Assembly: GCF_963576615.1 (NCBI RefSeq)
Contig: NC_088714.1
Location: forward strand, 45,665,772-45,729,771
DNA: 64,000 nt
Direction: 5' to 3'
Origin: Watersipora subatra
Taxonomy: Eukaryota; Bryozoa; Gymnolaemata; Cheilostomatida; Watersiporidae
Shown: positions 1 through 64,000 of the stretch, piece after piece
Layout of the letters: every line of letters starts with the position of its first letter
Numbering within the stretch: position 1 is the first letter of the stretch
Program-made: the position numbers and the translations under genes
The notes under the pieces: model-generated
Databases searched by the model: none
The model's input: only the letters and a program-made list of their open reading frames with translations
What the model was told of the DNA's origin: nothing

Positions 1-819
1 ATATATTTCATATCATTTTTCAAAATTTCCATTGTTAGTTAGCTATATAAATGCATAGTTTAACGAAACCCAGATCATTACTGATTGAGCTAGTTAATTT
101 TGGTTGCATGTCAGCGGATGCTGCACTTTTTGTTTTGTTTCAGAAAACAACCTGAATAATTAGAATAAGGTAGATGTGCTGGTGCTAAACCACTAATAAT
201 TGACAAATTATGAGGAAAGCAGTTGCTGCAGTTAAAACCAAACATACCACAGATAAAGCAAAGCTCACAACTATTGCAAACCTGCTAAGTAAACAGCTAG
301 AAAACACCAGACTTACAATTTCTACGCTAGTAATCAGTGATTAGAAATGGCTCATCTCATTTGCCTCAAGTATTGTCATGTGATGAGCATTGTATAATTA
401 GTAGTTTCACTTTGATGACAATGCAGATTAGGTTCCTGGACCACCTGACCATTAAATTGCTGTTAGTTTCTGTCTCTAAGCCTTTTATACAAGCCTGGTC
501 ATGAGAATAGCAGCAAACATTAACTCTGAATCTGATGAAAGTCTATAGATACTAAAATTTTAATATTTTAATAATGTAATTCATCATGATATATAAGGGT
601 GTACAGAAAGAGTTATGTTCTCATTATAGCTCAAATCAAAATGAAAACACAAACCCAGTATTGGATGATTAAAATGATTGAACATTAAGTTTAGACAGCA
701 GCCATATCATATACATAGCTTATATGACTCACCAATGAATGTACATTCAGCTTTTTTGTTAATCAACCACAGGCTTTTAATAATGTATCTAATAGTTTAT
801 CTAATACTTTGCTTACCAG
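1..819. other. AT-rich non-coding stretch, no gene seen
   Basis: Short open frames only, none with domain-like composition, plausible splice signals or similarity to anything I recognise. No repeat structure stands out before position 820. Confidence 0.5.
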
Positions 820-1330
820 TTAGGATAATAGCTCTGATTATAGATTATATTGTAAAAAATAAGCTATAAGTTATATAAATAGCTATTATAGTTATATTGT
901 AAAAAATAAGCTATATTAATCTTTGCTCTATTTCTGGCCTTTTCACTTTTTTCATTTTACTCTTTTTTTAGAAAAGTGGATTCCGGCACTTGTAACTCTA
1001 AATTAAATTAGATTACTAATAATTCTCAAACTCACTTTTCTCAAAAAGTAGAAAATGATGATCTATTTGTTTCAGGCGGTACCACTTATTCACACATAAG
1101 TGCATCATTGCTATCTGTACGTAATGTTCGGCCGCATCAACATCATGTGATGCTGATCGAATTCCATGACCGAGAGTCTAATTTTTTTGTTATCACTTAT
1201 CAAGCTGTTCAATCTTGTAATGCTAAATGAGTGCACTCAGTTAAAGCAGTGCAGGCAGATCTATTGATAGTACACAATTAAACACTGCTATATTATGCTA
1301 TGCTGGCTGCCAAAGTTTACTAGACACACA
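820..1330 (+). repeat. Diverged direct repeat, partner at 42,115-42,740
   Basis: This stretch and 42,115-42,740 align in the same orientation through many shared blocks, such as TCTATTTCTGGCCTTTT, AAATGATGATCTATTT, GAGTGCACTCAGTTAAA and TATTATGCTATGCTGGCTGCC. Substitutions and small indels separate the blocks. No protein is visible. The partner carries two extra palindromes that this copy lacks. It may be an old segmental duplication or a non-coding transposon; the ends are not resolved. Confidence 0.7.
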
Positions 1331-1551
1331 GGCAAACCAAACAGAAACATCATATCTGAAATACTTTCTCACAATGACTTTTACAGTTTACTTCAAAGAG
1401 AAAATGTTGATCTACAAATAGAAATTTGCTGCTACAGTTTGCACCCATCACAAACTCTCAACAGCAAAAGATTTTGCATTTTTTAAAACCTTCAGAAATT
1501 TGACTACAGTATGACCACTGATAGTAGAAATAACAGTATAAACTGTGTCAG

Positions 1552-1708
1552 GTTTATATATATATTTATTTATATATATGTTTATATATATATTTATTTA
1601 TTTATATATATAAATATATATATAAACATATATATACATGTATATATACATATATTTTTATTTATTTATGTATATTTATTTATATATATATTTATATATA
1701 TATACTGG
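1552..1708. repeat. AT-rich low-complexity tract
   Basis: Runs of TATATATTTATTTATATA-type sequence. Open frames here give only I/Y/F-rich translations and are not genes. Confidence 0.85.
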
Positions 1709-1898
1709 TTTGAGAAAGTTTGAGCTATTTTTCCGTACCAAACTTTTATGAATACCTTCAAAATACTGTGAAGAGAAATTGCCATAAACTCAGTTTTCAC
1801 AGAAAAAGTAAACTCTGTTAAAAAAGAAATGTCATGATCAAAAATGACTATCAAATTTAAAATGTACAAATGTAAAACAATGTCTGAGGCTAAATAAT

Positions 1899-2030
1899 AC
1901 ATATACATTTTATACATATACATTTTATACATATACATTTTATACATATACATTTTATACATATACATATACATAATACATATACATAATACATATACAT
2001 AATACATAATACATAATACATATACATAAT
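1899..2030. repeat. 15-bp AT minisatellite
   Basis: About four to five head-to-tail copies of ACATATACATTTTAT, followed by shorter ACATATACATAAT and ACATAAT units. The reverse-strand frame translates as an artificial KMYMY repeat. Confidence 0.85.
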
Positions 2031-4860
2031 TGCAACTTTTGATGATTGCGAAATAATTACTGATCCTCAGTTGTTTTTAATACAAAATAATAGCAAAAGT
2101 TACTAACAAGTTTAGAATGGTTGCAAAATTTACTTCTTGGAGATTATAGTCATATAGGAATGTTATATAGCCTCATTTCTAAAACACTACAGAATTTTTA
2201 AAATTGAGATATAAAATTAATGCTTAAAACTGTCTGATATTTTGAACAACTGTCTCACAGCTGTCTCCTGAGCAATGATGCTACATGCCGCTCTGTTCTT
2301 GTAGACGTACTTTGTCAAAATAGAGGAATACTCAGCTAGCCCGCAAGCAGTCATGCAAAAAGTCTACAACTTTGTTGGTCTTGATTACTCTGAACCACCT
2401 GCACCACCTGTTTCTCCTTCACCTGCTAAGCCTATTTACTCAGACACAATAATTATGATGGATGCATTCTTTAAACCGTTCAACCGGCAGCTGAGAGACC
2501 TGCTTGGGGATGACAAGTGGCTTTATAACATATCTTAGATGGATATGCTTGACATACAGTTATTTTGGTGTTGAAAATTATTATGCTTTTTATTATAACT
2601 AACATCATGAGCGGGCATTGTGGATATTAAAATACAAGCAAAACTGTAACTTGAATGTTAAGTTTATGGTAAAGAGAAGACTACTCCAAACATCCATAAA
2701 ATAGTTTTGACGCTCAAAATATGTTTGGTATGTTTTCTTTGCGTAACTCATTTGGTGTTTTTGTTAATTCATAATATATTTCTCTGATGTTATTTAATCG
2801 GTGAAATCAATATGTGTTCTCTAATATTGTAATAATAAAATTATACTAGCTTATGATCAATCAATGGTATCAAAACTCCGACACAAGTTACTCAGAAAGT
2901 TGCACATCTGAACAGACGTGACACCCTAAACACATATGAGGCAAGCATATGCTATTAATACATGCAAGCGTGTGTAGTTGTCATGATGCAAACCATTTAA
3001 TGACTTAAGGATATAAAATTCTGAACTCTAAAAACCAGATTGTTCAGTTCAGACATAATCAGATACTGCAATGATATTTGGCTTATTCATGTCATCTGTA
3101 AGTAATATGATAGCAATTTCAAGACCAATTTCGATAAATAAGCTAGAATCATTTTGGACATACTTATTTAATGGCATCTCAGTTTACAGTTGTCTGAATT
3201 GAATCACTTTACAAACAATATACCATCATGGACTATAATAGATTAAAAATTAAATGAACGTGATGAACAGTTCGGCTTGAGATATCACTGCTACACTATA
3301 GACGAACTAAAACTCGGTCAACTGCCTCGTGTCGATATGATCCATTTGCATCTTTTGTATTCACTGATTTAGTAATTGAATGCCTTGCCTCAAATACTTT
3401 AATTTTAGTAGTAGTCAATCCAAAACGTTTTCAACTCTTTTACAGTATTAACTTCTAATATTAGTGAATATTTACATGAATTAGTTATCAAATGAATGGT
3501 GCCTATGAAAATATCTACATACCTTCAATAATCAGATTGTACGCCATACATACAATGTTTGCAAACATAGAAACTGGTAATCATGTATATACCTTAAAAC
3601 TTAATTTAAGCACCAAGTCCTTCTATTTTTCCACCCTTCTCTTGGAGTGGTGCTTTATTAGAAGCGATGTTCAATTAAATGGTGGCGTTTTATTTTTTCA
3701 GACACCTCGTCAGAATGTTGAGAAGATAATTTCAACTTTTTATCGGTGAATCGATCGTGGCCCATATTTGACACACTCCTTTGGGCAATGTGACATTAAC
3801 CCTTTTGGATGCAAGAAATCTGCTAACTTACCTCCAACTTGTAGAACTCTAAATAAATATGCCCAAGGAAGCTGATACATGTCTCTACCAGGTGATATTC
3901 ATTGTTTTCAATTAACCTTCAATGATCTTATAGCCTGCGTTGCAATTTGTTTTAGCTTTGAAGTTTTTATTTCATTTTAAGTTTGTATATTTTTTTATAA
4001 CTATATTTCACAAATTTGCATAAAGAACATTGCACTCATTGATATGATTGCTACAGTTTGCAGCCAAAACTGGCCTTTTATGTGAAATAGAAAATTTGTA
4101 AGCCTAGTTCAAATTAGGTAGTAAATGTAAACACGTAACTGATAGCAAAGGAAGTTCTAAATTACATTATTTTGACACGTTATTTACCACAATTATATTC
4201 TCATGCTCCAAGCAAGTTTCATGAAGTATTAACATGCCATGCAAGCGCTCGTGTAATTCACAACATTTTCAAGAGCGGAATGTGGCACTTGCTGCTTGAC
4301 ACTCAATAAATAATACCTACATATAAGATAACCTGGTTCACACCTTTTTCATTTAGCTGTAAAACATGTTTTATTAGGATTTGGTTTATCATTAACGTAG
4401 TTATTGCTAAACAACCTGTCAAGTTTGATATCATATGTCTATTCAACAAGGTCATCAGTTTAAACTTTCCCTCTTGCTCGTGGAACTGTTCTACAACTGA
4501 AAATGTTCCGAAACTGTGAATATGTTCTACGCCCAAAGTTGGGCTGTTTGTTATGCTGATCATAAATTTTTTTCTCCTAAATAGCACAACAGCATACAAC
4601 TAATCATTAAGTTATTGCTTCCACGACTATTTGAGGCTAAAAGTTTACCATGAAGTAGTAAAGATGAAGACTTTCCGATTCTCATAATGAACCTCCACCA
4701 CTTCATCGCTATCTCTCCCTTTTCCTTTTAACGCTCTCGGTTATCTGTCAGGCTTTCCTTCGCATATTTTATCATCAAATCTTGAAGACATACCCTTACA
4801 GTGGCACGAATTTCTCTAAGTGATCATTGTTTAATTAATGACCGACTTTTTGTTGTCTGT
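2030..4860. repeat. Inverted-duplication arm, outer part (left)
   Basis: The reverse complement of this stretch matches about 34,330-30,050 with many indels. Shared blocks include the sulfotransferase terminal exon (2,305-2,538 against 34,051-33,811), GAGCAATGATGCTACAT, ACCATCATGGACTATAAT, and the block around 4,303-4,830 against 30,600-30,090. The part at 3,060-4,100 also matches 31,690-32,790 and 20,700-22,300. The arm continues after the copia insertion, at 11,815. Confidence 0.75.
2305..2538 (+). CDS. Terminal exon of a CHST15-like carbohydrate sulfotransferase
   Basis: A 77-codon open segment ends at TAG 2,536-2,538. It begins right after a strong acceptor (pyrimidine-rich stretch ending TTCTTGTAG at 2,304). 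The translation contains YFVKIEEYSASPQAVMQKV, then NFVGLDY, a proline-rich loop, and FFKPFNRQLRDLLGD near the C-terminus. This matches the conserved C-terminal part of Golgi sulfotransferases of the GalNAc4S-6ST/CHST15 type (EDY segment, FLGL, then FxPxNxxLxxLLG). The frame at its start is phase 0, which fits the donor phase of the related exon at 35,080-35,304 (-). No upstream exon was found between 1 and 2,304, so this is either the end of a gene that starts outside the window or an orphan. A diverged inverted copy lies at 33,811-34,051. Family is well supported; exact substrate and activity are inference. Confidence 0.65.
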   Translation, partial: TYFVKIEEYSASPQAVMQKVYNFVGLDYSEPPAPPVSPSPAKPIYSDTIIMMDAFFKPFNRQLRDLLGDDKWLYNIS

Positions 4861-4953
4861 TTTAAAGGCAGTAGTTAAAGAAATTTTTTCATATAGTTTC
4901 GTAGAGGAACTGCATGAAATTTTGCTCATAAATAATATTTCAGTTTATAAAAT

Positions 4954-5146
4954 TGTTGAATATGTACTAGTTTTTGACTTTGACCACCGTCATTATCTTG
5001 TTTTGTATATAGCTGTTGTCATACTCTTTGTTCATATTGACTTACTCACCTGTTATGTAATTGTTATGTAATAATCCTTTTACTCTCTTGTCTCACTTAT
5101 GTAGTAAGTCAGTTGCTGTTTAGCTTTCAAATATACAAGAAGAACA
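4954..5146 (+). repeat. 5' LTR of the copia element
   Basis: 193 bp, TG...CA bounded, matching 11,601-11,794 almost base for base. It holds no coding sequence. A TTTGTATATAG stretch could serve as a TATA-like region, but that is only suggestive. Confidence 0.95.
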
Positions 5147-5160
5147 GGTTATGGGCCCAG
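5147..5160 (+). promoter_or_regulatory. Primer-binding site for an initiator-tRNA-Met fragment
   Basis: GGTTATGGGCCCAG starts at the base after the LTR. It is the reverse complement of the anticodon stem-loop of eukaryotic initiator tRNA-Met (CTGGGCCCATAACC), not of the tRNA 3' end. Drosophila copia is known to prime from a 5' half-molecule of this tRNA cut in the anticodon arm, and the same mechanism is inferred here. Confidence 0.85.
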
Positions 5161-5326
5161 ACAGGCAAACAAAGAAGCTGTACATGAGTTTGATACCAGA
5201 AAAAGGGTGATTGGCTATTATACTGACTGACCAACGACTGGTGAACCAGGAGTTAAACAATTGATACCATGAACAGTGAAACAAGCACTACTGAACCAGA
5301 ACATAGATTCTACCTATCATTCTACA

Positions 5327-5932
5327 ATGGATAGTGATAAATGGACAATAGATAAGTTGGACAGTCAGAACTATCAGACTTGGAAGTTCCAGATGAAACA
5401 CATTTTGCTGCTAAAGGATCTATACGATATCGTGGATGGTACTGAGAAAGCACCAGAAGGTTCAGCTGATCAAGCGCTGAAAACTCCTTTTAAATCCAGG
5501 TATCGTAAGGCTTTCTCAGTAATTGCTCTATCTGTTAGTACTGAACTTCTCTACTTAATAACAGATACAGAAGCACCTGATGTAGCATGGAAGCGGCTGC
5601 AAAACCATTTTGAACGTAAAATTGACAATGGCTGTGTAGGCAATGAATTTACGTTTATCACTCATCATAGCAATACATTTTCATTGCACTGTAGCTCATC
5701 CTGGCTAATTGACTCGGGAGCATCGTGTCATATGACACCTAACAGGGAAAGTTTTAATAGCTACAAGAAGCTAAAACAAATAGCAATGGTCAGCCTAGGT
5801 GATGGTCGAACAGTTGAAGCTGTGGGAGTTGGTGTTGTAAAAGTGATGCTAAAGCTCAATCGTAGAGTTCAATGTGCATCTGCATTTTACAATGTACTTC
5901 ATGTCCCTCAGCTAACAAGCAGTTTATTTTAA
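5327..5932 (+). pseudogene. Copia gag N-terminus joined to protease (deleted, stop-terminated)
   Basis: The first in-frame ATG is at 5,327 (MDSDKWTIDKLDSQNYQTW), a typical copia gag opening, followed by an INTDTEAPDVAWKRL-like capsid stretch (the copy reads ITDTEAPDVAWKRLQ). After about 97 residues the frame passes directly into the aspartic protease (SSWLIDSGASCHMT, active-site DSGA near residue 130). The C-terminal half of gag and the CCHC zinc knuckle are absent, so an in-frame internal deletion around 5,617 is inferred. The frame ends at TAA 5,930-5,932. The same frame reopens at once and continues into the integrase zinc domain, so this stop is a single-base lesion inside the original polyprotein. 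Confidence 0.85.
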
Positions 5933-7366
5933 GTTCGAGCTGCCACTCAGAAAGGCTACATTGTTCAGTTCGGCCATGCTCGATGTTGGATTAAGGATGC
6001 TAGTGGTCGAGTTAGGGCCATGGGATCACTAGCTAATAAGCTGTTCAGTCTAGACTGTGTACAAACTGAAACTCAATATGCAAACATTGCTAGCACAGAG
6101 ATTTGGCATCAACATCTAATACATGTGAATAACACTACTCTGAAAAAACTGAGTAAAGGAAATATAGTCTGTGCTACAAGCTTACCCGCAATAGACATTT
6201 CTTTTTGTAAAGGCTGTGCTGAAGGAAAGATGACTCGTAAACCCTTCAAACCTGTGGGAGATATCAAGGCTACCCAGAAGCTGGAACTAGTGCATTCTGA
6301 CGTTTGTACAATGGAAACAGAACCAATTGGAGGTAGCAAATACTTTGTTACCTTTATAGACGATTTTTCTAGATGTTGTGCTGTGTATTTTCTTAGAAAC
6401 AAATCTGAGGTACCCGAGAAGTTCAAAGAGCTTGAAGCACATACAACCAACCAATCTGGAAAAACCATTAAAACACTGAGATCAGATAGAGGTGGTGAAT
6501 ACTTGTCTCAAGAATTTACCGACTACTTGAAATTTAAAGGTATTATTCATCATGAACTCACATCAGCTTACTCACCGGAACAAAATGGTGTTGCTGAGCG
6601 AATGAATAGAACTCTGTGTGAAGCAGCACGTTCAATGTTGTGCCATGCTAAATTGTCAAAGCAATACTGGGCTGAGGCCATTTCTACTGCTGCCTACGTT
6701 AGAAATCGGCTTCCTACTTCCTCACACAAGAATGATCTCACACCGTATGAGAAGTGGTATGAACGCAAACCCAATATAGACAATCTAAGAGTGTTTGGAT
6801 GTATTGCTTATGCTCATGTTCCAGATCAACTGCGACAGAAACTTGACAAGAAGTGCCAGAAGCTAAGGTTTATAGGATACAGCAAACAGTCAAAGGCATA
6901 CCGCCTGCTTGATGAATCGACTAGTAAAGTCACTACTAGGCGAGACGTGGTATTTGATGAAACAAACTTTACAAATACCGTTAAACCATCATGTGACCAA
7001 TATACAAAGCAGAAATCTATTCTTGTTGAAAATTCAGTAAATGAACAGACAACTCCAAACCTATCTGGACAATGCACTGGTGAAGGGCAACAGCGACGCA
7101 TATCTGCTCGCGAACGTAGACCTCCGGTTCGCTATGGAATTGATGAGTATGTAAGCCAGGCTCAACACGTCGCTCATCAAGCTGGTCACATAATTGAACC
7201 AGAGACATTCTCAGAGGCAAAACAAAGCTCTCAACATAAGGAATGGATAGAAGCTGCTAGGTGTGAGTATCAGCCACTGATAGGTAATAATACCTGGAAT
7301 CTTACAGAGTTACCTCAAGGACGTAGTGCTGTTGGATGCAAGTGGGTGTTTAAAGCTAAACATTGA
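5933..7366 (+). pseudogene. Copia pol: integrase and start of reverse transcriptase
   Basis: Open from the stop at 5,930 to TGA 7,364-7,366. Domains in order: GAG-pre-integrase zinc domain (WHQHLIHVNN... with CKGC, an HHCC set), integrase core with catalytic aspartates in LVHSDVCTM and FIDDFSR, then LRSDRGGEYLSQEF and SPEQNGVAERMNRTL, which carries the glutamate of the DDE triad (E593-type position after NGVAER context). Next come the copia integrase C-terminal GKP-like region (VFGCIAYAHVP) and the RT beginning (WNLTELPQGRSAVGCKWVFKAK). The TGA falls inside RT; the same frame continues after it. Confidence 0.9.
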
Positions 7367-7673
7367 GGTGACGGAACTGTAGAGCGATTCAAAGGTCGTC
7401 TAGTGGCTAAGGGTTATTCACAGCAGCATGGAATAGACTATCATGAGACATTCTCACCTGTTGATGGTTTTGCAACAATTCGTACGCTACTGGCATATGG
7501 CCTTAGTCGCAACATGTACATTCATCAAATGGACGTTGTAACTGCTTTTTTGAATGGCAGACTTGATGAAGAAGTCTACATGTCTCAACCAGAAGGTTTT
7601 ATTAAACCTGGATCTGAACATCTTGTGTGTAAACTCAACAAGTCTATTTATGGACTGAAGCAATCCCCTAGAT
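7367..7673 (+). pseudogene. Copia reverse transcriptase, middle part, cut by hAT insertion
   Basis: Continues the integrase/RT frame after TGA 7,364. [10 protein letters not shown]-type, [27 protein letters not shown] and [14 protein letters not shown] blocks are the classic Ty1/copia RT fingers and palm segments; the first aspartate of the RT active site is in [10 protein letters not shown]. The sequence stops at the hAT target duplication CCCTAGAT (7,666-7,673) and resumes at 10,504. Confidence 0.9.
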
Positions 7674-7991
7674 CAGTGCTGCCCAACGTCCGGCCCGCGG
7701 GCCGGATCCGGCCCATGAAGCCTTAGAATCCGGCCCGTGCGTCAGTCTTTAACTTATTCCTGTTATTAACGCAGAAGCTTACAACTGTTATTTTTCTTCG
7801 AAGATGATTGGCTACTAATCAATAGTTTTCAGTTTGAAGAATTCAGTAGCGTTAGGTCAAAAATTAGTGTCTTTGCTGACATTGAAAAATTGATAAAAAG
7901 TGAAGTATCACAGCGTGTACGATTGATTGATTCGATCGTCGAATCAAAAGCCTCAGGGTGCTCACCTCAGCTGGTTGAAGAAGGACTGCTG

Positions 7992-8065
7992 GGAAATTAC
8001 CATAGATATTTCAATAGAAAACGCTGAACTTTTTACCGCTTATTGAAATATCTATGGTATTTTCC
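7992..8065. repeat. 25-bp inverted repeat in the hAT 5' leader
   Basis: Arms 7,992-8,016 and 8,041-8,065 are reverse complements with one mismatch (ACCATAGATATTTCAATA against TATTGAAATATCTATGGT) around a 24-bp loop. It lies between the left end and the transposase ATG. RNA from this region could form a stable hairpin; no function is known to me. Confidence 0.85.
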
Positions 8066-8233
8066 ACCGAGGCGCGCACGCCTTATTGACTTTCCGCATC
8101 AATAAAACTGGCTTTTGAGGTGATTCAATTTCAAATATACTCCAGCACAACCTTTGATAAGGAAGCCTTCTTATACCGATGAGCAAATTACAGTAGTTTC
8201 TTTTTCACAATAAATTTCAAATTTTGTTCATCC

Positions 8234-10048
8234 ATGGCGTCGGCTAGAAAAATCAGAAAAGTAGACAAGGAGAATCGCAGGTTTAACGAAGCATGGACAA
8301 ATTTGTATTTCTTTGTGGAATCAAATGCAAAATGTCTTTGTCTGATCTGTGGTGAAACAGTCGCAGTTCTAAAAGCTGAAAATGTGAAACGGCATTACAC
8401 ATTAAAGCACGCTTCGACCCATAATCGTTATGAAGGAGATCAACGCAAGGAGAAAGCACTTTTACTTCAAAAGAATTTAGTCTCACAACAGAACATTTTT
8501 CGGAAAGTAGATGATGAATCGAAAAAGTACGCCAAAGTGAGTTTCGTCATTGCTGAAAAGATTGCACGCAACATGAAACCTTTTTCGGAAGGAGATTTTG
8601 TCAAAGAATGTATCACCTCGGCGATTGAAATTCTGTGCCCAGAGAAAGAGAAAGCTATAAAATGTGTTAGCTTGTCGCGTAATACAATAACCCGAAGGAT
8701 TGAAGAACTGGCCAAAAATACGAAAATGCAGTTGAACGAACTTTGTAAAAACTTCGAAACTTACAGCATTGCCATCGACGAATCTACTGACATTACTGAT
8801 ACACCACAACTGGCGATTTTCGTGAGAGGTGTTGATTCAACTTTTAATATCACTGAAGAATTACTTGCTCTATGCCCCATGAAAGGAAATTGCACGGGTG
8901 CTGCTGTTTTCAAAGAAATCGACACTGCACTCGAAAAGGCGGGACTGACTTATGATCGTCTGGTGGGAATTGCTACCGATGGTGCACCGGCCATGATCGG
9001 CAAGGAGCAAGGCTTGCGTGGTTTCATCCAAAGAAAACTGGAATCCCTGAATGTGAGTAAAGACCAAATATTGTGGTACCATTGCATTATACATCAGGAA
9101 TCACTTTGCTCCAAAATCTTTAAGTTTGATCACGTCATGGATAATGTCGTGAAAGCTGTCAACTTCATTAGGAGTCGTGCATTGAATCATCGACAGTTTC
9201 GAAATTTTCTCGATGAGATAAACGCCGAATTTTCTGGCATTCCTTACTTTACCGAGATCAGGTGGCTCAGCCGTGGACGTACTTTGAAACGCTTTTACGA
9301 TATTCGAGAACATGTGGCAGCATTTCTTGAAGCAAAAGGAAATTTATGCATCAATTTTGATGACGACAAATGGATGAATGATTTTTCTTTTCTGGTGGAC
9401 ATTACAGACAAACTGAATGAGTTGAATGTGCGGTTACAAGGAAAAGAAAAACTCATCCATAATTTGTTTGGGGAGGTGACAGCTTTCCAAAAGAAACTGG
9501 ATTTGTGGATTGCTCAAATTGCTGACAGCAATTATGCCCACTTTCCTTGCCTTCAGAAACAGTCGCACATTTCAACCATGAACCGGGAATTCTTTGTGAG
9601 TGAGTTAAAACGGATGCAGGAAGAATTTGCCAGGAGATTTAAGGATTTCCGTGCTTGTGAAGACCAGCTGAAATTTTTTTCAATGCCTTTTGACGTGGAT
9701 CCTGCTGATGCCCCCGTTGAGCTTCAAATGGAATTGAATGAATTACAAAGTGATTTTGATGTCAAGAGTCAATTTTTAAATAGGAATCTGATGGACTTCT
9801 ACAAATACGGTCTGCCTCACACTCAATTTCCAAATCTTACATGCTACGCAAAACGCTTTCTCGTTTTGTTCGGTTCGACATGGATGTGTGAATATCTCTT
9901 CAGTCGCATGCAATTAATAAAATCGAACAAAAGAAATTCTTTGAGTGACGCTCACCTCGAAGATGAACTCCGACTGGCCTTAACAAATATTCCGGCAGAC
10001 ATCGAAAAGCTTCTTGATGACTCGAAACAATTTCAAGTTTCTCACTGA
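8234..10048 (+). CDS. hAT transposase, GTF2IRD2/Charlie8-like
   Basis: 604 residues from ATG 8,234 to TGA, with no internal lesions. An N-terminal BED/C2H2-like finger (CLICGETVAVLKAENVKRH and the following HxxxxH at residues ~36-60) should bind DNA. The RNase-H-like catalytic core carries YSIAIDESTDITDTPQ (first D, ~residue 180), VGIATDGAPAMIGKEQ (second D, ~residue 247) and, after the helical insertion, the hAT C-terminal motif WMCEYLFSRMQLIKSNKRN with the glutamate and the dimerisation region (~residues 545-575). It closely resembles the hAT relatives that gave rise to vertebrate GTF2IRD2. It would cut and paste the surrounding TIR element in the nucleus. Intact frame, ends and target duplication suggest late arrival; activity is untested. 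Confidence 0.93.
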   Translation: MASARKIRKVDKENRRFNEAWTNLYFFVESNAKCLCLICGETVAVLKAENVKRHYTLKHASTHNRYEGDQRKEKALLLQKNLVSQQNIFRKVDDESKKYAKVSFVIAEKIARNMKPFSEGDFVKECITSAIEILCPEKEKAIKCVSLSRNTITRRIEELAKNTKMQLNELCKNFETYSIAIDESTDITDTPQLAIFVRGVDSTFNITEELLALCPMKGNCTGAAVFKEIDTALEKAGLTYDRLVGIATDGAPAMIGKEQGLRGFIQRKLESLNVSKDQILWYHCIIHQESLCSKIFKFDHVMDNVVKAVNFIRSRALNHRQFRNFLDEINAEFSGIPYFTEIRWLSRGRTLKRFYDIREHVAAFLEAKGNLCINFDDDKWMNDFSFLVDITDKLNELNVRLQGKEKLIHNLFGEVTAFQKKLDLWIAQIADSNYAHFPCLQKQSHISTMNREFFVSELKRMQEEFARRFKDFRACEDQLKFFSMPFDVDPADAPVELQMELNELQSDFDVKSQFLNRNLMDFYKYGLPHTQFPNLTCYAKRFLVLFGSTWMCEYLFSRMQLIKSNKRNSLSDAHLEDELRLALTNIPADIEKLLDDSKQFQVSH

Positions 10049-10503
10049 TATTTTCGTTCATTACCGGTTTACATCTAAAATGAAATTGTTTTATTATTGA
10101 AATACAAAGCCATTTGAACAATGTTTTTTTTAATCTTGATAAATTGTTGAATTTATTTTATAGAATTTAAGGCACTAAATCAAAATTTCTAATGATCATT
10201 TCGTATTCATGTAATATCTGGAGACTATAATCTTTTGATAGCAATAAAAGTAATAGAAATACATGTAGTATCATATGTAGGACCCCCTATGTTTAAATTG
10301 AGTTATGAATTATAATTGTATAAAGGGTAATTTCTATAAATAAAAAATACAATCAATATTTACAGTTCTGAATACTTTTCCAAACCATTTCAAATAGTTC
10401 TATTAAAGAATGTAAGACTAGAAATGTGAGTCCGGCCCACTGGCGTCATTTTTTTTTAAATCCGGCCCATGTTCGGAAAAGGTTGGGCAGCACTGCCCTA
10501 GAT

Positions 10504-11571
10504 GCTGGAATCTTGCTCTAGATAGTTTTCTGAAGTTTATAGATTTTTGTCAGTCCACTACTGACCCATGTGTATATGTTAGAGATAGCAATTCAGGCAT
10601 CAAAACTATAATGGCTGTATACGTTGACGATCTCATTATAATGAGTGATGACGATGCATCATTAATGCAAGTGAAGCATGCTCTCTCCAATCAGTTTAAA
10701 ATGAAAGACTTTGGACCACTGCACTATTGCTTGGGGGTTAATATTGATCAACACGAATCTTCAATATCTCTAGATCAACAGTACTATCTCCAGCAAGTCA
10801 TCAATCGCTTTGGTATGCAAGACTCAAACCCGGTATCCACACCTGCAGACATAAATGTTAAACTCATAAAATATGATGGAATCAGTAAGCCTGTAGATTC
10901 AAAAAAGTATCAAGCAATGGTTGGTTCACTTTTATATGCTTCAGTTGCAACATGTCCAGATATAGCACAAGCAATAAGTGAAGTGTCAAAGTACAACTCA
11001 TGTCCAACAGAAGCTCATCTTACTGCTGTAAAACGAATCATATGCTATATCAAAGGAACACTGACAACTAAACTTTGCTACAACAAGTCAGATGAAGCTA
11101 AAGTCATCGGTTATTCCGATGCAAACTGGGCTAGAGACTTAGATAATCGATGTTCTACTTCAGGTAATGTGTTCCTAATGTCAGGTGGAGCTGTAAGCTG
11201 GCAAAGCAAACGTCAAAATACTGTAGCAGTCTCAACGGCAGAAGCTGAATACGTCTCGTTATTTCATGCAACACAAGAAGCAATGTGGTTACATAAGTTA
11301 CTCAATGACAATGATGGCAAGGATGCTCATATACCTACAACATGCATGGTTGACAATCAAGCAGCAATCGCTATAGCTAAAAAACACCGCAACAAAATCC
11401 CGAACAAAACATATTGACATCAAATATCACTTTCTGAGAGAAGCTGTTGCAAATGGACACATTCTTATTAAATACTGTCCATCCGCTGATATGACTGCCG
11501 ATATCTTAACTAAACCCCTATGCAGAGACCCTTTTGTAATACATCGGCAGAACATGGGGCTAACAGATTAA
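10504..11571 (+). pseudogene. Copia reverse transcriptase C-terminal part and RNase H
   Basis: Resumes the RT frame after the second target copy. AVYVDDLIIMSDD (catalytic YVDD at 10,620-10,631) is the RT active site; KDFGPLHYCLGVNI, YLQQVINRFGM and MVGSLLYASVATCPDIA are standard copia RT blocks. RNase H follows with GYSDANWARD, SWQSKRQNTVAVSTAEAEY and DNQAA. Near 11,385-11,400 the frame shifts: the end of RNase H (HIDIKYHFLREAV and TADILTKPL) is read in the next frame and stops at TAA 11,569-11,571. Confidence 0.9.
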
Positions 11572-11600
11572 TAAGTGTGCATGTCAAAACTATGTGGGAG

Positions 11601-11794
11601 TGTTGAATATGTACTAGTTTTTTACTTTGACCAGCGTCATTATCTTGTATTTGTATATAGCTGTTGTCATACTCTTTGTTCATATTGATTTACTCACCTG
11701 TTATGTAATTGTTATGTAATAATCCTTTTACTCTCTTGTCTCACTTATGTAGTAAGTCAGTTGCTGTTTAGCTTTCAAATATACAAGAATAACA
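11601..11794 (+). repeat. 3' LTR of the copia element
   Basis: 194 bp, partner of 4,954-5,146. It is preceded directly by the purine-rich TATGTGGGAG (11,591-11,600), the likely polypurine tract for plus-strand priming. Confidence 0.95.
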
Positions 11795-12347
11795 GAAATG
11801 ACTCTCAAATAACTGCACTTGAGTTGCAGAAGAAGGATATGGTGTCCAAAAAGCTGGTATGTACAACCTGATCACCTCTGCTAGTTAACTACCGAGTCCA
11901 TTTTTATTCATAGCGCAATGAACGCTAGACTGGGCTGGGTATGAAAAATAAAACTTTTAATAAAACTAACACCCTTTTAGCAGCAGACTACTTTTGATCT
12001 TGGGTGTGCTTTGGGAGAAATAAGAGAAATGTTGTAAGAATAGACTGCCAGAGATCTATGCATTACCTACACCCTATTTTACTATAGAAAATCAGGTTTA
12101 CTCCTAGCATTGCCTAGCTGAATAGGCGATCTTAGAACTTTTTCTCACTGAATGTGCCACAATGCATCTGATAAGAAACTCACAAATGTCCCTTTGTATG
12201 CCTGAAGGGTAATTGCCTTTGTTGAGTGCATTTATGGAATGTTATTGTGAAAGCAGCTAGTGGTACGAGTTGAAAAGCTACACATCGTGCTGCGACTATC
12301 TGAATGAAAATAAAATTAATCTCAGGCTATAATAACCTTACTGTTAA

Positions 12348-14164
12348 TCCATGTGCGTGCTAATTATTTTAGCCTTAGATTTTTACCAAAAATTTTGAGA
12401 TTTGGTCATCTCGGAGCTCGAATGTAAATTCTGCTCTCGACTGAACCGAAGCATGCGCATTGCAAAGCTCCGGAAACGCATGAAAACATTTGCTAACAAA
12501 CAGAAAAACATTTTACGGTGCATATGTTCTTTACAAAAAGGGAAAAACCATCTGGGATGACGTTTCCTCTACCAAAGAAATTTGCTAAGGAGATAACCCC
12601 TCTAAGTCGACACCCTAAATTGTTTTGGAAGAGGATTCTCCTTTAAAGATGTGAAGTAAACGTGCCATTGCTGTTTATATTTCTTTTTCCTACGATTTTT
12701 GATGTAACTGATCTGTTGCATTTTTAATTGTTTCATAATCAATTTTTGCATTTTTAGTGTTGAAGATTAACCTTTAATGTTTTTAATGTTTTAAGAGCCA
12801 AGCGTATTAAATGTTTACTTTTGTTTTCTATTTCCATCATCATAAATAGAAAACCTTTTATTAAAATTAAACATGATCTATATATCCATTTCCATTTATA
12901 GTATGCAGTATACAGTACAGCTTATGGTGTGAAATGTTGAAAAAATACTTTAGCGGAGATTTTTTCTTGCTTTGGAATGGATTACATAATTTACATAGTT
13001 TTATTTTAATGGGAAAAATTGTTTCAGATTTAGAACAAGTCGGTTTTTGAACAACCTTCTTACACGTCGTTGAAAGTTGTGAAATTTTAAATTTACAGTG
13101 GTTTGAAAACTTTTACAGTTGTTTTATTTATTTTCAATTTAGTTGTTCTGCACAAAAATCTTTCTTTATTATATGAAGTTTGGAAGTTACAGTTGTTTGA
13201 AAAAAGTTGAAAAAACCTTTACAGTTGTTTTTATTTTCTCTCCTAAGTTATTTCAACTACACAAAACACTTTTCGGTAATGGTGCATCTTAGGTCGGTAT
13301 AACGCGCATACAATGCACATACAAAGCACTAGCAACGCACAAACATTGCGAATACAACGCCCATACGCTAGCATCACAACGGAAAAAAACGCGCTAAAGA
13401 GCTCAGGGTTGCCATAAACAAAGGAGTTGTAATATTTTAGATCTGTTTTAAAACTTAAAAGATAATAAGGACAATACTTTGTGTAATGTTTTAGACCTGT
13501 TTTATTAACAGACTATAAATATAAATATTTTGTTGTTAATGCGTTGTTAATTACTTGTGTCGGTGTTGTATCCACGATGCATGTGCGTTGCTAGTGCCTT
13601 GTATGTGCGTTGCTAGTGCCTTGTATGCCCGTTATATGCGCGTTTTACCGACCTAAGATGCACTGTTACCCACTTTTCTTATGATATGTAGTTTAAATGT
13701 TAGAGTAGCAAATTTTGTTATATGTTAAATAAAAGTAAATTATACTTAATTATACTAAATTATAATTATATAAAAATAAAATAGACTTTTTATTACCTTA
13801 TTTATTAAATAATTTTTCATTGTAACCATAGCTAAACAAATTATATTTAGCCATTACTTGCTAATGATTTCACATTTTCAATTAAACACATTTACAATTT
13901 TATTTTTCTTCCTAATTTATTTAAACAAAAAACTACTTTCATGATATGAAATTAAAAAGTTGTAGTTGTTTGAAAAAGCTTGAAAACCTTTACAGTGGTT
14001 TTATTTTTTCTTTTCATTCATTTGAACTGCTTAAAAATATTTTCTCGTGATATGAAATTTAAAAATTAGAATGGTAAATGTTGTATATGGTATGTTATAT
14101 AAAAATAAATTTTCTGTCCAAAGACTTTTTTTATTACTCAGGCAACGCCGGGTAGTACATCTAG
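12348..14164 (+). mobile_element. Non-autonomous Helitron-like element
   Basis: 1,817 bp, starting TC (TCCATGTGCGTGC after A 12,347) and ending CTAG (14,161-14,164) before T. The 3' end has a short GC hairpin, ACTCAGGCAACGCCGGGT (14,137-14,154), about seven bases before CTAG. The paralogous arm near 29,519 reads straight across as CTTACTGCTAATATTATAT, with A|T at the insertion point and no target duplication, exactly the Helitron mode. The interior holds diverged ~100-bp tandem units (ACAGTTGTTTTATTTT..., GATATGAAATTTAAAA...), common in non-autonomous Helitrons. No Rep/helicase is present. Confidence 0.85.
13275..13670. mobile_element. 396-bp MITE with 8-bp target duplication, inside the Helitron
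   Basis: Ends are inverted repeats: GGTAATGGTGCATCTTAGGT at the left and the complement of GGTAACAGTGCATCTTAGGT at the right, with homology extending inward past ACGCGCATA. Perfect flanking CACTTTTC (13,267-13,274 and 13,671-13,678). Sister tandem units of the host Helitron read through the site (for example near 14,035-14,060), giving an independent empty site. It contains a 22-bp internal repeat (GTGCGTTGCTAGTGCCTTGTAT). An 8-bp duplication suggests hAT, P or Merlin-type mobilisation; the superfamily is not settled. Confidence 0.88.
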
Positions 14165-16399
14165 TACTATTATATATTGATGAATTGAATCCCAATACTT
14201 AGATTGGCACTGTTAACATGATATTTCTAAGTTAGTCATCTTTATACACAGAACTTGACAAGGTCAACTACTTCTGTATGACTAGTAACCTGTTAAAGAC
14301 ATTTTCTCACTGAATGACTTAGCTGGCTTTTCAGCAATTCAAACCAAATTTTTTCAACAATCTGAATTACCTTCTAATTTTACAAGATGTTTCTACTGCA
14401 ATCAAAAAAGCAGTCTAATAGCAGAAGCAACCAGAAAGATTCTTATTTTAAATACTTTTAGAACTTGGAACAAAAAATAGTCATAAAGACTTTTTGGTGT
14501 TGCAAACACAAATACAAGGATCACACTGAGCTTAATCAGGAGACACCTATAGACATTTGGTTAATAGCATTTTTTTGTAAATCTTAAAATTATTGCAATC
14601 TTAAAACAGACAAGAATGCAAAATCCTTACAGGAATAAATGTAAAAGTCAAAAATGTATTAAATCCAGTTGAGCAAACAGCAAAATAATTTACTGATATA
14701 TCAGAGAAAAGCATGAAAGCTGAAATAACACTAACCTCACTGGCATCTAATTGACTCAGGTGAATCTTATGAAAAATAGCAGACCGAGTTTAGACACAAA
14801 CCTGACAACTCACTTGATCAACTATTGTACCTGTAGCCATGCATGTCATAACAAAACATACACATGATGATCAGTTTTTTACTCTTGCATAAATATCCTT
14901 TCATATGTTTAACCTAATTTCTGAGTTGGTAATGCGTGCCAAAATCTTTGATCAACAGCATAATATCTTTGTAGATAGTAATGAGCAGACATTAACAAAT
15001 TGCAGTAATTTGTGCAAGTAGCTTGACTTTAGGTTTAATTCAAGGTCCACAATAACTGTACTAGTTATTGGTGAACAAATTGAGGGCAGTTTTATATTTT
15101 TTGTGTCAATGCGAAGTTATGTAAATATTCCCATTGACACCCTTCTTTTAATAAATCATTCCTGTAAATGTGACAGGTCATATTATTTTCAATACAAATG
15201 AGATTGAGTCACCAAATTTTTTTAGCCCAAAGTAATAACAAATTATCAGCTCTTCAAAACTGTTTTTGAAATTAAAACAAAAAAATGTTAACCTGAAATA
15301 CAGCTTTTTATTGCAGGTGGTGTTGGTTGATATGGTCAACACAAAAAATTGAGAATTTTGCCTTCAAAGATGACGGATTGGATTTTAAACATTACTATTT
15401 GTTGACAGTTAGGAAAATCATAGCAGCCGCACACTGCAAACATTACATTTTCATGAATGTTGGAAAGACTTGGTTTCACAAAAGCCCAAGCCAGATAGAC
15501 CATTTTGTCTTTGGAAGCTCATTTTGCATTATATAAAATGCTGCATTTGTATTGAAGATGATGCGACCCGTCACAAATATTATTGATATTAGAAATTGAT
15601 AATCTAAAACATCTCGACAAGTTTCGGGTTACCCATCACTCAAAATGATTAAAAATAAACCAATTGAGGCAAGGTAAGTAATTACCAAATAACTAAATAC
15701 AGTACATCTGATTGAAATGGACTGTGCTGAAATTTATGCTGACTAAGATTGAGTTTATCCATACTACAGTGAAGATAGCTCAAGCAGAATATTAGCAATG
15801 ATCCAGTACTTTCCTAACTTATTATAGTATATTGTTTGCAAAGCTATTTGATTCAGATGTTTGTATCCTGAGATGCCTTGCAGTCAACCTCTTAAAAACT
15901 ACTTTAGATTAATCAACATAATTGTACTTGAAATTGCTATTATATTACCTACAGATGATACGCATGAAGTGAATGCTACCTTTTTAGTTACGAGGTTTTT
16001 AGTTACATCTGAATTGAGCCTACTAATCTTATAAATACAATTACATTGAAAAAAACTTAGCTCTATCAAATCAATAAAAAATATTTATAAATATTTCAAG
16101 AGAAAAGCCCTAGACTTGAGTATGTTTTCTGGTTTACTTGGTGAGGTCTTAGACAGTAGGGATGTTGTTCTTTTTTGAAGTTATTTTAAAAATAGCTTGG
16201 CATGACCTGCTCTACAAAGGGCATACGCATTGCTTGTGAGTTACATGTATAAGACGCCAAATAGCTTTAGCTTTAGTAAAATGGTCGGAAAAGAGGTAAG
16301 TATTAATACAGCTTATTTTATACAATATAATCTATATTAAGAGCTATTATCAAAGACCATGTTCAAAAGACTAAATTTTGAACAATCATAAAATAGCCA

Positions 16400-17130
16400 T
16401 AAAAAACACTTTCCATATATTTCCTAAAGTACACCCAAGATCAAAAAAAGTCTGTTGTAAAAAGGGAGTTAGTTTTATCAGTAGTCTCAATTTTCATACC
16501 CAATCCAGTTTAGCATTTGTTGCGCCGTGATTAAACAGACTCAGTGGTTAACTAGCAAAGGTGGTCAGATTGCACATACCAGCCTTTTGGAAACCATCCT
16601 CTCCTTCTACAACTCAAGTGCAGCTGTTTGAGAGTTATTTTAAAAACTAAAATATTCATTTTTGAGCCCAAATTTTTTATGCTTTTATTAATAGAGCATG
16701 TGAATCTTTGGCCATTTGAACCGCTAACATAAAGTTGGCCATGAATGAATTAATGATTACATAGAAAAATGCTGGCCACTTCGAGGGTATGTCCTAAACA
16801 TTTAATGATAAAAATTGCAAAGGAAAGTCATACAGGGAATAGGGAGCATCGAAAGGACAAGGGAGTGGTAAAGATTAAGTGGTGGAGGTTCCTCCTGAGA
16901 ATGAAAATTCCTTCACCGGTGGTATTTCTTGTCAAAATTGTGGTCTCAAGTAAATGTGGAATCCATAATTTAACAACCAGTTGTGTGCTGTGGCGTTGCT
17001 TAGGAGAAACATATTCCTGATCAGCATGATGGGACCGTCCAATTTTGGGCATGGAACATACAGGAAGCTCCAAAGGATCATGGGCATAGATAAAGGTTTA
17101 AACCAACTACTTTGTCACATAAACATGTGA
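16400..17130 (+). repeat. Diverged non-coding repeat, direct partner at 29,840-30,450
   Basis: Shared blocks with the partner include CATACCCAA-CCAGT-TAGCATTTGTTG, AACATAAAGT-GGCCATGA, TAGTTGTGTGCTGT and CCA-TTTTGGGCAT. The first part is also the reverse complement of 11,870-12,010, and 16,780-17,130 is the reverse complement of parts of 4,303-4,830. Open frames here are not conserved between copies. Confidence 0.7.
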
Positions 17131-17459
17131 TAGCCAAGCTTAAAACTACAATTTTTGTTCTGAATTCAAAGTTCTGAATCTGGCTACCAAGCGTTCTGCA
17201 TATGAACCTGTGGTGGTATGCTTAAAAAAGGTGATGAAAAAAACAAAAACGTTGCATAACAAATTAGATTAACTGTTGCTAAATAATATGCAAGCTGTAA
17301 GCAAGAGAGGGATAGTCAAAAAAATTAAGTTAGATTGAATTAGTACAAATTATAATACAAAGTATTATGTTTTACATGTATTATGTAAAACATTTATTAC
17401 ATTATTACATTTTATTATGTAACTTAGGCAAACAGGGTAAAGTGCAAAAATGGATTAGT

Positions 17460-20110
17460 TTTACCAATTCTAGACAGAAAATCTTCATTTCTAATGTTTG
17501 TCTGGTCTGGAGGGGAAAAACAAACAAATAGTTTTTAAATGGTATTTACTAAAGAAAATTTTAATTTCACAAAATTATCTGTATTTAGCGAATGCAAGGA
17601 GCCAAAGGATGGTTAGCAGGCTAGTTCTCAAAAGCCAGATGAAGTTTCCATACAAATAGTTTTGACGCAGACGTCACTGAACACTTCAGTGGGAAGTTTA
17701 ACTAAAATTGGTAAAAATAATGCTTATGCAGACCAACACATGCATTCACACATACACACATGAAGTAAGCTCTTTTATTAAACAGAATTCTTTCACAGCG
17801 AAAGCGGAAGTCTTGAGTTTTTGAAAGTTTGTTGCAGTTATTTTTATGAAGTAGATTATTATTATCATTATGCATATCAAACTAAACAGTTTGATTAGCA
17901 AGAACTATGTTAATTATAAAACCAATCCTAATAGAACACGTTTTGGCAGATGAATGCAAAAGGTGGTAACCAGAGTATTCTGTATGTAGGTATTATTTAT
18001 TGGGTGTCAAGCAGCAAGTGTCAGTTTCTGAATTTAAAAAATGTCTCAAGCTGAAAAAGTGCTCCCATGACATGTTAATATTCTATGAAGCATGTATGGA
18101 ACATGAGAGTAAAATTGTGATAAATAACATGTCAAAAGAATGTAACTTAAAATTCCTTTTGCTATCAGTTTCATGTCTATAAATACTCCACTTTCCTGTA
18201 ATTGTAGTTGTTTCCCAGCCACAAGCTACATTATCTGTTGTACAGACAGATACACATCACTCTACATTAACCTTGCTGTTGAACATGTAAATTCCTATTG
18301 AAACTTTAGGCAAAGTCACAAATTTTTAAGTTCCAAAAACTGCTTACAAACGTTTTGGAATAGTCATGTTTATGAAATACTTACACTCATGTTGCCAGCC
18401 TAGTTTTTACAGTAGATTAGAGACATCTTCAAAATATTAGAAGCCATGTCTGCTCTTAATAAGTGGAAAAGCTAGTATTTATTTTCACTGGTTATTCTGA
18501 ATAGCCATCAGTCTTTTCTTGTCCTTACTGAGTGTGACGCTGTCTTAGACTGAATTGGTTTACAACCAAATGCTAGAGATTTGTGTTAGAATAAAATAGG
18601 CTTATGTGATCCTCATGTCAAACAGTGAAGTTAGGTAGTTAGGTGAACTGAGGTAGTTTAGACAATAAAATGTGTTGTTTATCTGTCTGTTTTAGGCAAA
18701 AAATGTAAGAAATTGGAGCACTGATAAACAAATAAACGATAGAAAAATGAATTGTAAACTGCAATCTTTCAAGTTTTGAGTTTTCCCCAGTTGCAATTTC
18801 ATATCTTAAGAATGTTTTATAAATTACTATAATACCGTGCAGCCAGTTGCACAACTCGTGAAAAATTTGTTTGAAGAGAATCTGATACTGGCTGCTAAAC
18901 GCCCAATAAATAATACCTAAATATAGGAAAATATGATTTACATTTTTTTATTTATTCATCAGAACATAGTTACTGATAATCAAACTGTTTAGCTTGTTAT
19001 GCAGGATAATAATTTACTTCTTGATAAAAACTACAATGATTGTGCAATGAACCTAGAACTTTCTCTTTTGCTGCCAAGCAATGTATAATATTATGCATCA
19101 GTGATTTGATGCCCAACACTAAGACTGGCAAGTTTGACTTAGTATTTCTAAATTACTCATTATCAGGCATAAAACATGGCAAGGCCACCTAGTTTTGTAA
19201 TGAAAACCTTTCAGATCAAAATTTTTGCGAAGTTGTTTTTCTACCGCTACATCAAATCAAAACAAACTTTGAGAACACTTTGAAATAACTTTAATTTTTG
19301 CATCAATCACTTTTATTGCAATTAAACCGGCCTCTCAATAAGGTAATCAAGGTATTTGCATTCTATGTACATATAAGACTTAAAATAATGAACCGCTCTG
19401 AGGTTTAATACGCTGCAGAAAATTTATACTACCTTGAGTTAGCCAAGAGATACCTACTCACATGCATTTAGTTAATAGCACTTCATTAAGCTCCTGCAAT
19501 CATTGCAGCACTATTTTCTTGATTTCGAAGAAGCCAGCAAAAAAGTTCCTATAGTTAGTTAGGTAAGAATTGACAATGTAAAAAGTCTAGCTGAGCGTGT
19601 AAGCGTTAAAGTCTTTCGTATTGGTGGGTATCATTCAAATGATATACTCTCACTGTCTAAGGCAGTATGAGGGCTGAAAGATCATCAACCTTTTCATAAC
19701 TGCTTCTTATAAAATACTTTTTTAAAGACCTTCCATATAAAACTTTTAAATTAGAGGTTAATTTTTTATAAAGCATCTGATGAACTCAAAACTCAAACTT
19801 GATAAATTCATTGGCTAACTGTTACTGTTGAAACAATTTAGACAAGAAAAATATATATCGCAAAACCTCTATATGATCGCCACCTTTAATTGAGCGTCCC
19901 CTCTATTTCAGCCCCACTCTGGACAAAAGGTTGGAAAATAGATCACCACCCTTTATTTGAATGTTTATTCTATTTAAATACCACTTCTATTTGACTGCCA
20001 CTATTTGACATTCGTAATCTTTATGAGCCCATAATAGCAAGTGACCAGTAGAAAAATGTTCACAAAACTGTGCTAATAACGGCTCAATTACATCAATAAC
20101 AATTAATTTG
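17460..20110. repeat. Second inverted-repeat arm, partner at 36,652-41,830
   Basis: 17,460-18,600 matches the reverse complement of 39,807-38,660 at high similarity (for example ACGCAGACGTCACTGA against TCAGTGACGTCTGCGT). 18,600-19,440 matches 40,640-39,810 and again 38,105-37,316. 19,860-20,110 matches 36,890-36,652. The right side is internally duplicated. No gene is seen in either arm. Confidence 0.78.
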
Positions 20111-21646
20111 TTTGTTGTTTCTGTTTGTATCGAAGTCCGTTTTCCAACTCGAAGTCTTTAAGTTGTTTTGTTAAAAGCTTTTATTTCAACATCATAGGAA
20201 TCCTTGTATTAGGCTAATAGTAGTTCTTTATTTAATGTAGTCTTTTTACTTCGACGTATTGGAAAAACATTTCAGCATTTCTGATGCCTTGGACGAATTT
20301 TGCTAAGCACACATCTGGTTAAAAGTTTATCATTAATTTTGGTAAGTTTTTTTCAGATAGCAACTCCTAAAAGTTTTGCTTTGCTAAAAAATGGTTTGGA
20401 TACTATTGTTGATTAGTGCAGCAGTACATAAAAAGATTTCACGTTAGCAGACACTGTGGAAGTTATTGAACTGCTTGAACATGATGACATTGTTCTGTAC
20501 AAAAGCAACAATCAGAAGACAATCTGCTGGGAAATTGTTGCAAATGTTTTTGCTTAAAAAATGTTAAATTTGGTTTTTGTGTGTATGATAATTATGGATC
20601 GTTTATACCAGTTGTTTTTGAACATATATTTGTAGTATTTGTTAGACAATTATATTTTAAAACTTATGAGTTGGCAGATTTAAATCACATTATTTGGTAG
20701 GATGGCTGGGGTAAGCTAAATTAGGCTGGCAATGGATAAGCGCTTGTAACTCCTGTTTTATTGCACATAAAAAGCCAGTTTTGGGTGTGAACTGTAGCAA
20801 GCATATAGATAGTTGCAATGTTTTATTATGCAACTGTGTTAAATAGCTATAGAAATGCTTTCAAATTTAAAATAAAATACAAAACCTTAAAGCTAAAACA
20901 AATTACAACACAGGCTATAAGATCATTGAAGGTTAATTGGAAACAATGGCAATCACCTGGTAGAAACATGTATCAGCTTCCTCATGTATATTTATTTAGA
21001 GTTTTACAACAAGTTAGAGGTAAGTTAGTAGATTTATTGCATCTAAAAGAATTAATGTCCCAGAGCTCGAAAGAGTGTGCAAAATATGGGAGGCATTCAA
21101 TTTCAACCTTTTTGACGAAAAGGTTGAAAATTATCTTTTCAACATTCTGAGTACATGGCACACTTTTGAGTCCCTACCCTCGTCTTCCCTATCAACGTAC
21201 AATTTAGTAGTATCAGATTCTGGGTAGAGTGCTCCATGCATCGTAGCAGTTTGTAAGTTGCTATATCTGTTTCCTTGACGACTTCCACAGTTCACTTTAT
21301 TATGTCTGCTGGGTATGTTATTACTGGCAGTTTGTAGGTATTTATTGCCCTGACTTCTCCGTGCGTATCTATTTAGGGTTCTAGAACAAGTTAGAGGTAA
21401 CTTAGCAAATTCTTTGCATCCAAAAAGGTTAATGTCGCACGGCCTAAACAATAGTGTGCAAATAATGGGTGGCATTCGATTTCAACTTTTTTGAAGAAGT
21501 TTGAAAATGATCTTTTGAACATTCTGACGAGGTGTTTGAAAAATACAAATCGGCTCTTTATTTGAACTTCGCCCATAATAAAGTGTCATTCTACAAGAAG
21601 AGTTAAAAAATAAAGTGATATGGCATTCAAATAAAGGTTTTAAGGC
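19858..21646. mobile_element. Degenerate TIR element (mariner/pogo-like ends)
   Basis: The left end reads AAAACCTCTATATGATCGCC and the right end, complemented, AAAACCTTTATTTGAATGCC. Both ends are followed inward by degenerate CGCCACCTTTAATTGAACGT-type subterminal repeats. AAAACCTCTATTTGAACG-type termini are, from memory, typical of pogo/Tigger relatives; no transposase was recognised inside. The same ends recur at 36,652-36,890, 32,100-32,220 and 3,590-3,720, so the element is older than the duplications. The terminal bases and TA duplication are not clean. Confidence 0.45.
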
Positions 21647-22740
21647 ATATAAATGATAAAGAGCTCCAATGTTCCCAGAAATTGTATGTATTGCGTACAA
21701 TTTGATTATTGAATCTCCAATACACACAGTGTACCACAATCTTTGGTCAACAGTACAAGACCTTGGTAGAGAGTAATGAGCAAACATCCACAATTTGCTC
21801 TAATTTTTGAAATCAACTTGGCCTCTCGTCTAAAATTTACAAAATTGCAAGAAATATACTAGCTATTAGTGAGAATATTGTAAACGGTTTAATAATTGTG
21901 TGTCAATGCAGAGGTATATAGGTATTCCCATTGATACCCGTCATTTGATAACTAATTCATGTAAATATTTACTGGTATAAGAAGTCAATATTTTGAAGGA
22001 GCTGAAAATGTTTTAACTGACTATCAGTAAAATCAGTTGAGAAGAAAGTATTTAAGTCAAGGGATGCAATTACTAAATCGGTGAATGCAAATGATGCAAA
22101 TGGATCATATTGATACGTGTCAGCTGGGTGAGTTCTAGTTCATCTATAGTGCAGCAATGATTGCTCAAGCCAAACTGCTCTTCATGATCATTTAATTTTT
22201 ATTCTATTATAGTTCATGATGGTATATTGTTTGTAAAAGGAGTTAATTCAGACGACTGTACACTGAAATACCATTAAATAAGTATGTCAAAAATTTCTTA
22301 AGTCTGTTCATCGACATTGGAGTTGACAATGCTATTCTGTCATCTACATATGACACACATAAGCCAAATAAACCTTTTACTTTTTAGCGGTTTCTAAAAA
22401 CTGTAGCCTCAGGACATCGGTTTCTATAAAAACCTTATGGGGACCAATGCATTTTTTAAGTAGTTTTCTTGACTTGATCAACTGTTTATTTACACAAAGA
22501 CCAAATCATGTCAAATTTTATAAAGAAAACAATTTCCCATTAATTTCTTAAAAAAGTGAAAACCTGAAGCTGTCTCATTGCACCTCAAAAGACTGGATTC
22601 ATTGAACCTGTTAAAGGTTTCAGTGCATCACAAATGATAAAACTTTAAATGCTATAAGTAGTTCAGCTGTCAGATGACTATTATAAAACAAGTGAAAAGA
22701 TGCAGCATTTTTTCTCTTTATGGATATGTAAAATATTTGC
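20370..22740 (+). repeat. Diverged direct repeat, partner at 31,320-33,330
   Basis: Shared blocks include TTAGCAGACACTGTG, GCACATAAAAAGCCAGTT, GGCTATAAGAT, AGAAACATGTATCAGCTT-type sequence, GTGTGCAAA-ATGGG and CATGATGGTATATTGTTTGTAAA. Parts also appear reversed at 3,060-4,100. Frames at 20,818-21,150 and 21,131-21,793 are not conserved between copies, so I do not call genes. Confidence 0.75.
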
Positions 22741-22799
22741 TTTTTTAATATAAATTTTGTCTTTTAGAAAAGACTACATGCAACTTTATATCCCTTTAT

Positions 22800-23280
<481 letters not shown>

Positions 23281-26200
23281 TATAGTTATATAAATATCAC
23301 TATTATAGTTGCCTATACTCACAAAAAAGTAGCTAAGCACACTTTCATCAAGCCAACAAGAATTTAAAAATGAAACAACAATATCAAGACAAAGTGGCTA
23401 TAACCATGAACTCCAATGCCCAACAGAAGCATTGATATATAATAATATGTTATAAATAATATTTTATATATGTGTATAAATATGTAAATATATATGCATA
23501 TAAAATATATTATTATAAATCATATGTAATAAATATATATTATATATAATATCATCGAGCATTGCCTTAGCTTAGTAAAATATTTTTTATTTTGCTGGGT
23601 TTATTAGTCTGCATGAGAGTTTTTTCAAAATTAGGTTTGTAATCTTTGAGTTGTGAATGCTTGCTTATTCCTAGTTTTTCCATTTTGTTTTGAGTTCTAA
23701 GGTGTGTGTAATGAGTTAATATTTGACTGTTATGTTTTGTATAGTTTGTTGATGAGCCCTATAGTGTGTTTTTGTGATTTTGTTAATTAGTTCTGGCATT
23801 CTCTTTGTTACCCTTTACTCTCCCTCCATCTCCTTTTTCCCTTTTTTTCACTTTCTCCTTTTTTTCGCTTTCTCCTTTTTTTCTGTGGCCATCTTTTGAC
23901 TCATTCATCTCTTTTTTTATAACAAACAAAAACCCAAAATATTCTCTGAGTAGGCCACAAAGTCTCTAATGCATGGGCAATGCGAGCCCAGCCTACTTTT
24001 CAACTCAGTTATGGTGGTATCATGATAAAACACAGGTCGTAATTAAACAAATGTAAGTTTCCAATTAGCAGATGAGAGCTCAAAGTTTTTTTTGCTTTCT
24101 GAAAAGGCCAGGTCGCCGAATACAAATGGTCACCAACAGCAAATGGTCGCCACCAGGCCGGCAACTGGTCACCAACAGAAGCTTTCAGTTGAGCTTTTAG
24201 CACATGATTTCTTTTTATAGAAAAAAATGCTTTTGCAACTGTTAAAAAGTGAGACTCATCTTTAACCCTTTTACTGACATATGCGCATTGTCAGATATCA
24301 GTTCTGGAAGAAAACAGGAGGACCTATTTTGCCAAGGAAACTAGAAACTACTATGACCACAACAATACACGCAGAAAGGGAGTTTAATGACCTATTCATC
24401 TTAGATACAACACACAGACCACCCAAAGGATGTCAGTGGCTATGCTAGCTGGACAGGAAAACCACAAATCACTGTCTCTCACCATAATATATACATTTAT
24501 CTACACTATATGCTTATTCAGATTCAACACAGCGCATCAAAATAGTGCATAAACATTTGAAAGAGAGACTGAGAACGGAACAGCCATCCAATCCTATAAA
24601 GAGCCTGTACAGAGTAGAGGAGAGTTTCAATGCGTACATCCACGAGCTACAACGAAAATATTGAGAATGTTACATAAACAAAAATTGCATGAGTTTACAT
24701 TGTAACCTTTGTATTTTATGCTTTTTACCTTATGTTAGTTTTAAATTTTATGTTTTATGTTAATTTTTGTGTTATTATACACTGGCAATGTCAAAGCAGT
24801 CCTCAGAAACTACCAAACTTATGAAAAACAGTCCTTTCAACTATGTCTCCATGGGATTCCATTTAATCATGGAATTTCTCAAGGAGCTGGCTTCTAGCAG
24901 TAAGCAGAGCCTTTGAAAAATAAGCTTTAATAAATTTTACAGCTAGAATATATTTTTGATGAGATGTACATTTGTTATACTACAAACTATTGAACAATTT
25001 TCTTCATTCGTTTTATGCCCAAGAGAGGCTTTGTAATGATAAACATACATTATATCGAAGCCTGAGATAGACCAATCTATTATAATTGATATGACGACGA
25101 TATTTGAGTTTGCAACCAGCATTTGAAATTGACACCCGAGAGAGGCTATATACTGGTAATACAACGTCAGCAAACACTCATACTACAGAGGAACACCAAA
25201 TTGGTGCACAAGTGAGGCAAGACAACTACCGAACTGGCAGATAAGTATAAAACACTCAAGAGGAGACAACTTGTGTCAGAATTGCAAATATGGTATAATT
25301 GTATAACAGATCATACACAAATTCGCAAAATTGATTTGACAGTTTATTGATATAGAAAACATTTCTTTGCCTGGCAGGAAGAGCCACTTTGCCAGTTCTA
25401 ACAATTTATTTGTTGCATGAGAAAATCAGACAGAAGTGCTACCTTACACAACATTATATGGAACCACACATTACACGATTGCATTTATAAGTTACATTTT
25501 ATTAAATTTTAAGCATTGATTTATAGTTTAAATAACTATTTATATATTTATAAAATATTATTGATTTTTTCTAGTGACAAAGCTTTAGCTTTGCCAAAAA
25601 TATATTAAATATATATATAAATATAATATATATATTACATGATATTATATATTACATTATTTTAATAAATATTTTATTTATTTATTGTAATCATTTTTCT
25701 CACGTGACAGCATTTATGCGAAAACTATGGTCGACTGCCGTATGAGCATTTTTGCGACTATTCCAGCAATTGCGTAGTAACTTAATTTTATTATTCGTTG
25801 AAAACATAACCAACAATCTTTAGGACTTTAATGGTATTGAAAATGTTGTTCAAAAAATTTGCCTTACAATCAATCAGCCTAAAATCATGAAGCAATTTTA
25901 GATTTTTGCTTTGGATTTCCCAACTCAAAGACGTACATTTCTTTTGACGTTCAAACTATTTAGTGTTATTCTGTCTTTCGTAAGCACATCCAAGTTAGAA
26001 ACAAAAAATTACTTATGTTGATAACATTATAGTCAATTCACATTCAAACTTTGGTCATAACACAGACAATTAAAGTAGCATCACGGAATATGACGGTTGT
26101 GAAAGTAATAGTTTTGTAAAAGTATGGAACACTACAGAGGATCGTTTTAGCTTCATAGCAATCATAGCTTCACATAGCTTCGCATATCTTCGCTTAGTTT

Positions 26201-27399
26201 TAGCAATGCACATAGTATAGTTGCATTGAATTTTTGCATAACACTGTTTTTAACATGTTGGCAAAATGAAAAGTTTATTAAAAATATGCTATATAATATT
26301 TGAAGTTGAGAAAAATTGTATACATTTTATAAAACAAAATCCGCAATTTTTGGTAAAATCGCTAGCGGTAGGCCGATAGCTAAACTTGTACATGGATTGC
26401 ACTGAAAGGGTTAAATAAGTGTTTAATGGGATAAGCATGCAGAAAAATGAATTAATGTTTACATTTTGGTCTAAATTGCATAAAAATTCTGTTTTATACC
26501 TAGCCGCATGAATCGAAGCAGTGAGACAATTGGTTATGTTTGTGTTAATACGAGCATGACCCACCAACGCTAAGTGCTTGTTATTTTCAATATATACCAA
26601 TATAAATGATCAATAGTAAACATATGAGTATTAGCAGGCTCACAAACAACTAAATTAAAGAAAGCAGGGATAAGTAGTATTTACATTAATAAGAGTTGTG
26701 CCCTTCTGTCTGAATGCTACTGTTGGAGGCTTCAATAAAAGATTGCATCGTACTCTATTCAACTGCATGACATTCAATCTAGACCATCATTGTGATATTT
26801 ATACCAATCAATTGTTATACTACAATTAACATTAATTGTGCATGTAGTTATTACACCGGATGATCTACCATGGTGTACCAGATTGCCAAGGTACTAGTAT
26901 TAGTAATTGTACAGAATGATACAAATGTTTCTTTTTTAATGAAGTGAGATTTACTGAGGAAAATAGGTGCTAGACGTTTATTAATTTTAGTCAAAATTTT
27001 GTTCTTTTTACAAGCATCTACTTTCAAAAGTATTGATTAAACACAAAAAAGAAAAAAGGTGGCAAAAATGTATTTATGTTCAAAAGTATAGATTGAAAAA
27101 ATAATAAGGGAAAAGGTTATGAAGGCTCATTACATAATAATATGGCTGATTGGGTGGCAAACATTTTCAGGCAGTTGGTAACTCGAGGCAGTGTGGGCAC
27201 TATGACATTAAATCTTGTAGATAGTTTTAAAGACGAATTTACCAGGTATTTTACGATAAGTTTGTAAATGTTGAGCTTCCTAAAGCCTTTCTTTGACAAG
27301 AACTTTTAGCTTTAGGTTTTAGAACAAGAATTTTAGTCGTGAATACATAGACTTTATGATGACCACTAACAGTGCACAACGACTGAACAAAAACAGCTG
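23281..27399. other. Long stretch without a recognisable gene
   Basis: Contains AT-rich tracts at 23,420-23,560 and 25,540-25,685, a pyrimidine-rich tract at 23,808-23,886 (CTCCTTTTTTTC-type repeats), and imperfect GGTCGCCA/GGTCACCAAC units at 24,109-24,172. One short exon-like frame at 24,488-24,664 (+) translates as ...HKHLKERLRTEQPSNPIK... to TGA. It has protein-like composition and could be a transposase remnant, but it lacks a recognised domain or clear splice sites. Nothing else is supportable. Confidence 0.5.
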
Positions 27400-30050
27400 A
27401 AATTATTCGACGTCTTTTATTTCACAAGCAATGCCTATGCGCTTTGTAGAACAAGTTCTGCCAAACTAGTTTTCACAGGCCTTTGGAAAAAGACAACATC
27501 TCTAATGTCTCAGACCTTACCAAGTAGACCAGAAAACATACACTAGTTTAAGGCTTTTTCCTCAAAAAATGTTTCTAAATTTTTTCATTGATTTCATTGA
27601 GCCAAGACTTTTCCAACGTAGTTTTATTTATAAGATGAGCAGGCTCAATGTAGACATAACTAGAAACCTTGATAGGGTTCACTTCATGCGTTTCGTCTGT
27701 AGCTAGTAATAATAGCAATTTCAAGGAAAATTTAGTTGAATACTCTAGATTAGTTTTGGAAAATTCACTGAAAGGCATCTCAAGTTACAAACATCCAAAT
27801 CAAATAGCTTTGCAAACTTTATATCTTCATGTGCTATAATAAGTTAAGAAAGTACATGATCAATACTAATATTTCTGCTTGAGCTATCTTCGCTGCAGTA
27901 TGGACAAACTGAATCTTAGCATACATTTCAGCACAATTCATTTCCATCATATATATTCAGTTATTGGGTAATTACTTCCCAGCCTAAATTGCTTTATTTT
28001 TCAATCATTTTGAGTGATAGGTAACCTAAAACTTGTCGAGATGTTTTAGATTATTAACTTCTAATTTCAGTAATATTTGTGACAGGACGAATCATTTTCA
28101 ATACAAATGTAGCATTTTATATAGTGCACAACGGGCTCCCAATGTTAAAAAATTGGCCATTTGGCTTAGAATTTTGTCAAGCCAAGTCATTCTCAACATT
28201 CCTGAACCTGTTTTTAGCATGCAGTTGCGATGATCTTTCTAAACATAAACAAAACATACTGTTTAAAATCCAATTCATCATTTTTGAAGGCGAATTTTCT
28301 GTTTTTTTGTGTTGACTATATTGACCAACACCACCCGCAAAAAAAAACTGTATTTCAGGTTAAATTTCTTCTATTTCAATTTCAAAAACAGTTTTGAAAA
28401 GCTGATACATTTTTTTTTATTACATATAGCTAAATAGATTTTTTTACTCAATCTCATTTGTATTAAAAGGATATGACCTGTCACATTTACATGAATGATT
28501 GATCAAAAGAAGGGTGTCAATGGGAATACTTACATAACTTCACATTGGCGCAAAAATATAAAACTACTTACCATATTATCACTAGTCACTGGTAGTACAG
28601 TTATTGTGGCTCCTTGCTTTTAGACATAAATCAAGCTATACTTGCACAGATTAACACAATTTGTCAATGTCTGCTCATTACTATCTACCAAGGTCTTTTG
28701 CTGTTGACTAAAGATCGTGGAACGTATTACCAACTCAGAAGTCAGGCTAAATGCTTGGAATGCTATTTACACCAGATTAAAAATTGGTCATCTTGTGTAT
28801 ACCTGTTTTGGTATGATCTAGATGGCTACAGATACAATAGTTGATCAAGTGAGTTGACAGGCTTGTGTCTAAACTCGGTCTGCTATTCAACATAAGATTC
28901 ACTTGAGTCTATAAGACGCGCATGAGGTTAGTGTTTTCTCAGCTTTCATGCTTTTCTCTGCTGTATCAGTAAATTATCTTGCTGCTTGCTCAACTAGACT
29001 TGGAACATTTTTGACTTTTACCTTCATCCCTATAGGAATTTTGTATTCTTGTCTGTTTTTTTTTAGATTAAACAAAGTACTCTGTCATAATTGTAGGATT
29101 TACAAAGAAAATGCTATTAACCAAATACCCATAAGTAGGTGTTTACTGACTGAGTTCAGTGGGGTATACTTGCACATGTATCTGCAACACCAAAAAACCT
29201 CATAACTATTTTTGTTCCAAGTTCTATAAGCACTTGAAATAAAAATCGTTATGGGTACTTCTGTTATTGGACTGTTTCCCTGATTGCAGTAAATAATTCT
29301 TGCAAAAATTAGAAGGTATTTCAAAGTGTTGAAAATTTGGCTTGATTTGATGAATAACCAGCTAAGACATTCAAAGAGAATACGTCTCTAACATTTTTTC
29401 AGTCATACACAAATAGTTGACCTTGCCACGTTCTATGTACAAATATGACTAATTTATAAATATCAAGTTAAGAGTGTCAGTCTGAGTATTGGGATTCAAT
29501 TCATCAATATATAATATTAGCAGTAAGGTTGGTATAGCCTGAGATTTTTTTTATTCTCATTCAGATAGTCGCAGCATGATGTGTAGCTTTTCAACTCGCA
29601 TCGCTAGTTGGTTTCAGAATAACAATTCATAAATGCACTCAACAAAAGCAATTGCCCTTTAGGCATACACAGGTACATTTGTGAGTTTCTTATCAGATAT
29701 ATCATGGCACATTTACAGAGAAAAAGACAGCTCAAAGATTGTCAACTCAGCCAGACAATGCTTGGAGTAAACCTGATTTTCTATGGCTAATAAGCCGCAG
29801 GTAATGCATGGAGCTGTGGCAGTCTACTCTTAAAACATTTCCTATTATTTTCCCCAAAGCACATTCAAGATCAAAAGTGGTCTTTTGCAGAGAAGGGTTT
29901 TAGTTTTATTAATAGTTTCATTTTTTATACCCAACCCAGTCTAGCATTTGTTGAGCCATAAATAAATGGACTCATTAGTTCACTAGCAGAAGTTATCAGG
30001 TTGCACTAACCTGCCTTGTGAACCTTCTTTGGCTATTGCCATTTGAACAG
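27400..30050. repeat. Inverted-duplication arm, inner part (right)
   Basis: Partner of 11,815-16,300 in reverse. It lacks the Helitron and therefore preserves the ancestral site at 29,519. Several open frames (28,033-28,315, 28,614-28,844, 28,948-29,205) have no counterpart frame in the left arm and are treated as chance. Confidence 0.75.
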
Positions 30051-33000
30051 CCAACATAAAGTCGGCCATGAGTGAAACAATAATTACTTACAGGAATGCG
30101 TGCAACTGTAAGGGTATGTTCTCAAAATTTGATGACAAAAACTGTGAAAGAAAGTCTGACAGAGCATTGCAGGAAGGTAGCATTGAAAGGAAAAGAGAGT
30201 GGTGAAAATGAAGTGGTGAAGGTTCATTCCGAGAATGGGAAGGTCTTCGTCTTTACTAATTCATGGCAAAATTGTAGCTTCAAACAGTTGCGGGAGCAAT
30301 ACTTCAATGACTAGTTGTGTGCTGTTGTACTATTTAAGAGAAACAAATTTTTGATCAGTATAATGGCAGCCCAGTTTTGGGCATAGAGCATATGGTCAGT
30401 TCCAAAGGCTCCATTGGGCATGAGTGAAAGTTTGAACTGATGAACTTGTCAAATACACATATGATATCAACCTTGACAGTTTGATTAGCAATAACTATTG
30501 CAATAATATAACAAATCCCAATAGAACATCTTTTGACAGATAAATGACAAAGGTGTGACCCAGGTTATCCTATATATAGGTATTATTTATTGGTTTTCTA
30601 GTAGCAAGTGTCAGTTTCTGCTCTTAAAAAATGTTTTGAGTTGCACGAGCGCTTGCATGGCTAGTTAACACTCTATGAAATTTGCTTGGAACATGAGGTT
30701 ATATTTAATTTGATTATTTATTATTATTTATATTTAGCGATAACTGTGTTAGTGATACAGTGAATCCTAATAGAACCTGTTTTGACAGATAAATGAAAGA
30801 GGTGCAAACCAGGTCATCCTTTATGTAGGTATTATTTATTGGTCTTTTAGCAGCAAGCGTCAGATTCTGCCTTTTAAAAATGGCACTAGCCCTTGCATGG
30901 CATGTTAATACTATGTGAAACTTTCCATGAACATGAGAGTATAATTGTAATAAACAACATGTCAACAGAATGTAATATAGAATTTCTTTTGCAATTAGTT
31001 ACATGTATACTTATAAGCTTTACACTTTCCTCTAATTGTACTTGCTTCACAGCTACAAGCTATTTGTTGTACAGACAGATGACATAACCCCGCATTAGCC
31101 AATCTGGTCAACAGGTAAAATTCTATTTAAATCTCAGACTAAATCACCATTTTCTGAATTCCAAACACCTTTCAAATGCTTTGGAATAGTCATGTTTATA
31201 AAATTCTTATGCTAATTTTGCTAACATAGTTTTTAGAGTAGATTATACACATCTTTAAAATGGCAGAAGTCACGTCTGCTCTTAGTAAATGGAACAGCTA
31301 GTATTTCCTTTTACTACTTGAGACGCCTAACAGTTTTGCTCAGCTGCTTAATGGTTTGGATGCTAATATTGATTAGCGCAGGAGAAAAAGAAGATTTTAG
31401 ATTAGCAGACACTGTGAAAGAAATTGAACAGCTTGAACTGTCAAAATGGATCTATATAAAAGCACTATAACCTGCCGAGCAAGCAGTGCAAATATTTTTC
31501 TGCTTGTATAATAATTATGGTTTGTTTATGTCCCTTGTTTTTGAACATCTGTAATTAGCATTAGATAAAAAAATTATTATAAAGTTTATAAGTTTATAGA
31601 TTTATAGCATATATATATGCTATAAATCTACAAACTTATAAACTTTATAATAATTTTTTTTTATAGTTTGATAGCATGACTGCGGTAATTTGAACTTGAC
31701 TTACAAATGTTCTATTGCACATAAAAAGCCAGTTGTGGCTGCAAACTGTAACAAACATATCAATGAGTGCAATTTTTTTATGCAACTTAAAATTTTTATG
31801 CAATGTAAATATAGTTATAAAAGCAAAATATGCCTTCAAATTTAAAATGAAATAAAAAACTTCAAACTTGCAACGAATTGCAATGCAGGCTATAAGATTA
31901 TCAAAGATTAATTGGAAGCGCTGAATATCAACCGGTAAAGACATGTATCAGCTTTCTCATGCATTTTTATTTAAAGTTCTACGACAAGTTGGGGGTAAGT
32001 TAACAGATTTCCGGCATTCAAAAGGGTTAATATCGCATCTCCCAAAGAAGTGTGCAAAATATGGGCAACAATCAGTTCACCCATGAAAAAGTTAAAATTA
32101 TCTTTTCAACATTCTGACGAGGTGTTTAATAAAATACAACGCCACTCTTTAGTTGAACGTAGTTTTTAATAAAGCACCACTCAAAAGGAAGGTGTAAAAA
32201 TAGGAATCTCGGTGCTCGAATTAAGTTTTCCTACATATACATGTTCCTGCATTACCAGTTCTTATGTTCACAGACGTTCTATGTATTGCATACAATCTGA
32301 TTATAGAATCTCCAATAAATACAGCGTACCATAATCTTTGGTCAACAGCACAAAGCCTTGGCAGATAGTGATGAGCAAGCATCTACAGTTTGCAGTAATT
32401 TGTACAAGTACCTTAACCTTAGATGTAAAATTCAAAAGGTCACAAAAACTATGCTAGCTACAGGTAGAAATATTGTAAATATGGTAAAATTGTAAATTGA
32501 AAGAGAAACATTTGAGGCAAAGGATTCCATTACTAAATCAGTGCATACAACCAATGCAAATGGATCATAGTGACACGTGTCAGCTGACCGACTTTTAGTT
32601 CATCAATGCAGCAATGATATCTCAAGCCGAACTGCCTGTTATGATTGTGTGATTTTTAGTCAATTATAGTCCATGATGGTATATTGTTTGTAAAGTAATT
32701 TGATTCAAACGACTGTAAACTGAAATGCCGTTAAAGAAATATGTTGAAAATGACTCCAGCCTATTCATCAGAATCACGCTTGAAATTGCTATTATATTAC
32801 GTACAAATGAGATGAATAAGCCAAATACCCTTGCGGCATTTAATATGTCTAGACTGAGCCATCTGATTTGATAAATATAATTGACTTTAACACGTCATGG
32901 TTCAATTAAATCTATCAAATTTATGAAGGAAAATGTTTCATGTAAAGAAAGACCTTAAATTTATGTAATTTTTTTGGTTGAACCGGTAGTGTTTGAGAAA

Positions 33001-34330
33001 CTGTTAAGTCAAGTTTTTTTGACTTAAACAACTGTTTCTTTACACAAAGACCAAATTATTTCAAACATTGTAAAAAAAGCTTTCTCATTAAACTTTTTAA
33101 AAAAGTGAAAATCTCAAGCTGCCTTATTGCACTTTTGAAAACTAGATTTATTGAACCTCTTAAAAGTTTCATTGCACTAAAAATGATAAAACTTTAGATG
33201 CTACAAGTAGTTCAGCTGCCTGATGACTATTACAATGCAAGTGAAAAGATGCAGCATTTATTCTCATTGCAGATCTGTATAATGATTGTTTCTTTTTTTA
33301 AATTTGAACTTTTATAAAAGACTACATGCAACTTTATAGCCCTAAGTCATTAAATTGTGTGCAACATGACTAGTACACATTATTTATGTAGTAACAGCAT
33401 ATGCTCGCCTCATATGTGTTTAGGATGTCACGTCTGTTTAGAAGTGCAGCGTTCTGACTAACGCGTCTCAGAGTTTTGATACCATTATTTGATCATAGAT
33501 TAGTATAATTTTCTTATTGCAGTATTGAACAAAAGACATTTTGATTTAAACAATTAAATAACATCAGAAAAATATATTATGAATTAATAAGCGCTAAAGA
33601 AGTCACACAAAAAACAACATACCAAACATGTTTTTAACATAAGAATGATTTTATGGATGTTTTGACTAGTCTTCTCTTTGCCATAAACCTAATATTTAAG
33701 TTACAGTTTGCTTGTATTTTATTACCCTTAATGCCTGCTTATGTTGTTGGTTATAATGAAAAACATGATAATCTTTAACAATAAATTACCTGAATGTTAA
33801 GCATGTTCACCTAAGATATGTTATAAAGTTACTTGTCATTCCCTAGCAGGTCTCTCAGTTTCCGGTTGAGCGGTTCAAAGAATGCATCCATCATAATTGT
33901 TGTGTCTGAGTAAATAGGCTTATAAATAATTGGACAAAAGAGAAACAAGTGGTGCAGGTGGTTCAAAGTAATCAAGGCCAACAAAGTTGTAGACATCTTG
34001 CAAGACTGTGCCTGAGCTTGCTGAGTATTTCTCTATTTTGACAAAGTACATCCGCAAGAACAGAACGGTATGTAGCATCATTGCTCAGGAAGCGGCTGTG
34101 AGATAGTTCAAAATATCAGACAGCTTTAAGCATTAATTTTATATGTCAATCAAATAGATTGTGTTGTATTTTTGGAAAACAGGCTATAAAACATTCATAT
34201 CCGACTGCAATCTCCAAGAAGTAAGTTTTGCAAGCTGTCTTAACTCGTTAGTAAACTTTCCTATTATTAGTATCAAAATGAACTAATGAGCCATAATCTC
34301 TTTGCAGTCATCAGAAGTTGCAATGGTAAT
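30050..34330. repeat. Inverted-duplication arm, outer part (right)
   Basis: Reverse complement partner of 2,030-4,860 with extra blocks. A unit around GGTATTATTTATTGG...AGCAGCAAG-GTCAG occurs twice here (30,575 and 30,825) and again at 17,990 (+), and reversed at 4,300, 18,905, 39,295 and 40,325. The right outer end carries the decayed sulfotransferase terminal exon. Confidence 0.75.
31567..31660. repeat. Near-perfect 94-bp AT palindrome
   Basis: Two 47-bp arms with no spacer, centred at 31,613/31,614 on GCATATATATATGC, with one mismatch pair. It is absent from the paralogous position near 20,670, so it arose or was inserted after that duplication. Such palindromes can extrude cruciforms. 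Confidence 0.93.
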
Positions 34331-35304
34331 AAAAAATTTCTATAAATTTCTTTTCTTTAGAAATGATTTTTTTTAAAGCTTTACCAAAAACTCTCTTATA
34401 ATATTTGATGCAAAACAAATAGAAGAAGAAACATTAGCTTAGCCCCTTAGTTTACACAGTTCAAAGAGTCTGTCATAACTCAACTCAGGTAAGGTTACCC
34501 TACTAATGTAGAAATGACATTTTTGAACACTTAATTTTAGTAATTTTCATAATTCAAATGTTTTAAATTTCTCAAAATGAGATCTATGATTTCAGCGGAT
34601 AGCATTTGTAGTTGCTGGTAATAATAGATAAGCACTACCAGCTGATTGAGGTAAATATTATGAGATATTGAAACCTTTTCACCAAAATTATTTAGAATTA
34701 TAATAAATGTGTGACATATTTTAGGTGCTCATTTATCATTCTTTATAATAAAACACAATTTTAAACTTTTTATTCTTTGTTTTAACTACATGAAAAAAAT
34801 CTGGGGTCAATTATTGATAATGTTCAATAAAGTTTTTTAAAGCTTTATTGAGTTATAAGTATACGAGTTTAAACTAACACTGTAAAAACCGTCATGTTCA
34901 AACTTGTGGCAAACAAGTCACCAAATTCTATACACCCCATTTTAATAACAGTTGCTGATAGATAGCCTCCAACATTCAAGTCCAATAACTGTCAGATTAT
35001 AAGTCAAATTATGTTTGCTTTTAGCTTGAGCACGTAGAATATAATGTATAAAAGCAGTAAAATGCTTTAGTCTGCCAACCTGGGAGATGCTAGTTTGTGT
35101 AAGAACTTGGGCTAGGTGAGTCGAGTAGCTGCCATTGTAAAGCATTTGTGCCTCAGCAAGAACTGGTGTGGTAAATAGAGTATTGTGGCTATAAACACAT
35201 CCAGTAGGTCCATATTCAAGCATGCAACTGTTTGCTTGATCTGTCCCAGCACTAATAGCATCATGTAGAACCTGGTTGCCCACAGTATCCAAGTATGTTT
35301 CTGC
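33811..35304 (-). pseudogene. CHST15-like sulfotransferase, last two exons, decayed
   Basis: Exon 35,304-35,080 is open for 75 codons, phase 0 at both ends, with acceptor TTTTAACAG before it and donor GTTGGC after. It encodes ...VLHDAISAGTDQANSCMLEY..., then CVYSHN and MLYNGSYSTHLAQVLTQ, matching the region between the 3'-phosphate-binding loop and the EDY segment in CHST15-type enzymes. After a ~1-kb intron, the terminal-exon homologue (34,051-33,811) reads YFVKIEKYSAS and NFVGLDYFEPPAP. Its acceptor AG is changed to GG, a 7-base length difference shifts the frame in the proline-rich loop, and the conserved TGG near the C-terminus is TAA (33,831-33,829). Upstream exons with the 5' loop were not found. 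The terminal exon is certainly broken; the 35-kb exon itself is intact. Confidence 0.65.
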
Positions 35305-35624
35305 CTGTTAAAATAATGAGTTGACTTAGCATTGCAACAATAACAGTGGCTTGAAGAAGTTGTCAATGTGTCTAGATTAGTAGAACCTCAACTGGTTCCC
35401 TAGTTTTACATGGCAAGTTTTACTAGGTGAAACATTTTAATTTTTATTTATATTTGGGTGCATTATTTAACTGAAATACAAAAGTTATAAAATAGATGTC
35501 AAAACTCAATTATGAAGGAGAAGACATCAACTCGCGTATGATACTGTTATTGCATAACTAAGTTGCAGAAAAAGTGAGCTGTTTTAAGATAGGATCGCTA
35601 GACAAAAAATTTATCTTACATTAG
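35305..35624. other. Non-coding, upstream intron side of the decayed sulfotransferase
   Basis: Pyrimidine-poor AT-rich sequence preceding (on the minus strand) the acceptor at 35,305. No further exon recognised. Confidence 0.4.
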
Positions 35625-35970
35625 GTAGTATATATATTTACAAATATATATAAATAAATACATTGTATATAATAATATATAAATATATATTGCATATTAA
35701 ACATATACTTATTATAGATAATAGATAATAGATAATATATATATATATATATGTATATACATTTATTATATTTACATATATGTGTATATTTATATGTATA
35801 CATGCATACAAGTATATGGAGACATTTATATATATGTATATTTTATGTATATGCAGATATACATAAAATATATAAGATATGTATAAGATATTTATCCTAC
35901 ATATACAATATATATAAATATATATATAAGATGTATATGTATACACACATGTATGTACATATATATGTAG
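35625..35970. repeat. AT-rich low-complexity tract
   Basis: TATATA/ATACAT runs with no coding content. Overlapping frames translate as I/Y/M repeats. Confidence 0.9.
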
Positions 35971-35995
35971 CTAGTAGCACTCTTGGTATGACTGA

Positions 35996-36660
35996 AGCGG
36001 TACACCAAAGAGCAGGATAACAAGAGAATGAACAAACTTTCACTAATAATCCATCTAGAGTGTATTTCCAGTTCAAAGGTGATTTTTTGAAGGCCAATGC
36101 CAAATCCTCACAAACCCAGCACCTCAAGATTCTGGAAAGACATCGGGGAACAAAAGGCTCCTCATAAAACCACTGCAAATCAGCTGAGGAGGCTAAAAGA
36201 GAGCCACCAACACACTGTGGCTCAGCAAGGACTCACCATTGAATTGGACATTGAGTTCAGCGTATGAAAAATTGGGCAGCACCTAGACCTAACATGATTC
36301 AAGCCTTCTGGTTGCAGAAACTGACATCACTACACACTAAAATGGTAAAGCAGATAAAATGCCTAATAGAAGAAGGTGGCCATCCAGAATGGCTGACCAG
36401 AAGACAAATGATACTTCTGAGGAAAGACCTCAAGCAAGGGCTGATTCCCAAGAGCTATCGTCCAATAACATTCTTGCCCACTAACTGGAAACTGCTCTCA
36501 GGAATAGTTGCAGACAAACTGCAAGAGCACACAAGTCACCATATGACCAGTGCTCAGAAAGGAGTTGTACGCCACACCCGAGGTGCCAAACATCAGCTGC
36601 TGGTGGATCGGACGGTCTATCAAGATAGCAAGGGAAGGCACACCAATCTTGCCAGTTTTG
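35996..36660 (+). pseudogene. LINE (non-LTR) reverse transcriptase fragment
   Basis: In shifting frames the sequence reads FTNNPSRVYFQFKGDFLK, then RFWKDIGEQKAPHKTTANQL (from ~36,126), then from 36,264 MKNWAAPRPNMIQAFWLQKL, SYRPITFLPTNWKLLSGIVA and HTRGAKHQLLVDRTVYQ. This is the linker plus the RT 0-2 fingers region common to LINEs, with the YRPI motif. At least two frameshifts are present. The palm with the catalytic FADD/YADD is missing: similarity ends at TNLASF (~36,658), where the inverted-repeat family resumes. Clade is not decided; R4/Dong/Rex6-like proteins are the nearest I recall. Confidence 0.85.
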
Positions 36661-39600
36661 TGAACACTTCTCTAATAGATATTTTGCTATTATAGGTTTG
36701 CAAAGATTACAAATATCAAATAGTGGCGGTCAAGTAGAAGGTGTGCTTAAATAGAAGTAGCGTACAATTAAAGGGTGGTGCTCTATCTTTTAACCCTTTG
36801 CTTATAGTGGCACTAAAATAGAGGTGACGTTCAATTAAAGGTGGTGTTCACATACAGGTTTTACGATATATGTACATATTTTTTTTGTCTAAATTGTTTC
36901 AACAGTAACAGTTAGTCCAAATAATTATCAGGTCTGAGTCTTTGGTTTGTCAGGTTTTTCATATAATATAACCTTTTGTATAAAAGTTTTTATATGTGAG
37001 GTCTTATAAAAAGTCTTTTATGAGAGGCTATAATTGTGAAGAGGTTGATGATTTTTCAGTCCTCATACTGCCCTATACAGTGAAAGTATATCGTTTGAAT
37101 GCTACCCACCCTTATAAAAGACTTCAATGCTTACATGCTCATACTTCTTACATTTTCAATTCTTACCTTACCAACTATAGCAACTTTTTTGCTGTTGCTT
37201 TTAAAACTATACAAATAGTGCTGCAATTATTACAGGAGCTAAATGAAATGCTATTAACCAAGTGCACGCGAGTAGGTATCTCTTGACTAACTCAAAGTGG
37301 TATACATTTATCTGCAGCATATTAAACCTCAGAGCGGTTCATTATTTTAAGTCTCTTATGTACATAGGAAGCAAATACCTTGATTACCTTATTGAGAGGC
37401 CAGTTTAATTGCAATAAAAGTGATTAATGCAAAAACTAAAAGTTGTTCAAAAAGGTTCCAAAAGTTTGTCTTGATTTGATGGAGGACTAGCAAAGTAACA
37501 TTGCGAGAATTTTTAACTAAAAGGTTTTCCACTACAAAACTAGGTGGCCTTGCCATGTTTTATGTCTGAAAATGAATGATTTAGAAGTATCAAGCAAAAC
37601 TTGCTAGTCTTAGTGCTGGGCATCAAATCACTGATGCATAATATTATAGTTTGCTTCACAGTGGAAGAGAAATTTCTTGGTTCATTACGCAATGACTGTA
37701 GTCCTTCTCAAGAAATAAATTATTATCATGCATAACAAGCTAAACAGTTTGATTATCAAAAACTATGTTCTGATGGATAAATAAAAATGTAAATCATATT
37801 TTCCTATATATAATTATTATTATTATTATAAATTTATTGGGTGTTTAGCAGCCAGTATTAGATTCAGGTCAAAGAATCTGTCCCGATTTGTGCAACTGAT
37901 TGGATGGTATGATAGTAGTTTATGAAACATTCTTAGAATATGAAATTACCCTTGTGGAAAATTAGAAGCTTGAAAGATTTTAGTTTACAAATTTTTTGCT
38001 ATTATTCACGTGTTTATCAGTGCTATAATTACCTACGTTTTTGTCCTTTCATAACTAAAACCTAAGCCCTAAACAGACAGATCAACAACCTTTCATTGTC
38101 TAAACCAGGGATTGCCAAATAATTTTGACCATGATCCGCTACAGCCAAATCTGGCAAATTAAAATTCACAACAAGCTGAAGATGCGCATTTTTCCTTTTC
38201 ACCAAACATAAACATGCAATTATTTATGTACATCTTACAACAAAGCGTTAAATACCATTTAAGAAACCTTGTTTATGTACATAATTTGACTAAAAATCCC
38301 TGAATGAATGTGACGTAATGAATATGCCTTATATCAGTGAGAAAAATGATGAGTGGACTTTGACTTCACAATACTATCAAAAAGCAGTTTCCTGCTACTG
38401 ACAGCACATCTTAAAATTCATGAAGAGGATTATTTGTAAGTCGTATTCAATGATTGTTCTTTTCATAAAATTCATTGCTGAAAACAATGGATTTACAAAA
38501 ATTCTAAAAAAAATTAAAAAAAGAAATTTTTTTAAACCAAATTAAAAAAATTGCATCAAAAATATTTTTTAACAGCCATCTTGGAAGATTTACAAAAAAC
38601 TACAGAGATCCACATCCGGTTCTAGATCTGCCATTTGGCCACAGCTGGTCTAAACTATCTCAATTCATATGGCCCTAAACCAAAGACACACATGAACTTT
38701 ACAGTTTGACATGAGGTTTACATAAGCCTATTTTATTCTAACACAAATGTCTAGCATTTGATTGTAAACTCATTCAGTGCAAGACAGTGTCACACTCAGT
38801 AAGGACAGGAAAATACTGATGACTATTTAGAATAACCAGGGAAAATAAATACTAGCTTTTCCACTTATTAAGAGCAGACATGTCTTCTAATATTTTGAAG
38901 ATGTCTCTAATCTGCTGTAAAAACTAGGCTGGCAACATGAGTGTAAGTATTTCATAAACATGACTATTCCAAAACGTTTGTAAGCAGTTTTTGGAACTTA
39001 GAAATTTGTGACTTTGCCTGAAGTTTCAATATAAATTTACATGTTCAATTAACAGCAAGGCTAAAGTAGAGTGATGTGTATCTGTCTGTACAACAGATAG
39101 CTTGTGGCTGGGAAACAACTACAATTACAAGAAAGTGGAGTGTTTATAGACATGAAACTAATAGCAAAAGGAATTTTAAGTTACATTCTTTTGACATGTT
39201 ATTTATCACTTGATAGACTATTAACATGTCATGTGAGCACTTGTTCAGCTTGAGACATTTTTTAAATTCAGAAACTGACACTTGCTGCTTGACACCCAAT
39301 AAATAATACCTACATACAGAATAATCTGGTTACCACCTTTTGCATTCATCTGCCAAAACATGTTCTATTAGGATTGGTTTTATAATTAACATAGTTCTTG
39401 CTAATCAAACTGTTTAGTTTGATATGCATAATGATAATAATAATCTACTTCATAAAAATAACTGCAACAAACTTTCAAAAACTCAAGACTTCCGCTTTCG
39501 CTGTGAAAGAATTCTGTTTAATAAAAGAGCTTACTTCATGTGTGTATGTGTGAATGCATGTGTTGGTCTACATAAGCATTATTTTTACCAATTTTAGTTA

Positions 39601-41830
39601 AACTTCACACTGAAGTGTTCAGTGACGTCTGCGTCAAAACTATTTGTATTGAAACTTCATCTGGCTTTTGAGAACTAGCCTGCTAACCATCCTTTGGCTC
39701 CTTGCATTCGCTAAATACAGATAATTCCGTGAAATTAAAATTTTCCTTAGTAAATAGCATTTAAAAACTTTTTGTTTGTTTTTCTCCTCCAAACCAGACA
39801 AACATTAGGTATAAATCTATCTGCAGCATATTAAACCTCAGAGCAGTTCATTATTTTAAGTCTTATATGTACATAGAATGCAAATACCTTGATTACCTTA
39901 TTGAGAGGCCGGTTTAATTGCAATAAAAGTGATTGATGCAAATATTAAAGTTATTTCAAAGTGTTCTCAAAGTTTGTCTTGATTTGATGTAGCGGTAGAA
40001 AAACAACGTCGCAAAAATTTTGATCTGAAAGGTTTTCCATTACAAAACTAGGTGGCCTTGCCATGTTTTATGTCTGATAATGAGTAACTTAGAAATACTA
40101 AGTCAAACTTGCCAGTCTTAGTGTTGGGCATCAAATAACTGATGCATAATATTATACATTGCTTGGCAGCAAAAGAGAAAGTTCTAGGTTCATTGCTCAA
40201 TCATTGTAGCTTTTATCCAGAAGTAAATTATTATCATGCATAACAAGCTAAACAGTTTGATTATCAGTAACTATGTTCTGACAGATAAATAAAAAAATCC
40301 TATTTTCTTATTTTCTTTTTATTTATTGGGCGTTTAGCAGCCAGTATCAGATTCTGCTCAAACAAATTTGTCACGAGTTGTGCAACTAGCTGCACGGTAT
40401 TATAGTAATTTATAGAACATTCTTAAGATATGAAATTGCAATTGGGGAAAACTCAAAACTTGAAAGATTGCAGTTTACAATTCATTTTTCTATCGTTTAC
40501 GTGTTTATCAGTGCTCCAATTTCTTACTTTTTTTGCCTAAAACAGACAGATAAACAACACATTTTATTGTCTAAACTACCTCAGTTCACCTAACTACCTA
40601 ACTTTACAGTTTGACATGAGGTTTACATAAGCCTATTTTATTCTAACACAAATCTCTAGCATTTGATTGTAAACTCATTCAGTCTAAGACGGTGTCACAC
40701 TCAGTAAGGACAGGAAAAGACTGATGGTTATTTAGAACAACCAGTGAAAATTAATACTAGCTTTTCCACTTATTAAGAGCAGAGATGGCTTTTGCTATTT
40801 TGAAGATGTCTCTAATCTACTGTAAAAACTACGCTGGCAACCTGAGTGTATTTCATAACCATGAATATTCCAAAGTGTTTGTATGGTTTTTAGAAGGAAG
40901 TTTTCTTTTTTGTGGTGGAAGTTTAATTAAAAATTTACATTTTCAACAGATTAGCTAATGTGAGGTGATGTTTTCTGTCTGTAAAACAGATAGCTTTTAA
41001 CTGGAAAACAACTAGAAAAAGGTAAAATATTTATAGACATGAAACTGATAGCAAGAGGAATTCTAAGTTACATCCTTTTGACACATTGTTTATCACAATT
41101 ATAATCTCATGTTCCAAACGAGTCTTGAAAAATATTAACATGTCATGCGAGCGTATGTGCAGCTTGAGACATTTTTTAAATGCAGAATCTGGCACTTGCT
41201 GCTTTGCACCTAATAAGTAATGCCTAAATATAAGATAATCTTGTTTACACTTTTTTAACTTTACCTGTCAAAACATGTTCTATTAGAATTCATTTTATCA
41301 TTAACATAGTTATTGCTAATCAAACTGTCAAATTTGATATCATTTGTGTATTTCACAAGGTAATCAGTCTAAACATTCACTCATGCTCAATGGAGCCTTT
41401 GGAACTGCCTATATATATTCTATGCCTAAAATTGGTCATACTGTTTAGTTTGATATGCATAATGATAATAATTATGTTCTTCATGAAAATAACTACAACA
41501 AGTATTCAAATAGCTTAAAAATTCCTCTTTCGTTGGTAAACAAATTATTTTTAATAACAAAGCTTGTTTTGTGTGTGTATGTGTGCAAGCATGTATGCCG
41601 GCATTGGCATTATTTTTACAAATTTTTGTTAAACTTCACACACAAGTGTTCTGTGCCGTCTGTGCCAAAATATTTGTATTAAAACTTTATCGGGTTTCTG
41701 AGAATTAGCCTGCTACACACCCTCCTACTCCTTGCATGAAGCAAGGAGTGTGTAGCACTTTGCTCCTAATACAAATTATTTCATGAAATGAAAGTCTTCC
41801 CAGTAAATGACATTCTAAAACTCTTTGTTT
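36652..41830. repeat. Second inverted-repeat arm (right), internally duplicated
   Basis: Reverse-complement partner of 17,460-20,110. The block starting AAACCTCAGAGC-GTTCATTA appears twice (37,323 and 39,832), as does the block ending with the TTTACAT-AGCCTATTTTATTCTAACACAAAT stretch (38,715 and 40,625). The arm thus underwent a further tandem duplication of about 2.5 kb. No gene is seen. Confidence 0.78.
38106..38647. mobile_element. 542-bp hAT-type MITE
   Basis: Flanked by perfect 8-bp duplications GTCTAAAC (38,098-38,105 and 38,648-38,655). Ends are imperfect inverted repeats, CAGGGATTGCCAAAT at the left and the complement of CAGCTGTGGCCAAAT at the right (11 of 15 match), in the CAG...GCCAAA style of hAT elements. 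Sister copies at 40,569 (GTCTAAACTACCTCAG) and near 18,655 read through without it. No coding capacity. Confidence 0.87.
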
Positions 41831-42114
41831 GTTTCTACCTTTCAAACCATACAATATATTACAAATGAAAACTTTTTACATAGACATTATTAAAACTAAT
41901 CCAATTTTGCACTACTTAGCCTAGTTCATTGAGTTACGTGTGTAAAATATAACACTTTGTTTTATTATTTGTACTTATTCGGACTAACTTGATTTTTAAC
42001 CTTATCTTTCTGATGCTGACTTTATGTTATACGCCCAAAATTGGGCGGTCCCATCATACTGATCAAAAATATGTTTCTGATAGGCAGTGCCACAGTAAAC
42101 AACTGGATGTTAAA

Positions 42115-42740
42115 TTATGGTTTATAGCTTTGATTATAGATTATATTGTAGAAATTAAGCTATATCAATTTTTACTCTATTTCTGGCCTTTTTACTTTTT
42201 TCATTTTATACATTTTTTAGAGAAGTGGATACTGGCACTTGTCGAGTTCTAAATCAAATTGAAATATTAATAATTCCCAAGCTCACCTTTTTCAAAAGAT
42301 ACAAAATGATGATCTATTTTTATTAGAAGGTAACGCTTATTAACTCAACACTGCCTCATTGCTATCTGTACATAATCTTTCGCTGCATCAACACCATGTG
42401 ATGCTGACCGAATTCCATGACCAAGAGACTGTGAATGGAGTGCACATTCCATTCACAGTCTACTGTCATAATGTTCTGGTGTGCATCAAAATCAGTGATG
42501 CTGACCGAATTCTATAACCAGTAGTCTGTAAATGGAATGCACATTCCATTCACAGTCTGATGTTTCCTTTATAACTTATCAAGCTGTTTAATCCTGTACT
42601 GCTAAATGAGTGCACTCAGTTAAACTAATGCTGGCAGTTCTACATATAAAGAGTAAGTGAGATACCTACCTGCATAAAGTGTTCCTAAGGTCGGAATTAA
42701 ACACGGCTATATTATGCTATGCTGGCTGCCAAAAGTTACT
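42115..42740 (+). repeat. Direct partner of 820-1330, with two added palindromes
   Basis: Aligns with 820-1,330. The extra sequence comprises a hairpin at 42,426-42,461 (AGACTGTGAATGGA, 8-bp loop, TCCATTCACAGTCT) and a diverged second at 42,523-42,558. They are separated by a repeat of GATGCTGACCGAATTC, so about 97 bp were tandemly duplicated. Confidence 0.75.
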
Positions 42741-43005
42741 AGCCGCACTATATTATGCTATATTATTTTATTATTATAGTTAATATGGTATGTTATACTA
42801 ATTTTTACCCTAGTTCAGGCCATTTTACTTTTTTTCATTTCGTGTTCATTTTAGAGAAGTGATGCTAGCATGTGATAAATATAAATGTTTACCTACAATG
42901 TTCAAGTAACGTTTACGCACCAGATATGCCTATGAAGAAATTTATGTAAAAAGTTTAAATGCAAAAAAATACATATTTCAAGTTTGGTTAAGATTTACAC
43001 ATCAC
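42741..43005. other. Partial extra copy of the 820-1330 repeat, then unique sequence
   Basis: CAGGCCATTTTACTTTTTTTC and TTAGAGAAGTG at 42,815-42,865 echo the preceding repeat. The rest, up to the tandem-duplication boundary, shows no feature. Confidence 0.5.
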
Positions 43006-43081
43006 TCTTCTAAGAAGTGTGTATTAGCCAGATAAGACTTCGTTTTACAAGAATATAAATGAGTGCCAAATAGGTACTTAA

Positions 43082-43955
43082 AGGTTGACTTGCAAAAAAA
43101 TTCACATTACAGTTATTTGATATGAAAAAGATTCACCATGTCTTACTCTGTTGTGTTGTAGGTGCAAAATATGTGGAAAGGTGATTACAAGCTCTTAAAA
43201 ACTCAAAAACGAACAGGAAATCGCAGCCACACGAGACCGTCGTAGTTTGGATTCTCTTTCCAAAACGGCTCAAATGTGATGTAGCTGTGAGAGATGGTTT
43301 TTGTTTACACTTTCTTGCAACCTTATTCGTCGAAATATTTTTACAAATATACTTCACGCATTTAATAAAACTATGTCTATTGTTCTTACGCGTCTGTTTT
43401 ATCGTCATTGTAATGCTGTCACTTTTAGCTCTGATATCTGATAACTTACCGTAAAAACTTGTTTTGTTTTTTAACCTTAGCTCGAAGGAGTACATATCAT
43501 TGTCTGATAATCATGACGAGCCTGTTGGTCACCTGTGATAATCGAAAAGTGCTGCAAAAATTATTAGCGAAGTATTGGGTCACACGATCAGATTACGACT
43601 TGATTGAATAATGTCGAAACAAAACTGTAAAGTAGCGAGCATCTATATTTAATACGGGGTCTTCGGTAAAACCCAAAGTGTTTGTCATAAACTAGTACTA
43701 CGATAAGTTTTATATTGAGCTTTGTATTGGCCTTTCAATTCACGTGAGAACGTACGTGACAAGACGATAACCAAATTTCGTGGTTACGGCATCGAAATGA
43801 AGAGATTCCAATCTATGGCGGCTTTTCATTTTTGAGCTTTTAAGAGCTTGTAGTCACATTTCCACATATTTGGCACTTACAACACAACAGAGTAAAACAT
43901 GGTAAATCTTTTGATACCAAATAACTGTAATGTGAATTTTGTTGCAAGTCAACCT
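43082..43955. mobile_element. 874-bp long-TIR MITE with TTAA ends (copy 1)
   Basis: Terminal inverted repeats of about 120 bp begin AGGTTGACTTGC and contain TCACATTACAGTTATTTG and TACTCTGTTGTGTTGTA. TTAA flanks both ends (43,078-43,081 and 43,956-43,959). TTAA points to piggyBac or Kolobok mobilisation, though a TA duplication would also fit. The 120-codon minus-strand frame at 43,133-43,495 runs through the TIR and is not a convincing gene. The element sits 76 bp inside the duplication boundary. Confidence 0.85.
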
Positions 43956-44149
43956 TTAACAATCGATAACTTGCCTTGGCGTAAAGATACAGACGCAAAC
44001 TTCTGTTAATAAGCGCATTGGGTTTACAAATTTTTGAGGTATGCCCTAGGCAACAAAATTAGTTGTTTACAAACTATATACATGTAAAAGGTACAATGGC
44101 TAGAAAAAAACTCAACGTTTTTTACTTGACAGAATATAACTATTTCGGA

Positions 44150-44290
44150 GAACAACCGCAGTTCAGTGGTAAGTACCCTGTCATAAAAGCAGAGGATCAG
44201 TAGTTTAAACCTTAGAAGGACTACTGGTGTTAGAAAGGGCATCCAGCTACAATTTCTCCTGTGCTAGCCCTCGGGAGCAAATAGTCCCAA
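44150..44290 (+). mobile_element. tRNA-derived SINE (copy 1)
   Basis: CAGTTCAGTGGTAAGT (44,159) fits a polymerase III A box and AGTTTAAACC (44,202) a decayed B box (GTTCGAACC with the CG lost), spaced as in a tRNA. This is followed by GGTGTTAGAAAGGGCATCCA, which resembles the tail shared by several mollusc SINE/LINE families (from memory). The B-box change suggests an old copy. Confidence 0.55.
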
Positions 44291-45799
44291 TGCATTCTGT
44301 ACCAAATTACATAGTTTGCCAAAAATACACCATGTAACACACCTAAATTAGAAAGGCTGGAAAAAAACAGGATAACTAAATAACATATACATATAGGCCT
44401 ACAATGTTTTTCAACAAAACATCAAGTAATAATAAGCAAACAAATAAACATATAAACATACTAACATAAACATAAACATATAAATATACTGTCTTATTGT
44501 AAATATAATATTTGTATAAGGCCTACCGGTCTACCACATAAGCCTCTGTACTGCTACATGGCTTACAAACAAAACGTCATATTCACTGTTGATGGTGGAA
44601 GGTTGACTCGACTACCTTATGACACCTCAAACGAGAAGTTATTTTTGAGTCATTTGTGCCTTTGAACTACAAGGTATGCTTTCTGAAAATCAATTTTAAA
44701 TATAAATATGTTGTTAACATTATGAATATTTCTACTATAGATAGAATGGTAGTATGTTTATTTCTGCTAGGGTATCTGACAGTGATATGAGTATTATTAC
44801 TATAGATGCAATAAAAGCACAAAACTGTTTATAATCATTACAATTTATCTTCAATTCCTAGCATAGAATATAATTGCATAGCTTTGTGAGAATCATTCTA
44901 TTCCAACTTGGATTCTCTAAGAGGAAGTTATGACAGCTGTAATGACCCTAAAAATTGTATAGTTGAGTCTGTTCAGATTTTGTTTAGAGTAACAATAAAT
45001 CTGCTTTTATAAAACTGCTTCTTTTATAGTTTCCGCTATTATGTTTAACAATGTATGGACTGCCAGTATAAGTTTGGTACTCTAACCACGTATGTAAACT
45101 ACTCTGCGTTTATCTATTCAGACTGCTAATCTTAGATAAACTTACGTGCTTACATTTCAATTCTTATTTAAAGTTTATCATTTATTTTATTTTATGCTAC
45201 CAATCATCACACCTCAAAAATATGCAGATATACATCAATTTGCATACATGTATAGTTACTTATCAAGATATACATAGCTCTGCATAATGATAAATACTTT
45301 CGGGCATCATGAATACATGCAATTGAAACATCATTGTTGTTAATCACTTTTTAATAAAACTAAAGGTATTTGACAAGGGGCTACACCAGATATTGATCAT
45401 CTCAATCTTCTGAACTTTCTCTATTCTTTGGTCAAATCAAACTTATAGGTAATCCCGACTTTGACAGTGTAGTCATGCTTTCTTAGTTGAACTTCAGCAT
45501 GTATTTTGTACCACAAGTGGTAGGATATTGTAGCTGTTAGAGATTAAATATTGGTGAAGACTTCTGGATTTTGTTTAATTAAGTGTCATAGAGATATACT
45601 TTTATGATCAATAAGTAACAATCATGTACCCAAACAATCTAACAAACCACCATTAATATTTAAATTTTCGCAAACAAGATATTATAATCTAAACATGATA
45701 TACATATTTCACACTCATACCACTAGTTGATTATGTAAATATTGCTTATCAGTGACTAAATGCTAGTTTTTGGAAGCATGACTATAGCAAAGGATTCAT
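44291..45799. other. Non-coding, no gene seen (also 55,021-56,529)
   Basis: Contains a short CATAAACATATAAACATA-like simple repeat (44,445-44,490). Otherwise no coding, TIR or repeat signal. Confidence 0.5.
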
Positions 45800-46010
45800 A
45801 ATTGTAGTATGCATTCTATAACTGTAGTATCTAATCTATATGTAGTATCTAATATACCACTGTAGTGTCTAATCTGTAACTGCAGATTTCAATTGACAAT
45901 GGTAGTTTACAATTTATAGCTGTAGCATCTGATACATAACTTGAGTATCTAATCTACAACTAGAGTATATAACCTATGCAGTCATACTTCGACTTACGAG
46001 CTTAATGCGT

Positions 46011-46133
46011 CATATGTCAATTGGCTGAGCTCATATGTCAATTGACTGAGCTCATATGTCAATTGACTGAGCTCATATGTCAATTGACTGAGCTCATATG
46101 TCAATTGACTGAGCTCATATGTCAATTTACTCA
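46011..46133. repeat. 21-bp tandem repeat inside the Tigger element (copy 1)
   Basis: About six units of CATATGTCAATTGACTGAGCT, starting just inside the left inverted repeat, with the first and last units diverged. The unit is rich in palindromic hexamers (CATATG, CAATTG, GAGCTC). The duplicate at 56,741-56,863 has the same unit number. Confidence 0.95.
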
Positions 46134-46483
46134 CATTTTTGTGCAATTTATTTATATATAAAACAATTAAATATATATTGATTGGCTTTCATACTATAAG
46201 AACAAGAAATTGTAACGGAAAGAAATGTTGGTCGTTGTCCTAACTTACCACATGCTTTCAAAAAGCAACAAATAAAAAATAATGCAAAGAAATATGATTA
46301 ATTAAAATGTAAAATAAAATACATACATTTGCAGCTAACGTTAGCATTTGCCAGAAAGGGAGAGATTAGATATCTTTCATTACAACATTTGACTTTGATA
46401 AAATTGGATTCTGATGCACCAACTTTTATTTTAAACTTAGTGTAATTAAAATTTCTTAGGCATTCATAGTTTTAAATTTCTTC

Positions 46484-46687
46484 TCACGGCTTAGCTAATC
46501 TTACCTTTTTTTTGCCCTCACGATCAGCCGGTCGTTTTAAGAAAAACCTATCCAAAGAAGTTTGCCTTTGTTGTCCTTTCAACATGTTGCGATAAGGACG
46601 AACACAGATGTCGTCACAAAGGGCTAATGCACGAGCACTACCCAACTTGTCTGAATGTATATTTTTTATAGCCTTGATAGATAGCAC
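46484..46687 (-). pseudogene. Tigger transposase C-terminal remnant (copy 1)
   Basis: GSARALALCDDICVRPYRNM and QQRQTSLDRFF resemble the C-terminal tail of Tigger proteins (ALxxLDDV..., then KQTSI/LxxFF). Upstream on the same strand, LSDEETDHVLDRR followed by a stop belongs to the same tail. The central DDE domain is missing between this and 46,825. The same frame is at 57,214-57,417. Confidence 0.7.
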
Positions 46688-46824
46688 TGACCTTTTCCCA
46701 TAGCATCATTTCAATTATGCTGTCGCTGGCCAATCGTTTGTCTTCTATCCAAAACATGATCAGTCTCTTCATCAGAAAGCATGCAAATCGCTGCGCCGCT
46801 TAGAAACTATGGTTAGTTTGCAAA

Positions 46825-46998
46825 CTAAATGCCCTGAATATAATCCTTTTGTTTGATAATTGTGGATGTATTTCTGTCATACTGCTGAGCTGGCTCAATC
46901 ATGCATACAAATTTCATAGATTTTTCAATAATTTCACATTTTTTATCAGTTGTAATCATTCGTTTTTTCTTTGAATTATCCTTCATTGTCCCTTTCAT
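46825..46998 (-). pseudogene. Tigger transposase N-terminal HTH remnant (copy 1)
   Basis: A 57-codon frame from ATG 46,998 to TAG. The segment KKKRMITTDKKCEIIEKSMK followed by AQQYDRNTSTIIKQKDYI matches the first helix-turn-helix (psq/CENP-B N-terminal) of Tigger/pogo transposases, where STI-xILK is characteristic. It stops where the catalytic region should follow. The same frame is at 57,555-57,728. Confidence 0.75.
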
Positions 46999-47400
46999 GG
47001 TTAACTTTCAGTCTATGTACTGTACTTTTATTCACATATTTCTGCACTGAAAAGGGCGCACAAAAAACACGGTGCAAAAGAATAATCTGAGCAGTTGAAA
47101 AATACAGAGTGATGCTGTTCTCATAAAACACCTCTGAAATAATTGGCCGTTGACTCGCGTGTTTGTATTTCAAACATGGCTCGTATGTTAATGCTAAAAT
47201 TTGCTTAAAAGCTTGATTGTACCTCAAGTTTCTTGTATGTTGGGGCACTCCTAAGTTGAAGTATTACTGTAGTTGTAGGTTAGCTAGTATTTATAATTGT
47301 AGTACCTACATGTGATATAAAGTTGTGGTGTTGAATCAGTAACTACATGATCTATTCTATAACTGCAGTATTTAATCTTTAAACCATTGTCTAATTTATA

Positions 47401-48636
47401 TAATCTCTAGTTTATACACAATAAAATAAAATACAATGCCGTGCCATGCCATGTTTGCAACACATTATTCATAGCATTGATGTTAAGCTGCATTGTAGCA
47501 GTTCTACCCTTTTGCTTAAGTGTCTAACAACTTCTTAGCACCATGAAGAAACAAAGCAGCAGATAAGCTAGCTTGGTGGTTCTATTTAGGAAGTTCCTTC
47601 ACTTATCTCTGGTTGGACACATTCAATTTCTCTGTTTACTTTGTTGAGCTGTTATTATTATAAAGTAGTCTAAAGAAATATGCACACGTGGATGGTCTCA
47701 TCTATACAACAGCTATGCCTGACTTCATCTTAACATTGCCTATTTTTGCTCTGCAGTGTCTGTTTTAATCTCAAAGAAAAATATTAGCCATATAGCACAC
47801 TGTGCAGTATATGTACTAATGTTAATATTGTTATTTATAATGACAGAATAAATTTTGTAAGAAAGAAGTTAAAATGCAGCAGTAGTTTATCATATTATTC
47901 TCTCTTAATATACTGATTGCTATATGATCATCTCTGTTGCTCCTAGCTAACGGTCAGCTTGAACAGCAACTTTATAAAAGCATTCAATCACCCTTCTGCT
48001 CAGTTTCGTTCAGCCTGGTTTGATCTCAACAATGAGAATTACATGATTGGGTGTTTGCTTTATTCGTGAACCAATCTTTTGCTCACATATGAATAAAAAA
48101 TTGCAAAAGTATTTTAGACTGTTGACTAGATTGATTAGTCCACTTCTCCTCTTGAAGGCGACCTGGTAGGAGTAAAAAAGTTTCTGAAAATAGTTGACAC
48201 TATTTAGCAACCCTATATCCATTTAAATTCTAGTTCACATTATTATTGGAGATTTGTTTATTTGTCGCACACACAACTGGATTCAAAAAGATCACTCGAA
48301 CCTCTTCATTCAATCAATCCCGTAGTGCTAGCTAGAGCATTAGCTCAGCTTTGCAAATTTGCTTGTTGTTTTCTCATCTGCCAGGATCTTCAATAATGGG
48401 CAAGTGTACTTACTATTTTGTACTATTTTTGTTTTCATAGAGACCAATATGGAGCTGGTTGATTCAATAAACCATAGAAATGCATTTAGTTCCAGCTTGT
48501 ATAAGTTGGTTAAATGATATTCTAGTAGTACTCTATACATATAAAAACTAAATCGTTATTATATTCTGCAATTCTCAGTTCGTAAATATAGTGCACGGTT
48601 TTGCTCTTGAAATTTGTTTTGTGACGAGTTCAAATT
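47401..48636. other. Non-coding region upstream of the sulfotransferase (also 58,131-59,366)
   Basis: No conserved open frame: the minus-strand frames at 48,010-48,222 and 48,340-48,540 show no domain. If the gene's first exon is the one at 48,682, the promoter would lie here. TATAAAAAC at 48,539-48,547 is a possible but unproven TATA element. Confidence 0.45.
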
Positions 48637-48681
48637 TTGTATTACACTTTAAATTGCAATTACATAGTCCTTGACTATCAG

Positions 48682-51600
48682 ATGTTTTATCTTCCAGGCT
48701 TGAAGAGATGGTTTCTGCGTGTGAGAGCTGTTGATCTTTTGCTTTCTGTTCTTACACTGCTTTTCATCACTGGAATCCTAGTAATGAATACACGACTTTC
48801 TGCTAAAAACTCTCACAGGCAGCTGTCACCAGTTCTTCAAATGGCTAATGTCGAAGGTGTAAATGTTGCCCCGCTAGCAGGAAAAAGGGTCAGACGCAAT
48901 GTTGATGATGGAACTTGGGTATATATAAAACGACTTTTATGAATTGTGCAGGCATATTTACTAAGATATATACAATTATTTGCTCGTTTATCTTTACTTT
49001 GGTGAAAAAACCATTTTCAAGGACTTATAAGTTAATCAGAGTTCAAGTTTTTTGTTGGACTCAGTGCTCAGGTCATTAAATCTTTTTGGTGTAATAAAAC
49101 TTTTAAAAGTATATAACGCATATTTTTAAATCTTAAAATAAGTGCAGCAGTATTTTAATATTGGTTTCACCAAAATAGTACTACACAGTTTTAACTTGCC
49201 CTAAATTTAAAAATAGTATGATAGATTATATTGACATTACTATCATTAAAATTGTGGCAATTTAAAGTTATTATTCGCTTCAGAGAATCGGCCTGTGCTA
49301 AATAAATATTAATGTAATAACAAAAACATCAGCTGACACATGCCACAATTTGACATTTCAGCTGACACATGCCACAATTTGACATTTCAGCTGACACATG
49401 CCACAATTTGACACTTCAGCTGACACATGCCACAAGTTGACATTTCAGCTGACACATACTACAATTTGTTAAAAGACATTTAGATTCTGTAGCATATGCC
49501 AACAGATTGTAAAGATGAGTGATAAAACACGAATATAATGTTACCTTAAATGATTAATCAATATTATTAATGACACAATTGTGTAGAAAAATTTAAAAAC
49601 TATGATAAAAGAATGAGCCTTAAACAACTATTAGAATAGATTTTAAAACAATGATGAGCCTTTGTGTGAAAAAAAAAACTAATTTTTAGGAGGTGCCAGC
49701 TGAGGCATATCCAATCGCGCTCAGTGTCACAGGTATATGCGAGGAAGCCATCGTTCTGTCTGAGTTTCCAAATGGCACTTGTTTCAGCTACTGCACAGCT
49801 TCATCATGTGGCAGTGATGCATTGGCCAGCATAGAAAGTGGAGAGTAAGTGCAATAAGTATAAATAAGGGTAACAATATATTTTTCCCTAGTTTTCATCA
49901 TAGAGGCAGTTAAATATTCAGTCCTGGTTTTTGGCTATACTTGCTGCTACAGCATGTGGCAAATGGTTGACCTGTTATGACTTTCTACAGAGTAAATGTC
50001 TGTGCATCTTTTCAAAACTTTGGGCCCATTTCCTTAGCAAAGATTATTTCAGTTGTAAAATTGGCCCTTTCTGAAAGTCGTTAGAATTCTATTTTAAATT
50101 AAATATATCAACCAAGACCTGTGTCTTTAAGTTAGCATTCAAAATGGCAACCTAAAGGCTGCTTGTAAATAATTTGACAGTACTTAATTTATAAGTAATT
50201 ATTATTTCTATGAATTGCTGTTTTATATTTATGCAGTTCGGAGCTGGTGTGCACAGCACGAATCATGCAGTTGGGATTTCAGCGAAGTGGTACAGGTGAA
50301 ATCTCTCGATGGATCAAACAGCATCCTGATGTTACAGCCAGATATGCTGATATGTTTTTAAACGACGCTGGACAGCCGGAATTTGGTTAGTGGAACCTAG
50401 CTATCAGCCATACTTTAATTATTAGATTCACTTAAGATTTGGGTAAAGGTAGACATGAGCACACACTTTTTATTAATAAAAAAAGTAATAGTAATAACAG
50501 TAAAAATTGCCGGAACATTAATAGTCATAGTAACAATAATAAAGTAATAACAATAACAAGAGCAATATTAACAGAAATAACCATAATAGTAGTAGAAGTA
50601 GCAATAGTAATAATTGCTAAATATAGTAGGAGTTGCAGAAGTAGAGTGAAATATCAGAAAACATTTGGAGAACTTACACATGATTTACACTTACACTTGA
50701 TTTTACATTTACACTCATTTGGTTACTTACCCATATAGAGTTGTGCACTGTTTTCCTCATTCTTCTGTACCTCAGACATATAATTTCCTCTTTCCAGCTT
50801 TTTCACTACATCCAAGACTCTAACCACACATTTCGTTCACAACTATTCCCTATAATTTGCCCATTTTCTACTATCAAGCATTGAGAGCTCTGTTTTAAAT
50901 ACTGATTCAAGTTTCTCATCTTCTGCTCTTGACTTCTTAACCTCTTGACTTTCTAACAAATGATTTTAGCATTTTTGCTCTTGCCTTATGACAACTACAT
51001 GGTAACCACTGATTGCAGTCTTTTACAGTCAAGTGATGATAGGTAAAGACTATTGACCGACCTTTTTCTTCCCCTTTCCATTTTTGACAGTTATAATATA
51101 ACTGGTGATTTTAATCTTTTACCCTCAGGTCTAATCCTTGACCCTCAGGCCTTAGCTGATGTGAAAGTCTTACAAAATATGCTCTATTTATTGTCTATTT
51201 ATTGTTTATTGGTCTTATTTTACTCTCATCATCTCTGCTTCCTTTGTTTTCAGTCCAAACTATCCTGAAATCCAAAAAACTGTAATTGTCAATTTTTCAT
51301 TTTTTTTTATTAAAAAAAAAAGAAAAATGCTGCTGAAAATAGTTACTTTATACCTTTTTGATTTGAGCAACTATTTTATATTTCCATAATTTTTCTTAAC
51401 AATTTTGCTTTCCTCCTCTTACCGTTATTGTTTAGCACCAATTCTAGTAAGCCAATTTTTATTTTGGGAGATAAGTAAACTAATTATTTCAGCGCAATCT
51501 ATTTTATGTAGTTTCAACCAATCAAAGTTGAGCAAGTCGTTCACCTTACCCGTTTTAGTCTCACCATCAAGGAAACCAAACATGGTGAACAGTAGTATTG

Positions 51601-53618
51601 TTAGTTAGCTTACAAATTGCTACTACAGTTTTGATGTGCAGTTGCTTGTTTTAAGCTACTCTTGGAATATCTTTATTTTCATTGATCACTTTTATCTGAC
51701 TCTTGTTCTTAAAGAATTAATAAAATTCTTTTCAATTTTCTTTCTTTGGTCACTCGTGCAAGGTTGAGTCTATCATTGAGCAATTATGACTCATTTCTTC
51801 ATAGTCCCTTTCAACATAGTCCCTTTCTTCATAGTCCCTTTCAACATAGTCCCTTTCTTCATAGTCCCTTTCAACATATTCATAGTTGTATGTAAAATAC
51901 CTGCTCACCATTTTCCAGTGAACTAGAATTTGAATTTTGAGTATTGATGTCCATACCATAGCTGTAGCCTACGCTGGAATAGATTCAAGCTTGAAAATTT
52001 TAATCCGGTCATTGCAATGAATTCATGCGTTAACGGTTTTCAAATGCATATTTGCTAAATAGTTTTGTACTCGTTTATTGCTTATAAAATGTTTAAGTTA
52101 CCAGAATATTTGACTATTGCAACAGGAAAATTAACTAAGTCTAGGATGCAGTAGAGTAACCGTGCTATTATTGACTATTAGAAATAAAAGCTAGCAATTT
52201 GTATAACGTTCTCCTCAATCTGGCGATATTGATTTACACTAATATTGTATCCACTTACATCAGCGCCACTTCTTTAGTAAGCATGGTTAAAGTGGTTTTC
52301 ATGTTCCCTCATAACGAATCTATGATATCTGTAGTCTATTACACAAAAATTCTACGATGTGTACTGTCTAATTATGAATACTGTTTACAGTATGTATAGT
52401 CTATGGTAATTAGAGTCCATAATTTATGTAGCCTATGTTATGTTTGGTCTACAGTATGTATAGCCTATGATAATTAGAGTCTATAATTTATGTAGTCTAT
52501 ATTATGTTTAGTCTATAGTATGTATAGTTTATGATAATTAGAGTCTATAATTTATGTAGCCCATGTTATGTTTAGTCTACAGTATGTATAGCCTATGATA
52601 ATTAGAGTCTATAATTTATGTAGTCTATATTATGTTTAGTCTATAGTATGTATAGTTTATGATAATTAGAGTCTATAATTTATGTAGTCTATATTATGTT
52701 TAGTCTATAGTATGTATAGTTTATGATAATTAGAGTCTATAATTTATGTAGCCCATGTTATGTTTAGTCTACAGTATGTATAGCCTATGATAATTAGAGT
52801 CTATAATTTATGTAGTCTATGTTATGTTTAGTCTATAGTATGTATAGTTTATGATAATTAGAGTCTATAATTTATGTAGCCCATGTTATGTTTAGTCTAC
52901 AGTATGTATAGCTTATGATAATTAGAGTCTATAATTTATGTAGTCTATATTATGTTTAGTCTATAGTATGTATAGTTTATGATAATTAGAGTCTATAATT
53001 TATGTAGTCTATATTATGTTTGGTCTACAGCATGTATAGCCTATGATAATTAGAGTCTATAATTTATGTAGTCTATGTTATGTTTAGTCTATAGTATGTA
53101 TAGCCAATGATAACTAGAGTCTATAATTTATGTAGTCTATATTATGTTTGGTCTACAGCATGTATAGCCTATGATAAATAGAGTCTATAATTTATGTAGT
53201 CTATGTTATGTTTAGTCTATAGTATGTATAGTTTATGATAACTAGAGTCTATAATTTATGTAGTCTATGTTATGTTTGGTCTACAGCATGTATAGCCTAT
53301 GATAATTAGAGTCTATAATTTAGGTAGTCTATGTTATGTTTAGTCTATAGTATCTATAGTTTAGGATAGATATAGTTTATAATCTGCTTAATGTGCATTG
53401 TGTGAGATGTTCAAATATTACTAATTGTGAAATTTATTATTTTTCATTAATCTAAACATTATGTTTTGCTGTCTGTTGCAGATTTTTGTCCAATTGAACA
53501 AATACGTGACACAACATCTCCTGGATACTTTGAGTCTTACCCTTTGAGCTCTGTTGGAACTGTGGGAAGTCAAAAGAATTATTATGTGCACTGTGAGCAT
53601 TGTCTCACAACTGGTTTG
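48682..53618 (+). CDS. CHST15-like carbohydrate sulfotransferase, exons 1-4 (copy 1)
   Basis: Four exons join in phase: 48,682-48,918, 49,690-49,844, 50,237-50,385 and 53,482-53,618, with donors GTATAT, GTAAGT, GTTAGT and GTAAGC and AG acceptors. They give 226 residues. Basic LKRWFLRVR then the hydrophobic VDLLLSVLTLLFITGILVM make a type II Golgi anchor (~residues 7-35). A stem with NGTC glycosylation site and clustered cysteines follows. MQLGFQRSGTGEISRWIKQH (~residues 142-161) is the 5'-phosphosulfate-binding loop of PAPS-dependent sulfotransferases. Exon 4 ends in phase 0. The C-terminal exons (3' loop, EDY) are absent before copy 2 begins at 53,736, so copy 1 is a 5' half-gene. ATG 48,682 is chosen for its topology; ATG 48,637 is in frame, and CTTCCAG at 48,697 could instead be an acceptor for an earlier exon. 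Substrate is unknown. Confidence 0.75.
49330..49468. repeat. 29-bp tandem repeat in intron 1 (also 60,060-60,198)
   Basis: Nearly five units of CAGCTGACACATGCCACAAT-TTGACATTT, the last one diverged. Both duplicated units carry the same number. Confidence 0.95.
50460..50630. repeat. AAT/AAC-rich simple repeat in intron 3 (also 61,190-61,360)
   Basis: GTAATAGTAATAACAGTA-type degenerate trinucleotide sequence. The open frame through it is N/I/V-rich and not a gene. Confidence 0.8.
51795..51878. repeat. 30-bp tandem repeat in intron 3 (also 62,524-62,607)
   Basis: Nearly three units of TTCTTCATAGTCCC-TTTCAACATAGTCCCT. The complement translates as an artificial DYVERDYEER repeat. Confidence 0.9.
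52390..53381. repeat. 64-bp minisatellite in intron 3, ~15 units (copy 1)
   Basis: Units run GTATGTATAG to the next GTATGTATAG in 64 bp, containing ATAATTAGAGTCTATAATTT and ATGTAG. Variants alternate (CCTATG with TCTACA, TTTATG with TCTATA), giving a partial 128-bp higher-order pattern. The array ends about 100 bp before exon 4. Confidence 0.96.
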
Positions 53619-53811
53619 GTAAGCTTCAAGTATTTTGATCATGATAACATATAAACAGACCAGTGAGTTATTCATAGTATTTGATCTGCAGTACTTTACA
53701 TAATTTTATGAAAATAACATAATTCTTATTCTTATTCTTCTAAGAAGTGTGTATTAGCCAGATAAGACTTCTTTTTACAAGAATATAAATGAGTGCCAAA
53801 TAGGTACTTAA

Positions 53812-54685
53812 AGGTTGACTTGCAAAAAAATTCACATTACAGTTATTTGATATGAAAAAGATTCACCATGTCTTACTCTGTTGTGTTGTAGGTGCAAAAT
53901 ATGTGGAAAGGTGATTACAAGCTCTTAAAAACACAAAAACGAACAGGAAATCGCAGCCACACGAGACCGTCGTAGTTTGGATTCTCTTTCCAAAACGGCT
54001 CAAATGTGATGTAGCTGTGAGAGATGGTTTTTGTTTACACTTTCTTGCAACCTTATTCGTCGAAATATTTTTACAAATATACTTCACGCATTTAATAAAA
54101 CTATGTCTATTGTTCTTACGCGTCTGTTTTATCGTCATTGTAATGCTGTCACTTTTAGCTCTGATATCTGATAACTTACCGTAAAAACTCGTTTTGTTTT
54201 TTAACCTTAGCTCGAAGGAGTACATATCATTGTCTGATAATCATGACGAGCCTGTTGGTCACCTGTGATAATCGAAAAGTGCTGCAAAAATTATTAGCGA
54301 AGTATTGGGTCACACGATCAGATTACGACTTGATTGAATAATGTCGAAACAAAACTGTAAAGTAGCGAGCATCTATATTTAATACGGGGTCTTCGGTAAA
54401 ACCCAAAGTGTTTGTCATAAACTAGTACTACGATAAGTTTTATATTGAGCTTTGTATTGGCCTTTCAATTCACGTGAGAACGTACGTGACAAGACGATAA
54501 CCAAATTTCGTGGTTACGGCATCGAAATGAAGAGATTCCAATCTACGGCGGCTTTTCATTTTTGAGCTTTTAAGAGCTTGTAGTCACATTTCCACATATT
54601 TGGCACTTACAACACAACAGAGTAAGACATGGTAAATCTTTTGACACCAAATAACTGTAATGTGAATTTTGTTGCAAGTCAACCT
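53812..54685. mobile_element. 874-bp long-TIR MITE with TTAA ends (copy 2)
   Basis: Duplicate of the element at 43,082 with about five single-base differences, copied as part of the larger unit and not a separate insertion. Confidence 0.85.
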
Positions 54686-54879
54686 TTAACAATCGATAAC
54701 TTGCCTTGGCGTAAAGATACAGACGCAAACTTCTGTTAATAAGCGCATTGGGTTTACAAATTTTTGAGGTATGCCCTAGGCAACAAAATTAGTTGTTTAC
54801 AAACTATATACATGTAAAAGGTACAATGGCTAGAAAAAAACTCAACGTTTTTTACTTGACAGAATATAACTATTTCGGA

Positions 54880-55020
54880 GAACAACCGCAGTTCAGTGGT
54901 AAGTACCCTGTCATAAAAGCAGAGGATCAGTAGTTTAAACCTTAGAAGGACTACTGGTGTTAGAAAGGGCATCCAGCTACAATTTCTCCTGTGCTAGCCC
55001 TCGGGAGCAAATAGTCCCAA
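54880..55020 (+). mobile_element. tRNA-derived SINE (copy 2)
   Basis: Identical by eye to 44,150-44,290 and carried by the tandem duplication. Confidence 0.55.
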
Positions 55021-56708
55021 TGCATTCTGTACCAAATTACATAGTTTGCCAAAAATACACCATGTAACACACCTAAATTAGAAAGGCTGGAAAAAAACAG
55101 GATAACTAAATAACATATACATATAGGCCTACAATGTTTTTCAACAAAACATCAAGTAATAATAAGCAAACAAATAAACATATAAACATACTAACATAAA
55201 CATAAACATATAAATATACTGTCTTATTGTAAATATAATATTTGTATAAGGCCTACCGGTCTACCACATAAGCCTCTGTACTGCTACATGGCTTACAAAC
55301 AAAACGTCATATTCACTGTTGATGGTGGAAGGTTGACTCGACTACCTTATGACACCTCAAACGAGAAGTTATTTTTGAGTCATTTGTGCCTTTGAACTAC
55401 AAGGTATGCTTTCTGAAAATCAATTTTAAATATAAATATGTTGTTAACATTATGAATATTTCTACTATAGATAGAATGGTAGTATGTTTATTTCTGCTAG
55501 GGTATCTGACAGTGATATGAGTATTATTACTATAGATGCAATAAAAGCACAAAACTGTTTATAATCATTACAATTTATCTTCAATTCCTAGCATAGAATA
55601 TAATTGCATAGCTTTGTGAGAATCATTCTATTCCAACTTGGATTCTCTAAGAGGAAGTTATGACAGCTGTAATGACCCTAAAAATTGTATAGTTGAGTCT
55701 GTTCAGATTTTGTTTAGAGTAACAATAAATCTGCTTTTATAAAACTGCTTCTTTTATAGTTTCCGCTATTATGTTTAACAATGTATGGACTGCCAGTATA
55801 AGTTTGGTACTCTAACCACGTATGTAAACTACTCTGCGTTTATCTATTCAGACTGCTAATCTTAGATAAACTTACGTGCTTACATTTCAATTCTTATTTA
55901 AAGTTTATCATTTATTTTATTTTATGCTACCAATCATCACACCTCAAAAATATGCAGATATACATCAATTTGCATACATGTATAGTTACTTATCAAGATA
56001 TACATAGCTCTGCATAATGATAAATACTTTCGGGCATCATGAATACATGCAATTGAAACATCATTGTTGTTAATCACTTTTTAATAAAACTAAAGGTATT
56101 TGACAAGGGGCTACACCAGATATTGATCATCTCAATCTTCTGAACTTTCTCTATTCTTTGGTCAAATCAAACTTATAGGTAATCCCGACTTTGACAGTGT
56201 AGTCATGCTTTCTTAGTTGAACTTCAGCATGTATTTTGTACCACAAGTGGTAGGATATTGTAGCTGTTAGAGATTAAATATTGGTGAAGACTTCTGGATT
56301 TTGTTTAATTAAGTGTCATAGAGATATACTTTTATGATCAATAAGTAACAATCATGTACCCAAACAATCTAACAAACCACCATTAATATTTAAATTTTCG
56401 CAAACAAGATATTATAATCTAAACATGATATACATATTTCACACTCATACCACTAGTTGATTATGTAAATATTGCTTATCAGTGACTAAATGCTAGTTTT
56501 TGGAAGCATGACTATAGCAAAGGATTCATAATTGTAGTATGCATTCTATAACTGTAGTATCTAATCTATATGTAGTATCTAATATACCACTGTAGTGTCT
56601 AATCTGTAACTGCAGATTTCAATTGACAATGGTAGTTTACAATTTATAGCTGTAGCATCTGATACATAACTTGAGTATCTAATCTACAACTAGAGTATAT
56701 AACCTATG

Positions 56709-57999
56709 CAGTCATACTTCGACTTACGAGCTTAATGCGTCATATGTCAATTGGCTGAGCTCATATGTCAATTGACTGAGCTCATATGTCAATTGACTGA
56801 GCTCATATGTCAATTGACTGAGCTCATATGTCAATTGACTGAGCTCATATGTCAATTTACTCACATTTTTGTGCAATTTATTTATATATAAAACAATTAA
56901 ATATATATTGATTGGCTTTCATACTATAAGAACAAGAAATTGTAACGGAAAGAAATGTTGGTCGTTGTCCTAACTTACCACATGCTTTCAAAAAGCAACA
57001 AATAAAAAATAATGCAAAGAAATATGATTAATTAAAATGTAAAATAAAATACATACATTTGCAGCTAACGTTAGCATTTGCCAGAAAGGGAGAGATTAGA
57101 TATCTTTCATTACAACATTTGACTTTGATAAAATTGGATTCTGATGCACCAACTTTTATTTTAAACTTAGTGTAATTAAAATTTCTTAGGCATTCATAGT
57201 TTTAAATTTCTTCTCACGGCTTAGCTAATCTTACCTTTTTTTTGCCCTCACGATCAGCCGGTCGTTTTAAGAAAAACCTATCCAAAGAAGTTTGCCTTTG
57301 TTGTCCTTTCAACATGTTGCGATAAGGACGAACACAGATGTCGTCACAAAGGGCTAATGCACGAGCACTACCCAACTTGTCTGAATGTATATTTTTTATA
57401 GCCTTGATAGATAGCACTGACCTTTTCCCATAGCATCATTTCAATTATGCTGTCGCTGGCCAATCGTTTGTCTTCTATCCAAAACATGATCAGTCTCTTC
57501 ATCAGAAAGCATGCAAATCGCTGCGCCGCTTAGAAACTATGGTTAGTTTGCAAACTAAATGCCCTGAATATAATCCTTTTGTTTGATAATTGTGGATGTA
57601 TTTCTGTCATACTGCTGAGCTGGCTCAATCATGCATACAAATTTCATAGATTTTTCAATAATTTCACATTTTTTATCAGTTGTAATCATTCGTTTTTTCT
57701 TTGAATTATCCTTCATTGTCCCTTTCATGGTTAACTTTCAGTCTATGTACTGTACTTTTATTCACATATTTCTGCACTGAAAAGGGCGCACAAAAAACAC
57801 GGTGCAAAAGAATAATCTGAGCAGTTGAAAAATACAGAGTGATGCTGTTCTCATAAAACACCTCTGAAATAATTGGCCGTTGACTCGCGTGTTTGTATTT
57901 CAAACATGGCTCGTATGTTAATGCTAAAATTTGCTTAAAAGCTTGATTGTACCTCAAGTTTCTTGTATGTTGGGGCACTCCTAAGTTGAAGTATTACTG
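56709..57999 (-). mobile_element. Internally deleted Tigger/pogo-type element (copy 2)
   Basis: Identical by eye to 45,979-47,269, including transposase remnants at 57,214-57,417 and 57,555-57,728 (-) and the 21-bp array. Duplicated with the host unit. Confidence 0.82.
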
Positions 58000-59411
58000 T
58001 AGTTGTAGGTTAGCTAGTATTTATAATTGTAGTACCTACATGTGATATAAAGTTGTGGTGTTGAATCAGTAACTACATGATCTATTCTATAACTGCAGTA
58101 TTTAATCTTTAAACCATTGTCTAATTTATATAATCTCTAGTTTATACACAATAAAATAAAATACAATGCCGTGCCATGCCATGTTTGCAACACATTATTC
58201 ATAGCATTGATGTTAAGCTGCATTGTAGCAGTTCTACCCTTTTGCTTAAGTGTCTAACAACTTCTTAGCACCATGAAGAAACAAAGCAGCAGATAAGCTA
58301 GCTTGGTGGTTCTATTTAGGAAGTTCCTTCACTTATCTCTGGTTGGACACATTCAATTTCTCTGTTTACTTTGTTGAGCTGTTATTATTATAAAGTAGTC
58401 TAAAGAAATATGCACACGTGGATGGTCTCATCTATACAACAGCTATGCCTGACTTCATCTTAACATTGCCTATTTTTGCTCTGCAGTGTCTGTTTTAATC
58501 TCAAAGAAAAATATTAGCCATATAGCACACTGTGCAGTATATGTACTAATGTTAATATTGTTATTTATAATGACAGAATAAATTTTGTAAGAAAGAAGTT
58601 AAAATGCAGCAGTAGTTTATCATATTATTCTCTCTTAATATACTGATTGCTATATGATCATCTCTGTTGCTCCTAGCTAACGGTCAGCTTGAACAGCAAC
58701 TTTATAAAAGCATTCAATCACCCTTCTGCTCAGTTTCGTTCAGCCTGGTTTGATCTCAACAATGAGAATTACATGATTGGGTGTTTGCTTTATTCGTGAA
58801 CCAATCTTTTGCTCACATATGAATAAAAAATTGCAAAAGTATTTTAGACTGTTGACTAGATTGATTAGTCCACTTCTCCTCTTGAAGGCGACCTGGTAGG
58901 AGTAAAAAAGTTTCTGAAAATAGTTGACACTATTTAGCAACCCTATATCCATTTAAATTCTAGTTCACATTATTATTGGAGATTTGTTTATTTGTCGCAC
59001 ACACAACTGGATTCAAAAAGATCACTCGAACCTCTTCATTCAATCAATCCCGTAGTGCTAGCTAGAGCATTAGCTCAGCTTTGCAAATTTGCTTGTTGTT
59101 TTCTCATCTGCCAGGATCTTCAATAATGGGCAAGTGTACTTACTATTTTGTACTATTTTTGTTTTCATAGAGACCAATATGGAGCTGGTTGATTCAATAA
59201 ACCATAGAAATGCATTTAGTTCCAGCTTGTATAAGTTGGTTAAATGATATTCTAGTAGTACTCTATACATATAAAAACTAAATCGTTATTATATTCTGCA
59301 ATTCTCAGTTCGTAAATATAGTGCACGGTTTTGCTCTTGAAATTTGTTTTGTGACGAGTTCAAATTTTGTATTACACTTTAAATTGCAATTACATAGTCC
59401 TTGACTATCAG

Positions 59412-62400
59412 ATGTTTTATCTTCCAGGCTTGAAGAGATGGTTTCTGCGTGTGAGAGCTGTTGATCTTTTGCTTTCTGTTCTTACACTGCTTTTCATCAC
59501 TGGAATCCTAGTAATGAATACACGACTTTCTGCTAAAAACTCTCACAGGCAGCTGTCACCAGTTCTTCAAATGGCTAATGTCGAAGGTGTAAATGTTGCC
59601 CCGCTAGCAGGAAAAAGGGTCAGACGCAATGTTGATGATGGAACTTGGGTATATATAAAACGACTTTTATGAATTGTGCAGGCATATTTACTAAGATATA
59701 TACAATTATTTGCTCGTTTATCTTTACTTTGGTGAAAAAACCATTTTCAAGGACTTATAAGTTAATCAGAGTTCAAGTTTTTTGTTGGACTCAGTGCTCA
59801 GGTCATTAAATCTTTTTGGTGTAATAAAACTTTTAAAAGTATATAACGCATATTTTTAAATCTTAAAATAAGTGCAGCAGTATTTTAATATTGGTTTCAC
59901 CAAAATAGTACTACACAGTTTTAACTTGCCCTAAATTTAAAAATAGTATGATAGATTATATTGACATTACTATCATTAAAATTGTGGCAATTTAAAGTTA
60001 TTATTCGCTTCAGAGAATCGGCCTGTGCTAAATAAATATTAATGTAATAACAAAAACATCAGCTGACACATGCCACAATTTGACATTTCAGCTGACACAT
60101 GCCACAATTTGACATTTCAGCTGACACATGCCACAATTTGACACTTCAGCTGACACATGCCACAAGTTGACATTTCAGCTGACACATACTACAATTTGTT
60201 AAAAGACATTTAGATTCTGTAGCATATGCCAACAGATTGTAAAGATGAGTGATAAAACACGAATATAATGTTACCTTAAATGATTAATCAATATTATTAA
60301 TGACACAATTGTGTAGAAAAATTTAAAAACTATGATAAAAGAATGAGCCTTAAACAACTATTAGAATAGATTTTAAAACAATGATGAGCCTTTGTGTGAA
60401 AAAAAAAACTAATTTTTAGGAGGTGCCAGCTGAGGCATATCCAATCGCGCTCAGTGTCACAGGTATATGCGAGGAAGCCATCGTTCTGTCTGAGTTTCCA
60501 AATGGCACTTGTTTCAGCTACTGCACAGCTTCATCATGTGGCAGTGATGCATTGGCCAGCATAGAAAGTGGAGAGTAAGTGCAATAAGTATAAATAAGGG
60601 TAACAATATATTTTTCCCTAGTTTTCATCATAGAGGCAGTTAAATATTCAGTCCTGGTTTTTGGCTATACTTGCTGCTACAGCATGTGGCAAATGGTTGA
60701 CCTGTTATGACTTTCTACAGAGTAAATGTCTGTGCATCTTTTCAAAACTTTGGGCCCATTTCCTTAGCAAAGATTATTTCAGTTGTAAAATTGGCCCTTT
60801 CTGAAAGTCGTTAGAATTCTATTTTAAATTAAATATATCAACCAAGACCTGTGTCTTTAAGTTAGCATTCAAAATGGCAACCTAAAGGCTGCTTGTAAAT
60901 AATTTGACAGTACTTAATTTATAAGTAATTATTATTTCTATGAATTGCTGTTTTATATTTATGCAGTTCGGAGCTGGTGTGCACAGCACGAATCATGCAG
61001 TTGGGATTTCAGCGAAGTGGTACAGGTGAAATCTCTCGATGGATCAAACAGCATCCTGATGTTACAGCCAGATATGCTGATATGTTTTTAAACGACGCTG
61101 GACAGCCGGAATTTGGTTAGTGGAACCTAGCTATCAGCCATACTTTAATTATTAGATTCACTTAAGATTTGGGTAAAGGTAGACATGAGCACACACTTTT
61201 TATTAATAAAAAAAGTAATAGTAATAACAGTAAAAATTGCCGGAACATTAATAGTCATAGTAACAATAATAAAGTAATAACAATAACAAGAGCAATATTA
61301 ACAGAAATAACCATAATAGTAGTAGAAGTAGCAATAGTAATAATTGCTAGATATAGTAGGAGTTGCGGAAGTAGAGTGAAATATCAGAAAACATTTGGAG
61401 AACTTACACACGATTTACACTTACACTTGAATTTACATTTACACTCATTTGGTTACTTACCCATATAGAGTTGTGCACTGTTTTCCTCATTCTTCTGTAC
61501 CTCAGACATATAATTTCCTCTTTCCAGCTTTTTCACTACATCCAAGACTTTAACCACACATTTCGTTCACAACTATTCCCTATAATTTGCCCATTTTCTA
61601 CTATCAAGCATTGAGAGCTCTGTTTTAAATACTGATTCAAGTTTCTCATCTTCTGCTCTTGACTTCTTAACCTCTTGACTTTCTAACAAATGATTTTAGC
61701 ATTTTTGCTCTTGCCTTATGACAACTACATGGTAACCACTGATTGCAGTCTTTTACAGTCAAGTGATGATAGGTAAAGACTATTGACCGACCTTTTTCTT
61801 CCCCTTTCCATTTTTGACAGTTATAATATAACTGGTGATTTTAATCTTTTACCCTCAGGTCTAATCCTTGACCCTCAGGCCTTAGCTGATGTGAAAGTCT
61901 TACAAAATATGCTCTATTTATTGTCTATTTATTGTTTATTGGTCTTATTTCACTCTCATCATCTCTGCTTCCTTTGTTTTCAGTCAAAACTATCCTGAAA
62001 TCCAAAAAACTATAATTGTCAATTTTTCATGTTTTTTATTAAAAAAAAAAGAAAAATGCTGCTGAAAATAGTTACTTTATACCTTTTTGATTTGAGCAAC
62101 TATTTTATATTTCCATAATTTTTCTTAACAATTTTGCTTTCCTCCTCTTACCGTTATTGTTTAGCACCAATTCTAGTAAGCCAATTTTTATTTTGGGAGA
62201 TAAGTGAACTAATTATTTCAGCGCAATCTATTTTATGTAGTTTCAACCAATCAAAGTTGAGCAAGTCGTTCACCTTACCCGTTTTAGTCTCACCATCAAG
62301 GAAACCAAACATGGTGAACAGTAGTATTGTTAGTTAGCTTACAAATTGCTACTACAGTTTTGATGTGCAGTTGCTTGTTTTAAGCTACTCTTGGAATATC

Positions 62401-63962
62401 TTTATTTTCATTGATCACTTTTATCTGACTCTTGTTCTTAAAGAATTAATAAAATTCTTTTCAATTTTCTTTCTTTGGTCACTCGTGCAAGGTTGAGTCT
62501 ATCATTGAGCAATTATGACTCATTTCTTCATAGTCCCTTTCAACATAGTCCCTTTCTTCATAGTCCCTTTCAACATAGTCCCTTTCTTCATAGTCCCTTT
62601 CAACATATTCATAGTTGTATGTAAAATACCTGCTCACCATTTTCCAGTGAACTAGAATTTGAATTTTGAGTATTGATGTCCATACCATAGCTGTAGCCTA
62701 CGCTGGAATAGATTCAAGCTTGAAAATTTTAATCCGGTCATTGCAATGAATTCATGCGTTAACGGTTTTCAAATGCATATTTGCTAAATAGTTTTGTACT
62801 CGTTTATTGCTTATAAAATGTTTAAGTTACCAGAATATTTGACTAATGCAACAGGAAAATTAACTAAGTCTAGGATGCAGTAGAGTAACCGTGCTATTAT
62901 TGACTATTAGAAATAAAAGCTAGCAATTTGTATAACGTTCTCCTCAATCTGGCGATATTGATTTACACTAATATTGTATCCACTTACATCAGCGCCACTT
63001 CTTTAGTAAGCATGGTTAAAGTGGTTTTCATGTTCCCTCATAACGAATCTATGATATCTGTAGTCTATTACACAAAAATTCTACGATGTGTACTGTCTAA
63101 TTATGAATACTGTTTACAGTATGTATAGTCTATGGTAATTAGAGTCTATAATTTATGTAGTCTATATTATGTTTAGTCTATAGTATGTATAGTTTATGAT
63201 AATTAGAGTCTATAATTTATGTAGCCCATGTTATGTTTAGTCTACAGTATGTATAGCCTATGATAATTAGAGTCTATAATTTATGTAGTCTATGTTATGT
63301 TTAGTCTATAGTATGTATAGTTTATGATAATTAGAGTCTATAATTTATGTAGCCCATGTTATGTTTAGTCTACAGTATGTATAGCCTATGATAATTAGAG
63401 TCTATAATTTATGTAGTCTATATTATGTTTAGTCTATAGTATGTATAGTTTATGATAATTAGAGTCTATAATTTATGTAGTCTATATTATGTTTGGTCTA
63501 CAGCATGTATAGCCTATGATAATTAGAGTCTATAATTTATGTAGTCTATGTTATGTTTAGTCTATAGTATGTATAGTTTATGATAACTAGAGTCTATAAT
63601 TTATGTAGTCTATGTTATGTTTGGTCTACAGCATGTATAGCCTATGATAATTAGAGTCTATAATTTAGGTAGTCTATGTTATGTTTAGTCTATAGTATCT
63701 ATATTTATGATAGATATAGTTTATAATCTGCTTAATGTGCATTGTGTGAGATGTTCAAATATTACTAATTGTGAAATTTATTATTTTTCATTAATCTAAA
63801 CATTATGTTTTGCTGTCTGTTGCAGATTTTTGTCCAATTGAACAAATACGTGACACAACATCTCCTGGATACTTTGAGTCTTACCCTTTGAGCTCTGTTG
63901 GAACTGTGGGAAGTCAAAAGAATTATTATGTGCACTGTGAGCATTGTCTCACAACTGGTTTG
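59412..63962 (+). CDS. CHST15-like carbohydrate sulfotransferase, exons 1-4 (copy 2, partial)
   Basis: Exons 59,412-59,648, 60,420-60,574, 60,967-61,115 and 63,826-63,962, with coding sequence identical by eye to copy 1. It has the same membrane anchor, cysteine-rich stem and GFQRSGTGE 5'-phosphosulfate loop. The last intron is 385 bp shorter than in copy 1 because of the 64-bp array. The gene continues beyond the window, where the 3'-phosphate loop and the EDY/C-terminal exons should follow, like those seen at 35,080-35,304 (-) and 2,305-2,538 (+). This is the copy more likely to be complete. The same start uncertainty applies (59,367 or an upstream exon). Confidence 0.75.
63119..63735. repeat. 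64-bp minisatellite in intron 3, ~9 units (copy 2)
   Basis: Same unit and variant alternation as 52,390-53,381, but about six units (384-385 bp) shorter, the only large difference between the two duplicated units. Confidence 0.96.
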
Positions 63963-64000
63963 GTAAGCTTTAAGTATTTTGATCATGATAACATATAAAC

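Follow-up and report, generated by a model that had tools for sequence, protein, structure and literature searches.

Partial tandem duplications have been described in Drosophila yakuba, where they produce 5' gene fragments and exon shuffling, and the available text of that study describes how the 5' portion of a gene can be caught up in a tandem duplication and come to lie next to other sequence (PMC5460883). The locus analyzed here, which lies in a 64,000-bp window (the whole stretch of DNA under study) of Watersipora subatra, shares this feature; unlike the many polymorphic cases that the same text accompanies with RNA-seq, it is one case in one assembly, read from sequence alone. In helq-1 mutants of C. 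elegans, tandem duplications arise with polymerase-theta-type junctions (PMC8654963). The accessible portion of that report describes direct repeats of ~100 bp to 10 kb, with a median of ~1 kb, that carry microhomology and occasional templated insertions, are experimentally produced and are rare in wild-type worms. In comparison, the repeat described here is 10.7 kb long with a 9-bp insert that is not clearly templated, and its repair route is deduced from a single join. The locus also resembles false heterotype duplications of genome assemblies, as outlined in the text available for PMC9516828, in having adjoining near-identical copies, allele-level divergence and a doubled part of a gene, but differs from them in having no gap and an insert at the join that comes from neither flank.

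We conclude that the window most likely contains a real and recent tandem duplication of ~10.7 kb, which arose within an older sulfotransferase-like cluster and whose ends were joined with a 9-bp insert. Self-alignment revealed two direct, adjoining copies in the same orientation at an offset of 10,730 bp, with 64,070 as the last shared base of copy 2 and alignment lost at 64,071. The features are as follows, in window coordinates.

43,006-53,726, plus strand: copy 1 of the duplicated unit, with upstream flank and exons 1-4 (self-alignment)
43,077-43,959, no strand assigned: MITE-like element early in copy 1, with inverted-repeat ends and TTAA on either end
48,682-48,888, plus strand: copy 1 exon 1, 69 codons, frame conserved in paralogs
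49,690-49,844, plus strand: copy 1 exon 2
50,237-50,385, plus strand: copy 1 exon 3, with the presumed 5'-PSB-like GFQRSGTGEISRWIKQHP stretch
52,389-53,383, plus strand: 64-bp minisatellite in copy 1 intron 3, 15.5 units
53,482-53,618, plus strand: copy 1 exon 4, phase 0 end, donor GTAAGC
53,727-53,735, plus strand: 9-bp insert TATTCTTAT between the two copies
53,736-64,070, plus strand: copy 2 of the duplicated unit, its final 70 bp past the window, followed by exons 5-7 of the intact gene (self-alignment)
53,807-54,689, no strand assigned: the same MITE-like element in copy 2
59,412-59,618, plus strand: copy 2 exon 1, identical to copy 1 exon 1
60,420-60,574, plus strand: copy 2 exon 2, identical to copy 1 exon 2
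60,967-61,115, plus strand: copy 2 exon 3, identical to copy 1 exon 3
63,118-63,727, plus strand: 64-bp minisatellite in copy 2, 9.5 units
63,826-63,962, plus strand: copy 2 exon 4, identical to copy 1 exon 4
64,097-64,231; 65,203-65,427; 66,696-66,926: exons 5, 6 and 7 of the intact gene, past the window

The first-pass annotation had described a unit at 43,006-53,735 that repeats at once with about twenty differences. The repeat and the number of differences were borne out, with 18 substitutions and one indel over ~9.7 kb (0.19%), a count that leaves out the minisatellite at 52,389-53,383, where further differences occur. The final 9 bp of the proposed unit (53,727-53,735), however, lie outside the repeat, the alignment of which ends at 64,070. 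Also correct was the statement that copy 1 stops 117 bp after exon 4, which ends at 53,618, provided that the 9 inserted bp are counted.

Both breakpoints are non-coding, one at 43,005/43,006 upstream of the gene and the other at 64,070/64,071 in intron 4, leaving 26 bp to exon 5. In one older paralog (P4) the alignment runs on across the left edge of copy 1 at 43,006, which indicates that this edge is ancestral. Alignments of copy 2 continue past 64,070 in all six paralogous places (five outgroup stretches), which indicates that the right edge is also ancestral, and alignments of copy 1 to those six places end between 53,675 and 53,729. The locus has one novel adjacency between two direct near-identical copies, as in duplication by end joining, and a short insert is present at the join with no long homology seen there between the two flanks. 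The insert TATTCTTAT is missing from both the left and the right ancestral flank, with 7 of its 9 bp matching a flank at 43,049 when read as the reverse complement, and it sits within a TTCTTA-like run. Over these 9 bp leading up to the join, copy 1 has no match in copy 2 or in paralogs P1-P4, which suggests that the copies are not allelic all the way to the join, unless a consensus error lies there. Overall, the join resembles a product of ordinary DNA-break repair more than it does an error of assembly. We propose that a unit containing the upstream region and exons 1-4 was copied in tandem beside the intact gene, and that end joining of the 43,006 edge to the intron 4 edge, possibly by polymerase-theta-type repair, left the 9-bp insert; the assembly would then be right at the join. 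A transposon was also considered as the cause and rejected, as the MITE-like element lies ~70 bp inside the unit and at neither breakpoint. This element is missing at the corresponding place in P4; both copies carry it, which means that it predates the duplication.

The differences between the copies are clumped, forming two blocks that flank an identical tract of 6.7 kb, with none at all within 43,916-50,619. Even scatter was rejected because the longest difference-free gap (6,705 bp) was reached in 0 of 200,000 uniform shuffles of 18 events over 43,006-52,388. Over this tract the copies may have undergone gene conversion or may share a recent origin. When 19 substituted sites were polarised by paralogs in a hand tally, the state appeared derived in copy 1 at five sites and in copy 2 at nine, with five sites assigned to neither. 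The minisatellite, which differs by six units between the copies, went unmentioned in the first-pass annotation.

The intact gene comprises copy 2 together with the unduplicated exons 5-7, which gives seven exons and a protein of 412 amino acids when sequence past the window is included. Searched against Pfam, this protein scored 18.7 bits for Sulfotransfer_1 (cut-off 22, E = 0.0013) and 17.9 bits for Sulfotransfer_3 (cut-off 27, E = 0.004), both of which are suggestive but under the curated cut-off. The 216-amino-acid half encoded by exons 1-4 had no match in Pfam even with E allowed to reach 1 and found weak, unrelated matches in PDB, which indicates that the sulfotransferase label required the downstream exons; exon 3 alone gave E = 0.077 for Sulfotransfer_3. 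The PDB list for the full protein held five distinct sequences, comprising three of HS3ST3A1 (0.037-0.043), one other sulfotransferase (1.2) and an unrelated protease (E = 0.1). The segments GFQRSGTGE in exon 3 and KFIITIKNPTDRAIAEY in exon 5 align collinearly to HS3ST3A1, each weakly. We take GFQRSGTGEISRWIKQHP, with GFQRSGTGE, to be a 5'-PSB-like loop and KFIITIKNPTDRAIAEY to be a 3'-PB-like motif, which puts the two in the order expected of a PAPS-dependent sulfotransferase of the Golgi type. Four short collinear blocks are held in common with HS3ST3A1 (heparan sulfate 3-O-sulfotransferase 3A1; PDB 6xkg, 1t8u and 1t8t), which presumably correspond to 5'-PSB-like, 3'-PB-like, GxYxxHL-like and C-terminal FFxPFN-like elements, and the whole-sequence E of 0.037 is too remote for a substrate to be assigned. 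Taken together, the gene is probably an animal sulfotransferase, which it resembles weakly but collinearly. The earlier label of sulfotransferase is thus upheld by the seven-exon protein (Sulfotransfer_1 E = 0.0013), although the score is under the Pfam cut-off and the half alone yields no family. By eye, VDLLLSVLTLLFITGILV is a hydrophobic stretch and a candidate N-terminal type II membrane anchor.

The first-pass annotation had left two readings standing, a duplication or a haplotype artefact, and of these the duplication is favored by the 9-bp insert, the gap-free stretch of a 66-Mb contig and the presence of two near-identical places among the matches listed. In the artefact, two alleles of one locus would have been laid end to end, with one unit per chromosome. 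Divergence of 0.19%, a length-variable minisatellite and two clusters of differences separated by 6.7 kb of identity are all possible between alleles. The derived changes in both copies, which we count towards the duplication, and the clumping of the differences would fit two alleles as well; moreover, an insert within a TTCTTA-like run might have come from a consensus error if the join is false. Ko et al. (2022; PMC9516828), in the text available, name false heterotype duplications as the major kind in the older assemblies that they examined and report that their own newer assemblies still contain some, many of them within one scaffold; false duplications are sometimes joined without an assembly gap. 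Against the artefact stand the insert, which is found in neither flank, and the sequence surrounding it: the window lies in a contig (C7) of 66.3 Mb, and N bases are absent both from the window and from all 213,928 bases examined, whereas a false haplotype duplication usually, though not always, has an assembly gap between its copies. When 214 kb were compared with themselves, this was the one direct repeat seen to exceed 1 kb and 94%, short-unit arrays apart, which suggests a neighborhood without further sign of assembly errors. A 2,101-bp junction query matched over its whole length at one place among the matches listed. When positions 48,400-52,300 were used as the query against the 784-Mb assembly, two near-identical places were among the matches listed, both in the window, with no third near-identical copy and all other matches listed at or below 86%. 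We therefore regard the artefact as unlikely and retain the tandem duplication. Within the latter falls an overlapping sub-case, that the duplication is real and present on one chromosome of the sequenced animal, which is a fair way short of even odds; low divergence is consistent with it, nothing specific speaks against it, and a single assembly cannot separate a fixed from a heterozygous duplication.

If the tandem duplication is real, what copy 1 contributes must also be weighed. It holds exons 1-4 alone, and, as previously annotated, lacks the C-terminal exons, with exons 5-7 found after copy 2 at 64,097-66,926. Coding exons are identical and exon phases match between the copies, and splicing from copy 1 into copy 2 is frame-compatible as judged by predicted exons. 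Each of the four splice combinations tried with copy 1 exons keeps the frame, and two of them yield the identical protein. Copy 1 may thus be at most a second 5' end, where a splice from exon 4 to exon 5 would give the same 412-amino-acid protein, and the likeliest effect of the duplication is a redundant second 5' end that probably changes little. We consider it improbable that copy 1 is a functional new gene, encoding either a truncated protein of 227 amino acids or a longer fusion that repeats the 5'-PSB-like region. Retained intron 4 adds 11 residues before a stop (227 amino acids with exons 1-4), and exon 4 of copy 1 gives an open frame of 559 amino acids when joined to exon 2 of copy 2 and a frame of 628 when joined to its exon 1. 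In Drosophila, according to the available text of PMC5460883, 5' gene fragments can switch on neighboring sequence. However, copy 1 stops short of the 3'-PB-like and C-terminal parts, which suggests that a truncated product should not be an active enzyme, and identical coding exons give no sign of separate selection on copy 1. We keep a fused protein as a minor rival rather than as the principal product. Least probable of all, the intact gene would have two promoters and a splice from copy 1 exon 4 to copy 2 exon 2 would yield a 559-amino-acid sulfotransferase with a doubled 5'-PSB region; if true, this fusion would be a newborn exon-shuffled enzyme whose copies are still 99.8% identical.

The value of the tandem duplication is as a clean, young example of gene cluster growth by incomplete duplications, with single-base resolution at each breakpoint, paralogs that reveal the old flanks, and an extra 5' half next to an intact gene; it also cautions that copy 1 should not be annotated as a gene of its own. 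Otherwise it is ordinary. Scans of the window against Rfam (gathering threshold) and for tRNAs gave no hits. Among the matches listed, the duplication sits among older paralogs that are 68-86% identical, at 45.27-45.85 Mb of C7, and this cluster is defined by DNA matches, the counts of which are lower bounds. An expansion in molluscs has been described for cytosolic sulfotransferases, which are of another kind than the gene here, in the text available for PMC5700196. Across 214 codons of exons 1-4, the first codon being omitted, copy 2 and paralog P3 gave a dN/dS of 0.31 (dN 0.112, dS 0.359), which is not informative on copy 1 and suggests that the sulfotransferase-like family is constrained.

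Copy 1 of the duplicated unit carries an extra 5' half (exons 1-4) of a sulfotransferase-like gene, and copy 2 runs into the intact seven-exon gene. The window is without gaps and belongs to C7, a 66.3-Mb contig of an assembly that comprises 784 Mb in 239 contigs. Exon borders were predicted from GT-AG signals, open frames and paralogs, and coordinates above 64,000 refer to flanking sequence past the window.

43,006-53,726, duplicated unit, copy 1
53,736-64,070, duplicated unit, copy 2
43,077-43,959 and 53,807-54,689, MITE-like element that has terminal inverted repeats and is bounded by TTAA on either side
48,682-48,888, copy 1 exon 1
49,690-49,844, copy 1 exon 2
50,237-50,385, copy 1 exon 3
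53,482-53,618, copy 1 exon 4
64,097-64,231, copy 2 exon 5, past the window
65,203-65,427, copy 2 exon 6, past the window
66,696-66,926, copy 2 exon 7, past the window

Outside a 64-bp minisatellite (copy 1, 15.5 units; copy 2, 9.5 units), the copies differ by 18 substitutions and one indel over the ~9.7 kb compared (0.19%), and the coding sequence of exons 1-4 is identical. The differences are confined to 43,042-43,915 and to 50,620 onward, which leaves 6,704 bp with none; no gap of that length arose in 200,000 uniform shuffles of 18 events across 43,006-52,388. Using paralogs or relatives of the MITE-like element as outgroups, we polarised 19 substituted sites, of which, by our own count, five look derived in copy 1, nine in copy 2 and five are ambiguous; one site, 53,364, lies at the minisatellite edge, and three depend on a single outgroup or a majority.

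At the right edge, each of six paralogous places (five outgroup stretches) aligns with copy 2 past 64,070, whereas their alignments with copy 1 stop at 53,675-53,729. At the left edge, the alignment of one paralog, P4, spans 43,006 (42,868-43,081). Because paralog alignments cross both edges, the ancestral flank on the left stayed with copy 1 and that on the right with copy 2. The join reads ...CATAATTCT, then the nine-base insert TATTCTTAT, then TCTTCTAAGAAG. The insert was absent from both strands of 42,900-43,100 and 64,000-64,200, and from the aligned paralogs P1-P4 (right edge) and P4 (left edge). The reverse complement of seven of its nine bases occurs at 43,049; this region is AT-rich, so it is just possible that the insert was copied from a template there. 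In worms mutant for helq-1, the joins of tandem duplications that polymerase-theta end joining produces are described as sometimes carrying templated insertions (PMC8654963).

Two alleles of one locus, placed end to end by the assembly, could also yield this divergence and a minisatellite of variable length, and the polarised sites fit either origin. False duplications also sit within one scaffold, where they are mostly gapped and sometimes joined gaplessly, as described by Ko et al. (PMC9516828). However, the join contains an insert, the 213,928 bases around the locus contain no N, and, among the best-scoring matches listed, the junction query has one full-length match in the genome and 48,400-52,300 has two near-identical places, with all others at ≤86%. 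Having only two such places indicates no leftover haplotig among those matches. Together, these observations support a real duplication and make misplaced alleles the less likely explanation; judging from sequence, the duplication is probably real, whether fixed or heterozygous.

The seven exons of the intact gene encode a predicted 412-aa protein; exons 5, 6 and 7 all have a counterpart in one or more paralogous stretches of the neighbourhood. It matches Sulfotransfer_1 (E=0.0013) and Sulfotransfer_3 (E=0.004) in Pfam, both under the curated cut-offs, and aligns with heparan sulfate 3-O-sulfotransferase 3A1 in four weak collinear blocks (E=0.037). We take it to be a divergent Golgi-type sulfotransferase; the gene and the transposons together suggest an animal source. 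Comparison of copy 2 with P3 gave a dN/dS of 0.31 over 214 codons.

Both breakpoints are non-coding, and the end of exon 4 and the starts of exons 1, 2 and 5 are in phase 0. We tried four splice forms that include copy 1 exons, and all four keep an open frame. The protein of copy 2 would result unchanged from two of them, one running from copy 1 exons 1-4 into exons 5-7 and the other from copy 1 exon 1 into copy 2 exons 2-7. Splicing from exon 4 into copy 2 exon 2 or exon 1 would yield 559 or 628 aa, respectively, and a transcript retaining intron 4 would encode 227 aa. Copy 1 would most simply be expected to act as a redundant second 5' end.

Among the matches listed for 48,400-52,300, those of 68-86% identity lie on both strands of C7:45.27-45.85 Mb, with three more at C7:63.91-63.94 Mb. 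The remaining listed matches are short (<200 bp; C2, C4, C8 and C9), hit an AT-rich stretch near 50,463-50,629 and were rejected as gene relatives. Two relatives fall within the window.

2,305-2,529, + strand, exon 7 of one relative, apparently intact
35,373-33,820, - strand, exons 6-7 of a second, inverted relative, exon 7 with an in-frame stop

The duplication is the youngest growth step of the older cluster seen within the 214 kb examined, and the feature is most likely real and of a well-known kind, in which part of a clustered gene family has recently been duplicated in tandem. A second small tandem duplication (90,190-91,578; 698 bp, 98.6%) lies 2.3 kb upstream of P3 exon 1.

The MITE-like element has at least 37 matches elsewhere in the genome (92-95% over ~850 bp or more), and in P4 the TTAA site is empty. 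A Copia-like LTR element occupies 4,954-11,795, with end repeats (4,954-5,147 and 11,601-11,795) that are 97.4% alike and split frames that resemble gag, integrase and reverse transcriptase. It contains a 621-codon open frame (8,183-10,045) with weak hAT-type transposase likeness, which matches a Spin-doc zinc finger (E=6.5e-9) and a hAT dimerisation region (E=0.00098). The multi-kb inverted blocks at 36,653-41,343 and 17,491-20,070 (81-93% similar) are probably repeats, and a 3.8-kb array of ~70-bp units spans 164,715-168,502 with no assembly gap.
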